This document shows, one piece after another, positions 1 through 64,000 of a stretch of DNA of 64,000 nt (its first letter is position 1; every line of letters starts with the position of its first letter). A model generated the notes under the pieces. The model saw only the letters and a program-made list of their open reading frames with translations. It ran no database searches and had not been told where the DNA came from. The stretch covers positions 1-64,000 of the forward strand of contig VFJJ01000069.1 in NCBI GenBank assembly GCA_009886115.1, in the 5' to 3' direction. A program made the position numbers and the translations under genes. The DNA comes from Actinomycetota bacterium (GTDB taxonomy: Bacteria; Actinomycetota; Acidimicrobiia; IMCC26256; VFJJ01).

Positions 1-175
1 CAGGCGGCGTGACGTGGATCACCTCCCCCGCAGCCACCAACGCCAGGCCCGCACCACGGCCCTCATGGTCTTCGGCCTGGCGTTGGTGGTCGCACTGATC
101 TCGGCGTGCTCCCCGAGACCTCGCTCGAGAACGTCACGCTACGGGCGACCGTCACCCTCCCCGCGATCGACCGAG

Positions 176-919
176 TCAGCCGGACGAGCTCAGCTCCTCG
201 AGACGACGCAACCAAGGATGCGATGGCGCCGAGTGCGAGATGGCCGACGCCAGCCATTCCCGGCTCTCCGCGTCGAGGCGTGGGGCTGCGGCCTCGAAGT
301 CGGGAATGTCCTTCTGCCTGAGGTACCGGCTCTTGAACAAGAGCGCGATCTCCGGCGGGCTGTAGGGGATGCCCGCGAGCTCGTCGGGCGTCCAGAGCAT
401 CCTGACGCTGCGGTCGTAGCGATACACCCATTCGTCGCCCTCGAGCTTGGTCGCGAGCCATTCGACGGCCCAGGGCTGATCGGGGCCGCGTCGACTGACG
501 TAGCGGCGGATGTCGGGCGGCGGTCGGCGGTCACGCCACCGGATCCACGCGCCGTTGTCCACGTAGAAGTGCTCCCACGTCGGCATGGCCTTCAGGATCA
601 GATGCGCATCGTCGGACGCGATCTCGATGTCGAGATCGTGGGGCGGGCGCACGTAACCGACCTGTGCATTGACACAGAACATCCCGCTGACCCGCCAGCG
701 GATCCCTGAGCCCACGAGACACTGCTTCAGCTCGTTGAGCGGAAGCGGAGCGTGGTTCTCCCGGTCGACGAAGCGTCGACGGCGGAGCACGGCGCGGCGC
801 ACCCGTCGCATGTTGTACAGCAACGCCGACCGCTCGATCGGTCCGGACCCCGCCATCGCGTGGGTCGGCGGAACGGCGAGGTCGGAAGCTCGCTGCAGGA
901 GTTGCTGGAGGTTGCGCAC
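176..919 (-). CDS. nucleotidyltransferase-like protein (aminoglycoside adenylyltransferase-like fold suspected)
   Basis: 247 aa ORF with GTG start and a coherent globular sequence (HDLDIEIASDDAHLILKAMPTWEHFYVDNGAWIRW...), resembling nucleotidyltransferase-like hypothetical proteins. Confidence 0.6.
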   Translation of the reverse strand: MRNLQQLLQRASDLAVPPTHAMAGSGPIERSALLYNMRRVRRAVLRRRRFVDRENHAPLPLNELKQCLVGSGIRWRVSGMFCVNAQVGYVRPPHDLDIEIASDDAHLILKAMPTWEHFYVDNGAWIRWRDRRPPPDIRRYVSRRGPDQPWAVEWLATKLEGDEWVYRYDRSVRMLWTPDELAGIPYSPPEIALLFKSRYLRQKDIPDFEAAAPRLDAESREWLASAISHSAPSHPWLRRLEELSSSG

Positions 920-1033
920 ACCGGGGACATCGGCCCCCCGGGGGCGTCACCTGAGAGTTCGAGGAGCAGCTCTTTGCACCTTTCCGGGACATCTGAGCGG
1001 GCCGTCCCCATTCCGTCGGGACTGACGCCGACC

Positions 1034-1810
1034 TCACTGGATCGTGTAGCCCCCGTCGATGGCAACGGCGGCGCCCGACATGAACGATGCCGCCGGAGAC
1101 GCCAGCCAGATCACCAGCGCGGCGATCTCCTCGGGCTCGGCGATGCGACCGATCGGGTGCAGGGCGACCACCTGGGCCTCGTTCTCGGCGAGGTGATCGG
1201 GCCCGGCCGAGCCCAGCCAGTCGTTGACCATCTTGGTGCGGGCCGTGCCGGGGCAGATGGCGTTGATGCGTATCCCCTGAGCGCCGTACTCGAGCGCGGC
1301 GGTGCGCGTGAGGCCGATGACGCCGTGCTTGGCGGCGACGTAGGCGCACATCCCCGGGAAGCCGATCAGCCCGGCACCCGACGACGTGTTCACGATCGCT
1401 CCGCCGTCGCCATGCGCGAGGATCGCCGGGATCTGGTACTTCATCCCGTAGAAGACACCGCTCAGCATGACGCCGATCCCGCGCTCCCAGTCGTCGATCG
1501 GGTAGTCGGGGATGGGTTGGCCGGCGCCGACGATGCCCGCGTTGTTGTGGGCGATGTCGAGGCGGCCGAACTCCCCCACGGTCGTCTGCACGAGCTGCTC
1601 GACGGCTTCCGGTCGCGAGACGTCGGTGTGCACGAACAGCGCCGTGCCGCCCTCGGCGGTGATGGCATCCACCGTGGCTGCCCCACCGGCGTCGTCGACG
1701 TCGGCGCAGACCACCCGGGCCCCGAGGCGGGCGAGCATCGCTGCCGACGCCCGTCCGATCCCGTTGGCCGCACCGGTCACCATCGCCACCCGACCGTCGA
1801 ACTGAGCCAT
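1034..1810 (-). CDS. SDR family NAD(P)-dependent oxidoreductase
   Basis: C-terminal part of ORF 1034..3607, starting at ATG 1810 (MAQFDGRVAMVTGAANGIGRASAAML...NNAGI...YVAAKHGVIGL...AIDGGYTIQ); TGxxxGIG and YxxxK motifs. Confidence 0.9.
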   Translation of the reverse strand: MAQFDGRVAMVTGAANGIGRASAAMLARLGARVVCADVDDAGGAATVDAITAEGGTALFVHTDVSRPEAVEQLVQTTVGEFGRLDIAHNNAGIVGAGQPIPDYPIDDWERGIGVMLSGVFYGMKYQIPAILAHGDGGAIVNTSSGAGLIGFPGMCAYVAAKHGVIGLTRTAALEYGAQGIRINAICPGTARTKMVNDWLGSAGPDHLAENEAQVVALHPIGRIAEPEEIAALVIWLASPAASFMSGAAVAIDGGYTIQ

Positions 1811-1972
1811 GCGCGATCCACCCTCCCCCACTGCGTCGTTCGCAGCCCGTGGCTCGGAGCCTAGGGAAACGGCCGGAGGGGCGCCGAGCCTCGGCCTCAC
1901 CGGCGAGCCGTGTCGGCGTGCGGGCTGCCGATCTACGCTCGCCCGACGAGCTCTCGACGCGACCGGGGTGAC

Positions 1973-3391
1973 ATGACGGTCCTTGGAACCACCGCACCCG
2001 TGCCCCCGCTGCTGCGACGGATCTCGAACGACGAGGTTGCGCCGCTCCCTCACGGACCGGCCGACCTGGCGGCGTTGGCCCGTCTGGCCCACGAGCTCCC
2101 CGACCGGGCTCGGCGGATGGGGCAGGGGATTCACGCCTACACCGAGCAGCGACGAGCGACGGCCGCGACGCTCCGGGCGATCGACGCGGCCCACGGGGGC
2201 GGCTTCTACCCCCTGAGCGAGGACACGACGCTCGATGTCGAAGCCGCCGACGCCGCGTTCTCGGGGCTGACCCCGGTGATCGACGTGCAGACGCACCTCG
2301 TCGACCCGCAGCGCTTCTCGGGCGCCCGCCAGGAGGCGCTGGCGGGCTTCTTGCGCATGGTCGACCCCGAGCGTTGGCCGGGTGCCGTCGACGGCCACGA
2401 GATCGACGCCGCCGCCTGGGCTGCGCTCGTGTTCGGCTCGAGCGAGACGGCGATCGCGTTGCTCACCTCGACCCCGGGACCGCACGACGACAACGTGCTC
2501 ACGAACCGCCAGATCGCCGCGGCTCGCGACCTCGTCGACCGCTACGCCGGCAGCGGACGCGTCCTCACGCACACGATCGTGCACCCCAACCTCGGCCGCC
2601 ACGAGATCGACGCCATCGACGACCTGCGCCGATCGCTGCGACCCTCGGCGTGGAAGGTCTACACGCTGTTCGGCCCTCCGACGCCAAGCTCGCCCGACGG
2701 CGGCTGGTTCCTCGACGACGACATCGGGATGGCGTTCCTCGACCGGGTGAACCAGGTCGGCCCGAGGATCGTCTGTGCGCACAAGGGCCTGGGCGGACCG
2801 ATCCCGTCGGCGTCGGTTCGGACGGCCTCCCCGCGCGACATCGGACCGGCCGCCGCGGCCTTCCCCGGGATCGACTTCGTCGTCTACCACTCGGGCTACG
2901 AGCGCGATCCCGACGGTCACGAAGGCGCGTACGACCTTCGCGCTCCCCTCGACGGGCTCACCGGCGTCGACCGTCTCGTGCGCTCCGTGTCGGATGCCGG
3001 TCTGGGCGCGGGAGCAAACGTCTACGCGGAGCTCGGCAGCACGTGGTTCCTCATGCTGCGCCGCCCTCGCGAAGCGGCTCACGTGCTCGGCAAGTTGCTC
3101 ATGGCCTTGGGGCCCAAACGCATCCTCTGGGGCACCGACAGCATCTGGTACGGCTCGCCGCAGCCGTTGATCGACGCCTTTCGCGCCTTCGAGATCCCCG
3201 AGGCCATGCAGGAGCAGCACGGGTATCCCGCGCTCACCACGGCGATCAAGGAACGGATCCTCGGCGGCAACGCCCAGGCTCTGTACGCCATATCCGACGA
3301 ACACCTCGGCCGCGCGGTCAACGATCGGGAGCGCACCTGGACCAGCGAGGCGGCGACCGACCTGCGCGCCGCCGTCGACGCCGCGAGCTGA
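1973..3391 (+). CDS. amidohydrolase family protein
   Basis: ORF 1910..3391 with ATG at 1973; VIDVQTHLVD near the N-terminus, WGTDSIWYGSPQ near the C-terminus, typical of amidohydrolase_2. Confidence 0.8.
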   Translation: MTVLGTTAPVPPLLRRISNDEVAPLPHGPADLAALARLAHELPDRARRMGQGIHAYTEQRRATAATLRAIDAAHGGGFYPLSEDTTLDVEAADAAFSGLTPVIDVQTHLVDPQRFSGARQEALAGFLRMVDPERWPGAVDGHEIDAAAWAALVFGSSETAIALLTSTPGPHDDNVLTNRQIAAARDLVDRYAGSGRVLTHTIVHPNLGRHEIDAIDDLRRSLRPSAWKVYTLFGPPTPSSPDGGWFLDDDIGMAFLDRVNQVGPRIVCAHKGLGGPIPSASVRTASPRDIGPAAAAFPGIDFVVYHSGYERDPDGHEGAYDLRAPLDGLTGVDRLVRSVSDAGLGAGANVYAELGSTWFLMLRRPREAAHVLGKLLMALGPKRILWGTDSIWYGSPQPLIDAFRAFEIPEAMQEQHGYPALTTAIKERILGGNAQALYAISDEHLGRAVNDRERTWTSEAATDLRAAVDAAS

Positions 3392-3496
3392 CCGGCTCGG
3401 CTCGACCGCGTCACGAGCGGCCGCCCAGGGGAAACGAATGGCCCGAGACGACCGAGCGAGAGCAGCCCGGCCGGGAGCCGATCGTCGAGGCCGGGG

Positions 3497-3525
3497 TTGA
3501 CGAGTTCCGGATCCGGTCATAATGT
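3497..3525 (+). promoter_or_regulatory. candidate sigma70-type promoter TTGACG-N17-TAATGT upstream of the MBL/rhodanese gene
   Basis: TTGACG at 3497-3502 and TAATGT at 3520-3525, 17 bp spacer containing the palindrome CCGGATCCGG (3507-3516). Confidence 0.4.
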
Positions 3526-3553
3526 ACGGACATTCGGCTATCTGGTACGTTGA

Positions 3554-3609
3554 GAGCACCAGAGCACCAGAGCACCAGAGCACCAGAGCACCAGAGCACC
3601 AGAGCACCA
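3554..3609. repeat. 8-bp tandem repeat (GAGCACCA)x7 in the leader of the MBL/rhodanese gene
   Basis: Seven perfect copies of GAGCACCA, 23 bp before the ATG at 3632. Confidence 0.97.
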
Positions 3610-3631
3610 GATCCCGAGCCTGGGAGTTCGC

Positions 3632-5067
<1,436 letters not shown>

Positions 5068-5071
<4 letters not shown>

Positions 5072-6594
5072 CGCGCTACGCCTTCTTGATCGACCACGAC
5101 ACCTGCATCGGCTGCCACGCCTGCACCGTGGCGTGCAAGGCCGAGCACGAGGTGCCGGTCGGGGTCAATCGCACGTGGGTGAAGTACATCGAGAAGGGGC
5201 TCTTCCCCGACTCGCGCCGCTTCTACTCGGTGAATCGCTGCAACCACTGCGACGACGCTCCGTGCGTGGCGATCTGCCCCACCACGGCGCTCTTCCGCCG
5301 CGACGACGGCATCGTCGACTTCGACGACTCGTCGTGCATCGGGTGCAAGTCGTGCATGAACGCCTGCCCGTACGACGCGATCTACATCAACCCCGAGACC
5401 CAGACCGCCCACAAGTGCAACTTCTGCGCCCACCGCATCGAGGTGGGTCTCGAGCCCAGCTGCGTCATCGTGTGCCCGACCCAGTCGATCTTCGCCGGCG
5501 ACATCGAAGATCCGACCAGCAGCATCAGCGTCATGCTGAGCCGCCACCCCACCAAGGTGCGCTCGCCCGAGCAGGGCACGCGCCCTCACGTGTTCTACAA
5601 GGGCGCCGACGAGGCCGCCCTCGATCCGCTGCGGACGCGGATCGCCTCCGACGGGATGATCTGGGCCGACACGACCGAGCACCATCCGACCCTCGCCGTC
5701 GAGCCGTCCGGGCACGGGAGCCAGGTCGTGGCCCGCACCGCGTACACCACCGAGCACCCGATGGCCTGGAAGGGCAAGGTCTCTGCCTACCTCGTCACCA
5801 AGGCCGTCAGCGCCGGCGCGCTCATGGTGGGCGCGCTCGCGGTGCTGCTGGGCCATGCCGACGAGCGGGCCTTCGTGGGGATCGCCCTCCCGATCGTGGC
5901 CCTCATCTTCGCCGGCGTCACCGGGGCTCTGCTGGTCGCAGATCTCAAGCAGCCCAAGCGGTTCCTGTACATCTTCACCCGCCCCCAATGGGGCTCGTGG
6001 TTGGTACGCGGCGCCTTCGTCCTCCTCGGGTACGGCCTCCTCGCCTCGCTGTGGCTGCTCGGCGGCCTGCTCGACGCGCCGGGCCTCATCGAGGCCATCG
6101 CCGCCCCCTCGGCCCTCTTCGCTGCGGGCACGGCCGGCTACACCGCATTCCTGTTCGGCCAGTGCGAGGGACGCGACATGTGGCAGACGCCGCTCCTCCT
6201 GCCGATCCTGTTGGCCCAGGCGGGCATCGGCGGGGCCGGGACCGCGCTGGTGCTCGCTCCGTTGTTCGATCTCCCCGGCGAGTTGACGACGGCGTCGCGC
6301 TGGATGCTGCTCGCCAGCGTGCTGCTGGCTGGGTTCCTGATCGCCACCGAGCTCACGAGCAAGGGCACGGTGCATGTGGAGCTAGCCCAGGGCGCCATGA
6401 CCAGGGGCCCGTACCGGGGCCGGTTCTGGGCCAGCATCGGCATCGGGATGGTGGCGGCAGGTGTGCTCGCCGCGATCGCGATCGGGGCCGACTCCGAGAG
6501 CGTGGCGCTCCTCGCCGGGATCGCTGCCATCGCCGGGGTTGCGTTGTACGAGGACGCCTTCGTTCGGGCCGGGCAATCGGTCCCCCTCTCGTGA
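5068..6594 (+). CDS. fused 4Fe-4S ferredoxin / NrfD-DmsC-type membrane subunit
   Basis: N-terminal CIGCHACTVACK, CNHCDDAPCVAICPT, CIGCKSCMNACP, CNFCAHR cysteine clusters followed by about 8 hydrophobic segments; ATGA overlap with the preceding gene. Confidence 0.88.
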
Positions 6595-6603
6595 GGATCG
6601 GCC

Positions 6604-9555
6604 GTGGCTCTGCTCGATGACCTGCACCGCGCGGCCCAGGCCAACCTGGCCCGCATCGTGCCCGGCAGCCAGCTCACCAACTACGCGCCCGTCGAGCGGT
6701 GGGACGACTGGGAGGAGCTTGATGCCAAAGCGTGGGCGCACGGCGAGCGCAAGAAGCGCCGTTTTCGGCTGATCCCGACGACGTGCTTCAACTGCGAGGC
6801 ATGTTGCGGCCTGCTGGCCTACGTCGACAAGGACACGGGCCAGATCGCCAAGTTCGAAGGGAACCCGACGCACCCCGCGAGCCGCGGACGTAACTGCGCC
6901 AAGGGACCGGCGACGATCACCCAGGTCTACGACCCCGAGCGCATCCTGTATCCGCTCAAGCGAGCCGGGCGCCGGGGCGAGGGGAAGTGGGAACGGGTCA
7001 CCTGGGACCAGGCATTGAGCGAGATCGGCAGCCGTATCGGAACGGCCTTTCGGGAAGGCCGCCACGACGAGGTCATCTACCACGTCGGCCGGCCGGGCGA
7101 CGACAGCTACATGGAGCGGGTGCTCAACGCCTGGGGCATCGACGGCCACAACAGCCACACCAACATCTGCTCGTCGGGCGCCCGGGTCGGTTATGCGGTG
7201 TGGATGGGCTTCGACCGTCCGTCGGGCGACCACGCGAATGCCAAGGTCATCTTCCTCATCTCGTCGCATCTCGAAGCTGGGCACTACTTCAATCCGCACG
7301 CCCAGCGGATCATCGAGGGCAAGATGCGCGGCGCCAAGATCATCTGCGTCGACCCCCGCCTCTCGAACACGGCGTCGATGAGCGACCACTGGTTGCCCGT
7401 GTGGCCGGGCACCGAAGCGGCCATGCTCCTCGCTGTCGCCCGGCTGCTCGTGCAGAAGGGCGCGTGGGACAAGGAGTTCGTGCGGCGCTGGGTGAACTGG
7501 GAGCACTTCCTGGCCGAGTCGCGTCCCGACCTCGAGTGCACGTTCGAGAACGTGGGGCCGGCGCTCATCGAGCACTACGCCGAGTTCACGCCCGAGTACG
7601 CGGCCCGGATCTGCGGTATCGACGAGCAACGCATCCGAGATGTCGCCGACGTCGTGGCCACGTCGGTTCCCGGGCGGTTCAGCTCGCACAACTGGCGTGC
7701 TGCGGCGGCTGGGAACGAGGGCGGCTGGCAGGTGGCCCGGTGCCTGTGGTTGCTCAACGTGCTCACCGGATCGGTCGGCACCGAGGGCGGGGTGAGCCCC
7801 AACGGGTGGAACAAGTTCATCCCCGTCCCCCCCAAGCCCGTGCATCCTCAGGGACGCTGGAACGCTCTCACCTGGCCGGCCGAGTACCCGCTCGCGCACC
7901 ACGAGGCCTCGATCCTGCTACCCCACTTCCTCAAGGAAGGTCGGGGCAAGATCGACACCTATTTCAGTCGGGTGTACAACCCGGTGTGGACCAATCCCGA
8001 CGGCTTCTCCTGGCTCGAGGCGCTCACCGACGAATCGCTGGTGGGCTGTCACGTGGCTCTCACGCCCACGTGGTCGGAGAGCGCGTGGTTCGCCGATTAC
8101 GTGCTGCCGATGGGCAACGGCGCCGAGCGCCACGACCTGGCGTCGTACGAGACCCACAGCGGGCGCTGGATCGGCTTCCGTCAACCGGTGTTCAGGGTCA
8201 ACGCCGAGAAGGAAGGCCGGCCCGTCCACCGCACGTACGAAGCCAACCCGGGTGAGGTGTGGGAGGAGCAGGAGTTCTGGATCGACCTGTCGTGGCAGGT
8301 CGATCCCGACGGCTCGCTCGACATCCGCCGGCATTTCGAGTCGGTGAAGAACCCTGGCGAGCCGCTCGGCATCGACGAGTACTACGAGCTCCTGTTCGGC
8401 ACCTCGATACCGGGCCTGCCCGAAGCGGCCGCTGCCGAGGGGCTCATGCCCTTGGCGTACATGCGCAAGTACGGCGCTTTCGAGATACCAGGGAACCAGT
8501 ACGCCGTACACGAGCGTGAGGTCGGCGCCGACGAGATCGAGCGTCTGGGCGCGGTGCGCGACGACGGCGGCGTGTACCGGGTTCCCGGCACCGCCGGCAT
8601 GTACGACTCGCTCGACGAGATCGACGGGCACATGCCGTTCATCGGAGACGGCTCGCTCGGTGTCGAGATCGACGGACGGGTGAGGTTCGGGTTTCCCACG
8701 CCCTCGCGCAAGCTCGAGATGTACTCCGACGTGCTGCGCGACTGGGGCTGGCCCGAGTACGTGATGCCCGGCTTCATCAAGAGCCACGTGCACTGGGAAG
8801 ACCTCGATCTGGCGGCCGGCGAACGGATCCTGTTACCCACCTTCAGGATTCCGACGCTCATCCACACACGGTCGGCTCAGGCCAAGTGGTTGGCCGAGAT
8901 CAGCCACTCGCACCCGATGTGGATCCATCCGAGCGACGCCGAGCAGCTCGGTATCGCGCCCAACGGCCTCGTGCGGATCACGACGAGCATCGGCCACTTC
9001 GTGATCAAGGCCTGGCGCACCGAGGGGATCCGCCCCGGCGTCGTCGGTGTGTCGCACCACATGGGCCGATGGCGCCTCGACGAGAGCTCGGGGACGTCGC
9101 GTTACTCGTCCGGCCTCAGCGCCATCGCCGGTCCCGACGCCACCTTCGGCCCCGCCGAGGTGCCGAGTGGTCAGCCCGGCCAGTGGAACATGACCCAGGT
9201 TCACGGTGCAGCGCCGTTCGAGTCGTCCGACCCCGACAGCTCACGGGTGTGGTGGAGCGATGCCGGCGTGCACCAGAACCTCACGTTCGGAGTCCAGCCC
9301 GACCCGGTATCGGGCATGCACTGCTGGCTCCAGCGAGTCACCGTCGCCCCGGCCCGGCCCGACGATCGCTACGGCGACATCGCGGTCGACACCCGGAAGT
9401 CGACGCTCATCTATCGCGAGTGGTTGGCCAAGACCAGGCCCGGCCCCGGACCCGGCGGGCTGCGCCGCCCGTTGTGGTTCGCCCGCCCGGTGAAGCCACA
9501 GGCGACGGCGTACGGCACCGCACCGACACCCGCATCGACACCCGGTGAAGGGTGA
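6604..9555 (+). CDS. molybdopterin-dependent oxidoreductase (DMSO reductase family, candidate sulfite/sulfur-compound oxidoreductase)
   Basis: 983 aa; CFNCEACCGLLAYVD...GRNCAKG FeS motif, NICSSGARVG, molydop-binding C-terminal segment; no Tat signal at the N-terminus. Confidence 0.88.
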   Translation: MALLDDLHRAAQANLARIVPGSQLTNYAPVERWDDWEELDAKAWAHGERKKRRFRLIPTTCFNCEACCGLLAYVDKDTGQIAKFEGNPTHPASRGRNCAKGPATITQVYDPERILYPLKRAGRRGEGKWERVTWDQALSEIGSRIGTAFREGRHDEVIYHVGRPGDDSYMERVLNAWGIDGHNSHTNICSSGARVGYAVWMGFDRPSGDHANAKVIFLISSHLEAGHYFNPHAQRIIEGKMRGAKIICVDPRLSNTASMSDHWLPVWPGTEAAMLLAVARLLVQKGAWDKEFVRRWVNWEHFLAESRPDLECTFENVGPALIEHYAEFTPEYAARICGIDEQRIRDVADVVATSVPGRFSSHNWRAAAAGNEGGWQVARCLWLLNVLTGSVGTEGGVSPNGWNKFIPVPPKPVHPQGRWNALTWPAEYPLAHHEASILLPHFLKEGRGKIDTYFSRVYNPVWTNPDGFSWLEALTDESLVGCHVALTPTWSESAWFADYVLPMGNGAERHDLASYETHSGRWIGFRQPVFRVNAEKEGRPVHRTYEANPGEVWEEQEFWIDLSWQVDPDGSLDIRRHFESVKNPGEPLGIDEYYELLFGTSIPGLPEAAAAEGLMPLAYMRKYGAFEIPGNQYAVHEREVGADEIERLGAVRDDGGVYRVPGTAGMYDSLDEIDGHMPFIGDGSLGVEIDGRVRFGFPTPSRKLEMYSDVLRDWGWPEYVMPGFIKSHVHWEDLDLAAGERILLPTFRIPTLIHTRSAQAKWLAEISHSHPMWIHPSDAEQLGIAPNGLVRITTSIGHFVIKAWRTEGIRPGVVGVSHHMGRWRLDESSGTSRYSSGLSAIAGPDATFGPAEVPSGQPGQWNMTQVHGAAPFESSDPDSSRVWWSDAGVHQNLTFGVQPDPVSGMHCWLQRVTVAPARPDDRYGDIAVDTRKSTLIYREWLAKTRPGPGPGGLRRPLWFARPVKPQATAYGTAPTPASTPGEG

Positions 9556-10747
9556 CGGACCTCGTGCATCGTCTCGGCAAAGCGGCGGGCTGACGGTGAC
9601 CACCGACCTCGCGCAGCTCGCCGACCGCCGGGCGGGGTTGGCTGCGCTGCTCGGCCTGTTGTTGTTGGAGGAACCTGGGCCCGGCTTGGCTGATCTGGTG
9701 GCGACCGTCGCCGCTGTGGCCCCTCTGGCTTCAGGTGAGCCAGGAATCGCCGCCGAGTACGAGCGCTGTTTCCTGCGCGGCGTGCCGCTGTACGAGAGCG
9801 TGTTCCTCGGCGACGACGGCCGGTGCGGCGGTCCCGTGGTCGCCGATGTGGTCGAGAGCTACGCCCGGCACGGATTCACCGAGCACAGCGAACGGCGGTG
9901 GCGGGTTGCTGGCCCCGACCACCTCGGACTCGAGCTGCGCTGCTACGCATCGCTGTGCCGGGAGGAGGCGCACGCGTGGCGCAGCGACGTCACCGACGCA
10001 GCCGTCGCGGCCGTCGAGACCGAACGGGTCTTCCTCGCGCGTCACCTGGCTCGATGGGCCGAGCTGGCCCTGCTCGCGTGTGCCCGGCGGGCCGGCGACG
10101 GCCCGTACGCCCCCGCGATCGACGCCGTGCTGGGCTTCGTGCGCGAGGAGCACGACCGCCTCCGCCCGGCACCCACGCTCTCGATGCACGCACCCGGCGT
10201 CGGCGCGTCCGCGGCGTCCGACGACGCCTCGGACGCGCCGAGCCTCCCGACCAACCTCGGACCGGCCCGCCTGGCCCGACTGCTCCTCGCTCCGCAGTCC
10301 TGCGGCACGTGGCTCCCGCACGAAGCGATCGAGGCCGCGGCCCGCTCGATCGGGGTTCCGTGGCGGCCGAGCGACACGCGCAGCGCGCTCAGGCACGTCA
10401 TCGAGTCGGCTCACGACGAGGGGCGCCTCGGTGCGGTGCTGTCGGTGCTGGCCGTCGTCGTCGAGGAGGAGGCGGTGGCGCATGCCGCCCGCGCCGCTGC
10501 CGAGCCGGGCACCGCCGCAACCTGGATGGGCTGGGCCCGCCGAGCAGAAGCCATGGCTCTGCTCCTCCGGAGGATCATCGCCGACGGTCGACTGGGGCGA
10601 GCCGGGCACGCGGTGTCGGAGACCCTGGTCGTCCGCGGGCCTGTCGACGGTGACGGCGCGGCTCTGGCCGACATCATCGACCGCATCGTCGTCGAGCTCA
10701 CCGCTGCCGGTCTTCATGTCGAGCGGAGCTCCTCTCCCCACGAGTGA
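9545..10747 (+). CDS. TorD-like molybdoenzyme chaperone with long C-terminal extension
   Basis: GTG start overlapping the molybdoenzyme gene; EYERCFLRGVPLYESVFLG...DHLGLELRCYASLCREEAHAW...FLARHLARWA is TorD/NarJ-like; alternative GTG at 9596. Confidence 0.7.
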   Translation: MKGDGPRASSRQSGGLTVTTDLAQLADRRAGLAALLGLLLLEEPGPGLADLVATVAAVAPLASGEPGIAAEYERCFLRGVPLYESVFLGDDGRCGGPVVADVVESYARHGFTEHSERRWRVAGPDHLGLELRCYASLCREEAHAWRSDVTDAAVAAVETERVFLARHLARWAELALLACARRAGDGPYAPAIDAVLGFVREEHDRLRPAPTLSMHAPGVGASAASDDASDAPSLPTNLGPARLARLLLAPQSCGTWLPHEAIEAAARSIGVPWRPSDTRSALRHVIESAHDEGRLGAVLSVLAVVVEEEAVAHAARAAAEPGTAATWMGWARRAEAMALLLRRIIADGRLGRAGHAVSETLVVRGPVDGDGAALADIIDRIVVELTAAGLHVERSSSPHE

Positions 10748-10975
10748 TCGCGATGGTGTGCTGTCGAGCCCGTGCCGGCACGGAGATGCGCCAGCACTCG
10801 CCGACCCCTCGCATCGCACGGGTGGGCGGGCGGGCGCCTGCGTGAACAGCATCACCGTCAGCTCGACGCGCTCGTCACCCGACGCCTCGGCGACCGAGCC
10901 CAACGAGCGCAGGCGGACGATCCATTTCCGCTGCGCCATGGACCCAGGCTCGCGCGTTCGGCCGACGGGCGCCCG

Positions 10976-11692
10976 TCAGACGCCGGGGTTCCAGACGATC
11001 GAGTCGTCGACGGGCCGGCGGGGCGACGGCGTGAAGTCGCCGCCGGTCGGATAGGCCACGGGGATCAGCGCGGTCTGGTACCACGATTCGGGAATCCCGA
11101 GGATCGCCGCCATCGCCGGCTGGTCGAGCTGGTGCGCGGTCGTGAGCGCCGAGGCCAGACCCCGGCTGCGAACGGCGAGCTGGAAGCTCCACACCGCCGG
11201 GTAGATCGACGCGAACATCCCCGACTCCATGGTTGCCGGCACGTGCGACGGCCCGATCAGCGTGCCGTAGCGGGCCTGGGCCGCCACGATGTCGTAGCAG
11301 GGGATCACGAGGATGGGCACCTCGCCCATGTGCTGGGCGAGGTGGATGATCGAGCTCGAGATGCGGGCGCCCGCCTCGTCGCCCGCGGCCAGCTTCGCCG
11401 CCAGCATGGTGGAGACGACGGGCTCGGTGAGGATGCGGTACTGCTCACCGACCGTCCGCTTGAGCCCGGGATCGTCGATCACGATCCACTTCCACTCCTG
11501 GGCATTGGATGCGTTCGGTGAGTAGGCGGCGAGCCGGATGCACTCGACGATCATCTCCCGGGGCACGGGCCGTTCGAGATCGAGCCGCCGCCGCACCGCC
11601 TTGGTGGTGGTGAGGAGCCGATCGGTCTGAGCCGTGTCGAACGGAACCCCGCTGAGCCCGGCGACCTCGGGCGGGTCGGGCTGCTCGGCCAC
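10976..11692 (-). CDS. nitroreductase family protein
   Basis: KAVRRRLDLERPVPREMIVECIRLAAYSPNASNAQEWKWIVIDDPGLK... Confidence 0.85.
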   Translation of the reverse strand: MAEQPDPPEVAGLSGVPFDTAQTDRLLTTTKAVRRRLDLERPVPREMIVECIRLAAYSPNASNAQEWKWIVIDDPGLKRTVGEQYRILTEPVVSTMLAAKLAAGDEAGARISSSIIHLAQHMGEVPILVIPCYDIVAAQARYGTLIGPSHVPATMESGMFASIYPAVWSFQLAVRSRGLASALTTAHQLDQPAMAAILGIPESWYQTALIPVAYPTGGDFTPSPRRPVDDSIVWNPGV

Positions 11693-11722
11693 GGGGCTAT
11701 CTCCCTCGTACGTGGACCATCG

Positions 11723-14056
11723 TCAGAGCGCGATGTCGTGGGGTCGAACGGGGGTGCGGGGCAGCTCCCGACCGGTGGCGTTGCGGATGGCCGCCACGAC
11801 CGCGGGCGTGGAGGAGATCGTGGGCGACTCGCCAGCGCCCTTGGCCCCGAACGGCGCGCCGGGCTCGGGAACCTCCACCAGCTGAGCCACGTTCACCGGA
11901 GGCATGTCGAGCGCGGTGGGTATCAGGTAGTCGGTGAAGCTGGGGTTGCGGACCTTCCCGGCCGTGAGGAGGATCTCCTCCATCACCGCCAAGCCGATGC
12001 CCTGCGCCGTACCCCCTTCCACCTGACCCAAGAGCTGCAACGGATTCAGGACCTTCCCCACGTCCATCGAGGTGGTGATCTCGACCACCCGTACCAGGCC
12101 CAGCTCGACGTCGACGTCGACGACGGCCCGATGGGCGGCGACGGCGAACGAGACGTGGGCGTTGCCCTGGCCGTTCTCGTCGAGCCGGAACGTAGGCGCA
12201 TGGTGATGCTCCTCGACGGCGGAGAAGGCAACACCGGGTGCGGCGTCGGCCACGTCGAGGTCGATCACGGGCTTCGCCGAGTGGCGGGACACGATGCGGC
12301 GGTCGACGATGTCGAGATCGTCGACCGACACCCCGAACGCTGCTCCCACATGGCTCAGGAGCTTCTGGCGCACCGTTCGACAGGCCAGCTCGATGGCCCC
12401 GCCGCTCATCCAGGTCTGGCGTGACGCCGAGGTGGAGCCGGCCGATCCGATGTGGGTGTCGGCCGGCGCCAAGATCACGTCGTCGACGCCGAGCACCGTG
12501 CGGGCGATCTGCTGAGCCAACGTCACGAATCCCTGACCCACCTCGGCGCAGGCCGACTTCACGGTGGCGACACCGTCGAGCAGGTGGCACGAGGCGGTCG
12601 AGAAGTCGTCGAAGCCCTCCGAGAACATGAGGTTCTTCCAGCCCAGCGCGAAACCCACGCCCCGCTTCACGCCAGCGGCGTCGGCGGTGCGGCCCGCCCC
12701 GCCCGGAAGCGCCATCATCGGCGAATCGACGGGTTCGGCCAGCACGGGCATCGGCGCCTCAGCGCACGATCGGATGACCTCCTCAACCGGCAGGGCGCCC
12801 GTGACGATCTGGCCGGTGATGCAGCTGTCGCCCGTCTGCATCGCGTTGAGCAGTCGCAGCTCGATCGGGTCGATGCCGAGCGTCGTCGCCAGCTTGTCCA
12901 TCTGGGCTTCGTGACCGAAGCAGGTCTGCACCGCTCCGAAACCCCGCATCGCTCCGCAGGGCAGGTTGTTGGTGCGAGCAGCCAAGCCGAGCAGGTCGAC
13001 AGCGGGAACCTTGTAGGGCCCGGTGGAGAAGCACGTGGCGTTGGCCAGCACCGCAGACGACGTGGAGGCGTAGGCCCCGCCGTCGAACACGAAACGCCCT
13101 TCCACCTTGACGATACGGCCATCGCGCGTTGCATGGTGGCGGTACCACATCCGGGCCGGATGGCGGTGGACGTGGCCGAAGAACGACTCCTCGCGGCTGT
13201 AGACCATCTTGACCGGGCGACCGGTCTGCAGCGCGAGCAGGCAGATGTGGATCTGGAGCGAGCAGTCCTCACGAGCGCCGAACGCCCCGCCGACACCGGC
13301 CAGATGCAGTCGCACCTTGGCCTCGGGCAGCGCGAGCGATGCCGCGACCTGAGCCTGGTCGGCATGGAGCCATTGGGTGGAGATCCACAGGTCGATGCCG
13401 CCGTCGTCGTCGGGGACGGCCAGCCCCGATTCGGTGCCCAGCGGCGCCTGGTCCTGCATCCCCACCTCGTAGGTGCCCTCGACGACCACGTCACCGGAGA
13501 CGGACATGTCGCCCCGGCGAATCACCAAGCGACGAAAGAGGTTTCCGTCGGGGTGAATCGGCGGGGTGCCTTCGGCGATGGCGATCTCGGGATCGACCAG
13601 CGGGGTGAGGATCTCGTAGTCGACGACGATGGCCTCCATCGCCCGGCGGGCTGTGTCGGGATGGTCGGCGGCCACCGCAGCGATCGGTTCACCGTGGAAC
13701 CGCACGACATCGTGAGCGAAGACCGGCTGATCGGCGTGCTCGAGCCCGAACATCTTGTTCCCCGGGACGTCGTCGTAGGTGACGACCGCCCGCACCCCGG
13801 GGATCTGCCACGCTCCCGAGAGGTCGATCGAACGGATGCGGGCACTGGGATGCGGCGAGCGCACCGTGGCGCCCCACAGCATTCCCTCGGCCCACAGGTC
13901 AGACGAGAACGCGAACCGCCCCTGCACCTTGGGCGTGCCGTCGGGTCTGCGCACGCTCTCGCCGATGACACCGCGACCGGACGCAGAGACGACCGACGGA
14001 TCGGTGACGATCGAGAGACCCGTGCCACTGTTGACCACCGCGCCCACTCCTGTCAT
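11723..14056 (-). CDS. xanthine dehydrogenase/CO dehydrogenase-family molybdopterin-binding large subunit
   Basis: ORF 11723..14500 read from ATG 14056; GVGGAFGAREDCSLQIH, AMRGFGAVQTCFGHEAQMD, GAKGAGESPTISSTPAVVAAI motifs. Confidence 0.93.
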   Translation of the reverse strand: MTGVGAVVNSGTGLSIVTDPSVVSASGRGVIGESVRRPDGTPKVQGRFAFSSDLWAEGMLWGATVRSPHPSARIRSIDLSGAWQIPGVRAVVTYDDVPGNKMFGLEHADQPVFAHDVVRFHGEPIAAVAADHPDTARRAMEAIVVDYEILTPLVDPEIAIAEGTPPIHPDGNLFRRLVIRRGDMSVSGDVVVEGTYEVGMQDQAPLGTESGLAVPDDDGGIDLWISTQWLHADQAQVAASLALPEAKVRLHLAGVGGAFGAREDCSLQIHICLLALQTGRPVKMVYSREESFFGHVHRHPARMWYRHHATRDGRIVKVEGRFVFDGGAYASTSSAVLANATCFSTGPYKVPAVDLLGLAARTNNLPCGAMRGFGAVQTCFGHEAQMDKLATTLGIDPIELRLLNAMQTGDSCITGQIVTGALPVEEVIRSCAEAPMPVLAEPVDSPMMALPGGAGRTADAAGVKRGVGFALGWKNLMFSEGFDDFSTASCHLLDGVATVKSACAEVGQGFVTLAQQIARTVLGVDDVILAPADTHIGSAGSTSASRQTWMSGGAIELACRTVRQKLLSHVGAAFGVSVDDLDIVDRRIVSRHSAKPVIDLDVADAAPGVAFSAVEEHHHAPTFRLDENGQGNAHVSFAVAAHRAVVDVDVELGLVRVVEITTSMDVGKVLNPLQLLGQVEGGTAQGIGLAVMEEILLTAGKVRNPSFTDYLIPTALDMPPVNVAQLVEVPEPGAPFGAKGAGESPTISSTPAVVAAIRNATGRELPRTPVRPHDIAL

Positions 14057-14562
14057 CGGGCTTGCCCCCCGACCTGGCGAAGCCGCACGGTCGTCCACAC
14101 CGCTTCCATGATGCGGCCGTATCCCGTGCAGCGACAGAGGTTCCCGGAGATGGCCTCGCGCACCTCGAGGTCGGTTGGAAGGGGCACGCGGTCGAGCAGG
14201 TCGTGCACCGCCATGATCAGGCCCGGGGTGCAGAAGCCGCACTGGACCGCGCCCTCGGTGAGGAACGCCTCCTGCACGTCGGACAAGACCGCATCGGAGC
14301 CGTCGATCGCGCCGGCTATCCCCTCCACGGTCACGATGTCGCGTCCGACCGCCGACGCCGCCAGCACCAGGCACGCGCACACCAGGCTGCCGTCGACGAG
14401 TACCGAGCAGGAACCGCACTCGCCCTGCTCGCAGGCGTTCTTGGCGCCGGGGAGATCGAGCCGCTCCCGGAGCACCCAGAGCAGGCTCTCGCCGAGCCAC
14501 CCGTCGCTCACCTCACGATCGCGCCCGTTCACCCGTAACGTGTAGGCGCAGTACTCACTCAC
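14053..14562 (-). CDS. (2Fe-2S)-binding small subunit of the XDH-family hydroxylase
   Basis: CEQGECGSCSVLVDG and CGFCTPGLIMA...CRCTGYGRI; GTG 14562 preceded by GGAGG; ATGA overlap with the large subunit. Confidence 0.93.
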   Translation of the reverse strand: MSEYCAYTLRVNGRDREVSDGWLGESLLWVLRERLDLPGAKNACEQGECGSCSVLVDGSLVCACLVLAASAVGRDIVTVEGIAGAIDGSDAVLSDVQEAFLTEGAVQCGFCTPGLIMAVHDLLDRVPLPTDLEVREAISGNLCRCTGYGRIMEAVWTTVRLRQVGGQAR

Positions 14563-14621
14563 GCTCCTCCACTCCTGGCCCTCCGGACCGGGCCGTTCGG
14601 GCCCCCGCTCGCTGCGCTCGC

Positions 14622-15503
14622 TCACGTTCCGACCACCTGGGGGGAGAGCGCTCGCAGCAGCGCTCGGCGGGCACACACGCTGACGGCGTGGCGACGGTAG
14701 ACGGCGGACGAGCGGTGGTCGTCAATGGGACGCGACGCTCCGGCGACCATGCGACCGAACTCCTCGGCGAGCGTCTCGGGATCACCGTCGCTCGAGATCC
14801 CGAGGGGATCGAACGCCAACCGCTCGGCGATCCAGCGCTCGGCCTCGCGAGCTCGCAGCGGGGCGGGTCCCACCGAGCCCAGGCCCACGGCCACCGTCGC
14901 GGCGTCGAGGTCGACCACCAACGCCACCGAAGCAACCGCGATCACCATGGCGTTGCGGGTACCCACCTTGAGGAACTCCTGCGGTCCCCGGCGCACAGGC
15001 AGTCGAGCGCCGAGGATGATCTCGTGGGGCTCACGGGCCGTGCGCTTCACCCCCACGATGAACTCGTCCCAGGGCAGCTCCCGCTGAGCCCCGCCGGCAG
15101 CGCCGAGCACCACCGTCGCGTCGAGCGCCGCCAACACCGGCAGGGTGTCGCCCGCGGGCGAGGCCGTTCCCAGATTGCCTCCGAGGGTGCCGGCGTTGCG
15201 GATCTGCGGACCGCCGACCGTGCGGGCGGCCTGGGCCAGGGCCGGGAAAGACTCCGCCAGCTCACCGATTTCCATCTCGGTGTAGGTGAGCCCCGACCGT
15301 ACCAGGACGCTCCGACCGTCGGCTGAGCGCTCCCAGCCCCGGAGCTCGGGCACCCGATCGAGCGACACCACCGCAGTAGGGCGGCGATGGCCGTAGTTCA
15401 CCTCGACCATGAGATCGGTGCCCCCCATGAGCAGATGGGCATCGGGCTCGGCAGCCAAGGCGGCAAACGCCTCGTCGAGGGATCGGGGAACGGCGACGGT
15501 CAC
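14622..15503 (-). CDS. FAD-binding medium subunit of the XDH-family hydroxylase
   Basis: LMGGTDLMVEVNYG, QIRNAGTLGGNLGTASPAGDTLPVL; GTG start at 15503. Confidence 0.9.
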   Translation of the reverse strand: MTVAVPRSLDEAFAALAAEPDAHLLMGGTDLMVEVNYGHRRPTAVVSLDRVPELRGWERSADGRSVLVRSGLTYTEMEIGELAESFPALAQAARTVGGPQIRNAGTLGGNLGTASPAGDTLPVLAALDATVVLGAAGGAQRELPWDEFIVGVKRTAREPHEIILGARLPVRRGPQEFLKVGTRNAMVIAVASVALVVDLDAATVAVGLGSVGPAPLRAREAERWIAERLAFDPLGISSDGDPETLAEEFGRMVAGASRPIDDHRSSAVYRRHAVSVCARRALLRALSPQVVGT

Positions 15504-15518
15504 GGCTGAGGATGGTAC

Positions 15519-15535
15519 TTCAACAGATTGTTGAA
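15519..15535. promoter_or_regulatory. operator-like palindrome TTCAACA-GAT-TGTTGAA (site 1)
   Basis: Perfect 7-bp inverted arms with a 3-bp centre, 16 bp upstream of the FAD-subunit start; related motifs at 25480 and 31492. Confidence 0.7.
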
Positions 15536-15580
15536 CGAGGTGGGATGGTCGGGCGCCGATGATTGTCCGAACGTCGCTTG

Positions 15581-16423
15581 TCAGGCCCGGAGGGTGCTCA
15601 CCGGCTCCCAGTGCATGACCCAGGCCGGGGCCGGTCCCGGGCCGGGGTCGGCGCCGTCGACCGCCCCCGCCGAGCTGCCGAAGATCGTCTGGTAGGGCGG
15701 CAGCGGCGACATCCCCGGCGTCGCCAGGCCGTGCCACGATTCGGCCACCGCAACGGCGTCGCGAACGCTCGGGAACACGGCGAGATGGTGGCCCGCTCCG
15801 CGACCAGCCGGGTCGCTCGTGGCCAACCACCGAGGCCCGCCGCCCAGACGGGTGAGAGCCTGCGAGCCTGCGCCCTGGGCGAAGGCCCCGTACCAGCTGG
15901 CCGCATCGGCGGCCGTCCCGGGATGGCGCCAGTCGTTCTGCACCGTCGTGAGGACGGCCACCGGCTCGCACGGCTGCTCCGGCGTTGGGTGCTCCGCCGT
16001 CGGATGCCCGAGCGTCGGCTGTCCGGGCGCAGGTTGCTCCGACCCGCCGGCATCGAGTCTGGCGGCGAAGAGCATGATGGCGAAGCGGACCGAGGCGATG
16101 TCGCCGACCCGTCCGGCTTCGCGCAGCGCCTGGGCGCGAGGCCCGATGTAACCCCACGCCTCGGCCTCCGAGGCGAAGCGCCCCTCCCACAGGGCCAGGA
16201 ACGGCGCGGCACGATGCCCGGGGCCCACGGCGCGGAAGCGATGGACGGCCGTGAACGATCCGTTGGCGATGGCGTCGGGACCGTGCACCGTGTCGTACCA
16301 CTCGTGGAACTCGTCCTCGCGGCCCTCCGGCGGATCGCCCAGAGCCACGAACAACGTCGAAGGGCACTGCGGATCGAAGCGCACGGGCGTCCCTGCGGGT
16401 CGGGTCGGGTCGAGCCGGGTCAC
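15581..16423 (-). CDS. EthD/dimeric alpha-beta barrel-like protein of unknown function
   Basis: Starts at GTG 16423 overlapping the stop of the next gene (GTGA); FVALGDPPEGREDEFHEWYDTVHGPDAIANGSFTAVHRFRAVGPG... Confidence 0.65.
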   Translation of the reverse strand: MTRLDPTRPAGTPVRFDPQCPSTLFVALGDPPEGREDEFHEWYDTVHGPDAIANGSFTAVHRFRAVGPGHRAAPFLALWEGRFASEAEAWGYIGPRAQALREAGRVGDIASVRFAIMLFAARLDAGGSEQPAPGQPTLGHPTAEHPTPEQPCEPVAVLTTVQNDWRHPGTAADAASWYGAFAQGAGSQALTRLGGGPRWLATSDPAGRGAGHHLAVFPSVRDAVAVAESWHGLATPGMSPLPPYQTIFGSSAGAVDGADPGPGPAPAWVMHWEPVSTLRA

Positions 16424-16869
16424 TCCCGGTCGAGCGGGTTGTCGCGGAGGTGCTGGGTGAGGTTGCCCACGAGATCGCCGAAGATCAAGCGGTGCTTGAA
16501 CCGCCACCGGCCGTCGACCTTCTCGAAGGTGTCGTGATAGCGGCCGGCGATGACGATCTGGAGCGGCAGCTCGGGCGTGGCCTGGTACACGGTGAAGTAC
16601 GACCGGGTGCGGGCCTCGTCGGCTCCGTCGTCGTGCTCGAGGATCGTGTTGGTGGTGACGTGCTTGGTGCGCAGCGTTCCGTCGTCGTACACCTTGTCGT
16701 GCTTGGTCTTGAGCGCGTAGACCTCGTCGAAGCCGACGTGCGAGTCGCCGTTGTGCACGGCGTAGGTGGAGTGGCGGAACAGCTCGGCGACCCCGACGAA
16801 ATCGGCCGCGTCCTGGAGCTCGCAGTAGCGGTGGAGCAGGTTGAGGATCGCTCGTTCGTCAGAAGCCAC
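16420..16869 (-). CDS. nuclear transport factor 2/SnoaL-like domain protein
   Basis: ERAILNLLHRYCELQDAADFVGVAELF...YHDTFEKVDGRWRFKHRLI is characteristic of SnoaL_4-type proteins; GTG 16869. Confidence 0.85.
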   Translation of the reverse strand: MASDERAILNLLHRYCELQDAADFVGVAELFRHSTYAVHNGDSHVGFDEVYALKTKHDKVYDDGTLRTKHVTTNTILEHDDGADEARTRSYFTVYQATPELPLQIVIAGRYHDTFEKVDGRWRFKHRLIFGDLVGNLTQHLRDNPLDRE

Positions 16870-17067
16870 GGATCCATCCTGGTGAGAGTTCGAGCGACGC
16901 CGGGGGCTCGCAGGTCGCTCGCGACGGTTCGAGGCTAGCGTTGGCGCCGATGCCGGCACAGGAGAGCAGCCGATGAGCGAGCCGCAGGCGAGCGAATCAG
17001 AAGGCACAGCGCTGTCGACGCCACGCAGTGGCGGTGGGGTCACGGGCGCATCCCGAAGGGTGCGACC

Positions 17068-17919
17068 ATGAGCGAGAAGGTCGCCTTCGTGACGGGAGCC
17101 AGCCGAGGCATCGGCAAGGCGATCGCCGTCGAGTTGGCGCACGCGGGCTACGACGTGGCCATCACGGCCCGCACCGTGCACGAGGGTGAGAGCCGCGAGC
17201 ACAGCTCCACACTCAAGCGCTCCGACACCACACCGCTGCCCGGCTCGCTCGACTCGACGGCTCAGCAGATCGAGGCCACGGGACGGCGGTGCCTCACGGT
17301 CCCGGCCGACCTGCTCGACCACCCGTCGCTCGTGAGCGCGGCCGACCGGGTGCTGGCCGAGCTGGGCCGGGTCGACGTGCTCGTGAACAACGGGCGCTAC
17401 ATAGGCCCCGGGCACATGGACCTCATCCTCGACACGCCCATCCGCATCTTGCGCGACCACCTCGAGGCCAACGCCCTGGCGCCGGTGGTGCTGGTGAAGG
17501 CCTTGGTGCCGCAGATGGTCGAACGAGGCAACGGCACAGTCATCAACATCACCTCGGGTGTGGCCTATGGCGATCCGCCGGCCCCGGCAGGCCAGGGCGG
17601 ATGGGGTCTGGGGTACGCGTTCAGCAAGGGTGCGCTGCACCGCATCGCCGGCGTGCTCGCGGTCGAGCTGCGCGACCGGGGGATCAAGGCGTTCAACGTG
17701 CAACCCGGTTTCATCGCCACCGAGCGCATCGCCCAGGACATGGCGGCGTTCGGTTTCGACGCCTCGACCGGAGCCCCGCCGGCGGTCATCGCCAAGGTCT
17801 GCCGGTGGCTGCTCGAATCGCCCGACGCCGCGCTGCGCAACGGCCAGAACATCGAGGCCCAGGACGTGTGCAGCGCCCTGGGCTTGTTGCCGGGCTGGTC
17901 GCTCGCACCAGCAGGCTGA
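17068..17919 (+). CDS. SDR family oxidoreductase
   Basis: VAFVTGASRGIGKAIAVELA, VLVNNGRYIGPG, GYAFSKGALHRIAGVLAVELRD. Confidence 0.9.
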   Translation: MSEKVAFVTGASRGIGKAIAVELAHAGYDVAITARTVHEGESREHSSTLKRSDTTPLPGSLDSTAQQIEATGRRCLTVPADLLDHPSLVSAADRVLAELGRVDVLVNNGRYIGPGHMDLILDTPIRILRDHLEANALAPVVLVKALVPQMVERGNGTVINITSGVAYGDPPAPAGQGGWGLGYAFSKGALHRIAGVLAVELRDRGIKAFNVQPGFIATERIAQDMAAFGFDASTGAPPAVIAKVCRWLLESPDAALRNGQNIEAQDVCSALGLLPGWSLAPAG

Positions 17920-18030
17920 GCCACTGAACGCACGAGCATTGGCCGCAGCACCAACGACGGCGGCAGCATCCACGCAAACGGCATCCACGCAAGCGGCATC
18001 GACGGCGCCGATCGATCGGCAGGAGGGTTC

Positions 18031-19299
18031 GTGGCCGGGATCAAGCTCGATGAGATGGAGAACCGGCCCGGCTTCATGCGCTCGAAGAAGCCCGAGACCG
18101 TCACGCTGTTGCCCGACCCGCCCCGGGCCCGTCGCCATGTGCCGATCATCTCGACCGACGACCACCTCGTGGAGCCGCCCGACATGTTCGAGGGACGGCT
18201 TCCGTCGCGCTTCGCTGCGCTGTCTCCCCGAGTCGTCGACAACCCGGGCCCGGCCGGCGGCCAAGCCTGGCTGTACGACGGCCGCCTCAATCCCCAGATC
18301 GGCCTGGCCGCCGTGGCCGGACGGCCCATCGAGGAATGCTCCTATGAGCCGGTGCGCTTCGACGAGATGCGCAGGGGCTCGTGGGACGTGCACGCACGAA
18401 TCGCCGACATGGACCTCGACGGCGTGTACGCGTCGGTGAACTTCCCCTCGGCCATGGCCGGGTTCTGCGGGCACCGGCTGCAGCTCGGCGTCAGCGATAC
18501 CGAGCTGGCCCTGGCCGTCACCCGGGCCGCCAACGACTGGCATCTCGAGTCGTGGGCCGGGGCGTATCCCGAGCGGCTCATCCCGTGCCAGATCCCGTGG
18601 CTGCTCGATCCCGAGGTGGCCGCCGCCGAGGTGCGCCGCAACGCCGCCCGGGGGTTCAAGGCCGTGTCGTTCAGCGAGAACCCCGAGCCGCTCGGGCTCC
18701 CGTCGATCCACACCGGCCACTGGGACCCGTTCCTTCGAGCCTGTGAGGAGACCGAGACCGTGGTGTGCCTGCACGTCGGCTCGTCGGGCTCCACCCCGAC
18801 CACGTCGAGCGACGCGCCGGGCGACTGCATCGGTGTGCTGTTCTTCGGGTTCGCCATGTTCGCCACGGTCGACTGGCTCTACTCGAAGATCCCGGTGCGC
18901 TTCCCGAACATCAAGATCTGCCTGGCCGAAGGCGGGATCGGCTGGGTTGCCGGGCTGCTCGACCGTCTCGACCACATCGGCAAGTACCAGGCGATCTACG
19001 GCACGTGGGAGGGCATCGACCTCACCCCCCGCGAGGTCGTGGCGCGCAACTTCACCTTCTGCTCGTTGGAGGACGGCTCGGCGTTCGACGTGCTCGACCA
19101 CATCGGCGTCGACACTGTGACCGTCGAGACCGACTATCCCCACCTCGACGGCACCTGGCCCGATTCTCAGGAGATCCTGTGGCGCCAGATCGGCCATCTG
19201 CCACCGGCCACCATCGCCAAGGTCGCATGGCAGAACGCTTCGGAGCTGTTCCGTCACCCCGTGCCCGCCTCGGTGATCACCGATCCCGAGTCGTGGTGA
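18031..19299 (+). CDS. amidohydrolase family protein (paralog A)
   Basis: RHVPIISTDDHLVEPPDMFEGR...YPERLIPCQIPWLLDPE...VETDYPHLDGTWPDSQ; GTG start. Confidence 0.9.
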   Translation: MAGIKLDEMENRPGFMRSKKPETVTLLPDPPRARRHVPIISTDDHLVEPPDMFEGRLPSRFAALSPRVVDNPGPAGGQAWLYDGRLNPQIGLAAVAGRPIEECSYEPVRFDEMRRGSWDVHARIADMDLDGVYASVNFPSAMAGFCGHRLQLGVSDTELALAVTRAANDWHLESWAGAYPERLIPCQIPWLLDPEVAAAEVRRNAARGFKAVSFSENPEPLGLPSIHTGHWDPFLRACEETETVVCLHVGSSGSTPTTSSDAPGDCIGVLFFGFAMFATVDWLYSKIPVRFPNIKICLAEGGIGWVAGLLDRLDHIGKYQAIYGTWEGIDLTPREVVARNFTFCSLEDGSAFDVLDHIGVDTVTVETDYPHLDGTWPDSQEILWRQIGHLPPATIAKVAWQNASELFRHPVPASVITDPESW

Positions 19300-19312
19300 G
19301 GGCAGTCGCCGA

Positions 19313-21055
19313 ATGACTCGCTCGACCGCCGATCTGGTGATCACGGGTGGCATCGTCGTCGACGGCACGGGCGCGCCGGCACGGCGGGCCGACGTGGCCG
19401 TGGCCGCAGGGCACGTCGTCGCGGTCGGCGACGACCTCACGGGCGCCACCGTGGTCGACGCCCGTGGCCGGTATGTCACCCCCGGTTTCTTCGACATCCA
19501 CACCCACTACGACGCCCAGGTGTTCTGGGACCCGGGCCTCTCGTCGTCGTGCTGGCACGGGGTCACATCGGTCGTGGCCGGGAACTGTGGCTTCTCGATC
19601 GCCCCGACCCGGCCCGAGCACCGGTCGGTGATCGTGCGCACGCTCCAGGCCGTGGAAGACATGTCGGAGCGGATGCTCGACGCCGGCATCGAGTGGAGCT
19701 TCGAGACCTTCGGCGAGTATCTCGATCTCGTCGAACGGCGAGGCACGATCCTCAACTTCGGCTGTTACATCGGCCACAGTCCGGTGCGGTTGTTCGTGAT
19801 GGGCGACGCCGGCTACGAGCGCGAGGCAACGCCGGAGGAGATCGTCGCCATGCGCGACGTGGTGGCCGACGGAATGCGCGCCGGCGCGCTCGGGTTCGCG
19901 TCGAGCTACTCGGCCAACCACCGCGGCGATCGCGGGTTACCCGTCCCACCGCGTCACGGGACGCGCGACGAGTTCGTGGCGCTGGCATCGGTGCTCGGCG
20001 AGCTCGGCTACGGAGCCGTCTGTTATGCACCCGGGCAACCGGTGACGTGGCGCGACAGCTACGAGATACAGCCCGAGATCGGCCGGCCACTCATGTGGAC
20101 GCCCATGCTCACGACCTATCCCGAGACCGACCACCGAGCGATGATGGCGTTCCACGCCGCCGGCCGGGCAGCCGGAGCCGACGTACGGCCTCAGGTCACA
20201 TGCCTCCCGCTGAAGATCCAGTTCAAGATGGACAACCCTTATTACTTTCGGACGGTCCCCATCTTCTTGGAATTACTCGGCTACCAGCCATCGGAGTTCT
20301 CCCGGTTCTACGCCGACCCGTCCTGGCGGGCCGAGGCGGCGCGGCAGGCCCCCGATGTGAAGCCGCCCGTGATCTGGGACCGTTTTCTCGTGGCCGAGAC
20401 CGGCACTTCCCCCGAGCTGGTCGGACGCGACGTTGCGTCGATCGCCCGCGAGCGACGCTGCACCGAGATCGACGTGTTGTGCGACCTGGCCCTGGCCGAC
20501 GACCTCGAGACCCGGTTCCTCGTCACGCTGAGCAACTACCAGGACGGCCCGGTGGCCGAGCTCATGCGCCAGCCCGGCGCCGTGTTCGGCCAGTCTGACG
20601 CCGGGGCGCACGTGGCGCAGCTGTGCGACGCCAACATGCCCACGGAGCTGCTCGCCCACTGGGTGCGCGAGCGCGGCGTGTTCAGCGCGGAAGAGGCCAT
20701 CCACAAGCTCACCGCCGAGCTGGCCGACCTGTACGGCCTGGCCGACCGCGGCCGCCTGGTTCCCGGGGCTGCGGCCGATATCGTGATCGTCGACATGGAA
20801 ACCGTCGACCCGGGCCCGTTGCGCAGGGTGCGCGACCTTCCCGGCGACGAGGAGCGGCTCATCGCCGACCAGCCCACCGGGATCGACCACGTCTTCGTGA
20901 ACGGCGTGGCCATCACCAGGCACGGGGAGTCGCTGGTGTCGACCATGCCCGAACGACCAGGCCGTGTGCTTCGGGCCCACGGCGGCGTCTCGACGGATGG
21001 CCCCTCTGGCGGCGGGCCGCGCGGCGGCCCGTCGAACAGTGGGGGGCGGTCGTGA
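19313..21055 (+). CDS. N-acyl-D-amino-acid deacylase/D-aminoacylase-like amidohydrolase
   Basis: ITGGIVVDGTGAPARRADVAV...VTPGFFDIHTHYDAQVFWDP...HGVTSVVAGNCGFSIAP...GQSDAGAHVAQLCDA. Confidence 0.88.
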   Translation: MTRSTADLVITGGIVVDGTGAPARRADVAVAAGHVVAVGDDLTGATVVDARGRYVTPGFFDIHTHYDAQVFWDPGLSSSCWHGVTSVVAGNCGFSIAPTRPEHRSVIVRTLQAVEDMSERMLDAGIEWSFETFGEYLDLVERRGTILNFGCYIGHSPVRLFVMGDAGYEREATPEEIVAMRDVVADGMRAGALGFASSYSANHRGDRGLPVPPRHGTRDEFVALASVLGELGYGAVCYAPGQPVTWRDSYEIQPEIGRPLMWTPMLTTYPETDHRAMMAFHAAGRAAGADVRPQVTCLPLKIQFKMDNPYYFRTVPIFLELLGYQPSEFSRFYADPSWRAEAARQAPDVKPPVIWDRFLVAETGTSPELVGRDVASIARERRCTEIDVLCDLALADDLETRFLVTLSNYQDGPVAELMRQPGAVFGQSDAGAHVAQLCDANMPTELLAHWVRERGVFSAEEAIHKLTAELADLYGLADRGRLVPGAAADIVIVDMETVDPGPLRRVRDLPGDEERLIADQPTGIDHVFVNGVAITRHGESLVSTMPERPGRVLRAHGGVSTDGPSGGGPRGGPSNSGGRS

Positions 21056-22173
21056 AGGCGGTGGTGTGCTACGGGCCGGGCGATGTGCGGGTCGACGACA
21101 TCGACGATCCGACACCGCTCGCCGGCGAGGTGAAGATCAGGGTCGCGGCGGTGGGCGTGTGCCACACCGACTTGAACTTCACCACCGGTCAGGTGCCTGT
21201 TCCCTTCCCGATCGTGTTGGGCCACGAGGCGGCCGGTGTCATCGTCGAGCTGGGGCCGGAGGTGCGAGCGCTGCACGTTGGCGACCACGTGGTGTGCTCG
21301 ATCATCGGGCCGTGCGAGCACTGCTTCCAATGTCTGCGCGACGACCCGGCGCTGTGCGAGAACGCCCCGCTGTTCACCGGGCGCATGCTCGACGGCACCA
21401 CCCGCCTGTCGAAGAACGGATCGCCCATCCACACCCTCCACTTTCAGGGTTCCTACGCCGAGTACGCCGTCGTCCCCGAGCGGTTCGTCACCGCGATCAG
21501 GGCCGACGCTCCACTCGACGTGATGTGCGGGCTGGCGTGCGGTGTGAGCACCGGGTTGGGCGCCGCGATCGTGCGGGCGCAAGTGAAGCCGGGCTCGAGC
21601 GTGGTGGTAATCGGATCGGGAGGCGTCGGGCTGTCCACGATGATGGGTGCACGTTTTTGTGGTGCGACCACCGTGATCGCCGTCGACCGGTTGGCCCACA
21701 AGGTCGACAAGGCTCTCGAGCTCGGGTTCGCCACGCACGGCATCGACGCGTCGATGACCGACCCGGTCGCGGCAGTGCTCGAGCTCACGGCGGGGCGCGG
21801 CGCCGACTACGGATTCGACGCCGTCGGGGTCGACGGCACCTTCGACCAGGTGATCGCCGCCACCCGGCCCGGGGCAACCTGTGTGGTGATCGGACGGGCG
21901 CTCGGGCTCGTCGAGGTCACCGTGAACACCGCGATGCTGCTGCGCCAACGGATTCTCACCGGCACCTACGGCGGCTCGATCCACCCGCGGCGACACATCC
22001 CCGAGTTCGTCGAGCTGTGCATGCAGGGACGACTGAACCTGGCCGGCATCCTCGACACCCGCTACTCCATCGATCAGGCGCCCCAGGCGCTCGACGATCT
22101 CCACCACGGGCGCGTCACCCGCGGGGTGATCGTGTTCCCCTCGCCAGGCGACGAGTTGGGTGGCCATCCATGA
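21052..22173 (+). CDS. zinc-dependent alcohol dehydrogenase
   Basis: VGVCHTDLNFTTGQ...PIVLGHEAAGVIVELGPEV...VVVIGSGGVGLSTM; GTG overlap with the preceding stop. Confidence 0.92.
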   Translation: MKAVVCYGPGDVRVDDIDDPTPLAGEVKIRVAAVGVCHTDLNFTTGQVPVPFPIVLGHEAAGVIVELGPEVRALHVGDHVVCSIIGPCEHCFQCLRDDPALCENAPLFTGRMLDGTTRLSKNGSPIHTLHFQGSYAEYAVVPERFVTAIRADAPLDVMCGLACGVSTGLGAAIVRAQVKPGSSVVVIGSGGVGLSTMMGARFCGATTVIAVDRLAHKVDKALELGFATHGIDASMTDPVAAVLELTAGRGADYGFDAVGVDGTFDQVIAATRPGATCVVIGRALGLVEVTVNTAMLLRQRILTGTYGGSIHPRRHIPEFVELCMQGRLNLAGILDTRYSIDQAPQALDDLHHGRVTRGVIVFPSPGDELGGHP

Positions 22174-23438
22174 CCGGGTCGATCAGCTTCGACGAGATCG
22201 AGTCACGCCAAGGGTTCCTGGCCACCGGAGCCAAGCCCGAGACCATCGACTGGCTCCCCGAGCCGCCCCGGGCGTTCCGGCACGTGCCCATCATCTCGGT
22301 CGACGACCATCTCGTCGAGCCGCCCCACATCTTCGAAGGTCGGGTATCTGCCCGATATGCCGACCTGGCCCCGCGGGTGATGGCCGAGGACGACGGCCGT
22401 TCGGAGTACTGGCTCTACGACGGCAAGAAGCACTACAAGGTGGGCCTGAACGCCGTTGTGGGCAAGCCGCTGCACCAACGCACGTTCGACCCCGCCCGCT
22501 TCGACGAGATGCGCCGAGGTGCCTGGGACATCCACGCCCGCATCGCCGACATGGACCTGAACGGCGTGTATTCGTCGGTCTGCTTCCCCTCGTCGCTTGC
22601 CGGTTTCGCCGGGCAGCGTTACCAGCTCGGCGTGAGCGACCGCGAGCTGGCCCGGGCCGTGGTGCGCGCGGCCAACGACTGGCATCTCGAGGAGTGGGCC
22701 GGCACCTACCCCGGTCGCATGATTCCCTTGCAGCTCCCGTGGTTGCTCGATCCCGTCGAGGCTGGCGACGAGATTCGCCGCAACGCAGCGCGGGGCTTCA
22801 CCGCCGTCACCTTCCCCGAGCTGCCCGAGCGGCTGGGCCTGCCGTCGCTGCACACCGGGTACTGGGATCCGTTCGTCGCAGCCTGCGAAGAGACCGAGAC
22901 CGTCATCTGCCTGCACGTCGGATCGTCATCGTCGGCGCCGGCCACGTCCACGGGCGCACCGTCCGACACGATCGGCGTGCTGTTCTTCGGTTGGGCCATG
23001 TTCGCAGCCGTCGACTGGCTCTACTCGTTGATACCGGTGCGCTTTCCCAACGTGAAGATCTGCATGTCGGAAGGCGGCATCGGCTGGGTCGCCGGCCTCC
23101 TCGACCGGCTCGACCATGTGGGCCGCTACCAACGGATCTTCGGCACCTGGGAGGGCATCTCGCTCACGCCACGTGAGGTGATGCAACGGAACTTCTGGTT
23201 CTGCACGATCGACGATCTCGCCGGCCTCGAGCAGCGCCACCACATCGGCGTCGACCACGTGATGGTCGAGTCCGACTACCCCCACCAAGACGGCACCTGG
23301 CCCGACACCCAGGCCATCGTGTGGTCCCAGATCTGCACCTTCCCAGCCGACGAGATCGAGCGCATCGCCTGGCGCAACGCGGCCGCGCTCTTCCGTCATC
23401 CCGTCCCCGATTCGGCGATAACCGACTTCGGTTCATAG
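22170..23438 (+). CDS. amidohydrolase family protein (paralog B)
   Basis: Near-colinear paralog of 18031..19299 (FRHVPIISVDDHLVEPPHIFEGR...IADMDLNGVYSSVCFPSSLAGF...VESDYPHQDGTWPDTQ). Confidence 0.92.
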   Translation: MTGSISFDEIESRQGFLATGAKPETIDWLPEPPRAFRHVPIISVDDHLVEPPHIFEGRVSARYADLAPRVMAEDDGRSEYWLYDGKKHYKVGLNAVVGKPLHQRTFDPARFDEMRRGAWDIHARIADMDLNGVYSSVCFPSSLAGFAGQRYQLGVSDRELARAVVRAANDWHLEEWAGTYPGRMIPLQLPWLLDPVEAGDEIRRNAARGFTAVTFPELPERLGLPSLHTGYWDPFVAACEETETVICLHVGSSSSAPATSTGAPSDTIGVLFFGWAMFAAVDWLYSLIPVRFPNVKICMSEGGIGWVAGLLDRLDHVGRYQRIFGTWEGISLTPREVMQRNFWFCTIDDLAGLEQRHHIGVDHVMVESDYPHQDGTWPDTQAIVWSQICTFPADEIERIAWRNAAALFRHPVPDSAITDFGS

Positions 23439-23593
23439 TCGGTGCTGGTCGTATCACTCCACGGTCGTCAAGGCCCGGGCGTTACGTCCGGTCAGTGCGA
23501 GGGATGCGCTCGCGCAGCGTCTCGGCCAAGGCAGCGTCCGCACACGGCGCGGTAGGTTCGTCGCACGGAGATCAGAAGCGGAGGGGAAAGCAC

Positions 23594-24451
23594 GTGGGGA
23601 ACGAGGCATACGGCGACATCAGGGTGCTCACGCCAGAGGAGCATTGGAAGCACTTCGAGTTGTCGTGGCGAGCGCTGAAATCGTACACATACCTGGGGAA
23701 GACGACCCCGTTCCTCGACATCGGCGTCGAGAGCGAGGCGATGCCGTTGCGCCACGACATGCGCAACTCCACCGGAGGGCTCACGGCCGGTCCGCTGTGC
23801 ATCCTGGCTCCCGAGCCCTACTGGCGCGACGACGAGTGCGTCCCGGCGCCCGTCACGATGACCTACGACATCCTCGACCCGGCGTACGACGTCACCCGTC
23901 TCGAAGCCGTCCGCGACGTCATCTCGGTGGGACGCACCATGGGTTACAGCCGCACCCGCATCGTCGATGCCGACAACCCCGAGCGGGTCATCGCCATCTC
24001 CACCGGGAGCGGGGCCAGCCTCGGTGACGTGCCTCCGGGCTTCTACCCCGTCGACAACCCCGTCAACGATGTGGCCGACTCCCCCGCCCTCCCCCCGTTG
24101 CGCGACGTCTTCGGGGTCGTGCAACGACCCGACGGCGCCCTCGAGATCGAGAAGGTGACGCCGATGATCGCGTCGCCGCACTCGGCGCTGCACCAGGGCC
24201 CGATCAACTTCGCCCTCGAAGCCGCGGCCATGGACGAGCTCGAGCGTGTGCTCGGAACGACCGACCTGCAGATCGACCACTACACCGTGATGTTCGTCAA
24301 GCCCGGTTACCACGGCCCATTCGTTTCCACCGCGACCCTCGTGAACCCGCGCGGGCCTCGGTACGGCGTCGAGATGACCATGCGCGACGAAGGCCACAGC
24401 AACCGCATCATCGCCACCGCCTCGGCCTCCTTCCACCGCGTCGCTCCGTGA
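23594..24451 (+). CDS. hotdog-fold/thioesterase-like acyl-CoA protein
   Basis: GTG 23594 with upstream GGAGGGGA; RNSTGGLTAGPLCILAPEPYW...INFALEAAAMDELERVLGTTDLQIDHYTVMFVKPGYHGPF. Confidence 0.65.
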   Translation: MGNEAYGDIRVLTPEEHWKHFELSWRALKSYTYLGKTTPFLDIGVESEAMPLRHDMRNSTGGLTAGPLCILAPEPYWRDDECVPAPVTMTYDILDPAYDVTRLEAVRDVISVGRTMGYSRTRIVDADNPERVIAISTGSGASLGDVPPGFYPVDNPVNDVADSPALPPLRDVFGVVQRPDGALEIEKVTPMIASPHSALHQGPINFALEAAAMDELERVLGTTDLQIDHYTVMFVKPGYHGPFVSTATLVNPRGPRYGVEMTMRDEGHSNRIIATASASFHRVAP

Positions 24452-24483
24452 CCTGACCTGACCTGACCTGACCTGACCTGACC
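24449..24483. repeat. 5-bp tandem repeat (TGACC)x7 beginning at the stop codon of the hotdog gene
   Basis: TGA stop at 24449-24451 is the first trimer of the first TGACC unit. Confidence 0.97.
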
Positions 24484-24580
24484 TGAGCTGACCGTCCACG
24501 GCGGGGCCTCCGGTTTCTTCGCGCTTTTTCACCGGGGCTGCGCAAAATCGCGGAGAAACGCCCGCCGCCGCCACTGCAGC

Positions 24581-25462
24581 TCAGGAAGACAGCACTTGGG
24601 CGCCGGTGGGGGCGATGTGGGTGACAAGCACCTCGGCCTCGGCTCCGACGCACCCGAGGGCCGTGAGGGCCCGGGTGACGCGGGTGACGGCCTCGGGTGC
24701 GGGGTCGACGAGTGTCGCGATGGCGGGGCCCGAACCGGAGAGCCAGGCGCACCATGCTCCGGCAGCCAGGGCGGCGTCGAGCGCGGAGCGAGACCGGGGG
24801 CGCAGAGCCAGGCGCACGTCCTGGTGGAAGCGGTCCTCGGTGGCCGCCCTCAGCGCTTCCACGTCGCCGGCCGCCAGCGCGGCGCACAACAGTGACGAGC
24901 GGCCGACGTTGAACACGGCATCGCCGAACGGCACCTGAGCTGGCAGAGCAGTCCTCGACTCGTCGGTTGAGGTCTCCTCGGGTGGAACCCACAGCACCAC
25001 GGCGGCCGAAGAGATCACCGGGGCCAACGGGATCTGCACCGCATGGCCTCCGGCTGCGGCGACGACACCACCGTAGAGCGATGCAGCCACGTTGTCGGGG
25101 TGGCCTTCGAGCTCGGTTCCGATGGCCAGGACCTCGCGGTGCGATTCGGCGAGCGACCCTCCGCGTTGGAGGATCGCCGCGATGATCCCCCCGACGCGAG
25201 CGGCGCCCGAGAAGCCGAGACCGCGTCCGGGCGGGATGGCGCCGGTCCAGCCGAGCGGGCCCACCCCACCGGCCCGGCGGAAGCCCTTCAGCGCCGGATT
25301 GCGGTGCGGATCGTCGCCGTCGAGGCTCGGATCGCCGAGCACGACGTCGAGGTGCAGATCGAGGGCCAGGCCCAGCACGTCGAAGCCTGGTCCGAGATTG
25401 GCCGAGGTGGCCGGGACCCTGATCCGGATCGGTACGTCCGACGACGACGGTGATCGGGGCAT
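24581..25462 (-). CDS. thrB: homoserine kinase-like GHMP kinase
   Basis: IRVPATSANLGPGFDVLGLALDLHLDV, PPGRGLGFSGAARVGG, AWLSGSGPAIATLVD; ATG 25462. Confidence 0.85.
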   Translation of the reverse strand: MPRSPSSSDVPIRIRVPATSANLGPGFDVLGLALDLHLDVVLGDPSLDGDDPHRNPALKGFRRAGGVGPLGWTGAIPPGRGLGFSGAARVGGIIAAILQRGGSLAESHREVLAIGTELEGHPDNVAASLYGGVVAAAGGHAVQIPLAPVISSAAVVLWVPPEETSTDESRTALPAQVPFGDAVFNVGRSSLLCAALAAGDVEALRAATEDRFHQDVRLALRPRSRSALDAALAAGAWCAWLSGSGPAIATLVDPAPEAVTRVTRALTALGCVGAEAEVLVTHIAPTGAQVLSS

Positions 25463-25479
25463 GGTCTGGCAGGATAGAC

Positions 25480-25496
25480 GTTGACAAATTGTTGAA
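25480..25496. promoter_or_regulatory. operator-like motif GTTGACAAATTGTTGAA (site 2)
   Basis: Differs from site 3 (31492) at 2 of 17 positions; lies in the divergent gap between thrB and the PLP genes. Confidence 0.65.
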
Positions 25497-25559
25497 GAAT
25501 GCTCGCACCGTCCGCCATCCCGGTGGGTACGGGCCACCGGAACGACCAGAGAGGCCATC

Positions 25560-27113
25560 GTGAGCGCCATACCCGACCCTCAGAAGCTCGGTCTCGAACG
25601 TGACGTCGTCGATCAGGCGATCCTCGAACGGTCGGTCGAGCGGTTTCGCGCCGAGCGGATCGTGCTCCCCACGTTCGCCGAGCTGGCCGACCCGTCGACC
25701 ATCCACCCGGCTGTCCGCAACGCCACCGGTTCGGTCGACGCCAACGGCCCGCATGCGCTCAACCTGTTCCGGGTGCACTGGCACAACGTGGCCGCCGACG
25801 CCGCGGCGCAGGCGCCGACCCCCGAGCACGTCGTGCTGCCCAAGAGCCTCACCGGCGTCGACACCCCGATCGTGGTGGCCTTCGGGAACCGGTTCCCGAT
25901 GATCGGCGCCCACAAGGTGCTGGCGGCCTACTCCTGCCTCGCGCCCCGAGTCGTGAGCGGGCAGTACGACCCCACGGTGCACCGCGCCGTGTGGCCGTCG
26001 ACGGGGAACTATGCCCGGGGCGGCGTGGCCATCAGCCGGATCATGGGGTGCCGCGGCGTCGCCGTGCTGCCCGAGAACATGAGTCGCGAGCGCTTCGAGT
26101 GGCTCGATCGCTGGATCGCCGACCCCGCCGACATCATCCGTACCCCGGGATCGGAGAGCAACGTCAAGGAGATCTACGACGAGTGCGCCCGGCTCGCCGC
26201 CGACCCGGCCAACTTCATCCTCAACCAGTTCTCGGAGTTCTCGAACCATCTCGGCCACTACACGGTCACCGGACCGGCGCTCGAACACGTCTTCGAGACG
26301 GTGGCCGCGGCGCATGCCAGCACTGGCGACGCCACGACCCTGCGCCTCGCAGCCTTCGTGTCGGCATCGGGGTCGGCGGGCACGCTCGCCGCCGGCGACT
26401 ATCTCAAGGACCGTCACGGCACCCGCATCGCCGCCGTCGAGGCGCTGGAATGCCCGACCATGCTCTACAACGGTTTCGGGGAGCACAACATCCAGGGGAT
26501 CGGCGACAAGCACATCCCGCTCATCCACAACGTGATGAACACCGACTGGGCCGTCGGCGTGTCCGACCGGGCGTGCGACGAGCTGGGCCTGGTGTTCAAC
26601 ACCGCGGCCGGGACGGCCTTCCTCCGCGACCGGGTCGGCGTCGACGCGGCCGTGATCGACGCGCTCCCCGGCTTCGGACTGTCGTCGATCTGCAACGTGC
26701 TCGCGGCCATCAAGATCGCCAAGCAGGCCGGCCTCGGCGCCGACGACGTGATCGTGACCGTGGCCACCGACGGCGCGGTGCTCTACGGTTCCGAGCGCGA
26801 GCGGCTGCTCACGGGCTCGGGCCGTTACGCGACAACGGGTTTCGGTGAAACCGAGGCTGCCGCGGCGTTCGCCCGTCATCTCGAAGGGGCCACGGTCGAT
26901 CACACGATCGAGTGCACGCAGCTCGACCGGTCTCGGATCTTCAACCTGGGGTACTTCACCTGGGTCGAGCAGCAGGGCGTCGAGCTCGAGCTGTTCGAGG
27001 CCCGACGTTCGCAGGCCTTCTGGCGGGAGCTGCGGGGCTACGTGCCCGTATGGGACGACATGATCCGCGAGTTCAACGCTCGCACCGGGGTCCTCCGGGA
27101 GCTCACGGCGTGA
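25560..27113 (+). CDS. PLP-dependent enzyme, fold-type II-like, atypical
   Basis: 517 aa; [73 protein letters not shown] start. Confidence 0.78.
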
Positions 27114-28546
27114 TCCTGCGTTGCCACGGCTGCGGTTGGACGGCCCCGGCCGATCGACCGCTCACGTTCCGGTGCGCCAACGCCGGCCGGGCCGACGACA
27201 CCGACCACGTGTTGACGATCGTCGACACCGGTGACGGGCGCCCGGCTGCGGCCCCGGCTGCGGCAACGGGAGCAGGCGGCGGCGCAATCGACGGCACCGC
27301 AGACGACGGAACCGTGGATGGCCGCTCCGGGAATCCGTTCGTCCGATACCGGGATCGCCTGTATTCCCATGATGTCGCGCTGCGTCACGGGCTCAGCGAC
27401 GACCGGTATCTCGAGCTCGTCATCGAGCTCGACGAGGCCGTGGCTCGCGTCGACGGACGGGGGTTTCGCGTCACGCCGTTCGGGCCGCAGCCTGCCTTGT
27501 CGGAACGACTCGGCGTTGCCGTTCTCGTGAAGGATGAGACCGGCGCGGTCTCGGGATCGCACAAGGCCCGCCATCTCATGGGAGTCATGATCCATCTCCT
27601 GGTGGCCGAGGCCATCGCGGGCGGCACGCAAGGCCGTGGCCCGGCTCGCGTCCGTGACCGGCTGGCGATCGCCTCGTGCGGCAACGCCGCCTTGGGTGCG
27701 GCAGTGGTGGCCCGGGCCGCCGACTGGCCCCTCGAGGTCTTCGTGCCACCCTGGGCCCCACCGACGGTCGTCGAGCGGCTCCACGAGCTCGGGGCTCACG
27801 TGACGCGGTGCCCCCGACGCGACGACGATCCGCCCGGCGATCCCTGCGTGCACCGCTTCCGTGAAGCGGTGGCCGCCGGGTCGGTGCCATTCAGCTGCCA
27901 GGGCCCCGACAACGGCCTCACGATCGACGGCGGTCGGACGCTGGGCTGGGAGCTGGCCGAGCAACGGGTGCATCAACCCTTCGGGCGCATCCTCGTGCAG
28001 GTCGGCGGCGGGGCTTTGGCGTCGAGCGTCGCTCAGGGGCTGCGGGTCGACGGCCCTCTCCCGATCGTGCATCCGGTGCAGACCGAGGGATGCGCTCCGC
28101 TCGCCCGCGCGTGGGACCGGGCCGGCCCGATCCTCGAACGAGTCGCTGGCGTGAGCCGGAGTGGCATCGACGGGGAGGGCCGCCCGGTCGAGCTCGACCG
28201 GGCGGCCGTTGTGGCGCTCTCCCACCGGCGCTCGGAGCTGATGTGGCCGTGGGAGACCGAGCCCCAGTCGGCCGCGCACGGGATCCTCGACGACGAGACC
28301 TACGACTGGTGGGAGATCGTGGCCGCGACGCACGAGAGTGGCGGTCGCCCCGTCGTGGCCCACGAAGCCGACATCATCGAGGCGCTCCGGCTGGCCCGCA
28401 CGCTCACGACCGTCCCGGTCGACGCCACCGGCAGCGCCGGGCTGGCCGGTCTGCTCAGGCTGCTCGCCGACGACCCGGGCGTCCGCAACGACGAGCTGCC
28501 CGTCGCCGTGGTCTTCACCGGCCTCGACCGCACCCTCAGCCGCTGA
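27110..28546 (+). CDS. threonine synthase-like PLP-dependent enzyme with N-terminal CxxC
   Basis: GTGA overlap; [21 protein letters not shown]-terminus, [23 protein letters not shown]-lysine motif, [17 protein letters not shown]. Confidence 0.82.
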
Positions 28547-28559
28547 AGCGACAACCCGG

Positions 28560-28573
28560 CTCCGTCGACGGAG
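28560..28573. repeat. 14-bp perfect palindrome CTCCGTCGACGGAG
   Basis: Direct inspection, 13 bp after the PLP gene stop. Confidence 0.8.
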
Positions 28574-28730
28574 ACGTCGTGGCGACAGGGCAGACGGGTC
28601 GCCCCAGCGCGCCCGGCCACGTGCCGCCCGGCCGCCTACCCGGCGTCCACCGTCGTCACGACAGACCAGCAGCTTGCCTGGCGTGACGCGCTCGGCGTGC
28701 GCCAGGGCCAAGGCGTCGTCGCGCCCGCCG

Positions 28731-30590
28731 TCACGGCGGCGGCGGGGGTGCTCGGGTCGTGGTGGGCCGTGGTTTCGTGGTCGTGGTGGGCGCCAGCTTG
28801 GTGGTGGTCGTCGGCGCGATCGTCGTGGTGGTGGGGGCGATCGTCGTGGTGGTGGGCGCCGTTGTGGTGGTGGTGGTGGTGGTTGCGGCAGGCACGGTCG
28901 GTACAGGCGTCGTCGGAGCCGTCGTTGCCGGGACGGGCGCGGTCGTCGCGGGAGCCGTGGGCGCGGGAACGTCGCCGCCACCCGGACCAGGACCGGTCGG
29001 GGCGGTCGTGTCGACCGTGCCCGGATCGTCGGGCGTGGGCACGGTGGGCTCGGCGATCGGCGCCGGCTCGACCGAGGTTGCCGGAGTCGAGCGCCTGCGG
29101 GTGGTCGTGGGGACGGGCGCCGTGGTCGTGGGCCCGGTGACCTCGACCGGGCTCCCGAGCGACCTGGTCGTGTTGGTGGACGTCGACACCGTCCGCGTCG
29201 TACTGGTGCGTAGCGAAGACGGTGCCGGCGAGCTCGGCGACGATGTCAACGGCCGCGATGACGTCAGCGTGGCACTCGGCTCGTTGCCCGTGGCGTCAGG
29301 GCCCCGGGCAGGCACGGTCGTGCCCGTGTCGGTTGCCGGCTCCTCGGAGACGACCGCCACCACGGCCGTGCGGCCGGGCACGTCGGGGTCGGGCTCGAAG
29401 ACCACCATGCTGGCAACCACCAGGAGAGCGATGACCGCCGCCAGCGCCGAGCCCACCAGGCTTCGTCGGTGACGCGCCCGTCGACCCGCGTGCGCGTACA
29501 CACTGGCCGACGATCGAACGAGCGGCTCATCGTCGGCCGCGAGCGCGCCGGCGTCCACCGGGACGTCGTGATCGACCTGCGGCCCCGCCTGGCCGTTCTC
29601 GCCCACAGGGCCAGCCGCCCCGCGCGCCCCACCCGCACCGGCAACCGCAGGCTCGCTGGGCAGTTGACCAGCAGCCGAGAAATGATCGGTCCCGACGACG
29701 GCGATTCCCGCTGCAGTGCGCTCGGCGATGCCAGCCGAGGAAGCGACAGCTGCGAGATAGCGCTTGGTGAATCGCCCGAGCGCCAAAGGCGCCACGGCGG
29801 CCACCAGGGCGGTATCGAGATCGAGCACCGACTCGGCCACCGCTCGACAGCGGTCGCACTCGTCGAGGTGAGCGTTGACACTGCTCTGCCGGCGCCCGAG
29901 GTCGCCCCGCACGAACGACGGGAGCAGGCGGACGACCGCCGCACACGCCGGATCCGCTGCAGGGTCCAGGTGCTCGTTCACGATGGCCTGGCGCAAGCCC
30001 TCCCGGGCCCGGCCTTCGAGGCGCTCTACCCGAACGGCGTCGATCGCCAGGATCTCAACCAGATCCCGGGCCTCGGCCCGCTCGATCGCCATGTGCCACA
30101 ACACGACCTGATAGCGGTGGGGTTGCGACGCGAAGGCCCGCACGAGCGGATCGACCTGACCCGGATCGGCGAGCTGGACAGCGAAGAGGAGCCGGCGCAC
30201 CGGGGCGGCTCGACCGGGGTCTGCGTCATCGCGCTGCTGGCGGCGAGAGCGGTCGATCACGACGTCGATCGCGGCGTTCAGGGCCTGAGGGCGGAAGGCG
30301 AACGCGTGGCCCCGACCGGCGCCGAGCTCCCGGTGCAGCAGCTCGAGCCCGGCGTCGACGACCGACGAGGCCACTTTCGGCGAGCGCGTGAGCACGCCGG
30401 CCATCGTCTCCAGCCCGAAGCGATGACGCTCGACGAGAACCGACCAGGCGTCGCCATCTCCGTCGCCGACACTGCCCATCAGGTCACGGTCGGAGCGCGT
30501 CACGTACCCGGCATCGTCCGGTACTCGGGGTTGACCACCAGGCGTCACGGCACCGGCTTCGTCTGCTCGATCGTTCGCTTCGCCACTCAC
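28731..30590 (-). CDS. sigma-factor-like / zinc-finger (zf-HC2) anti-sigma-like / TM / Thr-Pro-rich tail fusion
   Basis: Sigma2-like DRDLMGSVGDGDGDAWSVLVERHRFGLE; sigma4-like YQVVLWHMAIERAEARDLVEILAIDAVRVERLEGRAREGLRQ; NAHLDECDRC (Hx3Cx2C); TM SLVGSALAAVIALLVVASMVVF; PTTTTIAPTTTT tail. Confidence 0.8.
   Translation of the reverse strand: MSGEANDRADEAGAVTPGGQPRVPDDAGYVTRSDRDLMGSVGDGDGDAWSVLVERHRFGLETMAGVLTRSPKVASSVVDAGLELLHRELGAGRGHAFAFRPQALNAAIDVVIDRSRRQQRDDADPGRAAPVRRLLFAVQLADPGQVDPLVRAFASQPHRYQVVLWHMAIERAEARDLVEILAIDAVRVERLEGRAREGLRQAIVNEHLDPAADPACAAVVRLLPSFVRGDLGRRQSSVNAHLDECDRCRAVAESVLDLDTALVAAVAPLALGRFTKRYLAAVASSAGIAERTAAGIAVVGTDHFSAAGQLPSEPAVAGAGGARGAAGPVGENGQAGPQVDHDVPVDAGALAADDEPLVRSSASVYAHAGRRARHRRSLVGSALAAVIALLVVASMVVFEPDPDVPGRTAVVAVVSEEPATDTGTTVPARGPDATGNEPSATLTSSRPLTSSPSSPAPSSLRTSTTRTVSTSTNTTRSLGSPVEVTGPTTTAPVPTTTRRRSTPATSVEPAPIAEPTVPTPDDPGTVDTTAPTGPGPGGGDVPAPTAPATTAPVPATTAPTTPVPTVPAATTTTTTTTAPTTTTIAPTTTTIAPTTTTKLAPTTTTKPRPTTTRAPPPPP
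28775..28900 (-). repeat. low-complexity repeat encoding (A)PTTTT units
   Basis: Encodes ATTTTTTTTAPTTTTIAPTTTTIAPTTTTKLAPTTTTKPRPTTTR. Confidence 0.85.
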
Positions 30591-30847
30591 CGATGCACTC
30601 CACCCTGATGGTCTCGCCCCGCGACCATCGTTCCTGCTGCCCTGATCTCAGCCCCGTTCACTGCCCGTCGTTGCCCCGTCGGCACCCGCGATGTCCGGGA
30701 TGCCGGTCTCCGGCGAGCGTACAGGGTCGTTCGTAACGGTCGAAGGCGGCGAAAAGGGTGGAACCTCCCATGGGTGCTGTTGTAAGCCAGATCGGCGCCT
30801 CGTACGCAGGCACCTCCGAGGCTCACAGAACGCTGCGGGAGCGGCGG

Positions 30848-31366
30848 TCAGGCGTCGCGGTTGGCGGCCTGGGTGACGGGGGGCAGGCACGACCATGGGA
30901 ACTCGATCCATCGATCGGTGTGTCGCCAGACGTAATCGCAGTTCACGATGGACTGCGGCTTCTCGTAGAGCACTGCGGTGCGGAGCTCGGCGACCTCGCC
31001 GCTGCAGTAGTCGACGACGAGCTTGAGGGTGTGCCCGGTGTCGGCCACGTCGTCGACGACGAGCACCCTCGTGCCCCGGATGTCGACCATGTTGAGCACC
31101 GGGGGGAGCATCACCGGGAAGTCGAGCCGCTGGTTGACCCCCGTGTAGAACTCGACGTTCATCACGTGCACGTTCTTGACCGCCAAGGCGTAGGCGATGG
31201 CCCCGCCCAGCAGCATCCCGCCACGCGCGATCGTGAGCACGATGTCGGGGGCGTATCCGGAGTCGTGCACCTCGGTCGCGAGCTGGCGCACCGCGGTTCC
31301 GAACTCCGTGTAGCCGAGCACCTCACGCGGCGGCGGCCCTGCCCCCGTTTCGACGATTTCGCTCAC
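30848..31366 (-). CDS. phosphoribosyltransferase (hypoxanthine/xanthine PRTase-like)
   Basis: IVLTIARGGMLLGGAIAYAL and RVLVVDDVADTGHTLKLV (PRPP-binding loop). Confidence 0.9.
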   Translation of the reverse strand: MSEIVETGAGPPPREVLGYTEFGTAVRQLATEVHDSGYAPDIVLTIARGGMLLGGAIAYALAVKNVHVMNVEFYTGVNQRLDFPVMLPPVLNMVDIRGTRVLVVDDVADTGHTLKLVVDYCSGEVAELRTAVLYEKPQSIVNCDYVWRHTDRWIEFPWSCLPPVTQAANRDA

Positions 31367-31491
31367 CGATCGCCCTCCCCGCTCTCGCAGCCGGAAACCT
31401 CGCTGCCGGCTCCGGGTTCCACCCTATTCGCTCCGATGCGGAGCCATCGGTTGGACGGCGCTCGACATGCTCTAGCGAGCTCGTGCTCAGC

Positions 31492-31508
31492 ATTGACAAA
31501 ATGTTGAA
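31492..31508. promoter_or_regulatory. operator-like motif ATTGACAAAATGTTGAA (site 3)
   Basis: Near-identical to site 2; in the divergent PRTase/XdhD-like intergenic region. Confidence 0.65.
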
Positions 31509-31527
31509 TTCGGTCGACGATGGCTCT

Positions 31528-34206
31528 GTGACCACACAGTTCTCCGTCAACGGGCGTGATGTCGCGGTGCGCGACGACCACCCCCACCTGCTCTCGGCGC
31601 TGCGCGACGAGCTCGACATCACCTCACCGAAGGACGGCTGCTCGCCGACGGGGCAGTGCGGCTGCTGCACGGTGATCATCGACGGCAAGGCCCAGGTCTC
31701 GTGTCAGGTGTCGCTGGCGAAGGTCGCCGGGCGCAGCGTCAGCACGCTCGAGGGCTTCGACACCGACGAACGCACCCGGTTGGCATCGGCCTTCGCCGCG
31801 TGTGGAGCGCTCCAGTGCGGGTTCTGCACCCCGGGGATCCTGGTGCGCACCAAGGCGCTCCTCGACAAGAAGGGCGCCGGGCTCACCCGCGACGACGCCG
31901 CACGCCATCTCGGTGGGCACCTGTGCCGCTGCACCGGGTACGTGAAGATCCTCGACGCCGTCGAGATGCTCGCCGCCTCCCACGACGCACGTCACGACCA
32001 GAGCGACCAGGGCGGCCCCGGCCCCGGTCTCGGGGGCGACACGGTCGACGGGGGCACGGCGCTCGAGCTGCCGAGGGGCATCGGGCAACGGGGCATCCGC
32101 TACGAGGCAGCCGAGCTGGCCCTTGGTGATCGCGACTACGTCGACGACATGCGGGTGCCCGGGATGCTCCATGGAGCGCTGCGCCTCACCGACCATGCCC
32201 GTGCCGACGTCATCGGCATCGACACCGCAGCCGCTCGTGCCGCCGCTGGTGTCGTGGCCGTGTTCAGCGCAGCCGACATCCCCGGCGAGCTGCGCGTGGG
32301 CATCATCCACAAGGACTGGCCGATCATGATCCCCGAGGGCGGCCGTACGTCGTATCTCGGCGACGTGCTGGCGATCGTGGTGGCCGACACCCGAGAACAG
32401 GCCCGGGCCGCGGCGGCGCTGATCTCGGTCGAGTACCGGGTGCTGAGCCCCATCACCGATCCGGTCGCCGCGGTGGCCGAAGGCGCCGAGAGCGCCGTCT
32501 GGGGCCTCGAGGGCAACATGCTGTCGCACTCCGCCTACCAGCGCGGCGACGTCGATGCCGCGCTGGCCGCATCGGCCCACACGGTGCACGAGACCTTCGA
32601 GACGGCCCGGATCGAGCACGCGTTCCTCGAGCCGGAATCGACGCTCGTGGTCCCCGAGATCGGCGCCGATGGCGAGCTTCGCCTGCAGGTGTACTCCGGC
32701 GGTCAGGGCGTGTGGGACGACCGCAACCAGATCGCGTCGGTGCTCGGCATCGACACCGGGCGGGTGACCGTCACCCTGGTGAGCAACGGCGGGGCCTTCG
32801 GCGGCAAGGAGGACATGGCGAACCAGGCCCAGACGGCGCTCGCCGCCTGGCTCCTGCAGCGTCCCGTGAAGTGCACGCTGTCACGTGAGGAATCACTCCT
32901 GATGCACCCCAAGCGTCACCCCATCCAGATGGAGTACTGGGCGGGGTGCGACGCCGACGGGAAGCTCACCGCGCTCAAGGCCCGCATGGTCGGCGACTCC
33001 GGCGCCTACGCCAGCGTGGGCATGAAGGTTCTCGAACGTGCGGCCGGCCACGCCAGCGGCCCCTACGTGGTACCGACGATCGATGTCGACGCCGTGGCGG
33101 CTCGAACCAACAACCCGGTCTGCGGAGCGTTCCGCGGGTTCGGCGCCAACCAGGCCCAGTTCGCCATGGAGGGAGTCATCGACCGCCTCGCCGAGATGGT
33201 GGGGATCTCGGGTTGGGAGATGCGCTGGCGCAATGCGATCGTCCCCGGCGTCGTGTGGGGTCCCGGGCAGATCATGGACGACGGCTGCGCCGGGGTTCGG
33301 GCCTGTCTCGAAGCGGTGCGACCCGCATACGACGCTGCGGTGGCCGCCGGCAAGGCGGTCGGGCTGGGGATCGGGCTCAAGAACTCCGGGCTGGGCAACG
33401 GTTTCAAGGAGCTGGCCCGGGCCGTCGTGCACTTTCGTGAGACGCCCGACGCGAACGGACGCGACGTCGAGGTGCGCCATTGCTGGACCGAGATGGGCCA
33501 GGGGGTGCACACCGTCGCCATGCAGGTCGCCGCCGAGGAGCTGGCGATCGCGCCCGAGCGCATCGAGGTGATCGTCGACACGACCCGCGAGCTCGGGGCC
33601 GGTCAGACCACGGGCTCACGGGGAACCCTCATGGGCGCCGGCTCCGTCGCCGACGCCTGCAAGACCGCCATCGCCGACGGATGCCGGACCGGCGTCGACT
33701 ACGAGGGCGAGTGGCGTGTCGACTGGACCAACGCGCTCTACGAAGGGCTCGAGAACCCGGTGATCCATTCGGCGTTCGGGTATGCCGCGCAGCTCGTCGT
33801 CATCGACCGCGAGACCGGCAAGCTCGAGAAGGTTGTGGCCGTGCACGACGTGGGCCGGGCCATGAACCCCACGCTGTGCGAAGGACAGGTCGAGGGCTCG
33901 GTGCACATGGGGCTCGGCTACGCGTTCACCGAGGAGTTCCCCGCCGACACCGACGGCCGTCCGCTCAACATGACCTTGCGCTCATTGGCGATCATCAGGC
34001 CCAAGGACATGCCGGAGGTCGAGACCATCCTCATCGAGGTACCCCAGCCCCGGGCGCCGTACGGCATCAAGGGGGTGGGCGAGATCGGACTCGTCCCGAC
34101 GGCCGGTGCCTGCGCGGCCGCGTTGCGCGACCTCGACGGGATCTGGCGCACCCGGTTGCCGATGGGCCTTCCCGGCAAGGGCGGCGGCGCTCCATCAGAC
34201 GACTGA
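31528..34206 (+). CDS. fused [2Fe-2S]/molybdopterin XDH-family hydroxylase (XdhD/aldehyde oxidoreductase-like)
   Basis: CSPTGQCGCCTVIIDG, CGFCTPGIL, CRCTGYVKI then GGAFGGKEDMANQAQ, CGAFRGFGANQAQFAMEG, YGIKGVGEIGLVPTAGA; start placed at GTG 31528 because site 3 overlaps the longer ORF start. Confidence 0.92.
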   Translation: MTTQFSVNGRDVAVRDDHPHLLSALRDELDITSPKDGCSPTGQCGCCTVIIDGKAQVSCQVSLAKVAGRSVSTLEGFDTDERTRLASAFAACGALQCGFCTPGILVRTKALLDKKGAGLTRDDAARHLGGHLCRCTGYVKILDAVEMLAASHDARHDQSDQGGPGPGLGGDTVDGGTALELPRGIGQRGIRYEAAELALGDRDYVDDMRVPGMLHGALRLTDHARADVIGIDTAAARAAAGVVAVFSAADIPGELRVGIIHKDWPIMIPEGGRTSYLGDVLAIVVADTREQARAAAALISVEYRVLSPITDPVAAVAEGAESAVWGLEGNMLSHSAYQRGDVDAALAASAHTVHETFETARIEHAFLEPESTLVVPEIGADGELRLQVYSGGQGVWDDRNQIASVLGIDTGRVTVTLVSNGGAFGGKEDMANQAQTALAAWLLQRPVKCTLSREESLLMHPKRHPIQMEYWAGCDADGKLTALKARMVGDSGAYASVGMKVLERAAGHASGPYVVPTIDVDAVAARTNNPVCGAFRGFGANQAQFAMEGVIDRLAEMVGISGWEMRWRNAIVPGVVWGPGQIMDDGCAGVRACLEAVRPAYDAAVAAGKAVGLGIGLKNSGLGNGFKELARAVVHFRETPDANGRDVEVRHCWTEMGQGVHTVAMQVAAEELAIAPERIEVIVDTTRELGAGQTTGSRGTLMGAGSVADACKTAIADGCRTGVDYEGEWRVDWTNALYEGLENPVIHSAFGYAAQLVVIDRETGKLEKVVAVHDVGRAMNPTLCEGQVEGSVHMGLGYAFTEEFPADTDGRPLNMTLRSLAIIRPKDMPEVETILIEVPQPRAPYGIKGVGEIGLVPTAGACAAALRDLDGIWRTRLPMGLPGKGGGAPSDD

Positions 34207-34249
34207 CGACCGACAACCGACAACCGACGACTGACAGCCGACAGGTGAC
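34201..34249. repeat. degenerate 7-bp tandem repeat (RRCYGAC)x7 spanning the XdhD-like stop codon
   Basis: GACTGAC GACCGAC AACCGAC AACCGAC GACTGAC AGCCGAC AGGTGAC. Confidence 0.85.
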
Positions 34250-34304
34250 CGACCAGGCGGCCGGCCAGACCGGCGAGCGACACACGACCACGGAAGGCCA
34301 TCGG

Positions 34305-35384
34305 ATGGGCTCCACGACCCCGGGGATGGTGTGCGGCCACCATCATCTGTACTCGGCCCTGGCTCGGGGGATGCCCGCGCCGCCGATGACCCCGACGAAC
34401 TTTCGCGAGGTTCTCGAACAGGTCTGGTGGCGGCTCGACTGTGCCCTCGACCTCGAGATGATCCGGTGGTCGGCCACCCTCGGCGCCGTCGAGGCGTTGG
34501 CGGCGGGGTGTACGGCGATCGTCGACCACCACGAGTCGCCCCATGCCATCGAAGGCTCGCTGTCGGTGATCGCCGAAGCCTGCGCGGAGGTCGGCGTCCG
34601 GGTGTCGTGCGCGTACGGGGTGACCGACCGGCACGGGCCCGACGGGGCGCGACGGGGCCTCGCCGAGAACGAGCGGTACCTCCGCTCGGGCGGCCGGGGT
34701 CTCGTGGGGGTGCACGCCGCGTTCACCTGCTCCGACGACACGCTCAGGGCCGCAACCGGGCTGGCAGCCGATCTCGGTGTGGGCGTGCACATCCACGTGG
34801 CCGAGGGCATCGACGATCGCGACGCCGGGAAACGCTTGGCGCCCTTGGCTGCGAGCGACTGGCTGCTGGTGCATTGCGTGCATCTCGACGAGCCGCTGCC
34901 GGGGACGATCGCCCACAACCCCCGCTCCAACATGAACAACGCGGTCGGGTACGCGCGGCCCACCCGCTTCGCGGCGCCCCCGTTCGCGGCACCGGGCACG
35001 GGCACGGGCACGGGCACGGGCGGCGGCGGGAACCCGGTCGTGCTCGGTACCGACGGCATCGGCGCCGACATGCTCGACGAGTTCCGTCTGGCCTACGTGA
35101 AGCTGCGCGAGAGCGACATCACCGCGACCCCGCAGACGCCATGGAACTGGCTGGCCAACGGCTGGGACCTCATGCCGGAGGCCCACAGCGACGACACCGT
35201 CACCTGGTCGTACGAGCACGCCGACGATCCCTGGTGCCTGGCCTTCACGACCGGTGTGCACCCGATCGAGGTCACGGTCGCCGGCGAGGCAGTCTGGCGT
35301 GACGGCGCCCCGACCCGGGTCGACATCGTCGAGGTGCGCGCCAAGGCCGCCGAGCAGGCGGCGCGGCTGTTCGCCCGGCTCTGA
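34305..35384 (+). CDS. ssnA: SsnA-like amidohydrolase lacking the usual N-terminal region
   Basis: MVCGHHHLYSALARGMP, NFREVLEQVWWRLDCALD, CTAIVDHHESPHAIEGSLSVI, TDGIGADMLDEFRLAY match the SsnA pattern as I know it. Confidence 0.8.
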   Translation: MGSTTPGMVCGHHHLYSALARGMPAPPMTPTNFREVLEQVWWRLDCALDLEMIRWSATLGAVEALAAGCTAIVDHHESPHAIEGSLSVIAEACAEVGVRVSCAYGVTDRHGPDGARRGLAENERYLRSGGRGLVGVHAAFTCSDDTLRAATGLAADLGVGVHIHVAEGIDDRDAGKRLAPLAASDWLLVHCVHLDEPLPGTIAHNPRSNMNNAVGYARPTRFAAPPFAAPGTGTGTGTGGGGNPVVLGTDGIGADMLDEFRLAYVKLRESDITATPQTPWNWLANGWDLMPEAHSDDTVTWSYEHADDPWCLAFTTGVHPIEVTVAGEAVWRDGAPTRVDIVEVRAKAAEQAARLFARL

Positions 35385-35455
35385 CAGCCTGAAACTTTCC
35401 GCACCCCTCCCCGTCCCGCAGTCGAAACCCACCTCCGACCCAGGAGACACCTCCC

Positions 35456-36475
35456 ATGGCCACCCCGGTCGCCCTGTACCTGCAAGACGCCCATCCCATC
35501 CGAGAGGCCATGGGCTACGCCGCGTACGCGGAGGCCCGGGGCTTCCACGCGGTGTGGCAAGCCGACAGTCGACTGGTGCGGGAGGCGTGCGTGCCCATGG
35601 CGGCGTTCGCGGCGACGACCGAGCGCATCCGCATCGGATCGGGCGTCGTCGACTGCTGGACCCGCAACCCGGCCCGTCTGGCCGCCACGTTCTCGACGCT
35701 CGACGACCTCGCGCCGGGCCGCATCATCCTCGGGATCGGCGCCTGGTGGGACCCGCTCGCGGCGGCCGTCGGCGTGAGCCGGGCCCGCCCGCTCACCGTG
35801 ATGCGCGAGATCGTCACGACCGTGCGGGCCTTGCTGGCCAACGAGACCGTCACGTTCCACGGCGAGTACGTCCACCTCGACGGGGTCGAGCTCGACTACG
35901 TGCACCAGGAGCGCCGACCCAAGGACGTCCCCATCTACGTGGGCGCCACGGGCGACAAGATGATGGAGCTCACCGGAGAGATCGCCGACGGCGTCGTGCT
36001 CAACTATCTCGTCTCGCCGGGCTACAACCGCAAGGCCATGGAGCTGCTGGCGACGGGAGCGGCGCGCGCCGGGCGGACCGTCGACGACATCGACCGGCCG
36101 CAGCTCGTCGTCTGCTCGATGGCCACCGGCGACTCCGATGCCGAGCGGAAGGCGGCGCTCGATGGTTCACGGGAGCTCGTCACCCAGTACCTGGGCCAGC
36201 AGCCCCACATCATGAAGGCCTCTGGCGTTCCCACCGAGCTGCTCGACGAGATCGGCAAGGTCCTCACGTGGCCGGCGACGCACGAGCAGGTGATCGCGGC
36301 GTCGAAGCTCGTCCCCGACGACGTCGTCCAGATGATCACCGCATCGGGGACGGCCGACGAGTGCCGGGCCAAGGTGGCCGAGTACGTGCGCGACGGCTGT
36401 ACCTGTCCGATCCTGTATCCCCTGGGACCCGATGTCGAGGGGATGATCGACGCCTTCGCCGACTGGACGGCGTGA
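35456..36475 (+). CDS. LLM class (F420/flavin-dependent) oxidoreductase
   Basis: [24 protein letters not shown]...[40 protein letters not shown]. Confidence 0.9.
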
Positions 36476-36484
36476 GGTTCGGTC

Positions 36485-36886
36485 GTGGCGCATCGCTATC
36501 TCGAGGCCATTGCGGGCCTGGCCTCGGCGCTCGGGGCTCAGGTCGTCACGGTTGACGAGATCCGCGCCGGTGACATTCCCCTCGTATGGGAGGGTCACAC
36601 GATCGGCGGGTTCCGGCCCCCCGATCTTCACGGCGCGCTCGAGCGGTTGATGGGCGACGTCGAGCGCGACTTCGGGATGACGCTGCCGTCGCTCAGCCGG
36701 GAGGACAAGCAGATGGCCGTCAGGATGCTCGAGGAGCGGGGCGCATTCACCCTTCGCCGGTCGGTCGAGGAGGTGGCCGATGCCCTGGGCGTCAGCCGCT
36801 TCACGGTCTACAACTACCTCAACCGCGACGACATCAACCGCGACGACATCAACCGCGACGAGCTCAGCCGAGGGGTGCCGAGGTGA
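36485..36886 (+). CDS. YheO/DauR-like helix-turn-helix transcriptional regulator
   Basis: C-terminal EDKQMAVRMLEERGAFTLRRSVEEVADALGVSRFTVYNYLN is typical of HTH_22; GTG start. Confidence 0.75.
   Translation: MAHRYLEAIAGLASALGAQVVTVDEIRAGDIPLVWEGHTIGGFRPPDLHGALERLMGDVERDFGMTLPSLSREDKQMAVRMLEERGAFTLRRSVEEVADALGVSRFTVYNYLNRDDINRDDINRDELSRGVPR
36821..36865 (+). repeat. 15-bp in-frame tandem repeat x3 (NRDDI) at the C-terminus of the HTH regulator
   Basis: AACCGCGACGACATC twice, then AACCGCGACGAGCTC. Confidence 0.95.
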
Positions 36887-37143
36887 GCGCAGCCACGACA
36901 CCGGCGGAGCTGGTGGCCGAGTTCACCGTCGAGCCCTTCGTCGAGGGCCATCCCGGGCCCCATGTGCTCGCCGCGCTCGAAGCGGCCAGAACCGCCGGGC
37001 TGCACGTCGAGGTCGGGCCGTTCGGAACCGAGGTGCAGGGCGACGCCACCCGTGTGAGTGACGCCATCGCCCAGGTGATAGCCAGTGCCATGGCCCAGGG
37101 AGCGACCCGGGTCTCGATCCAGGTGCAGCGGAGGTCGACGTGA
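36883..37143 (+). CDS. thiamine-binding/MTH1187-YkoF-like small protein
   Basis: VAEFTVEPFVEGHPGPHVLAALEAARTAGLHVEVGPFGTEVQGDATRVSDAIAQVIASAMAQGATRVSIQVQ; GTGA overlap. Confidence 0.7.
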   Translation: MSAATTPAELVAEFTVEPFVEGHPGPHVLAALEAARTAGLHVEVGPFGTEVQGDATRVSDAIAQVIASAMAQGATRVSIQVQRRST

Positions 37144-37505
37144 AGCAGTTCCGGTTCGTGATGGGTTCCGACCGCTATGACGACTGCGCGGCCTTCTACG
37201 GCCAGCTCCTCGAGCTCCCGGTCTTCGACGAATGGGCCGACCCGACCCGGGGCACGATCTGGCAGTTCAGCGACGGGCTCATCGAGGTCGCCGAACCTCC
37301 GGCCGGGGAGCGAGCCGCGGCCGTCACCGGGGTCTTCCTCGCCATCGAGGTCGACGACGCGCAGGTCTGGCACGATCGCCTCACCGGTCGGGGTGCGGTG
37401 ATCTCGAGCCCGCTGACGACCAAGCCGTGGGGTCATCACAGCTTCGGCGTCGTCGACCCCCACGGTCTCGAGCTGGTGCTCTTCGAGGTCGTCGGTCAGC
37501 ACTGA
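37140..37505 (+). CDS. VOC family (glyoxalase-like) protein
   Basis: DDCAAFYGQLLELPVFDEW...GVFLAIEVDDAQVWHDRL...HHSFGVVDPHGLELVLFE. Confidence 0.88.
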   Translation: MKQFRFVMGSDRYDDCAAFYGQLLELPVFDEWADPTRGTIWQFSDGLIEVAEPPAGERAAAVTGVFLAIEVDDAQVWHDRLTGRGAVISSPLTTKPWGHHSFGVVDPHGLELVLFEVVGQH

Positions 37506-37523
37506 CCGGTACGCTCGAAGTCG

Positions 37524-38768
37524 ATGGCCGACACTGCACACCCCGAACTGCGGATCGACGGCGAGCGTCTGCTCGCCCGCATCCAGGCGCTGCACGAGGT
37601 CTCGCCCATCGATGGCGGCGGCAACTGCCGGCTGGCGCTCACCGACGACGACCTGGCCGGACGCGACCTCGTCGTCACGATGATGCGCGACCTGGGGCTC
37701 ACCGTGTCGATCGACGTCGTCGGCAACGTCGTCGCGGTGCGCGCCGGGCACACCCACACGGCGCCGGTCATGTGCGGCTCCCACATCGACACCGTGCGCA
37801 CCGGAGGCCGCTACGACGGCAACTACGGAGTGCTGGCCGGGCTCGAGATCATCGAGACGCTCGACACCGCGGGTGTGATCACCAAGCGCCCCTTGGCCGT
37901 CGGCTTCTTCACCGACGAGGAGGGCGCCCGCTTCGCCCCCGACATGCTGGGCTCACTCGTGTACGTGGGCGGCCTGGCCGTCGAGGAGGCGCTCGACACC
38001 GTGGCCATCGACGGGGCCCGCTTGGGTGACGAGCTGAGCCGCATCGGGTACGCCGGATCGACGCCGTGCCCGGGTGTCGTGCCGCACGCGTTCGTCGAGC
38101 TGCACGTCGAGCAGGGCCCCGTGCTCGAGCTCGAAGGTGTCACGATCGGCGCAGTCGAGTCGGTGCAGGGCATCTCGTGGACCGAGTTGACGATCGTCGG
38201 CCAGTCGAACCACGCCGGCACGACGCCGATGCGTCTCCGACACGACGCCGGATACGCGGCTGCGAGCGTCGCCGTGTTCGTGCGCGGCCTCGCCGGCGAG
38301 CTCGGCGGCAACCAGGTGGCAACGGTCGGTGCGTGCGACCTGCACCCGAACCTCGTGAACGTCGTCGCCGGCCGCGCCGTGCTCACCGTCGACCTGCGCA
38401 ACACCTCCGAGGACGGGCTGCGCGAAGCCGAGCGCCGGCTCTTCGGGTTCCTCGACGAGCTCGCCGTCACCGAGGGCGTCACGATCACCAAGCGGACGTT
38501 GGCCCGGTTCGAGCCGGTGATCTTCGACCCCGGGGTCGTCGACCTCGTCGAGCAGACCGCCCTCGCCCAGGGCCACACCGTGCGGCGGATGCCGTCGGGG
38601 GCCGGCCACGACGCGCAGATGCTGGCCCGGGTGTGCCCGACCGCGATGGTGTTCGTGCCGTCGGCGAAGGGACTTTCGCACAACCCGGCCGAGCACACCG
38701 AGCCGGCCGATCTGGAGGCCGGGGCCAACGTCCTGCTCCACGTCATGCTGGCGCTGGCCGCGGAATGA
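37524..38768 (+). CDS. Zn-dependent hydrolase, N-carbamoyl amino acid/allantoate amidohydrolase family
   Basis: VMCGSHIDTVRTGGRYDGNYGVLAGLE, FTDEEGARF, ELHVEQGPVLE, MPSGAGHDAQMLA. Confidence 0.93.
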   Translation: MADTAHPELRIDGERLLARIQALHEVSPIDGGGNCRLALTDDDLAGRDLVVTMMRDLGLTVSIDVVGNVVAVRAGHTHTAPVMCGSHIDTVRTGGRYDGNYGVLAGLEIIETLDTAGVITKRPLAVGFFTDEEGARFAPDMLGSLVYVGGLAVEEALDTVAIDGARLGDELSRIGYAGSTPCPGVVPHAFVELHVEQGPVLELEGVTIGAVESVQGISWTELTIVGQSNHAGTTPMRLRHDAGYAAASVAVFVRGLAGELGGNQVATVGACDLHPNLVNVVAGRAVLTVDLRNTSEDGLREAERRLFGFLDELAVTEGVTITKRTLARFEPVIFDPGVVDLVEQTALAQGHTVRRMPSGAGHDAQMLARVCPTAMVFVPSAKGLSHNPAEHTEPADLEAGANVLLHVMLALAAE

Positions 38769-38781
38769 TCGAGGTGACGCA

Positions 38782-39717
38782 GTGAACCGTTCCGTCGTGG
38801 TGGGCGCGGCCCAGCTCGGACCGATCGCCCGATCGGAGTCTCGCGCCGACGTCGTCGATCGCCTCATCGCACTCCTGAGCGAGGCCCACCGGGCCGGCTG
38901 CGAGCTCGTGGTGTACCCCGAGCTGGCCCTCACGACGTTCTTCCCCCGTTGGTACACCGAAGACAGCGACGAGATCGACGGCTACTTCGAACGGTCGATG
39001 CCCGGCCCCGAGACGTCGAGGCTCTTCGACGAGGCCGCGCGCCTGGGGATCGGGTTCTGCCTCGGGTATGGCGAGCTCACCCCGACCGGCGAGCACTTCA
39101 ACACCCAGATCCTCGTCGAGCGCGACGGCTCGGTGGTCGGGCGCTATCGCAAGGTGCACCTCCCCGGTCACGAGGAGCACGAGCCCTGGCGGAGGTTCCA
39201 GCATCTCGAGCGCCGTTACTTCGATCCCGGGCCCGACGGATTCGGTGTCTGGAAGGCGTTCGGCGGCGTGGTGGGCATGGCGATCTGCAACGACAGGCGC
39301 TGGCCCGAGACCTACCGGGTGCTCGGGCTCCAGGGCTGCGAGATGGCCCTCATCGGGTACAACACGCCGATCCACTACGCCCCCGACCCGTCGCAGGATT
39401 CCTTGGCGGGCTTCCACAACAACCTGGTGATGGCCGCCGGCGCGTACCAGAACGGGATGTTCGTCGTCGGGGTGGCCAAGGGCGGCGTCGAGGAAGGCGT
39501 CGACGGGCTGTGCCAGTCGCAGATCATCGCCCCGTCGGGGCAGGTGCTGGCCCAGTGCATCACCAACGGCGACGAGCTCGCCGCGGCTCGCTGCGACCTC
39601 GATTGGTGCGCGCGCTACAAGAAGACGCTCTTCGACTTCGACCGCTACCGCAGGCCCGAGATGTACCGGCTCATCGTCGACCAGGTCGGTGTCGTCGTTC
39701 CGCCGCACGCCCGGTGA
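38782..39717 (+). CDS. N-carbamoyl-D-amino acid hydrolase-like nitrilase-superfamily enzyme
   Basis: VYPELALTTFFPRW, YRKVHLPGHEEHEPWRRFQHLERRYFDPG, ICNDRRWPETYRVLGLQGCE, GYNTPIHYAP, closely resembling the D-carbamoylase pattern. Confidence 0.93.
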   Translation: MNRSVVVGAAQLGPIARSESRADVVDRLIALLSEAHRAGCELVVYPELALTTFFPRWYTEDSDEIDGYFERSMPGPETSRLFDEAARLGIGFCLGYGELTPTGEHFNTQILVERDGSVVGRYRKVHLPGHEEHEPWRRFQHLERRYFDPGPDGFGVWKAFGGVVGMAICNDRRWPETYRVLGLQGCEMALIGYNTPIHYAPDPSQDSLAGFHNNLVMAAGAYQNGMFVVGVAKGGVEEGVDGLCQSQIIAPSGQVLAQCITNGDELAAARCDLDWCARYKKTLFDFDRYRRPEMYRLIVDQVGVVVPPHAR

Positions 39718-40907
39718 GCGCACCCTACGTCGTCGCTACTGCCCCGTGGGTGGGCCCCGACGAGCTGCGCGAGCAGGCCCGGAGCGTGCTACCCCAACCC
39801 ATCTTCGACTACGTCGATTCCGGCGCGGATTCCGAGGCGACCGTCGCCGCGAACCGATCGGCGTTCGCCGCGGTACGGCCTCGACCCCGCGTGCTCACCG
39901 ACGTGACCGAGCGGGCGACGACCACCTCAGTGCTGGGACGGGAGGTCGCGCTGCCCGTCCTCCTGGCGCCCACCGGGCAGCACCGGCTCTACCACCCCGA
40001 CGGTGAGATCGGCGTCGCCCGGGCCGCGGCGTCGATCGGGACGGTGGCCGCCATGAGCACCGCGGGCTCGACGGGCATCGTCGACGTGGCGGCGGCCGTG
40101 CCCGAGGCCCGGTTGTGGTTCCAGTTCTACATGCCCGCCGATCGGGGGGCGGCCGAGGTGATGCTGGCGGCGGCCGAGCGAGCCGACGTCGAGGCGCTGT
40201 GTCTCACGGTCGACACGCCGCTGCCGGGCTTTCGCGAGCGAGACGTGCGTAACCGCATGGCCTTCCCACCGGCCGTCGACCCGAGCGATCCGGTGTGGGC
40301 CGACCGTCCGGAGTGGACGGCGGCCTATCTGGCCGGGCCGCCGCCCGCCCAGCCGAACACGGCCCACCTGGCCGCGGTGACGCAGGTGATGAACCCGGCC
40401 CTGTCGTGGGCCGACGTCGAGTGGCTCCGCGCTCGATGGCCGAAGCCCTTGGTGCTGAAAGCGATCACCCGAGGTGACGACGCCCGGCGAGCGGTCGAGA
40501 TCGGCATCGACGCCATCATCGTGTCGAACCACGGGGGCCGTCAGCTCGACACGATGCCCGGCACGCTCGAGTGCCTGCCCGAGGTCGTGGCCGCCGTTCG
40601 AGCCGCCGAGGCCGGCGGGTTCGGCGGGTTCGGCGGGCCGGTCGGCGCCCGGGCCCCGGTCGAGGTGTATCTCGACGGAGGGGTGCGGCGCGGCCTCGAC
40701 GTCGTGAAGGCCGTCGCCCTCGGTGCACGGGCGGTCTTCATCGGCCGTCCCTACGTCTGGGCGCTGGCCGTCGGCGGCAGCGCCGGCGTCGCGACACTGT
40801 TGGCGTCGATGCGCGGCGAAGTCGACCGGAGCCTCGCCCTGCTCGGCTGCGCGACCGTCGACGCGCTCGACGCGTCGTTCTTCAGCGTGCCGGCTGCCTG
40901 GAGCTGA
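39714..40907 (+). CDS. FMN-dependent alpha-hydroxyacid oxidase/dehydrogenase
   Basis: FDYVDSGADSEATVAANR, LAPTGQHRLYHPDGE, IIVSNHGGRQLDTMPGTLE, EVYLDGGVRRGLDVVKAVALGARAVFIGRP. Confidence 0.93.
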   Translation: MSAPYVVATAPWVGPDELREQARSVLPQPIFDYVDSGADSEATVAANRSAFAAVRPRPRVLTDVTERATTTSVLGREVALPVLLAPTGQHRLYHPDGEIGVARAAASIGTVAAMSTAGSTGIVDVAAAVPEARLWFQFYMPADRGAAEVMLAAAERADVEALCLTVDTPLPGFRERDVRNRMAFPPAVDPSDPVWADRPEWTAAYLAGPPPAQPNTAHLAAVTQVMNPALSWADVEWLRARWPKPLVLKAITRGDDARRAVEIGIDAIIVSNHGGRQLDTMPGTLECLPEVVAAVRAAEAGGFGGFGGPVGARAPVEVYLDGGVRRGLDVVKAVALGARAVFIGRPYVWALAVGGSAGVATLLASMRGEVDRSLALLGCATVDALDASFFSVPAAWS

Positions 40908-42092
40908 TCAGCCCCAGTGGGAGCCGTCGAGCATCCGTTCGGCCATGGCGCGGAAGGTGATGAGGTCGTCGGGATCATCGGGACGTGACGCCAGCCCGTA
41001 CTCGATGCTCCGCAGGGTCGTGCGCAGCGTGATGATCTCGAAGCGCACCAGGGCGAACATCTCGAACCACCGGAGGTGCTGGGGCCGGTAGCCCGTGAGC
41101 TCCTCGTAGGTGGCGCTCACCGTGTCGCGACCCAGGAGGTCGGGGATGCCGGGGAAGCCGTAGTTGACGGCGATTCCGTGGAAGAAGTCGTGGAGGTGGA
41201 CCGACCAGGCGATGTCGATCTCAGGCGGGCCCAGCGCCGCCATCTCCCAGTCGAGGACGGCCACCGGCGTGTGATCTCGCCAGAGGATGTTGGCGAGCCG
41301 GGCGTCGCCCCAGTTGAGCACGGTCGGGAACTCCGCATCCGGTCGGTGGTCGTCGATCCACTCGAAGGTGCGCTCGATCAACGGCACCCGCAGCCCCTCC
41401 CGGGCCCAGTCGTAGTACGAGCGCTGGTAGCCGAGGTGCTGGTCGAGCGCGGTCGCGCCGTGCTCGGGTCGGTCGAGGAACGCCAGGTCGACCGTGGCGA
41501 CCGCAACGACACCCGCGTCGTTACCAGCGTCGTTACTGCCAGGGGGACCGCCACCGCTGGGACCCGGTCGCAGCGCGTGCAGCCGGGCCAACACCGACAC
41601 GAGGTTGCGCTCGATCTGCCGACGCTGCTCGGGCGTGGAGTCGTGGATCCAACCTCCGAACACGTAGGGCGGCATGTCGGTTGCGGCGACCCCGTCGACC
41701 CGACCCATCACCAGGAACGGTGAGCCCAACCAGCGGGGGTCGCTCTCGTACCACGGCGCGTCGGGCACGGGCACGTCGGTGTGGGCCCGTACCGTCTGCA
41801 GGCATCGCTGCTGGAGCACCAGGTCGTAGTCGGGGAAGATCGGGTAGCTCCCCGGATCGGGCGCGAGGCGGGCCACGTAGCGGCGCGTCGTGCGAGCGCC
41901 GTCTTCGCTCAGCTCCACGTCGAAGAGCATCGTCTCACTCGACATGCCGGTGCCCTCGGGCATCGTCAGCTCCCCGACGGTCGGGTCGGAGCCCCCCGGC
42001 AGCACATGGTTGAACCACTGTTCGAGCCGCTCACCCAACCCGGCCGGGTCGCGCCGCCATGGGATCGAGTCGAACGTCATGTCGCTGGTCAT
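40908..42092 (-). CDS. phosphotransferase family protein (APH-like)
   Basis: FPTVLNWGDARLANILWRDHTPVAVLDWEMAALGPPEIDIAW. Confidence 0.92.
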   Translation of the reverse strand: MTSDMTFDSIPWRRDPAGLGERLEQWFNHVLPGGSDPTVGELTMPEGTGMSSETMLFDVELSEDGARTTRRYVARLAPDPGSYPIFPDYDLVLQQRCLQTVRAHTDVPVPDAPWYESDPRWLGSPFLVMGRVDGVAATDMPPYVFGGWIHDSTPEQRRQIERNLVSVLARLHALRPGPSGGGPPGSNDAGNDAGVVAVATVDLAFLDRPEHGATALDQHLGYQRSYYDWAREGLRVPLIERTFEWIDDHRPDAEFPTVLNWGDARLANILWRDHTPVAVLDWEMAALGPPEIDIAWSVHLHDFFHGIAVNYGFPGIPDLLGRDTVSATYEELTGYRPQHLRWFEMFALVRFEIITLRTTLRSIEYGLASRPDDPDDLITFRAMAERMLDGSHWG

Positions 42093-42250
42093 CGGACGAC
42101 CTAAGGGATGCCGGGGCTGGGACTGGCATGCTACGAGCCCGCGGGCAGCGGCGACGGCCCCGGTCGCGCCAAGATGACCGGGATCCCCTCGGCGGGCCCG
42201 TCCCCGCCCCATTTCCCAGACCCCTCACCATTCCGAACCGGAGCGAGACC

Positions 42251-42754
42251 ATGAGCAACGACCAGCCGATGGGCCACGGCAAGAACCAGCGCGCCCAGAT
42301 CAAGATGTCGGACGACGAGGTCACGGCGTTCCTCGCCGGGCGGCGGTCGATGACGTGGAGCACGATCAACGCCGACGGGACGATCCATTCCGTGGCCATG
42401 TGGTACGGCTTCCTCGACGGCAAGATCGCCATCGAGACCAAGACCAAGTCGCAGAAGGTCAAGAACCTGTTGCGCGATCCCCGCACCACGGTGTTGGTCG
42501 AGGACGGCGAGTACTACGACGAGCTTCGAGGGGTGACGATCAGTGGCACCATCGAGTTCGTCGAAGACCAGGATCGTCAATGGGCCCTTGGTGTTTCGGT
42601 GTTCGAGCGCTACACCGGTGCGTACAACGACGAGATGGCTCCGTTCGTCGAGGCAATGCTGCGCAACCGCTCGATCATCATGCTGAACCCCACCAAGACC
42701 GTCACGTGGGACCACCGCAAGCTCGGGCTCCCCTCGATGCGTCCACCGTCGTGA
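42251..42754 (+). CDS. PPOX-class pyridoxamine 5'-phosphate oxidase-like flavin/F420 protein
   Basis: MSDDEVTAFLAGRRSMTWSTINADGTIHSVAMWYGFLDGKIAIETKTKSQKVKNLLRDPRTTVLVEDG. Confidence 0.88.
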   Translation: MSNDQPMGHGKNQRAQIKMSDDEVTAFLAGRRSMTWSTINADGTIHSVAMWYGFLDGKIAIETKTKSQKVKNLLRDPRTTVLVEDGEYYDELRGVTISGTIEFVEDQDRQWALGVSVFERYTGAYNDEMAPFVEAMLRNRSIIMLNPTKTVTWDHRKLGLPSMRPPS

Positions 42755-42821
42755 TCGCGGTCGTGATCGACGCCCGCGGTCTCGACCGATCGATGCTCGA
42801 CCCTACCGAGGAGCCGGAGTC

Positions 42822-43721
42822 ATGGGATTGCAGGACAAGAGCGAGGCGAGCGACATGAGCGACCTGAGCGACATGAGCGACCTGAGCGGGAAGGTGGCGG
42901 TCGTCACCGGCGCCGCCAGCGGCATCGGCCTGGCGCTCACCGAGCGGTTCGCAGCCGAGGGCCTGTCGGTCGTGATGGCCGATGTCGAGGAGGCCCGCCT
43001 CTCCGAAGAGGCGACCCGTCTCGGACAGGGTGGAGCCGACGTGCTCGCCGTGTTGTGTGACGTGAGCCGACCCGACGACATCGCCGCGTTGGCCGAGCAG
43101 ACACTGTCGCACTATGGGGCCGTGCACATCCTGTGCAACAACGCCGGGGTGGGCCCGGGCGGGCCGATGCTGGCGACGACGCCGGCTGACTGGCAGTGGA
43201 CGGTGGGGGTCAACCTGCTCGGGGTGGCGTACGGGGTGACGACGTTCGCGCCGCTCATGGTGGCGCAGGGCTCGGGGCACATCGTCAACACCGCATCGGA
43301 GGCCGGGCTCGTCACCACGTCGCTGCTGGGCATGTACTGCGCCACCAAGCACGCCGTCGTCGGCTTGTCCGAGGCGCTGTACCGCGAGCTCGAAGGCACC
43401 GGCGTCGGCGTGTCGGTGCTGTGCCCGAACCTGGTGCGCACGAACATCTTCACGTCGGAGCGCAACCGTCCCGACGGCTCACCTCTGAGCGCCGCAGAGA
43501 ACGCGGCCATGGCACCGCTGCGAGAGATGCTCGACGCCGCCGGGATGGCGCCGGCCGACGTCGCCACGACGGTGCTCGATGCGGTGCGCGCCAAGCGGTT
43601 CTGGGTGTTCACACATCCCGTGACTCTTCCAGCAGCGCTCGTCCGCTTCGAGGATCTCCAGGGGAGACGCAACCCGACCGATCCCTACGGGCCGCCCCGA
43701 GGAGCCCAAGGGCCGCAGTAG
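42822..43721 (+). CDS. SDR family NAD(P)-dependent oxidoreductase
   Basis: KVAVVTGAASGIGLALTERFA, LCNNAGVGPGG, YCATKHAVVGLSEALYRELEG. Confidence 0.92.
   Translation: MGLQDKSEASDMSDLSDMSDLSGKVAVVTGAASGIGLALTERFAAEGLSVVMADVEEARLSEEATRLGQGGADVLAVLCDVSRPDDIAALAEQTLSHYGAVHILCNNAGVGPGGPMLATTPADWQWTVGVNLLGVAYGVTTFAPLMVAQGSGHIVNTASEAGLVTTSLLGMYCATKHAVVGLSEALYRELEGTGVGVSVLCPNLVRTNIFTSERNRPDGSPLSAAENAAMAPLREMLDAAGMAPADVATTVLDAVRAKRFWVFTHPVTLPAALVRFEDLQGRRNPTDPYGPPRGAQGPQ
42848..42883 (+). repeat. 9-bp in-frame tandem repeat x4 (SDM/SDL) at the SDR N-terminus
   Basis: GAGCGACAT GAGCGACCT GAGCGACAT GAGCGACCT. Confidence 0.95.
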
Positions 43722-43882
43722 CGCTCGCCGCGCCCGGGTGCACCCACACTCCGGGGCCGACGGCGGGCGGGCGGGCGGGCGGGCGACGGCGCGTGCTGGA
43801 TGAGCGATCGGGGCTGAGCCTGGCGGAACCCGATCCAGTCCGGCGAGCTCACCCGGACTCCGAGCGCGGGGTCCCCCTGGCA

Positions 43883-43985
43883 CTTACGCGCCGATTCTGC
43901 GCCAGATTCGGCGGTCTGGGAGGACCGTATGCGCGGCTGTGACCCCAGGGACTCCGTCGATTCTGAGCCAGATTCGGCGCGTAAG
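43883..43985. repeat. ~100 bp imperfect inverted repeat with 12-bp perfect termini, REP/MITE-like
   Basis: CTTACGCGCCGA (43883-43894) vs TCGGCGCGTAAG (43974-43985); inner 22-mers CGATTCTG(C/A)GCCAGATTCGGCG repeated directly with one mismatch. Confidence 0.75.
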
Positions 43986-44309
43986 CACAGGAGGGGCGCA
44001 CGGTGGGTAGGGAGAGTGAGGAGGAGTCGGCCTCGGGCCGCGGCGCGCGACGAGAGACCACGATCGCTGATCTTGATCACGGCGACCCGTGATTGATGTC
44101 ACACCCCCTTGGTATGGTGCCCGAGACCGGTTGCGAAGCGTCACCGGTCGCCTCCGAGCACGCTTACGGTCGGCGACACAGTCGCCCGTCGCCCGTCCTC
44201 CGAGCTGCTCGGCCAGCGCACCGCCACACCGCCGCATCATCGCCCGCGCAGACGCCTCCCTCGACGTTCAGATGAGGACAGAGACGACGAATCCGCGGAG
44301 GGCACCAGC

Positions 44310-45203
44310 ATGTCGATCAGCTCCCGACGCTTTCTTGAACACCGTGCCGACATCGAGGCCGAGCGTGAGCTCCTCCTCGCCGAGAAGATCGAGCTCGATG
44401 CGCAGCAGCAGGTGCTCGCTGCTCGGATGGCCTCCATCAACCGCCGCTTGCACGAGCTCAGGGACGAGCTGTGGCCCCGATCGAAGTACCGCATGGGCTG
44501 GATCCTCAAGCGTCCACCGATCGGGGGCCCTCCGGCCATTCCGCCACCGGCACCCGATGCCACACCGCTGTCGGGTGCCCAGCTTCGATACGCCGCCCTC
44601 GCCATCGTGCACCGCGCCCGACGAGCGATCACGCTCACCGAGATCCACCGGGCCATCGTCCTCGGCGGCTATCGCATCGACAGTCGCACCCCGGTCAAGG
44701 CCTTGGGCGACGCGCTCGGCTACGAAGATCGGCGCGGCACGGCGATTCGGGTCGAGCGCGGCACGTACCGGATCGGCGAGATCAACGCTGGTGATCGGCG
44801 ACGCCTCGCTCGGGCATTCCCCAAGCGTCACTCACACCCGATCGTGGGTCGGGCGGGCGGTCTCGACCAGCCCGACCTCGATGAGCACACCAACCGCCGC
44901 TCGGGAGTCGCCTGGTATCACGACCACCAGGAATCGGATTCGATCGACGATACCTGGCCACAACGCCGAGCCGGTTCCGCTGACGGCGTCGCGCCCAGCA
45001 CGTCGAACCACGACGTTGTTCACGACGTTGTTCACGACCGTGACGCGGAATCCCGGCTCTCCGAGCACGAGTCCACATCTCCCGGCTGGGAGACACCGGC
45101 ACTACCGGCCGACCCGCTCAACCGGGAGGTCGGCCGCCGCGCCCGGGCGGACCACTCCGCGAGCGACCGTTCCCCCGATGAACCCGGCCTCGGGACGGCA
45201 TGA
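44310..45203 (+). CDS. hypothetical protein: coiled-coil N-terminus plus winged-helix/HARE-HTH-like domain
   Basis: ATG 44310 preceded by GGAGG; RADIEAERELLLAEKIELDAQQQVLAARMASINRRLHELRDEL coiled coil; LRYAALAIVHRARRAITLTEIHRAIVLGGYRIDSRTPVKALGDALGYEDRRGTAIRVERGTYRIG. Confidence 0.7.
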   Translation: MSISSRRFLEHRADIEAERELLLAEKIELDAQQQVLAARMASINRRLHELRDELWPRSKYRMGWILKRPPIGGPPAIPPPAPDATPLSGAQLRYAALAIVHRARRAITLTEIHRAIVLGGYRIDSRTPVKALGDALGYEDRRGTAIRVERGTYRIGEINAGDRRRLARAFPKRHSHPIVGRAGGLDQPDLDEHTNRRSGVAWYHDHQESDSIDDTWPQRRAGSADGVAPSTSNHDVVHDVVHDRDAESRLSEHESTSPGWETPALPADPLNREVGRRARADHSASDRSPDEPGLGTA

Positions 45204-45338
45204 TCGATCGCCGAGTCGTCGCTCACCCCGACCACGAGATGCCCGAACGCGACATCCACGGCGCTCAACGGCTGAAGCCGACCCAGCCCACACAGCAGGT
45301 GCAGCACCCGACCACCATCCCAGAAGATCCCATGGTTC

Positions 45339-47960
45339 TCATGGTTCACGTCCGGGGCCCGTCGCGTCGACAGGCCGAACGGTGACCTCTTCGCCGAACC
45401 GGCCGATGGAGACGAGCGCCAAGGCGGGCGCGCCCTCGGCCCGGGCGGCGACGAGATCGACGTGCGCCGTGAACCGCCAGTCGCCGTCACCGGCGGGGTC
45501 GGCGAGCCGTTGCACGATCGTCCACGCCTCGTACGACCCCTCCGCGCCCCGGTGCTCGTGGAGCTCGAAGAACTCCGCCGATCGGGCAGCGGCGTCGATG
45601 CCCACGAACTCGTGGTCGGCCCAGTACGGCGCCATGGCCATCGTCAGGCCGTAGGCCGTCCAACCCTCGCCGGCCCTGGCCGCCAGCGCGTCGAACGCCC
45701 GCCGGGCGAGCAGCTCGACCCAGGCGAACGCCGCGGTCCGCACGGCGGTGCGCCAGGCCCGCGGGGGCTCCACCGGACCGAGTGCGCCAGCGAACCCGCC
45801 CGGTTCCGTTGGATCGTGGCCGTGGCGGGCGATACCGGCTTCACCGCCGATCCCGGCGAGGTGGGCCCACTCCTCGAGCAACGACGCATCGGTGGCGCGG
45901 ATCAGACCGCCCAGCCAGTCGATGACGTCTTCGAGCATGTCGGTGTACGCGTCGTCGGGCAACGAGCGATCGAGCGCCCGCCAGGCGTCGGTGAGATAGC
46001 GCAGCACAAGCCCCTCGCTGCGCTCGAGGCCGTACCGGCGAACGTAACCGGTGAACCCTTCGCCGCTCTCGAGCATCTCGCGCAGGATCGACTTGGGTGA
46101 CGGCTCGTCCTCGATCCAGGGATGATGGCCGCGGTACTCGGCGAAGCACCCGTCGATCAGGTCGTGCAGCGGCTTGGGCCAGGTGATGTCGTCGAGCATC
46201 GTGATGCGGTCCTCGTAGGCGACGCCCTCGGCCTTGAGCCGGGCCACCTCGGCGCCCTTGGCCGCCGATCGTTGCGCGTACAGCACCGCCATGGGATCGT
46301 CGAGGACCGACTCGAGCACACTCACCACGTCGAGCACGTACGCCGGGTCGTCGGGGTCGAGCGTGGCCACGACCTCGATGGCGAACGGGGCGAGCGGCGC
46401 CGCGAAACGCAGCACCGAACGGTCGTCGCTGCCCTCGACGATCGACCCGACGCGAACGCCCGTGCAGCGTCCCGACTCGTCACGGAGACGCTCGGCCACG
46501 CCCGCCGCCTCGAGCGAGCGGTACACGGCGATGGCACGGCGGATGTGCCGTCGTCGGTCGGCCTCGGCGTCGTGGTTGGTCCGCAGCAGGTCCTTCAGCG
46601 CATCGGCGCCATCGGGCCGGGCCAGCACCGTCGCCACCAGATCGGCAGACACCCGGAAGCGCGACCGGAGCGGCTCGGGTCGGGCCGCGATGAGGCGCTC
46701 CATGGTCTTGTCGTCGTAGTGGATGAAGCCCTTGGGCGGCTGGGCCCGCGACACCCGCCGACGGGCCTTCGGATCGTCGCCGGCGCGGGCCAACGCCCGC
46801 TGGTTCTCGATCACATGATCGGGGGCCTGGGCCCACACGTGGCCGTCGGGGTCGAAGCCCGGCCTCCCGGCGCGACCCGCGATCTGGTGGAACTCGCGCA
46901 CCGAGAACACCCGCACCCGGGTCCCGTCGAACTTCGTGAGTGCCGTGAACAGCACCGTGCGGATGGGGATGTTGACGCCCACGCCGAGCGTGTCGGTTCC
47001 GCAGATCACGGGCAGCAGCCCGTCGCCGGCGAGCTTCTCGACCAAGCGGCGATAGCGGGGCAGCATCCCGGCGTGATGAACGCCGATCCCGTGCCGGAGG
47101 AAACGCGCCAGCGTCTGCCCGAAGCCGGTCGTGAGCCGCACCCCGGCGAGCGCGGCGGTGATGGCCTCACGCTGCTCGCGGCTCGTGAGCGGCAGGCTCG
47201 TGAGGGCCTGCGCACGCTCGACGGACGACGCCTGCGTGGTGTGCACGACGTACACCGGCGCCAGCCCGGCCCCGATCGCCTCGATCAGGGTCTCGGCGAC
47301 GGGCGTGGCCCGCCATTGGTGGTAAAGCGGGGTCGGGCGGGTGACCGACGTGACCTCGATGACCTCACGGCCGCTGCGCCGTTCGAGGTCGGCCGCGATG
47401 GTGCTCATGTCGCCCAGGGTCGCCGAGGCCAGGAGGAACTGGCACCGGTGCATGGTGAGCAACGGCACCTGCCAGGCCCATCCCCGATCCCGCTCGCCGT
47501 AGTAGTGGAACTCGTCGAGGCAGGCGAAGCCCACGTCCGTGTCGGTTCCGTTCGCCAGGGCCGAGTTGGCCAGGATCTCCGCGGTGCACACGAGCACCGG
47601 TGCATCCGGGTTGATCGACGCGTCACCCGTGGCCAGCGCGACCTGCTCGGCGCCGAGCAGATCGACGAGCTCGAAGAACTTCTCGGCCACCAACGCCTTG
47701 ATGGGCGCGGTCCACACCGCCCGGCGGCCGGCGTTGCGGGCCAGCACGATCCCGGCCAACGCCACCAGGCTCTTGCCCGAGCCGGTCGGCGTCGCCAGCA
47801 CCACGTGGGTCTCAGCCGCCAGGGCCAGCGCCGCGTCCTCCTGGTGGGGATACAGCGGCCGACCCGTGGCCGCGGCCCAGGAGCCGAAGGCATCGAGCAC
47901 GTCAGCCGGGTCGGCGCCCGGCGGGGGCAGAGCGTCGACCAGACGGGGCGGGTTCACCAC
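45339..47960 (-). CDS. DEAD/DEAH-box superfamily II helicase, DUF3516 type
   Basis: VVLATPTGSGKSLVALAG, CLDEFHYYGERDRGWAW, LLASATLGD, HQIAGRAGRPGFD. Confidence 0.93.
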   Translation of the reverse strand: MVNPPRLVDALPPPGADPADVLDAFGSWAAATGRPLYPHQEDAALALAAETHVVLATPTGSGKSLVALAGIVLARNAGRRAVWTAPIKALVAEKFFELVDLLGAEQVALATGDASINPDAPVLVCTAEILANSALANGTDTDVGFACLDEFHYYGERDRGWAWQVPLLTMHRCQFLLASATLGDMSTIAADLERRSGREVIEVTSVTRPTPLYHQWRATPVAETLIEAIGAGLAPVYVVHTTQASSVERAQALTSLPLTSREQREAITAALAGVRLTTGFGQTLARFLRHGIGVHHAGMLPRYRRLVEKLAGDGLLPVICGTDTLGVGVNIPIRTVLFTALTKFDGTRVRVFSVREFHQIAGRAGRPGFDPDGHVWAQAPDHVIENQRALARAGDDPKARRRVSRAQPPKGFIHYDDKTMERLIAARPEPLRSRFRVSADLVATVLARPDGADALKDLLRTNHDAEADRRRHIRRAIAVYRSLEAAGVAERLRDESGRCTGVRVGSIVEGSDDRSVLRFAAPLAPFAIEVVATLDPDDPAYVLDVVSVLESVLDDPMAVLYAQRSAAKGAEVARLKAEGVAYEDRITMLDDITWPKPLHDLIDGCFAEYRGHHPWIEDEPSPKSILREMLESGEGFTGYVRRYGLERSEGLVLRYLTDAWRALDRSLPDDAYTDMLEDVIDWLGGLIRATDASLLEEWAHLAGIGGEAGIARHGHDPTEPGGFAGALGPVEPPRAWRTAVRTAAFAWVELLARRAFDALAARAGEGWTAYGLTMAMAPYWADHEFVGIDAAARSAEFFELHEHRGAEGSYEAWTIVQRLADPAGDGDWRFTAHVDLVAARAEGAPALALVSIGRFGEEVTVRPVDATGPGREP

Positions 47961-48052
47961 GGTGTTCTACCAGGGGCTGCGCTGGGCCCGGCACCGGGGT
48001 GTCCCCGAATCCGGTGGGAGCCCCGTGCCCGCCCGCACGCCGCCACCACTGC

Positions 48053-48595
48053 TCAGGCCTTGACCGCCTCGATGTCGAGTCCGATCTTGATCTTCTCGCC
48101 CACGAGCACCCCTCCGGTGTCGAGCGCCACGTTCCATTCGAGGCCCCAGTCCCTGCGATTCACCTCGGTCTCGGCAGAGAAGCCGACCCGGGTGCCACCC
48201 CACGGATCGGTCGTGACGCCGTTGAACTCGAGCTCGAAGGCAACCTGGCGGGTCACGTCCTTGATCGTCAGGTCGCCGAAGAGCTCGAGGTCACCGCCTT
48301 CATCCTTGATCCCCGTGCTGGTGAAGCTCATCGTCGGGAACCGCTCGACGTCGAAGAAGTCCGCCCCACGCAGATGCTCGTCGCGGGTGTCGTCACCGGT
48401 GGTCACCGACGCCAGGTCGACGATCGCCGACACCGATGACGAGAGCGGATCATCGGTGATGATGAGCGCACCCGAGAACGAGGCGAAGCGGCCGCGAACC
48501 TTGGAGATCATGAGATGGCGAGCCGTGAACCCGACCACGGAATGGGACGGGTCGACGGTCCAGGTACCAGGTGAGACATCGGTGACTGCTGACAT
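48053..48595 (-). CDS. YceI family protein
   Basis: GTWTVDPSHSVVGFTARHLMISKVRGRFASFSGAL...HLRGADFFDVERFPTMSF. Confidence 0.95.
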   Translation of the reverse strand: MSAVTDVSPGTWTVDPSHSVVGFTARHLMISKVRGRFASFSGALIITDDPLSSSVSAIVDLASVTTGDDTRDEHLRGADFFDVERFPTMSFTSTGIKDEGGDLELFGDLTIKDVTRQVAFELEFNGVTTDPWGGTRVGFSAETEVNRRDWGLEWNVALDTGGVLVGEKIKIGLDIEAVKA

Positions 48596-48645
48596 GGGAG
48601 CTCCTTTGGCTTCCGGGCGATGATGCACTGCACGGTTGGAAGATC

Positions 48646-48698
48646 ACTTGCGCCCACAACTATTCCCGCCAGCAACTTTTTTTCTTGTACGCGCAAGC
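48646..48698. promoter_or_regulatory. two candidate MarR operators (ACTTG-N6-CAACT and TCTTG-N6-CAAGC)
   Basis: Related 16-mers at 48646-48661 and 48683-48698 between divergent yceI-like and marR-like genes. Confidence 0.55.
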
Positions 48699-48734
48699 TC
48701 TCGGAGAGAATCGCGAACTGGGTACCATCGATCC

Positions 48735-49208
48735 GTGACCAGATGGCTCGACGACGACGAGATGCGGGCCTGGCGCAGCCTGGTCGAGGTGTACACCGAC
48801 CTCGGCGCCTCGCTCGAGGCTGATCTCCAATATCAGCACGGCATCGGCAACGGTGAGTACGCGGTGCTCGTCAACCTCTCGGAAGCGCCCGAGCAGAGGC
48901 TCCGCATGTGCGACCTGGCCCAGCGCCTGCACCTGTCGCCCAGTGGCCTCACCCGCCGCCTCGATGCCATGGTGCGCCAGGGTCTCGTCGCCCGGCAACC
49001 GTCGCCCGACGATCGACGTGTGATCCTCGCCGTGCTCACTTCGGTCGGAGTCGACGCGCTGGAATCTGCGGCCCCCGACCATGTCGAGTCCGTGCGCCGC
49101 AATCTCCTCGACCATCTCAGCCGAACGCAGATCCGCCAATTGGGCACCGCGCTCACGGCGGTTCAGCGGGGTCGCCTCGGCCCGGTACCGGAGCGGACCG
49201 AGGGGTAA
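48735..49208 (+). CDS. MarR family transcriptional regulator
   Basis: EYAVLVNLSEAPEQRLRMCDLAQRLHLSPSGLTRRLDAMVRQGLVARQPSPDDRRVILAVLT; GTG 48735. Confidence 0.93.
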   Translation: MTRWLDDDEMRAWRSLVEVYTDLGASLEADLQYQHGIGNGEYAVLVNLSEAPEQRLRMCDLAQRLHLSPSGLTRRLDAMVRQGLVARQPSPDDRRVILAVLTSVGVDALESAAPDHVESVRRNLLDHLSRTQIRQLGTALTAVQRGRLGPVPERTEG

Positions 49209-49267
49209 CGTGCCGGTTCACCGAATTGGCGGTCCCTTTCCCGCTCCCTCGACCCTCGGAGGCTGCC

Positions 49268-50017
49268 ATGGCCCGGTCTGCGCTCGAACTCGTCCAGGCC
49301 ACGGCGGCGCCGATCAACGCCGCTGGCGCCCCGTGGTTCTTCTCTCCGGCCACGATCGAGCGTGGCACCGCGGTCGGGTTCCCCAACGTCTTCGTGCTCT
49401 ACGGACGCGGCCGCGGCGGGGTGCTCGGTGAGGTCGATGCCGACGTGGTCGCGGCTGCCTTCGGGTACTTCAACCCGACGACGGTGCGCGACATCTGGGA
49501 TCAGGGCCGTGCGGTCATGGAGGCCCGAGCGGCGGGCGACCACTACGCAGCATCCTGCGCGGCGTTCTACCGCGACAAGCTCGCGACGTTCGCCGGCGCG
49601 GCCCGCCTGGCTGAGCTGGCCGAGACGCTCGTCGACGCCGTCGAGCCGTGCGGGCTCCCGCTGTTCGCAGCGTGGCGGGCTCAGCCCCTCCCCGACGACG
49701 CTCCGGCTCGGGCCGGTCAGCTCCTCCAGGTGATGCGCGAGTTGCGGGGCAGCGCGCACATCGTGGCCACGACCTCGGTGGGGCTCTCGCCGTCCCAGGC
49801 GATCCTGGCGAACCCCAAGGCGGGGCCGGCCCGAGCCACGTTCTTCGGCTGGCCCGAGCCCTATCCCGACCCGGTGCCGAATGCCGACCGGTTCCCGAGG
49901 GCCGAGGCCATCACCGACGAGCAGCTCGTGGCCTCACACCAGATGCTGGTCGAGGCCGGCGCGGGCGACGAGTTCGCCGACCTGGTGCTCGCCGCCCACG
50001 GCATCATCACCAGCTGA
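49268..50017 (+). CDS. SCO6745-like conserved hypothetical protein
   Basis: ATAAPINAAGAPWFFSPATIERGTAVGFPNVFVLYGRGRGGVLGEVDADVVAAAFGYFNPTTV. Confidence 0.75.
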   Translation: MARSALELVQATAAPINAAGAPWFFSPATIERGTAVGFPNVFVLYGRGRGGVLGEVDADVVAAAFGYFNPTTVRDIWDQGRAVMEARAAGDHYAASCAAFYRDKLATFAGAARLAELAETLVDAVEPCGLPLFAAWRAQPLPDDAPARAGQLLQVMRELRGSAHIVATTSVGLSPSQAILANPKAGPARATFFGWPEPYPDPVPNADRFPRAEAITDEQLVASHQMLVEAGAGDEFADLVLAAHGIITS

Positions 50018-50043
50018 CGGCCCAGGCCGCGGCCGGCGTTCGC

Positions 50044-50856
50044 TCACGGGCGCTCGGCCTCGGTCATCGACAACCCGAAGTCCTCGACGGCGGCCTCGGG
50101 CTCGGGGGCGCGGAGGAACAGGGTCTCGACCCCCATACCGGCGCTGGCGAAGAGGGCCTCGTAGGTCGATGCGATCTGGACGGCCACATCGTCGGCCGCC
50201 ATCATCGCCGTCCTGAACCCCTGGCGTTGCCAGTGCGGGATGAGCGCTGCCATGTGCTCGGGCAGGAACTGGTCGCCGAACTCCGTTGGCCACGTGGGAC
50301 CGATCACGATCTTCATGAAGCGCCGCCCGCCAACCTCTTCGGTGCGCCAGCACCGCAGCGTGCTCTCGAGCGCGGCCTTGGCGGCGGCGTACGCACCGAG
50401 CGAATGACGCGGTTCCTCGACCGAGTCGGACGACACGCAGGCCACCACCGAGTCGGCGCTGAGGTGTCGGAGCGCGGCGGCGATCACGAGGTTGGGACCG
50501 AAGGTGTTCACCGCGAAGATCCTGTGCCACTGATCGGCAGTGAGGTCACGCAGGCGCGCCAGCGGCGACATCCCCGCGGTGTAGAGCACGCCGTCGAGTC
50601 CACCAAGTCGCTCGGCAGCCTCATCGACGGCTCGCGGGACGTCGGCCGGGTCGAGCACGTCGATGGTGACAGCGATCCCCGAACCGGCTTCGGCCACGGC
50701 CTCGTCGAGGCGCTCGCGCCGGCGGGCTGCGAAGGCCACGGAGGCTCCGCAGCGCGCGAACGCCATCGCGGTGGCTCGACCCATCCCCGACGACGCGCCG
50801 ACGACCAGCACACGACGACCTTCGAGAGCTCCCACGTTCGTTTCCTCCATCGTCAT
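50044..50856 (-). CDS. SDR family NAD(P)-dependent oxidoreductase
   Basis: RRVLVVGASSGMGRATAMAFARCGASVAFAARR; YAAAKAALESTLRCW. Confidence 0.9.
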   Translation of the reverse strand: MTMEETNVGALEGRRVLVVGASSGMGRATAMAFARCGASVAFAARRRERLDEAVAEAGSGIAVTIDVLDPADVPRAVDEAAERLGGLDGVLYTAGMSPLARLRDLTADQWHRIFAVNTFGPNLVIAAALRHLSADSVVACVSSDSVEEPRHSLGAYAAAKAALESTLRCWRTEEVGGRRFMKIVIGPTWPTEFGDQFLPEHMAALIPHWQRQGFRTAMMAADDVAVQIASTYEALFASAGMGVETLFLRAPEPEAAVEDFGLSMTEAERP

Positions 50857-50932
50857 CGGGTCGCGATCATCACGCGCCGACAGCTTCACGCGCCAGGTTG
50901 AACTCATGCATCATCGAGCCGCGCACCCGGGG

Positions 50933-52117
50933 TCAGAGCCGGTAGAACGTGCGGGCCGTGGCGCCCATGACGAGCCTCTGCGACGCCTCGGGGAGCGACG
51001 CGACCGCGCTCCGGAGCTCGTGCACGACGCCGGGGATCTTGGCGTCGGGATGCGGGTAGTCGGACGCCCACAGGATCTTGTCGGCCCCGAGGTGCTCGGC
51101 CGTGAACGCCAACGCCGTCTCGTCGGGATCGAAGCTGATCATGCACTGGCGGGCGAACATCTCGCTGGGCAGGCTCGACTGGTCACGGCTGCCGAAGATC
51201 TTGATCTGGTGGTCGAAGCGCTCGAGCATGGGCACGATCCAGCCTCCGGTGCCTTCGAGGAACGCCACCCGCAGATCGGGATGGCGTTCGCAGATCCCCC
51301 CGAGCACGAAGTACGCAAGTGCCATCTGGAGATCGAGGGCGTTGGTGAGGCCCTGCCGCAACGCCAGACCGTCGGACGGGTCGGTGACGCCATCGGCCAA
51401 CCCCATGAGCCGGCAGACGTTGGGCATGTCGCCGTGCGGTGACGGGTGCACGCCGATCGGGCATCCCAGCGCGGCGGCCGCGGCCCAGAACGGGTCGTAG
51501 TCGGGGTGGTTCAGCTTCTTCGTGCCGAGGTAGGGGGCGGGCCTCACCATCACGGCCTTGAAACCCAACTGGTCGACACACCGCCTCATCTCGACGATCG
51601 CCGCGTCGATGTCCTGGACGGGCAGCACGCCCACGCCGTAGAGCCGGCTCGGCGCCGCCGCGCAGTAGTCGCGTAGCCAGTTGTTGTAGGCCCGGCAGGC
51701 CGCGCCCAGCACGTCAGCCTCCTCGACCCACGAGAGCATCGCCGTGGGATACAACACCGCGGCGTCGATCCCTTCCTCGTCCATGTCGACGAGACGAGCG
51801 TGGGGATCGCGTCCTCCGGGGCGCGACATGTGCGAGCGCGCGGCCTCGTCCCACAGATCGGTACCCACGGCGTCACCGGCCCAGCTGGCCTCGGGATCGT
51901 TTCGCGCCCCGCCATAGGCCGCGGCGGCGCTGGCGGCCGGGTAGGCCCGACCGATCGCCGTGGCCTGGACCCAACCGCCCGGGCACGACAGCTGCTCCCG
52001 AAAGGCCGGCTCTGCGTACTCGCTCCACACGGTGTCGGGCTCGATCACGTGCCCGTCGGAGTCGATGACCTCGATCCGCGGCGTCGGGTCGGTCGGGATC
52101 GCGGGGATGCTCGACAT
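50933..52117 (-). CDS. amidohydrolase family protein
   Basis: RIEVIDSDGHVIEPDTVWSEYAEPAFREQL...RLVDMDEEGIDAAVLYPTAML...ILWASDYPHPDAKIPGVV. Confidence 0.92.
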   Translation of the reverse strand: MSSIPAIPTDPTPRIEVIDSDGHVIEPDTVWSEYAEPAFREQLSCPGGWVQATAIGRAYPAASAAAAYGGARNDPEASWAGDAVGTDLWDEAARSHMSRPGGRDPHARLVDMDEEGIDAAVLYPTAMLSWVEEADVLGAACRAYNNWLRDYCAAAPSRLYGVGVLPVQDIDAAIVEMRRCVDQLGFKAVMVRPAPYLGTKKLNHPDYDPFWAAAAALGCPIGVHPSPHGDMPNVCRLMGLADGVTDPSDGLALRQGLTNALDLQMALAYFVLGGICERHPDLRVAFLEGTGGWIVPMLERFDHQIKIFGSRDQSSLPSEMFARQCMISFDPDETALAFTAEHLGADKILWASDYPHPDAKIPGVVHELRSAVASLPEASQRLVMGATARTFYRL

Positions 52118-52174
52118 GCGTGCTCCGTCCTCGATGGTTGGTGAGACGGTGTCGGAAGCGTCGCCGCCCCGGAG

Positions 52175-53020
52175 CTACCAGAGCTCGTCGATGTAGGCGT
52201 CGGTACCGATCTTGGTCGCGATGAACGGGGCGGCGAAGACGATCTGCGCCAGTCCGCTGGCAGCCAGGGCATCGGCGAGGCGGTGCTGCTGCTCCCACGA
52301 GTCGAGCGGATCGCCTTCGACGAACTGGAGGAGGAAGGTGCGCCGAGCCCCTTCGGGATCGTCGGGCACGAACTCGGCCTTGGTGGGCAGCAACGGGATG
52401 TAGGACCAGCTCGAAACGTTCGCGACGGGCGTGTCGGCGATCCAGGCCGACAAGTTGCCGTCGAACCAATCGTCGATGCGGGCCTGCTCGACGCCTTCCG
52501 CGGCCTCGACCCACATGGCGACCATGCCGGGATAGCGGTAGTCGGGCGCCATCTCGAGGAGGACAGGGTCGCGGTCACGGTACGCACGCCACTCGTAGCG
52601 GTAGGTCCCGGTGTTGTAGTGGGTGCGCGAGTTGAAGCCCCGGTCGAGTTCGTAGAGCTCCAGCGCCTGGGGCGTCGACCATTCCAACCAGCTCTCGTGG
52701 GCCCCGTCGAGCATGTAGTAGACGCAGGCGTACGAGCCGGCGTCGCGAGCGAACGGCATGTCGGGATGGTCGGGGAAGCGGGCGTCCTTGTGGCGACGGG
52801 TGGCGACCCAGCGGCTCCCGGCGAAGTTGTTGGCGCCGATCATGCAGCCCGCGTAGTAGTGGTCTCGTTCGTACCACCGGTTGTACGCGAACTCATGACC
52901 CCGATGCGGGTCGGTGAACACCCACAGCATGCTGCCCACCTTGATGGGCTCGGCGTGCTCGCGAAGCACCCGTCCCGGCGCAAACGCGTTGGGATGGGCG
53001 TAACGCTCTTCGGTCGTCAT
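52175..53020 (-). CDS. conserved hypothetical (EthD/dimeric alpha-beta barrel-like)
   Basis: ATG 53020; MLWVFTDPHRGHEFAYNRWYERDHYYAGCMIGANNFAGSRWVATRRHKD. Confidence 0.8.
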   Translation of the reverse strand: MTTEERYAHPNAFAPGRVLREHAEPIKVGSMLWVFTDPHRGHEFAYNRWYERDHYYAGCMIGANNFAGSRWVATRRHKDARFPDHPDMPFARDAGSYACVYYMLDGAHESWLEWSTPQALELYELDRGFNSRTHYNTGTYRYEWRAYRDRDPVLLEMAPDYRYPGMVAMWVEAAEGVEQARIDDWFDGNLSAWIADTPVANVSSWSYIPLLPTKAEFVPDDPEGARRTFLLQFVEGDPLDSWEQQHRLADALAASGLAQIVFAAPFIATKIGTDAYIDELW

Positions 53021-53066
53021 GGCTCTCTCCAGGTGCGCACGCTGCCAGCTCGGCAGGTGGAGCCGG

Positions 53067-53591
53067 TCACGGGCTCGCGACGGCGAACGTATCGCAGCTC
53101 GCGGGGTCGCCGGGAGCGCCGAGCTGCTCGGCCAGCTGCGCCATGAACGTGGGGGCGATGTACACCAGGTTGTCGCCCGGCGCCGGGCAGCAGAAGGGCC
53201 CAGCCTGGGCCTGCCCCAGACCACAGCCGGTCTGGATGGCCTCGGTGTACACCTGGAGCCTCGTGCGGGTGTAGGTCTGGCCCGCCTCGTCGAAATGCTG
53301 CTGCCACACACCTTGCACGTTGTCGAGCACGAACCCCATGAAGGCCTCGAACTCGTCGACGTCGGCACCCACGCCCGGCGAATCGGGCGGAGGGCTCCCA
53401 CTCACGGCCTGACCGCCGCCCGTCAGGATCTGACCCAGGATGTCGTCGATCCCCCCGGCGCCCGAGCCCGCGCCGTCACCACCGGTGCCCCCGCAACTCC
53501 GGCTCAGCACGACGATGGCCAGGATCACGAGGATTCCGGGTCCGCCGATCTTGCCGCCCAACGGAATCCCGCCCGGTCCACGTGCTCTCAC
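53067..53591 (-). pseudogene. neutral zinc metallopeptidase-like protein truncated before the catalytic HExxH
   Basis: RARGPGGIPLGGKIGGPGILVILAIVVL...FEAFMGFVLDNVQGVWQQHFDEAGQTYTRTRLQVYTEAIQTGCGLGQAQAGPFCCPAPGDNLVYIAPTFMAQLAEQLGAPGD resembles the YpfJ/neutral zinc metallopeptidase N-terminal half; ORF ends ~12 residues later without HExxH. Confidence 0.6.
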
Positions 53592-53615
53592 CTGCGGTCT
53601 CGGTAGCCTCTGGCG

Positions 53616-54647
53616 ATGCCTGATCCCCGGGGTCTCGTCGACCTGCGCTCCGACACGGTGACCCGTCCCACGAACGCGATGCGGGCTGCCATGGCCACCG
53701 CCGATGTGGGCGACGACTGCTACGGGGAGGACCCCACCGTCAATCGCTTGCAGGAGAAGGCGGCCGCCCTCCTCGGCATGGAGGCCGGCCTGTTCGTCCC
53801 CAGCGGCCGGATGGCGAACCTGCTGGCCCTGCGCGTGCTCGCCCGGCCCGGCACCGAGGTGCTGTGCCCGGCCCGCTGCCACATCCGCTCGTTCGAGGAC
53901 GCCGCGGCGCCCGTCATCGCTGGCGTGCAGCCGCACCCGCTACCCGACCTGAACGGCAGCTTCGTGCCCGAGTCGATCGATGCCGCCATGGCCGACACCC
54001 ACGAGCACCTCGCGGCCATCTCGCTCGTCACCATCGAGAACACCCACATGGCTTCGGGCGGGCAGGTCTCGAACCGGGCGCACGTTCAGGCCGTGGCCGA
54101 CGCGGCGGCGCGCCACGGTCTCCCGGTCTACTGCGACGGCGCCCGGATCTTCAACGCCGCGGCGGCGTTGGGGGTCGAGCCGGCCGCGCTCGTCGCTCCG
54201 GTCACGGCGGCGATGTTCTGCTTCTCCAAGGGATTGTGCGCTCCCGTGGGCTCGATGCTCGTCGGCACGACCGACACGATCGCGGCGGCGCGCTACGAGC
54301 GAGCCCGTCTGGGTGGCACCATGCGCCAGGCCGGGGTGATCGCCGCAGCCGCCGAGGTCGCGCTCGACTCGATGATCGACCGTCTCGCCGACGACCACGT
54401 CCGAGCGCGCCGGCTGGCCGACGCGCTGCGTGAGCGCTTCGCTCGGTCGGTCGATCCCGAGACGGTCGTCACCAACATCGTCTGTGTCGATGCGACCGGA
54501 ATGCCCATCGACTTCCTCGATCGCCTGGCCCGACACGGGATCCTGGGTGGCATGCTCGGCGCGGGCACAATCCGGTTCGTCACCCACCACGATGTCGATG
54601 ACGCCGACATCGATCGCGTCATCGTCGCGCTCGACGCGATCGTGTGA
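53616..54647 (+). CDS. threonine aldolase/beta-eliminating lyase family PLP enzyme
   Basis: [62 protein letters not shown]. Confidence 0.93.
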
Positions 54648-54665
54648 CCCGACGCAGGATGTGAC

Positions 54666-56762
54666 GTGATCAGGAGCATCCCCGTTGCCGAGCCGTTGTG
54701 GACCCCGTCGCCCGAGCGGATCGGGGCCACGGCCATGGCCCGCCTCCTGCGCTCGACCGGGTTCGCCGACTACGAGGCGCTCCACGCGTGGTCGGTCGCC
54801 GAGCCGGGGCCGTTCTGGCGCACGATGTGGGACGACATGGGCATCATCGGCAGCCGGGGCCCTGACGATCGGGCGCTCGTGCGGCGTGCCGGGACCACGG
54901 ACGTCGCCCACGACAGCGACCTCGGCGGGTCGATGCGCGATGCCCGCTTCTTCCCCGACGCCCGTCTGAACGTGGCCGAGAACCTGCTCGACGGCCGGGG
55001 GCAGCCCCCCGATTCCCCCGCGCTCATCTTCCGCGGCGAGGACGGGCGCCGCGAGGTCTGGTCGTGGGGGAGGCTGCGCACGACCGCCACCGGGGTCGCC
55101 CGTGCCCTCCGAGACGACGGCGTGGCACCAGGCGAGCGGGTCGTGGCGTGGATGCCCAACGTCCCCGAGACCGTGGCCTTCATGCTCGGGGCCACGAGCA
55201 TCGGCGCCGTGTTCTCGTCGACCTCGCCCGACTTCGGGGTCGACGGGGTCATCGACAGATTCGGACAGATACAACCTGTCGTGCTCTTGGCCGCGGCGCG
55301 TTACACCTATGGCGGCAAGGAGCTCGACTGCCTCGAGCGCCTCGGGCAGATCGTCGATCGCCTGCCGAGCCTGCGCCGAGCCGTCCTCCTCGGCCCAGAC
55401 GACCCGATGCACAGCAGCACGACGTCGACGTCTTCCTGGGAAGCATGGCTCGGCGACGACACCAACGACACCAACGACACCAACGACACCCACGGCTCCG
55501 GGACGCCCGAGGCGTTCGAGCGGTTCCCGTACGACCTCCCGTGGTACGTGCTCTACAGCTCGGGCACGACCGGGCCGCCCAAGTGCATCGTGCACCGGAC
55601 CGGGGGTGTGCTGCTCAAGCACCTCGTCGAGCAGCAGCTCCACTGCGACGTGCGGCCCGGCGACCGCGTCATGTACTTCACGACCACCGGCTGGATGATG
55701 TGGAACTGGTTGGTGTCGGCGCTGGCCTCGGGCGCCACGGCGATCCTCTACGACGGCTCACCCCTGTACCCCGGGCCCGAGGCGTTGTTCCGTATCGCCG
55801 ACGAGGAGGCCGTCACGCTGTTCGGCGTGAGCGCCAAGTTCATCGACTCGGTCAAGAAGGCCGGTTACCACCCTCGCGACAACACAGGCCTCTCGAAGCT
55901 CCGCACCATCTGCAGCACGGGATCGCCCCTGTCACCCGAGTCGTTCGCGTTCGTGTACGAGGCGATCGCCGACGATGTTCACCTGGCCTCGATCTCCGGC
56001 GGCACCGATCTGTGCGGTTGCCTCGTAGCGGGCGATCCGATGTCGCCCGTGTTCGCCGGCGAGATCCAACGCGCCGCGCTGGGCATGGCGATCGAGGTGT
56101 GGGACGACGACGGCCACCCCGTGGTGGACGAGCGGGGTGAGCTGGTGTGCACGGCCCCGTTCCCCTCGATGCCACTCGGGTTCTGGGGCGACGACGACGG
56201 CCGGCGCTACCGCAGCGCCTACTTCGAGCGCTTCGCCGTGCGAGACGATGCCCACGACGGCCAACCGGGCGAGGTGTGGGCCCAGGGCGACTTCGCGACC
56301 CACACGTCGAACGGGGGCTTCGTCATCCACGGGCGCTCCGACACGACCCTCAACCCGGGCGGCGTGCGGATCGGCACCGCAGAGATCTACCGCCAGGTCG
56401 AGCAGATCGCCGATGTGGTCGAGTCGCTCGTGTTCGGGCAGGAGGTGCCCGACGCAGCCGGCGCGCTCGACACCGAGATCGTCCTGCTCGTTCGCCTCGC
56501 GTCCGGGCTGACCCTCACCGACGACCTCGAGGTCGACATCCGGCGACGCATCCGGACGGGCTGCACGCCCCGGCACGTCCCGGGCCTGATCGTCGCCGTC
56601 GACGACCTGCCCCGCACGCGGAGTGGCAAGTTGGCCGAGCTGGCCGTCACCGACGCCGTCAACGGCCGGGCCGTTCGCAACACCGAGGCCCTGGCCAATC
56701 CCGAGACGCTGCACGACATCGCCCGGCGAGTGACCGAGCGGAGAGAGACGAGGACGCCATGA
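54666..56762 (+). CDS. acetoacetate-CoA ligase
   Basis: WYVLYSSGTTGPPKCIVHRTGGVLLKHLVEQQLHCDVRPGDRVMYFTTTGWMMWNWLVS; ISGGTDLCGC; RSDTTLNPGGVRIGTAEIYRQV. Confidence 0.93.
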   Translation: MIRSIPVAEPLWTPSPERIGATAMARLLRSTGFADYEALHAWSVAEPGPFWRTMWDDMGIIGSRGPDDRALVRRAGTTDVAHDSDLGGSMRDARFFPDARLNVAENLLDGRGQPPDSPALIFRGEDGRREVWSWGRLRTTATGVARALRDDGVAPGERVVAWMPNVPETVAFMLGATSIGAVFSSTSPDFGVDGVIDRFGQIQPVVLLAAARYTYGGKELDCLERLGQIVDRLPSLRRAVLLGPDDPMHSSTTSTSSWEAWLGDDTNDTNDTNDTHGSGTPEAFERFPYDLPWYVLYSSGTTGPPKCIVHRTGGVLLKHLVEQQLHCDVRPGDRVMYFTTTGWMMWNWLVSALASGATAILYDGSPLYPGPEALFRIADEEAVTLFGVSAKFIDSVKKAGYHPRDNTGLSKLRTICSTGSPLSPESFAFVYEAIADDVHLASISGGTDLCGCLVAGDPMSPVFAGEIQRAALGMAIEVWDDDGHPVVDERGELVCTAPFPSMPLGFWGDDDGRRYRSAYFERFAVRDDAHDGQPGEVWAQGDFATHTSNGGFVIHGRSDTTLNPGGVRIGTAEIYRQVEQIADVVESLVFGQEVPDAAGALDTEIVLLVRLASGLTLTDDLEVDIRRRIRTGCTPRHVPGLIVAVDDLPRTRSGKLAELAVTDAVNGRAVRNTEALANPETLHDIARRVTERRETRTP
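55455..55490 (+). repeat. 9-bp in-frame tandem repeat x4 (NDT) in acetoacetate-CoA ligase
   Basis: GACGACACC followed by AACGACACC x3. Confidence 0.95.
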
Positions 56763-57757
56763 CCGGTTTCGGGCTGCGATTCGACATGCGGGCGCCGGAG
56801 ATCGCCCCCACGACGCTGACCGAGCGTTACGCCGCGGCGCTCGACATGTGCGAGTGGGCCGACGGGCTGGGTTGCGCCAACATCGTCGTCTCCGAGCACC
56901 ACGGCTCGGCCGACGGGTACCTTCCGTCGCCGATGGTGTTCGCGGCTGCGGTGGCCGCTCGCACCACGAACGCCAAGATCGTGCTCAGCGCGCTCATCGC
57001 TCCGCTCCACGACCCGCTGCGGGCTGCCGAGGACCTGGCGATCCTCGACGTGATCTCGGGCGGCCGCTTGATCGTCACGGTGGGAGCGGGCTACGTGCCG
57101 TCGGAGTTCGCCATGTTCGACCGCCGCCTCGACGACCGGGCGGCCCTGGTCGAGGAGGCGGTGACGGTCTTCCAGCAGGCGTGGACGGGCGAGGAGTTCG
57201 AGTTCCGTGGGCGAACGGCTCGCATCACCCCGAAGCCGGTGCAGCAGCCCCGGCCGCCGATCCTGCTCGGGGGCTCGACCAAGGGAGCCGCTCGACGAGC
57301 CGCCCGCCTGGGCGACTGGTTCAGCCCCGGGGCGCCCGGCCTGTGGGAGACCTACCGGGCCGAGGTGCAACGACTCAAGGGCTTCGACCCCGGACCCGAG
57401 CTGGGAGGCGGACCCATCTATCTCCACATCGCCGACGATCCCGACGCGGCGTGGGAACGGATCGCCCCGTACGCCATGCACGAGATGAACTCGTACGGCA
57501 CGTGGTGGCGCGAGAGCAACGACGCCGGGTACCCGATGGCCTCGCCGTACTCGCCGGTCGCCGACGCCGACGCGTTGCGGGCCATGGGCGTGTACCCGGT
57601 GCTCACGCCGGCTGAGACCGTCGAGCTCGCCGGGACCCTGGGCGAGACCGGCCTGTTGATGTTCCACCCGCTGATGGGGGGCACCGACCCCGAGCTGGCG
57701 TGGGAGAGCCTGCGCCTGTTCGAGACCGACGTGCTGGCCGTGCTCAAGGGTTCGTGA
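56759..57757 (+). CDS. LLM class flavin-dependent oxidoreductase
   Basis: ANIVVSEHHGSADGYLPSPMVFAAAVAARTTNAKIVLSALIAPLHDPLRAAEDLAILDVISGGRLIVTVGAGY. Confidence 0.93.
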   Translation: MTGFGLRFDMRAPEIAPTTLTERYAAALDMCEWADGLGCANIVVSEHHGSADGYLPSPMVFAAAVAARTTNAKIVLSALIAPLHDPLRAAEDLAILDVISGGRLIVTVGAGYVPSEFAMFDRRLDDRAALVEEAVTVFQQAWTGEEFEFRGRTARITPKPVQQPRPPILLGGSTKGAARRAARLGDWFSPGAPGLWETYRAEVQRLKGFDPGPELGGGPIYLHIADDPDAAWERIAPYAMHEMNSYGTWWRESNDAGYPMASPYSPVADADALRAMGVYPVLTPAETVELAGTLGETGLLMFHPLMGGTDPELAWESLRLFETDVLAVLKGS

Positions 57758-58226
57758 CCGCACCTGGAGCGACCACCGGCACGAAGTACGGGAGCGTGAT
57801 CTCGTCGTCGATCGCGCGGAACTCGACCCTGACCCGCATCCCGATGGCGACATCGTCGGGCCGACAGCCGATCACGTTGCTCATCATCTGGTAGCCCTCG
57901 TCGAGGTCGACGATCGCCACGGCGTAGGGCACGGTGAACGCCGGGGTCTGGGGTCGGTGCACGACGGTCCACGAGTAGACCGACCCCACGCCAGCGCTGC
58001 GCTCCCACGCCAGATCGGACGACAGGCACTGCCGGCAGGCCGGCGCCGGGTTGAACACGGTGGCCGAGCAGGCGCGGCAGCGTTGGAAGAGGAGCTCGCC
58101 GCGCCGGCACCCGTCCCAGTAGGGCTTCGACACCACGGTCGGGCGGGGTAGCGGGATCCCGGCCCCCTGGGCGTCGAGCTCTCCCTCGGCCAGGCTCCAC
58201 TCGCGGCTCGGACCCCCCGCGGTCAC
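57744..58226 (-). CDS. Zn-ribbon/OB-fold (DUF35) acyl-CoA-associated protein
   Basis: RRGELLFQRCRACSATVFNPAPACRQCLSSDLAWERSAGVGSVYSWTVVH; GTG 58226 overlaps the thiolase stop. Confidence 0.9.
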   Translation of the reverse strand: MTAGGPSREWSLAEGELDAQGAGIPLPRPTVVSKPYWDGCRRGELLFQRCRACSATVFNPAPACRQCLSSDLAWERSAGVGSVYSWTVVHRPQTPAFTVPYAVAIVDLDEGYQMMSNVIGCRPDDVAIGMRVRVEFRAIDDEITLPYFVPVVAPGAVTNP

Positions 58227-59395
58227 GCCGCCTCCTTGCCGAGCAGCATCACGTCGGTGAACAAGGCGCCGGGCCCGCCGTTGCTGCACATGGCGACCTC
58301 GGCCCCGGCGACCTGTCGGCTCAGGCACCCACCCCGGAGCTGCTGCACCGACCGGATGACACGTTGCAACAACTGCACCGTCGCGCCGCCGTGCGAGAAG
58401 GCCATCAGCCCGCCGTCGGTCGTGATGGGAGAGCGACCCCCGACCTCGATGGTGCCGTCCATCACGAACTCGCCGCCTTCGCCCTCGCCGCAGAAGCCGA
58501 ACGCCTCGAACTGGCGGATGATCTCGAACGAGAACGGATCGTAGAACTCGCACACGTCGACGTCGCTGGGAGTCAAGCCGCACATGGCGAACGCTCGCTG
58601 CGCCGCCAGCCGCCCCGCCCACCCGTTGGCGTACTCGGTCCCGAGACGGCCGGTGAGGTCGAAGACGGGAGGATGCTGGTACGACGGTCCGTAGCTGTCG
58701 CCCCCTCCGCCGAGCAGCCAGACCGGAGCCTGCGCCAGATCACGCGCCCGCTCCCCGGTGGTGAGCACCAAGGCGGCGCCGCCCTCACTCGTCATCGAGC
58801 AGTCGAGGAGGTGGAAGGGATCGGCGACCATGCGCGAGTCGAGGATGTCCTGCGGGGTGAACGGGCCCCGCCCGGAGTAGATGGCGTCGGGGTGGACGTG
58901 GCCGTTGTTGCGGATCGTCGCCGCGACCGTGGCCAGGTGCTCGGGTTTCGTGCCGTACATGTGCATGTGGCGCCGGGCGATCAGGGCGAACTCGGCTGCG
59001 GTGAACAAGCCCCACGGCACGACGAACTCGTTCGCGGGACGGGTCCACGGCGCGGTCGACTCGCGCTCGGTGTACACCCCGGCCGAGCCCGCCGCGATGA
59101 CGACCGTGGTGGCGAGGCCGGTGGCGATGGCCGATGCCGCTTCGAGCACCTGAGGGATCCCGTCGCCCCGGCCGCTGCGCCAGGCTGGGCCGCAGCCGAG
59201 CTGATAGATCCACTGCGTGCCCTGACCGCCGATCGACACGCCGTCGAGGTCCTTCGGCCCGAGCCCGGCGTCGGCCAGCACACCGCGAACGGCGTCGAGG
59301 GTGATCGTGTCCGACGTGTGACCGTCGAGCACCCGGGCCTGCGCTGTGTTGTGGACGCCGACGATGGCGACGTCGTGCAGCGGGTGTCGGGCCAT
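58223..59395 (-). CDS. thiolase/lipid-transfer protein-like acetyl-CoA acetyltransferase
   Basis: LADAGLGPKDLDGVSIGGQG...MTSEGGAALVLTTGERA...CEFYDPFSFEIIRQFEAFGFCGEGEGGEFV...DGGLMAFSHGG. Confidence 0.92.
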   Translation of the reverse strand: MARHPLHDVAIVGVHNTAQARVLDGHTSDTITLDAVRGVLADAGLGPKDLDGVSIGGQGTQWIYQLGCGPAWRSGRGDGIPQVLEAASAIATGLATTVVIAAGSAGVYTERESTAPWTRPANEFVVPWGLFTAAEFALIARRHMHMYGTKPEHLATVAATIRNNGHVHPDAIYSGRGPFTPQDILDSRMVADPFHLLDCSMTSEGGAALVLTTGERARDLAQAPVWLLGGGGDSYGPSYQHPPVFDLTGRLGTEYANGWAGRLAAQRAFAMCGLTPSDVDVCEFYDPFSFEIIRQFEAFGFCGEGEGGEFVMDGTIEVGGRSPITTDGGLMAFSHGGATVQLLQRVIRSVQQLRGGCLSRQVAGAEVAMCSNGGPGALFTDVMLLGKEAA

Positions 59396-59506
59396 GGAAC
59401 GGAGGCTAACGCCGAGGCGCTCTCGGTGCTCGGCCCCCGACGGGCACGATCACCGACTCCGGCAATAGTCTCCGACTACTACACCGACCCGTCCCAGGAG
59501 ACCCAG

Positions 59507-59812
59507 ATGATCGTCGTCGCCGGCACCCTGCCCATCAACCCTGCCAAGCGTTCCGAGGCCGAAGCGGCGTGCCGGTCGATGTCGGCTGCATGCAAGAGCA
59601 ACGAGCCCGGCTGCCAGGCCTACGAGTTCTCGTGGGACATCACCGAAACCGACACTCTGCGAATCTTCGAGGTCTACACGAGTGCCGACGACCTGGCGTC
59701 GCACATGCAGACCGAGCACTTCAAGGCGTTCGGCGGGCAGCTCGGCGGGCTGCTCGGCGGCGCCCCGGTCTTGGTGAAGTACGAGGTGTCGGCATCGGGC
59801 CCGCTGTTCTGA
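59507..59812 (+). CDS. antibiotic biosynthesis monooxygenase (ABM) domain protein
   Basis: MIVVAGTLPINPAKRSEAEAACRSMSAACKSNEPGCQAYEFSWDITETDTLRIFEVYTSADDLASHMQTEHFKAF. Confidence 0.9.
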   Translation: MIVVAGTLPINPAKRSEAEAACRSMSAACKSNEPGCQAYEFSWDITETDTLRIFEVYTSADDLASHMQTEHFKAFGGQLGGLLGGAPVLVKYEVSASGPLF

Positions 59813-59845
59813 GACGCTGTTTCGAGACGCTGTTTCGAGACGCTG
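59807..59845. repeat. 13-bp tandem repeat x3 spanning the ABM stop codon
   Basis: TTCTGAGACGCTG TTTCGAGACGCTG TTTCGAGACGCTG. Confidence 0.95.
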
Positions 59846-59855
59846 TCCTGAGAGC

Positions 59856-61298
59856 TCAGACCGGCCGGGGTGAGGGGCGTCGGCGTTCGGCCGCGCCCCT
59901 CACCCCGGCCGCGATCACCAGCACCATGATCAACGCACAGCCGAGGAACACGTCGGAGAAGGCGTCGGCGTCGACCACGGTCTTGGCCCCGACGATCGAC
60001 ACCACGGCTGCGACGCCGAGGGAGTTCCCGATCCGCTGCAGCGTCTGGTTCAGGCCGGCGCCAGCGGGGACGAGCTCGATCGGGAGCTGGCGCATGATGA
60101 TCGGGAACAGGGCGCCCCAGAGGAACCCCGATCCCACGCCGGCCAACGACACAGCAGCCAACCACAACGGGCGATCGCGCTCCGCGCCGAGCTCGAACGA
60201 CATCCACGTGCACGCGCCCGCCCAGGTGACCCCGCCCGACACGATGATCCATCGGTAGCCGAACCGCTCACCGAGACGTCCTCCGACCGCCGTCGTGATC
60301 GCGGTCGTCACGAACACCGGGGTCGCCAGCAGCCCCGCCTCGGCGATCGAGTGCCCCCACACCTCGGTGAGGAACCGCACGCACGCGAACTGGAAGCCGA
60401 AGAAGCTCACCGCGTAGGTGCACATCGCCAGCGTTCCGAAGCTGAAGCCTTCGAAACGCAGCAGATCCAAGCGCAGCAAGGGATTCGAGAGGCGGCGCGA
60501 CCTCACGACCACCCAGACCAGGAGTGCGGAGCCGAACGCGAACGCGGCAATGGTTCGTTGATCGTCCCAGCCCCACGTGCGGCTCTGCACCAGGCCCAGG
60601 ACCACCCCGGCCACGCCGGCGAACAGCGCGACGCAGCTCACCAGGTCGGGCCACGGCGTGTGACGGTCCGACGGGGACACCGCGGGCCCGGAGTTGGGGA
60701 CCACCTTGATCGCAGCCACCACCGAGCAGACGCCCAAGGGAACGTTCATCCAGAAGGCCCATCGCCACGATCCGACACCGATGAGGAAGCCTCCGAGCGA
60801 CGGCCCGACGGCACCCGCGGCAGCGCCCACGGCCGACCAGGTGGCGATGGCCGTCCCTCGATGGCTCGGCGGGAACTGGGCCAGCACGATCGTGTTCGCC
60901 GTGGGTAGCAAGGCTGCGGTCGCCAGTGCCTGCACGCAGCGGAAGCCGATCAGCACGCCGACCGTCGGCGAGAGTGCCGCACCCACCGAAGCCAGCGTGA
61001 ACACGGCCGTGGCCCCGACGAGGATCCGCTTGCGCCCGAACCGTTCTCCCGCCACACCGCCGAGCACGAGCGTGGAGGCCGAGACGATCGTGAAGATGTT
61101 CACGACCCACGACAGCTCGGCGGTCGACGAATCGGGGAACGAGCTCGCCAGCGCGGGGAAGATCACGAAGATGATCGACAGCGACATGGCCGTCTGGAAG
61201 CTGCTCAGGCTCACGACGGCCAGGGTCAGCCACGCCCGGCGCAGATCGGGCGGGGTGACCTGATCGAACTGCCCGACCGCCGACGTGGCCTCCACCAT
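59856..61298 (-). CDS. MFS transporter, DHA2 (14-TM)-like
   Basis: VVNIFTIVSASTLVLGGVAGERFGRKRILVGATAVFTLASVGAALSPTVGVLIGFRCVQALATAALLPTANTIVLAQFPPSHRGTAIATWSAVGAAAGAVGP. Confidence 0.92.
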   Translation of the reverse strand: MVEATSAVGQFDQVTPPDLRRAWLTLAVVSLSSFQTAMSLSIIFVIFPALASSFPDSSTAELSWVVNIFTIVSASTLVLGGVAGERFGRKRILVGATAVFTLASVGAALSPTVGVLIGFRCVQALATAALLPTANTIVLAQFPPSHRGTAIATWSAVGAAAGAVGPSLGGFLIGVGSWRWAFWMNVPLGVCSVVAAIKVVPNSGPAVSPSDRHTPWPDLVSCVALFAGVAGVVLGLVQSRTWGWDDQRTIAAFAFGSALLVWVVVRSRRLSNPLLRLDLLRFEGFSFGTLAMCTYAVSFFGFQFACVRFLTEVWGHSIAEAGLLATPVFVTTAITTAVGGRLGERFGYRWIIVSGGVTWAGACTWMSFELGAERDRPLWLAAVSLAGVGSGFLWGALFPIIMRQLPIELVPAGAGLNQTLQRIGNSLGVAAVVSIVGAKTVVDADAFSDVFLGCALIMVLVIAAGVRGAAERRRPSPRPV

Positions 61299-61310
61299 GC
61301 GGACCCTATC

Positions 61311-61360
61311 CCCGTGCACCACCCTGTTCCCGGTGGTGGGCTGGTTCGGGCCCGTGCACC
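61311..61360. promoter_or_regulatory. hairpin CACCACC-N8-GGTGGTG flanked by 10-bp direct repeats CCCGTGCACC, in the MFS/rtcB divergent gap
   Basis: Stem 61317-61323/61332-61338; CCCGTGCACC at 61311-61320 and 61351-61360. Confidence 0.5.
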
Positions 61361-61413
61361 GAGTCGGGCGGAAAAGGCCTTACCGGCCGAGATGATGTCG
61401 TCACAATGGGCCC

Positions 61414-62571
61414 ATGGAATGGATCACCCCCCACCTGGCCTCCTGGGCTTCCGAGGTCGATGACGTCACGATGGCCCAGGCGTTACGGCTCTCGCGGCTG
61501 CCCGTCATCGCGGGTCACGTTGCGCTCATGCCCGACGCCCATCTCGGTATCGGCGCCACGGTCGGCAGCGTCATCGCGACCGAAGGTGCCGTGATCCCAT
61601 CGGCGGTCGGTGTCGACCTGGGCTGCGGGATGGCCGCAGTCCACACCACGTTGCGGGCCGAGGACCTGCCCGACGACCTCGCGCGTTTCATGCCTGTCGT
61701 CGAGAAGGCCGTCCCGGCAGGCATCGGCCAGCACTTCCGCGGCGCCGACACGCCCGGCCGAGCCTGGCTGGCCGCCAACCCCGCGCCGACGCTGCTCGAG
61801 CACCGGCTCGAGACCAAGACCGTGCAGCAGTTCGGGTCGCTCGGCTCGGGCAACCACTTCTTCGAGATCTGCCTCTCGAGCGAAGACGAGGTGTGGCTGG
61901 TGCTGCACTCGGGCAGCCGCGGAATCGGCAACATCCTCGCCACCGGGCACATCGGCCGGGCCCGCGGCGCTATGAAGGAGGCGCTGGTGACGCTCGAGGA
62001 CCCCGAGCTGGCCTGGTTCGTGGAGGGCACGCCCGAGTTCGAGGCCTACGTGGCCGACATGCTGTGGGCCCAGCGCTACGCCCGGGCCAACCGGGACTGC
62101 ATGCTCGACCGGGTAACTGCCGAGTTCCTGCGTTTCGTCGGTCACGGTACGGAGCGCACGAGGGTCAACTGCCATCACAACTTCTGCCAGCGCGAGCACC
62201 ACCACGGTCACGACCTCTGGGTCACCCGCAAGGGTGCGATCAAGGCCGACCTCGGCGACTGGGGGATCATCCCCGGTTCGATGGGCGCCCGGTCATACAT
62301 CGTGCGCGGCAAGGGGCAGCCCGACAGCTTCCGCTCGTGCGCCCACGGCGCCGGCCGGCGGCTGTCACGCAACGCGGCACGAAAGCGTTACACCGCGTCG
62401 GATCTCGCCGAGCGCATGAGCGGCCGAGTGTGGAACGACAGCGCGGCCGAGAAGCTGATCGATGAGATCCCCGACGCGTACAAGCCCATCGAGCAGGTGA
62501 TGGCCGACCAGGCCGACCTGGTCACCGTGGTGACCGAGCTGCGGCAGATCCTCAACCACAAGGGGAGCTGA
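61414..62571 (+). CDS. rtcB: RNA-splicing ligase RtcB family protein
   Basis: MPDAHLGIGATVGSVI, GVDLGCGMAAV, GSLGSGNHFFEI, LHSGSRGIGN, VNCHHNFCQRE, KGAIKA, IPGSMGARSYIVRGKG. Confidence 0.96.
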   Translation: MEWITPHLASWASEVDDVTMAQALRLSRLPVIAGHVALMPDAHLGIGATVGSVIATEGAVIPSAVGVDLGCGMAAVHTTLRAEDLPDDLARFMPVVEKAVPAGIGQHFRGADTPGRAWLAANPAPTLLEHRLETKTVQQFGSLGSGNHFFEICLSSEDEVWLVLHSGSRGIGNILATGHIGRARGAMKEALVTLEDPELAWFVEGTPEFEAYVADMLWAQRYARANRDCMLDRVTAEFLRFVGHGTERTRVNCHHNFCQREHHHGHDLWVTRKGAIKADLGDWGIIPGSMGARSYIVRGKGQPDSFRSCAHGAGRRLSRNAARKRYTASDLAERMSGRVWNDSAAEKLIDEIPDAYKPIEQVMADQADLVTVVTELRQILNHKGS

Positions 62572-62584
62572 ACCACTCCCGGTG

Positions 62585-62629
62585 TCACCGGGCTCACCGG
62601 GCTCACCGGGCTCACCATGTTCACCGGGA
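62585..62629. repeat. 9-bp tandem repeat x5 (TCACCGGGC and variants) reaching the stop codon of the downstream minus-strand gene
   Basis: Three perfect TCACCGGGC, then TCACCATGT and TCACCGGGA. Confidence 0.93.
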
Positions 62630-63763
62630 GAGCTGATCGGCAACTGCTTTTCTCGCCTCGAGATCGCCGAGCGCCGCTTCGGCCCGGGCGAGGAAGGCGG
62701 CTGCGAACACCTGGCGGGCCGCGGTCGCGTTCGCCGGGAACGTCACGATCTGGCAACAGGCCGGGACGGTGTAGGCCGCATGGAGCCGATGGGCGAGCCA
62801 AGCCTCGTCGTAGCTGATGGGGGCGGCGCCGAGCGCCCGTCGGACGTCGAGATAGTGGCGCAGGAGAGCGCGCTCGTGGGCTCGGCGGTCGTCGACCGAC
62901 AGGGCCATGTTCATGAAGTAGCTCACGTCGCGCATGGGGCTCGTGATGTTGATGATCCCCCAGTCGAGGAAGCCCACCCTCGCGCCAGAACCCGCGGCCA
63001 CGTCGACGACGCTGCCGCTGTCGATGTCGATGTCGATGTCGATGAACAGGTTTCCGATGTGCGGATCGCCGTGAACGACCGTGAGCGGGCCCCGGTGCCA
63101 CAAGTGGTGCAGCGCTCGGTTGTCGGAGATGTAGAGCTCGGCGATCGCCGCGAAGTCCGTGCTCAGCCGGTCGCCGTGATGATCGAGCCCGTAACGCAGC
63201 ATGTTCGCCCCGTAGCTGCGCCCGTGCGTGGCCTCGGGTATCCACGGCACCTCCAGCTCGCGCCGAGCCGGATCTTCGAAGCGCGCGTGGAGCTGGGCCA
63301 GGGCGGCGAGGGCCCCCATGGCGGCCTCGGGCGAGACGCCCCAGGTGCCGTCCGAAATCAGACAGTTACTACTATCGAGATCGTCGAGGGCGACGATGAA
63401 TGCTCCGGTCTCATCGTCGAAGAGCGCAAGGTGCGCGTGCGGAAGCCGCATTGACAGCGTTGGCGCCAGCTCACGGTAGAAGCGCGCCTCGCGCTGTCCC
63501 ATGCCGGTGGCGGCAACGGCGTCACGGCGAGAGCTCTCGAGTGGAAGCATCTTGACGAACAGGCTCGATGAGACCGGGTCGCTCCCCCCAGCTTCGACCT
63601 CGATCCGGAGCCGCACGTGCGTGTTCGTCACCTCACGAACGTCGAGCACCTCGACCGACGAGACGACGACACCAGGCTGGTGCTGCGAGAGTGCCGCCGT
63701 CAGCCACTCGGCGGTGATCTCCTCTGGAGTGGCCGGTATCCCCGTCGTCGAACCTCGGGACAC
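62621..63763 (-). CDS. phosphotransferase family protein (APH/ecdysteroid-kinase-like)
   Basis: LTVVHGDPHIGNLFIDIDIDID...VGFLDWGIINITSPMRDVSYFMNMAL. Confidence 0.88.
   Translation of the reverse strand: MSRGSTTGIPATPEEITAEWLTAALSQHQPGVVVSSVEVLDVREVTNTHVRLRIEVEAGGSDPVSSSLFVKMLPLESSRRDAVAATGMGQREARFYRELAPTLSMRLPHAHLALFDDETGAFIVALDDLDSSNCLISDGTWGVSPEAAMGALAALAQLHARFEDPARRELEVPWIPEATHGRSYGANMLRYGLDHHGDRLSTDFAAIAELYISDNRALHHLWHRGPLTVVHGDPHIGNLFIDIDIDIDSGSVVDVAAGSGARVGFLDWGIINITSPMRDVSYFMNMALSVDDRRAHERALLRHYLDVRRALGAAPISYDEAWLAHRLHAAYTVPACCQIVTFPANATAARQVFAAAFLARAEAALGDLEARKAVADQLSR
63021..63044 (-). repeat. 6-bp in-frame tandem repeat x4 (ID) directly after the phosphotransferase HGDPHIGN loop
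   Basis: TCGATG x4 on plus strand, encoding FIDIDIDID. Confidence 0.95.
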
Positions 63764-63774
63764 GTCGTCCGTCC

Positions 63775-64000
63775 TCAGGTCGGGTCGGTTGCGGACTCGG
63801 TCGACAGCAGGCGGCCGGCCGTCTCACTCACCCGGGCACCCAGTTCGGTCCGGCAGATGAGGAGGTCGGGCAGCCATGGCCGTTCCTGGTTGTACATCAG
63901 CGGTGCGCCGTCGAGGCGTGTGACGTGCAGCCCGGCTGCGGTGGCAACGCCGGCGGGTGCGGCATTGTCCCACTCCCATTGGCCACCGGCGTGGGCGTAC
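63775..64000 (-). CDS. cysQ: 3'(2'),5'-bisphosphate nucleotidase/inositol monophosphatase-like, C-terminal part (continues beyond window)
   Basis: Minus-strand reading from the window edge: [57 protein letters not shown]... to TGA at 63777-63775. Confidence 0.75.

Follow-up and report, generated by a model that had tools for sequence, protein, structure and literature searches.

In the stretch of actinobacterial DNA analysed here (64,000 nucleotides, hereafter the window), three separate promoters carry a similar 17-mer, which raises the question of whether these promoters form one local regulon and, if so, which protein acts on them and in response to what. The reading that we consider very probable is that the three sites are the operators of a single purine/urate-catabolism regulon, to which a dimer of an HTH_22 protein encoded in the window would bind as a repressor until a metabolite releases it.

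Three sites in front of purine genes

All three 17-mers were found at the coordinates given in the original prediction (Table 1). Each is intergenic and, as had been claimed, lies just 5' of a start codon, with site 1 at 15 nt from its gene, site 2 at 17 nt from the GHMP-kinase ATG and 63 nt from the PLP-enzyme GTG, and site 3 at 19 nt from the XdhD-like GTG at 31528. The reported agreement of sites 2 and 3 at 15/17 positions was confirmed, and all three sites fit the pattern nTnnACAAnnTGTTGAA. With up to three mismatches to TTGACAANNTGTTGAA, the window gave five matches, two of which are one palindromic site read from either strand; 0.48 were expected, and 100 shuffles never gave as many as five. 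Pattern searches of the whole genome (5.45 Mb in 224 contigs) returned exact TNNACANNNTGTTGAA, the pattern to which this uniqueness refers, only at sites 1 to 3, all inside 16 kb, and random scatter of the exact motif through the genome is thereby ruled out; TTGACAANNTGTTGAA with a single mismatch has one further match, C4:6215, inside a called 741-aa gene.

The gene names proposed earlier for the XDH subunits, the ThrB-like kinase, the PALP enzymes, the PRTase and the XdhD-like and SsnA-like proteins were upheld. Site 3 is followed by a run of nine co-directional genes, from the XdhD-like gene to the FMN dehydrogenase.

Table 1. Operator-like sites and associated genes of the window.
Feature	Position	Strand	Sequence or supporting evidence
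Site 1	15519..15535	-	TTCAACAATCTGTTGAA; palindrome TTCAACA-N3-TGTTGAA; 15 nt 5' of XDH FAD-subunit GTG
Site 2	25480..25496	+	GTTGACAAATTGTTGAA; divergent GHMP-kinase / PALP promoter
Site 3	31492..31508	+	ATTGACAAAATGTTGAA; before XdhD-like operon
XDH molybdenum subunit	11723..14047	-	PF02738, PF20256, PF01315
XDH 2Fe-2S subunit	14053..14532	-	gene call; 65-72% identity to orthologues adjoining FAD subunit in relatives
XDH FAD-binding subunit, first gene of site-1 operon	14622..15503	-	PF00941, 7e-44
GHMP kinase, ThrB-like	24581..25462	-	165.7 bits, cut-off 168.25
PALP-family PLP enzyme 1 (PALP1)	25560..27113	+	PF00291; orthologues 62-63% identical in relatives' clusters
PALP-family PLP enzyme 2, threonine-synthase-like	27110..28546	+	PF00291
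Phosphoribosyltransferase (PRTase), purine PRTase-like, divergent from site 3	30848..31366	-	PF00156; best NCBIfam match xanthine PRTase, below cut-off
XdhD-like fused Fe-S/Mo hydroxylase, first gene of site-3 operon	31528..34206	+	TIGR03311, 807.7 bits, cut-off 830.45
SsnA-like amidohydrolase	34245..35384	+	SsnA models best matches, 233 and 215 bits, below cut-off
F420-type luciferase-like oxidoreductase	35456..36475	+	PF00296
HTH_22 protein, putative regulator of sites 1 to 3	36485..36886	+	PF13309, 1.9e-21; Phe106 in predicted recognition helix
Thiamine_BP small protein, conserved HTH_22 neighbour	36883..37143	+	PF01910
Glyoxalase-family protein, site-3 operon	37140..37505	+	PF00903
M20 hydantoinase/carbamoylase-type amidase	37524..38768	+	TIGR01879, 370 bits, cut-off 204
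CN_hydrolase, N-carbamoyl amidase-like	38782..39717	+	PF00795
FMN-dependent dehydrogenase, last co-directional gene of site-3 run	39750..40907	+	PF01070

Some other features of the region are worth recording. The genome has no substantial ThrB-like match besides the GHMP kinase, which scores just under the homoserine-kinase cut-off and may be either the housekeeping enzyme or a catabolic one. An ORF of 590 aa on the minus strand (28731-30503) gives a borderline zf-HC2 match and has an N-terminus that reads as ECF-sigma-like, which suggests a sigma/anti-sigma arrangement. Further along, a MarR gene (48735) lies beside a YceI gene and a gene for an HTH_67 protein (49226), in a region (48053-50017) where no copy of the motif was found.

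Conservation in related genomes

Clusters of the motif are present in several members of the order among the 149 nearest genomes, and they contain orthologues of the window genes; in the relative G017, five sites lie inside 27 kb of the orthologous gene cluster. When orthologous promoters were searched (up to 200 nt upstream, at most one mismatch), a site preceded the XDH FAD gene in 15 of the 16 genomes without a B-type regulator (see below), the XdhD-like gene in 7/14 genomes and the PALP1 gene in 2/2, including G017 (L041). The same search found no sites upstream of the operon-internal genes (Fe-S and Mo subunits, SsnA, LLM), and a control pattern had none at the orthologous promoters. In some relatives the motif also occurs before ABC transporter and molybdopterin oxidoreductase genes, and an 8-oxoguanine deaminase, scoring over its cut-off, is part of one relative's cluster. 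The sites are thus concentrated in front of start codons and kept at orthologous promoters, and the proposal of a local regulon under one operator is supported by these data together with the uniqueness of the motif in the genome and the site clusters of the relatives; neither of the two refuting outcomes named in the original prediction was observed. As a separate observation, G008 (L056, L057) has two TTGACAAAATGTTGAC matches and no HTH_22 gene over the cut-off.

The HTH_22 protein as likely regulator

For the regulator the original prediction had suggested the GntR or TetR family and had listed the HTH at 36485 only as an extra candidate. This order is now reversed: neither a GntR nor a TetR domain was found among the window genes scanned (part of the window genes), and the HTH_22 protein is favoured through its linkage to the motif, its association with uricase clusters and its co-variation with the operator. 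Judging from these comparisons of sequences, the protein encoded at 36485-36886 is the likely regulator of the three sites. It matches PF13309 with 76.3 bits against a gathering cut-off of 29.6, and about 50 residues precede the HTH, with no match to a PAS_6 domain; such proteins are about 110-130 aa long.

An HTH_22 protein above the cut-off is encoded in 30/149 related genomes, including nearly all of those with site clusters. The orthologues adjoin the motif in Acidimicrobiia, and in many genomes the motif stands just 5' of the HTH_22 gene or inside the divergent promoter of that gene. Named genomes, when scanned, yielded 80 HTH_22 loci and extended this association to Saccharopolyspora, Actinopolyspora, Yinghuangia, Actinacidiphila and Tsukamurella, where HTH_22 adjoins uraD, pucM and uricase (names that are our reading of the translations) with TCAACA-N3-TGTTGAA close by; HTH_22, uraD-pucM-uricase and this dyad were found together in nine of ten Streptomyces-size genomes. 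In an unsupervised search around HTH_22 genes of the Phe type (Phe at position 106), CAACA-N3-TGTTG was the top dyad (20/48 loci). Uric acid breakdown in many actinobacteria appears to be under the control of HTH_22.

In 93 of 114 distinct loci the Thiamine_BP gene is no more than 700 bp from HTH_22, and because of this neighbourhood its product is a candidate partner or sensor of HTH_22, which is a guess on our part; in a purine-cluster clade (L124, L137, L141 and others), HTH_22 has no Thiamine_BP neighbour. A PDB sequence search and a fold search with the HTH_22 model returned no significant match.

Co-variation of operator and recognition helix

Two types of operator were scored within 1 kb of HTH_22 genes, A with the half-site TGTTGAA and B with the half-site TGTAAAG, the latter pattern having been defined after it was seen at two loci (L155 and L134); most other genomes then served as new tests. 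Among proteins with Phe106, 35/48 have TGTTGAA sites and none has TGTAAAG sites, whereas among those with Ile or Val at this position eight have only TGTAAAG-type sites and two only a weak TGTTGAA-type match. Only-A to only-B loci are therefore 35:0 against 2:8 (Fisher 2e-7), a count to be read as suggestive, since the regulator tree needs only two A/B label changes and the loci thus represent few evolutionary events and are not statistically independent. In the eight Ile/Val regions with SsnA- or XdhD-type purine genes, one of which is from the L155 genome, TGTAAAG-type sites occur in 8/8 with at most one mismatch and an exact TGTTGAA site in none; they mostly precede M20, XdhD-like, Thiamine_BP or XDH genes, that is, equivalent promoters. 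Positions 106 and 94 alone separate the Phe and Ile/Val classes perfectly, and position 106 opens the last long helix, the predicted recognition helix (model pLDDT 87). Operator and HTH_22 protein thus co-vary.

A large clade of Ile106 proteins in Acidimicrobiia (L064, L068, L071, L118, L126 and others) keeps the Thiamine_BP neighbour and lies mostly outside purine clusters. Beside genes other than those for purine catabolism, its members have neither the TGTTGAA nor the TGTAAAG operator, and a search for a palindromic operator of another kind found none.

Promoter architecture and mode of action

In 20 of 35 sites that contain TTGACA, a NANNNT hexamer follows 17 or 18 bp after it, compared with 0-4 at most other spacings; at site 3, TTGACA would be the -35 box and GACGAT, 17 bp on, the -10-like element. 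With this spacing, the motif spans the -35 box together with half the spacer. The start codon often follows 10-25 nt after the motif, and at some sites it is 50-75 nt away. A motif placed over the -35 box and spacer and close to the start codon makes repression likely, and on this layout we regard HTH_22 as a likely repressor.

The mechanism that we propose would start with an HTH_22 dimer binding the dyad TTSAACA-N3-TGTTGAA at the three sites. As the left half, TTGACA, is often the -35 box itself and the right half would lie in the spacer between -35 and -10, the bound protein is expected to block RNA polymerase. A metabolite of the purine pathway, such as urate, presumably releases HTH_22 from the operator. 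Since its gene is part of the site-3 operon, HTH_22 would also control itself.

An alternative reading makes the motif a strong -35 element and no more, with TTGACA followed by a conserved spacer and no regulator that recognises it; in its favour, the -35 consensus is TTGACA, and more than half of such sites have a -10-like element at 17-18 bp. We hold this to be highly improbable. The right half TGTTGAA is conserved like the left half (with the reservation that the sites were partly chosen by TGTTGAA), exact copies of the motif occur at a single metabolic locus only, and the dyad is kept at site 1 and at the sites of the uricase operons, where TCAACA takes the place of TTGACA; it is this persistence of the dyad, together with the change of the half-site with the type of HTH_22, on which we reject a pure promoter element. 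That the operator is real and another protein binds it, of the GntR, TetR, MarR or a similar family and encoded inside or outside the cluster, with HTH_22 as a passenger, is less far-fetched and still decidedly unlikely. GntR and TetR proteins commonly bind dyads of this size, the window does contain the MarR gene at 48735, and 13/48 Phe-type HTH_22 genes have no site within 1 kb, among them the window's own, whose sites are 5 to 21 kb away. However, among the genes scanned at 11-44 kb of the window HTH_22 is the only HTH domain found, it is the regulator gene common to the purine clusters of Acidimicrobiia and the uricase operons, and the operator changes along with its recognition helix.

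If HTH_22 does bind the sites, it might activate transcription there, perhaps jointly with the Thiamine_BP protein, a variant to which we give a small though somewhat larger chance. Its gene lies inside the operon to be controlled, the more distant sites (50-75 nt from the start codon) would allow it, and HeuR, a YheO-type PAS-HTH protein, is required for full expression of the chu genes (PMC5111405); an operator over the -35 box and spacer near the start codon is nevertheless the usual layout of a repressor. Beyond repression by HTH_22 at the three sites, it is conceivable, at less than even odds in our view, that HTH_22 and Thiamine_BP are the two parts of a split sensor-regulator, that it senses urate or one of the products of urate breakdown, and that across Actinomycetota it serves the oxidative pathway (uricase) as well as the reductive one (XdhD-SsnA). 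In this reading, position 106 of the recognition helix would set the half-site, TGTTGAA with Phe and TGTAAAG with Ile/Val.

A plausible variant of the reductive urate pathway

In E. coli and C. difficile, the cluster for reductive degradation of uric acid encodes an XdhD-type hydroxylase, SsnA, an M20 amidase and PALP enzymes (PMC12507026). XdhD-like, SsnA-like, M20 and PALP genes occur together in the window, along with the F420-type and CN_hydrolase genes, several of these matches being below equivalog cut-offs. The last two set the window apart from the E. coli and C. difficile cluster, as does its own proposed HTH_22 regulator with an operator, the word "regulator" being absent from the main text of PMC12507026. 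SsnA has been reported in Actinomycetota, and in Chloroflexota a luciferase-family F420 enzyme, which the F420-type gene of the window resembles, is reported in place of YgfK/UacX (PMC12507026). No uricase domain was matched in the genome (95.6% complete), no YgfK was seen in the cluster and no hydantoinase (HyuA) was identified in the window. It is plausible that the site-3 operon, with its F420 oxidoreductase and carbamoylase, is an actinobacterial form of the reductive urate pathway, with substrates that we infer for the window enzymes. The originally suggested programme of purine/N-heterocycle or amino-acid catabolism is narrowed, in that its purine/urate part stands and its amino-acid part does not.

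Comparison with known regulators

The window protein shares the DNA-binding family PF13309 with YheO, HeuR and DauR, which combine PAS_6 with HTH_22, and differs from them in its lack of a PAS_6 match, its small size and its purine/urate targets. Its neighbour is a Thiamine_BP protein, in contrast to the L-PSP/RidA-type partner of Cj1387c/YheO (PMC4519771). HeuR binds its target promoter in EMSA, with the exact binding site still open in that work (PMC5111405). In the open literature, most subscription journals being outside its scope, we found neither a published operator for HTH_22, DauR or YheO proteins nor a published regulator of Streptomyces uricase.

For the HTH_22 family, which has been little studied, the present analysis suggests what DNA its members recognise, and for uric acid breakdown in a large bacterial phylum, culturable Streptomyces-like genera included, it puts forward a regulator and an operator that can be tested. 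The natural difference between Phe and Ile/Val provides a ready mutational handle on this specificity. In addition, one operator stands before urate pathways that differ in their chemistry, which suggests a regulator that follows the substrate and not the enzymes.

Purine and urate catabolism genes are known to be repressed from local operators by the urate-responsive MarR regulators HucR, PecS and MftR and by the TetR regulator XdhR. The HTH_22 protein, as proposed here, would likewise be a repressor of purine/urate catabolism with local operators, although it belongs to an unrelated DNA-binding family and its operator sequence is different. What is known, then, is the HTH_22 domain and the ordinary form of a local regulon, and what would be new is the unexpected regulator, its wide distribution and an apparent switch of specificity.
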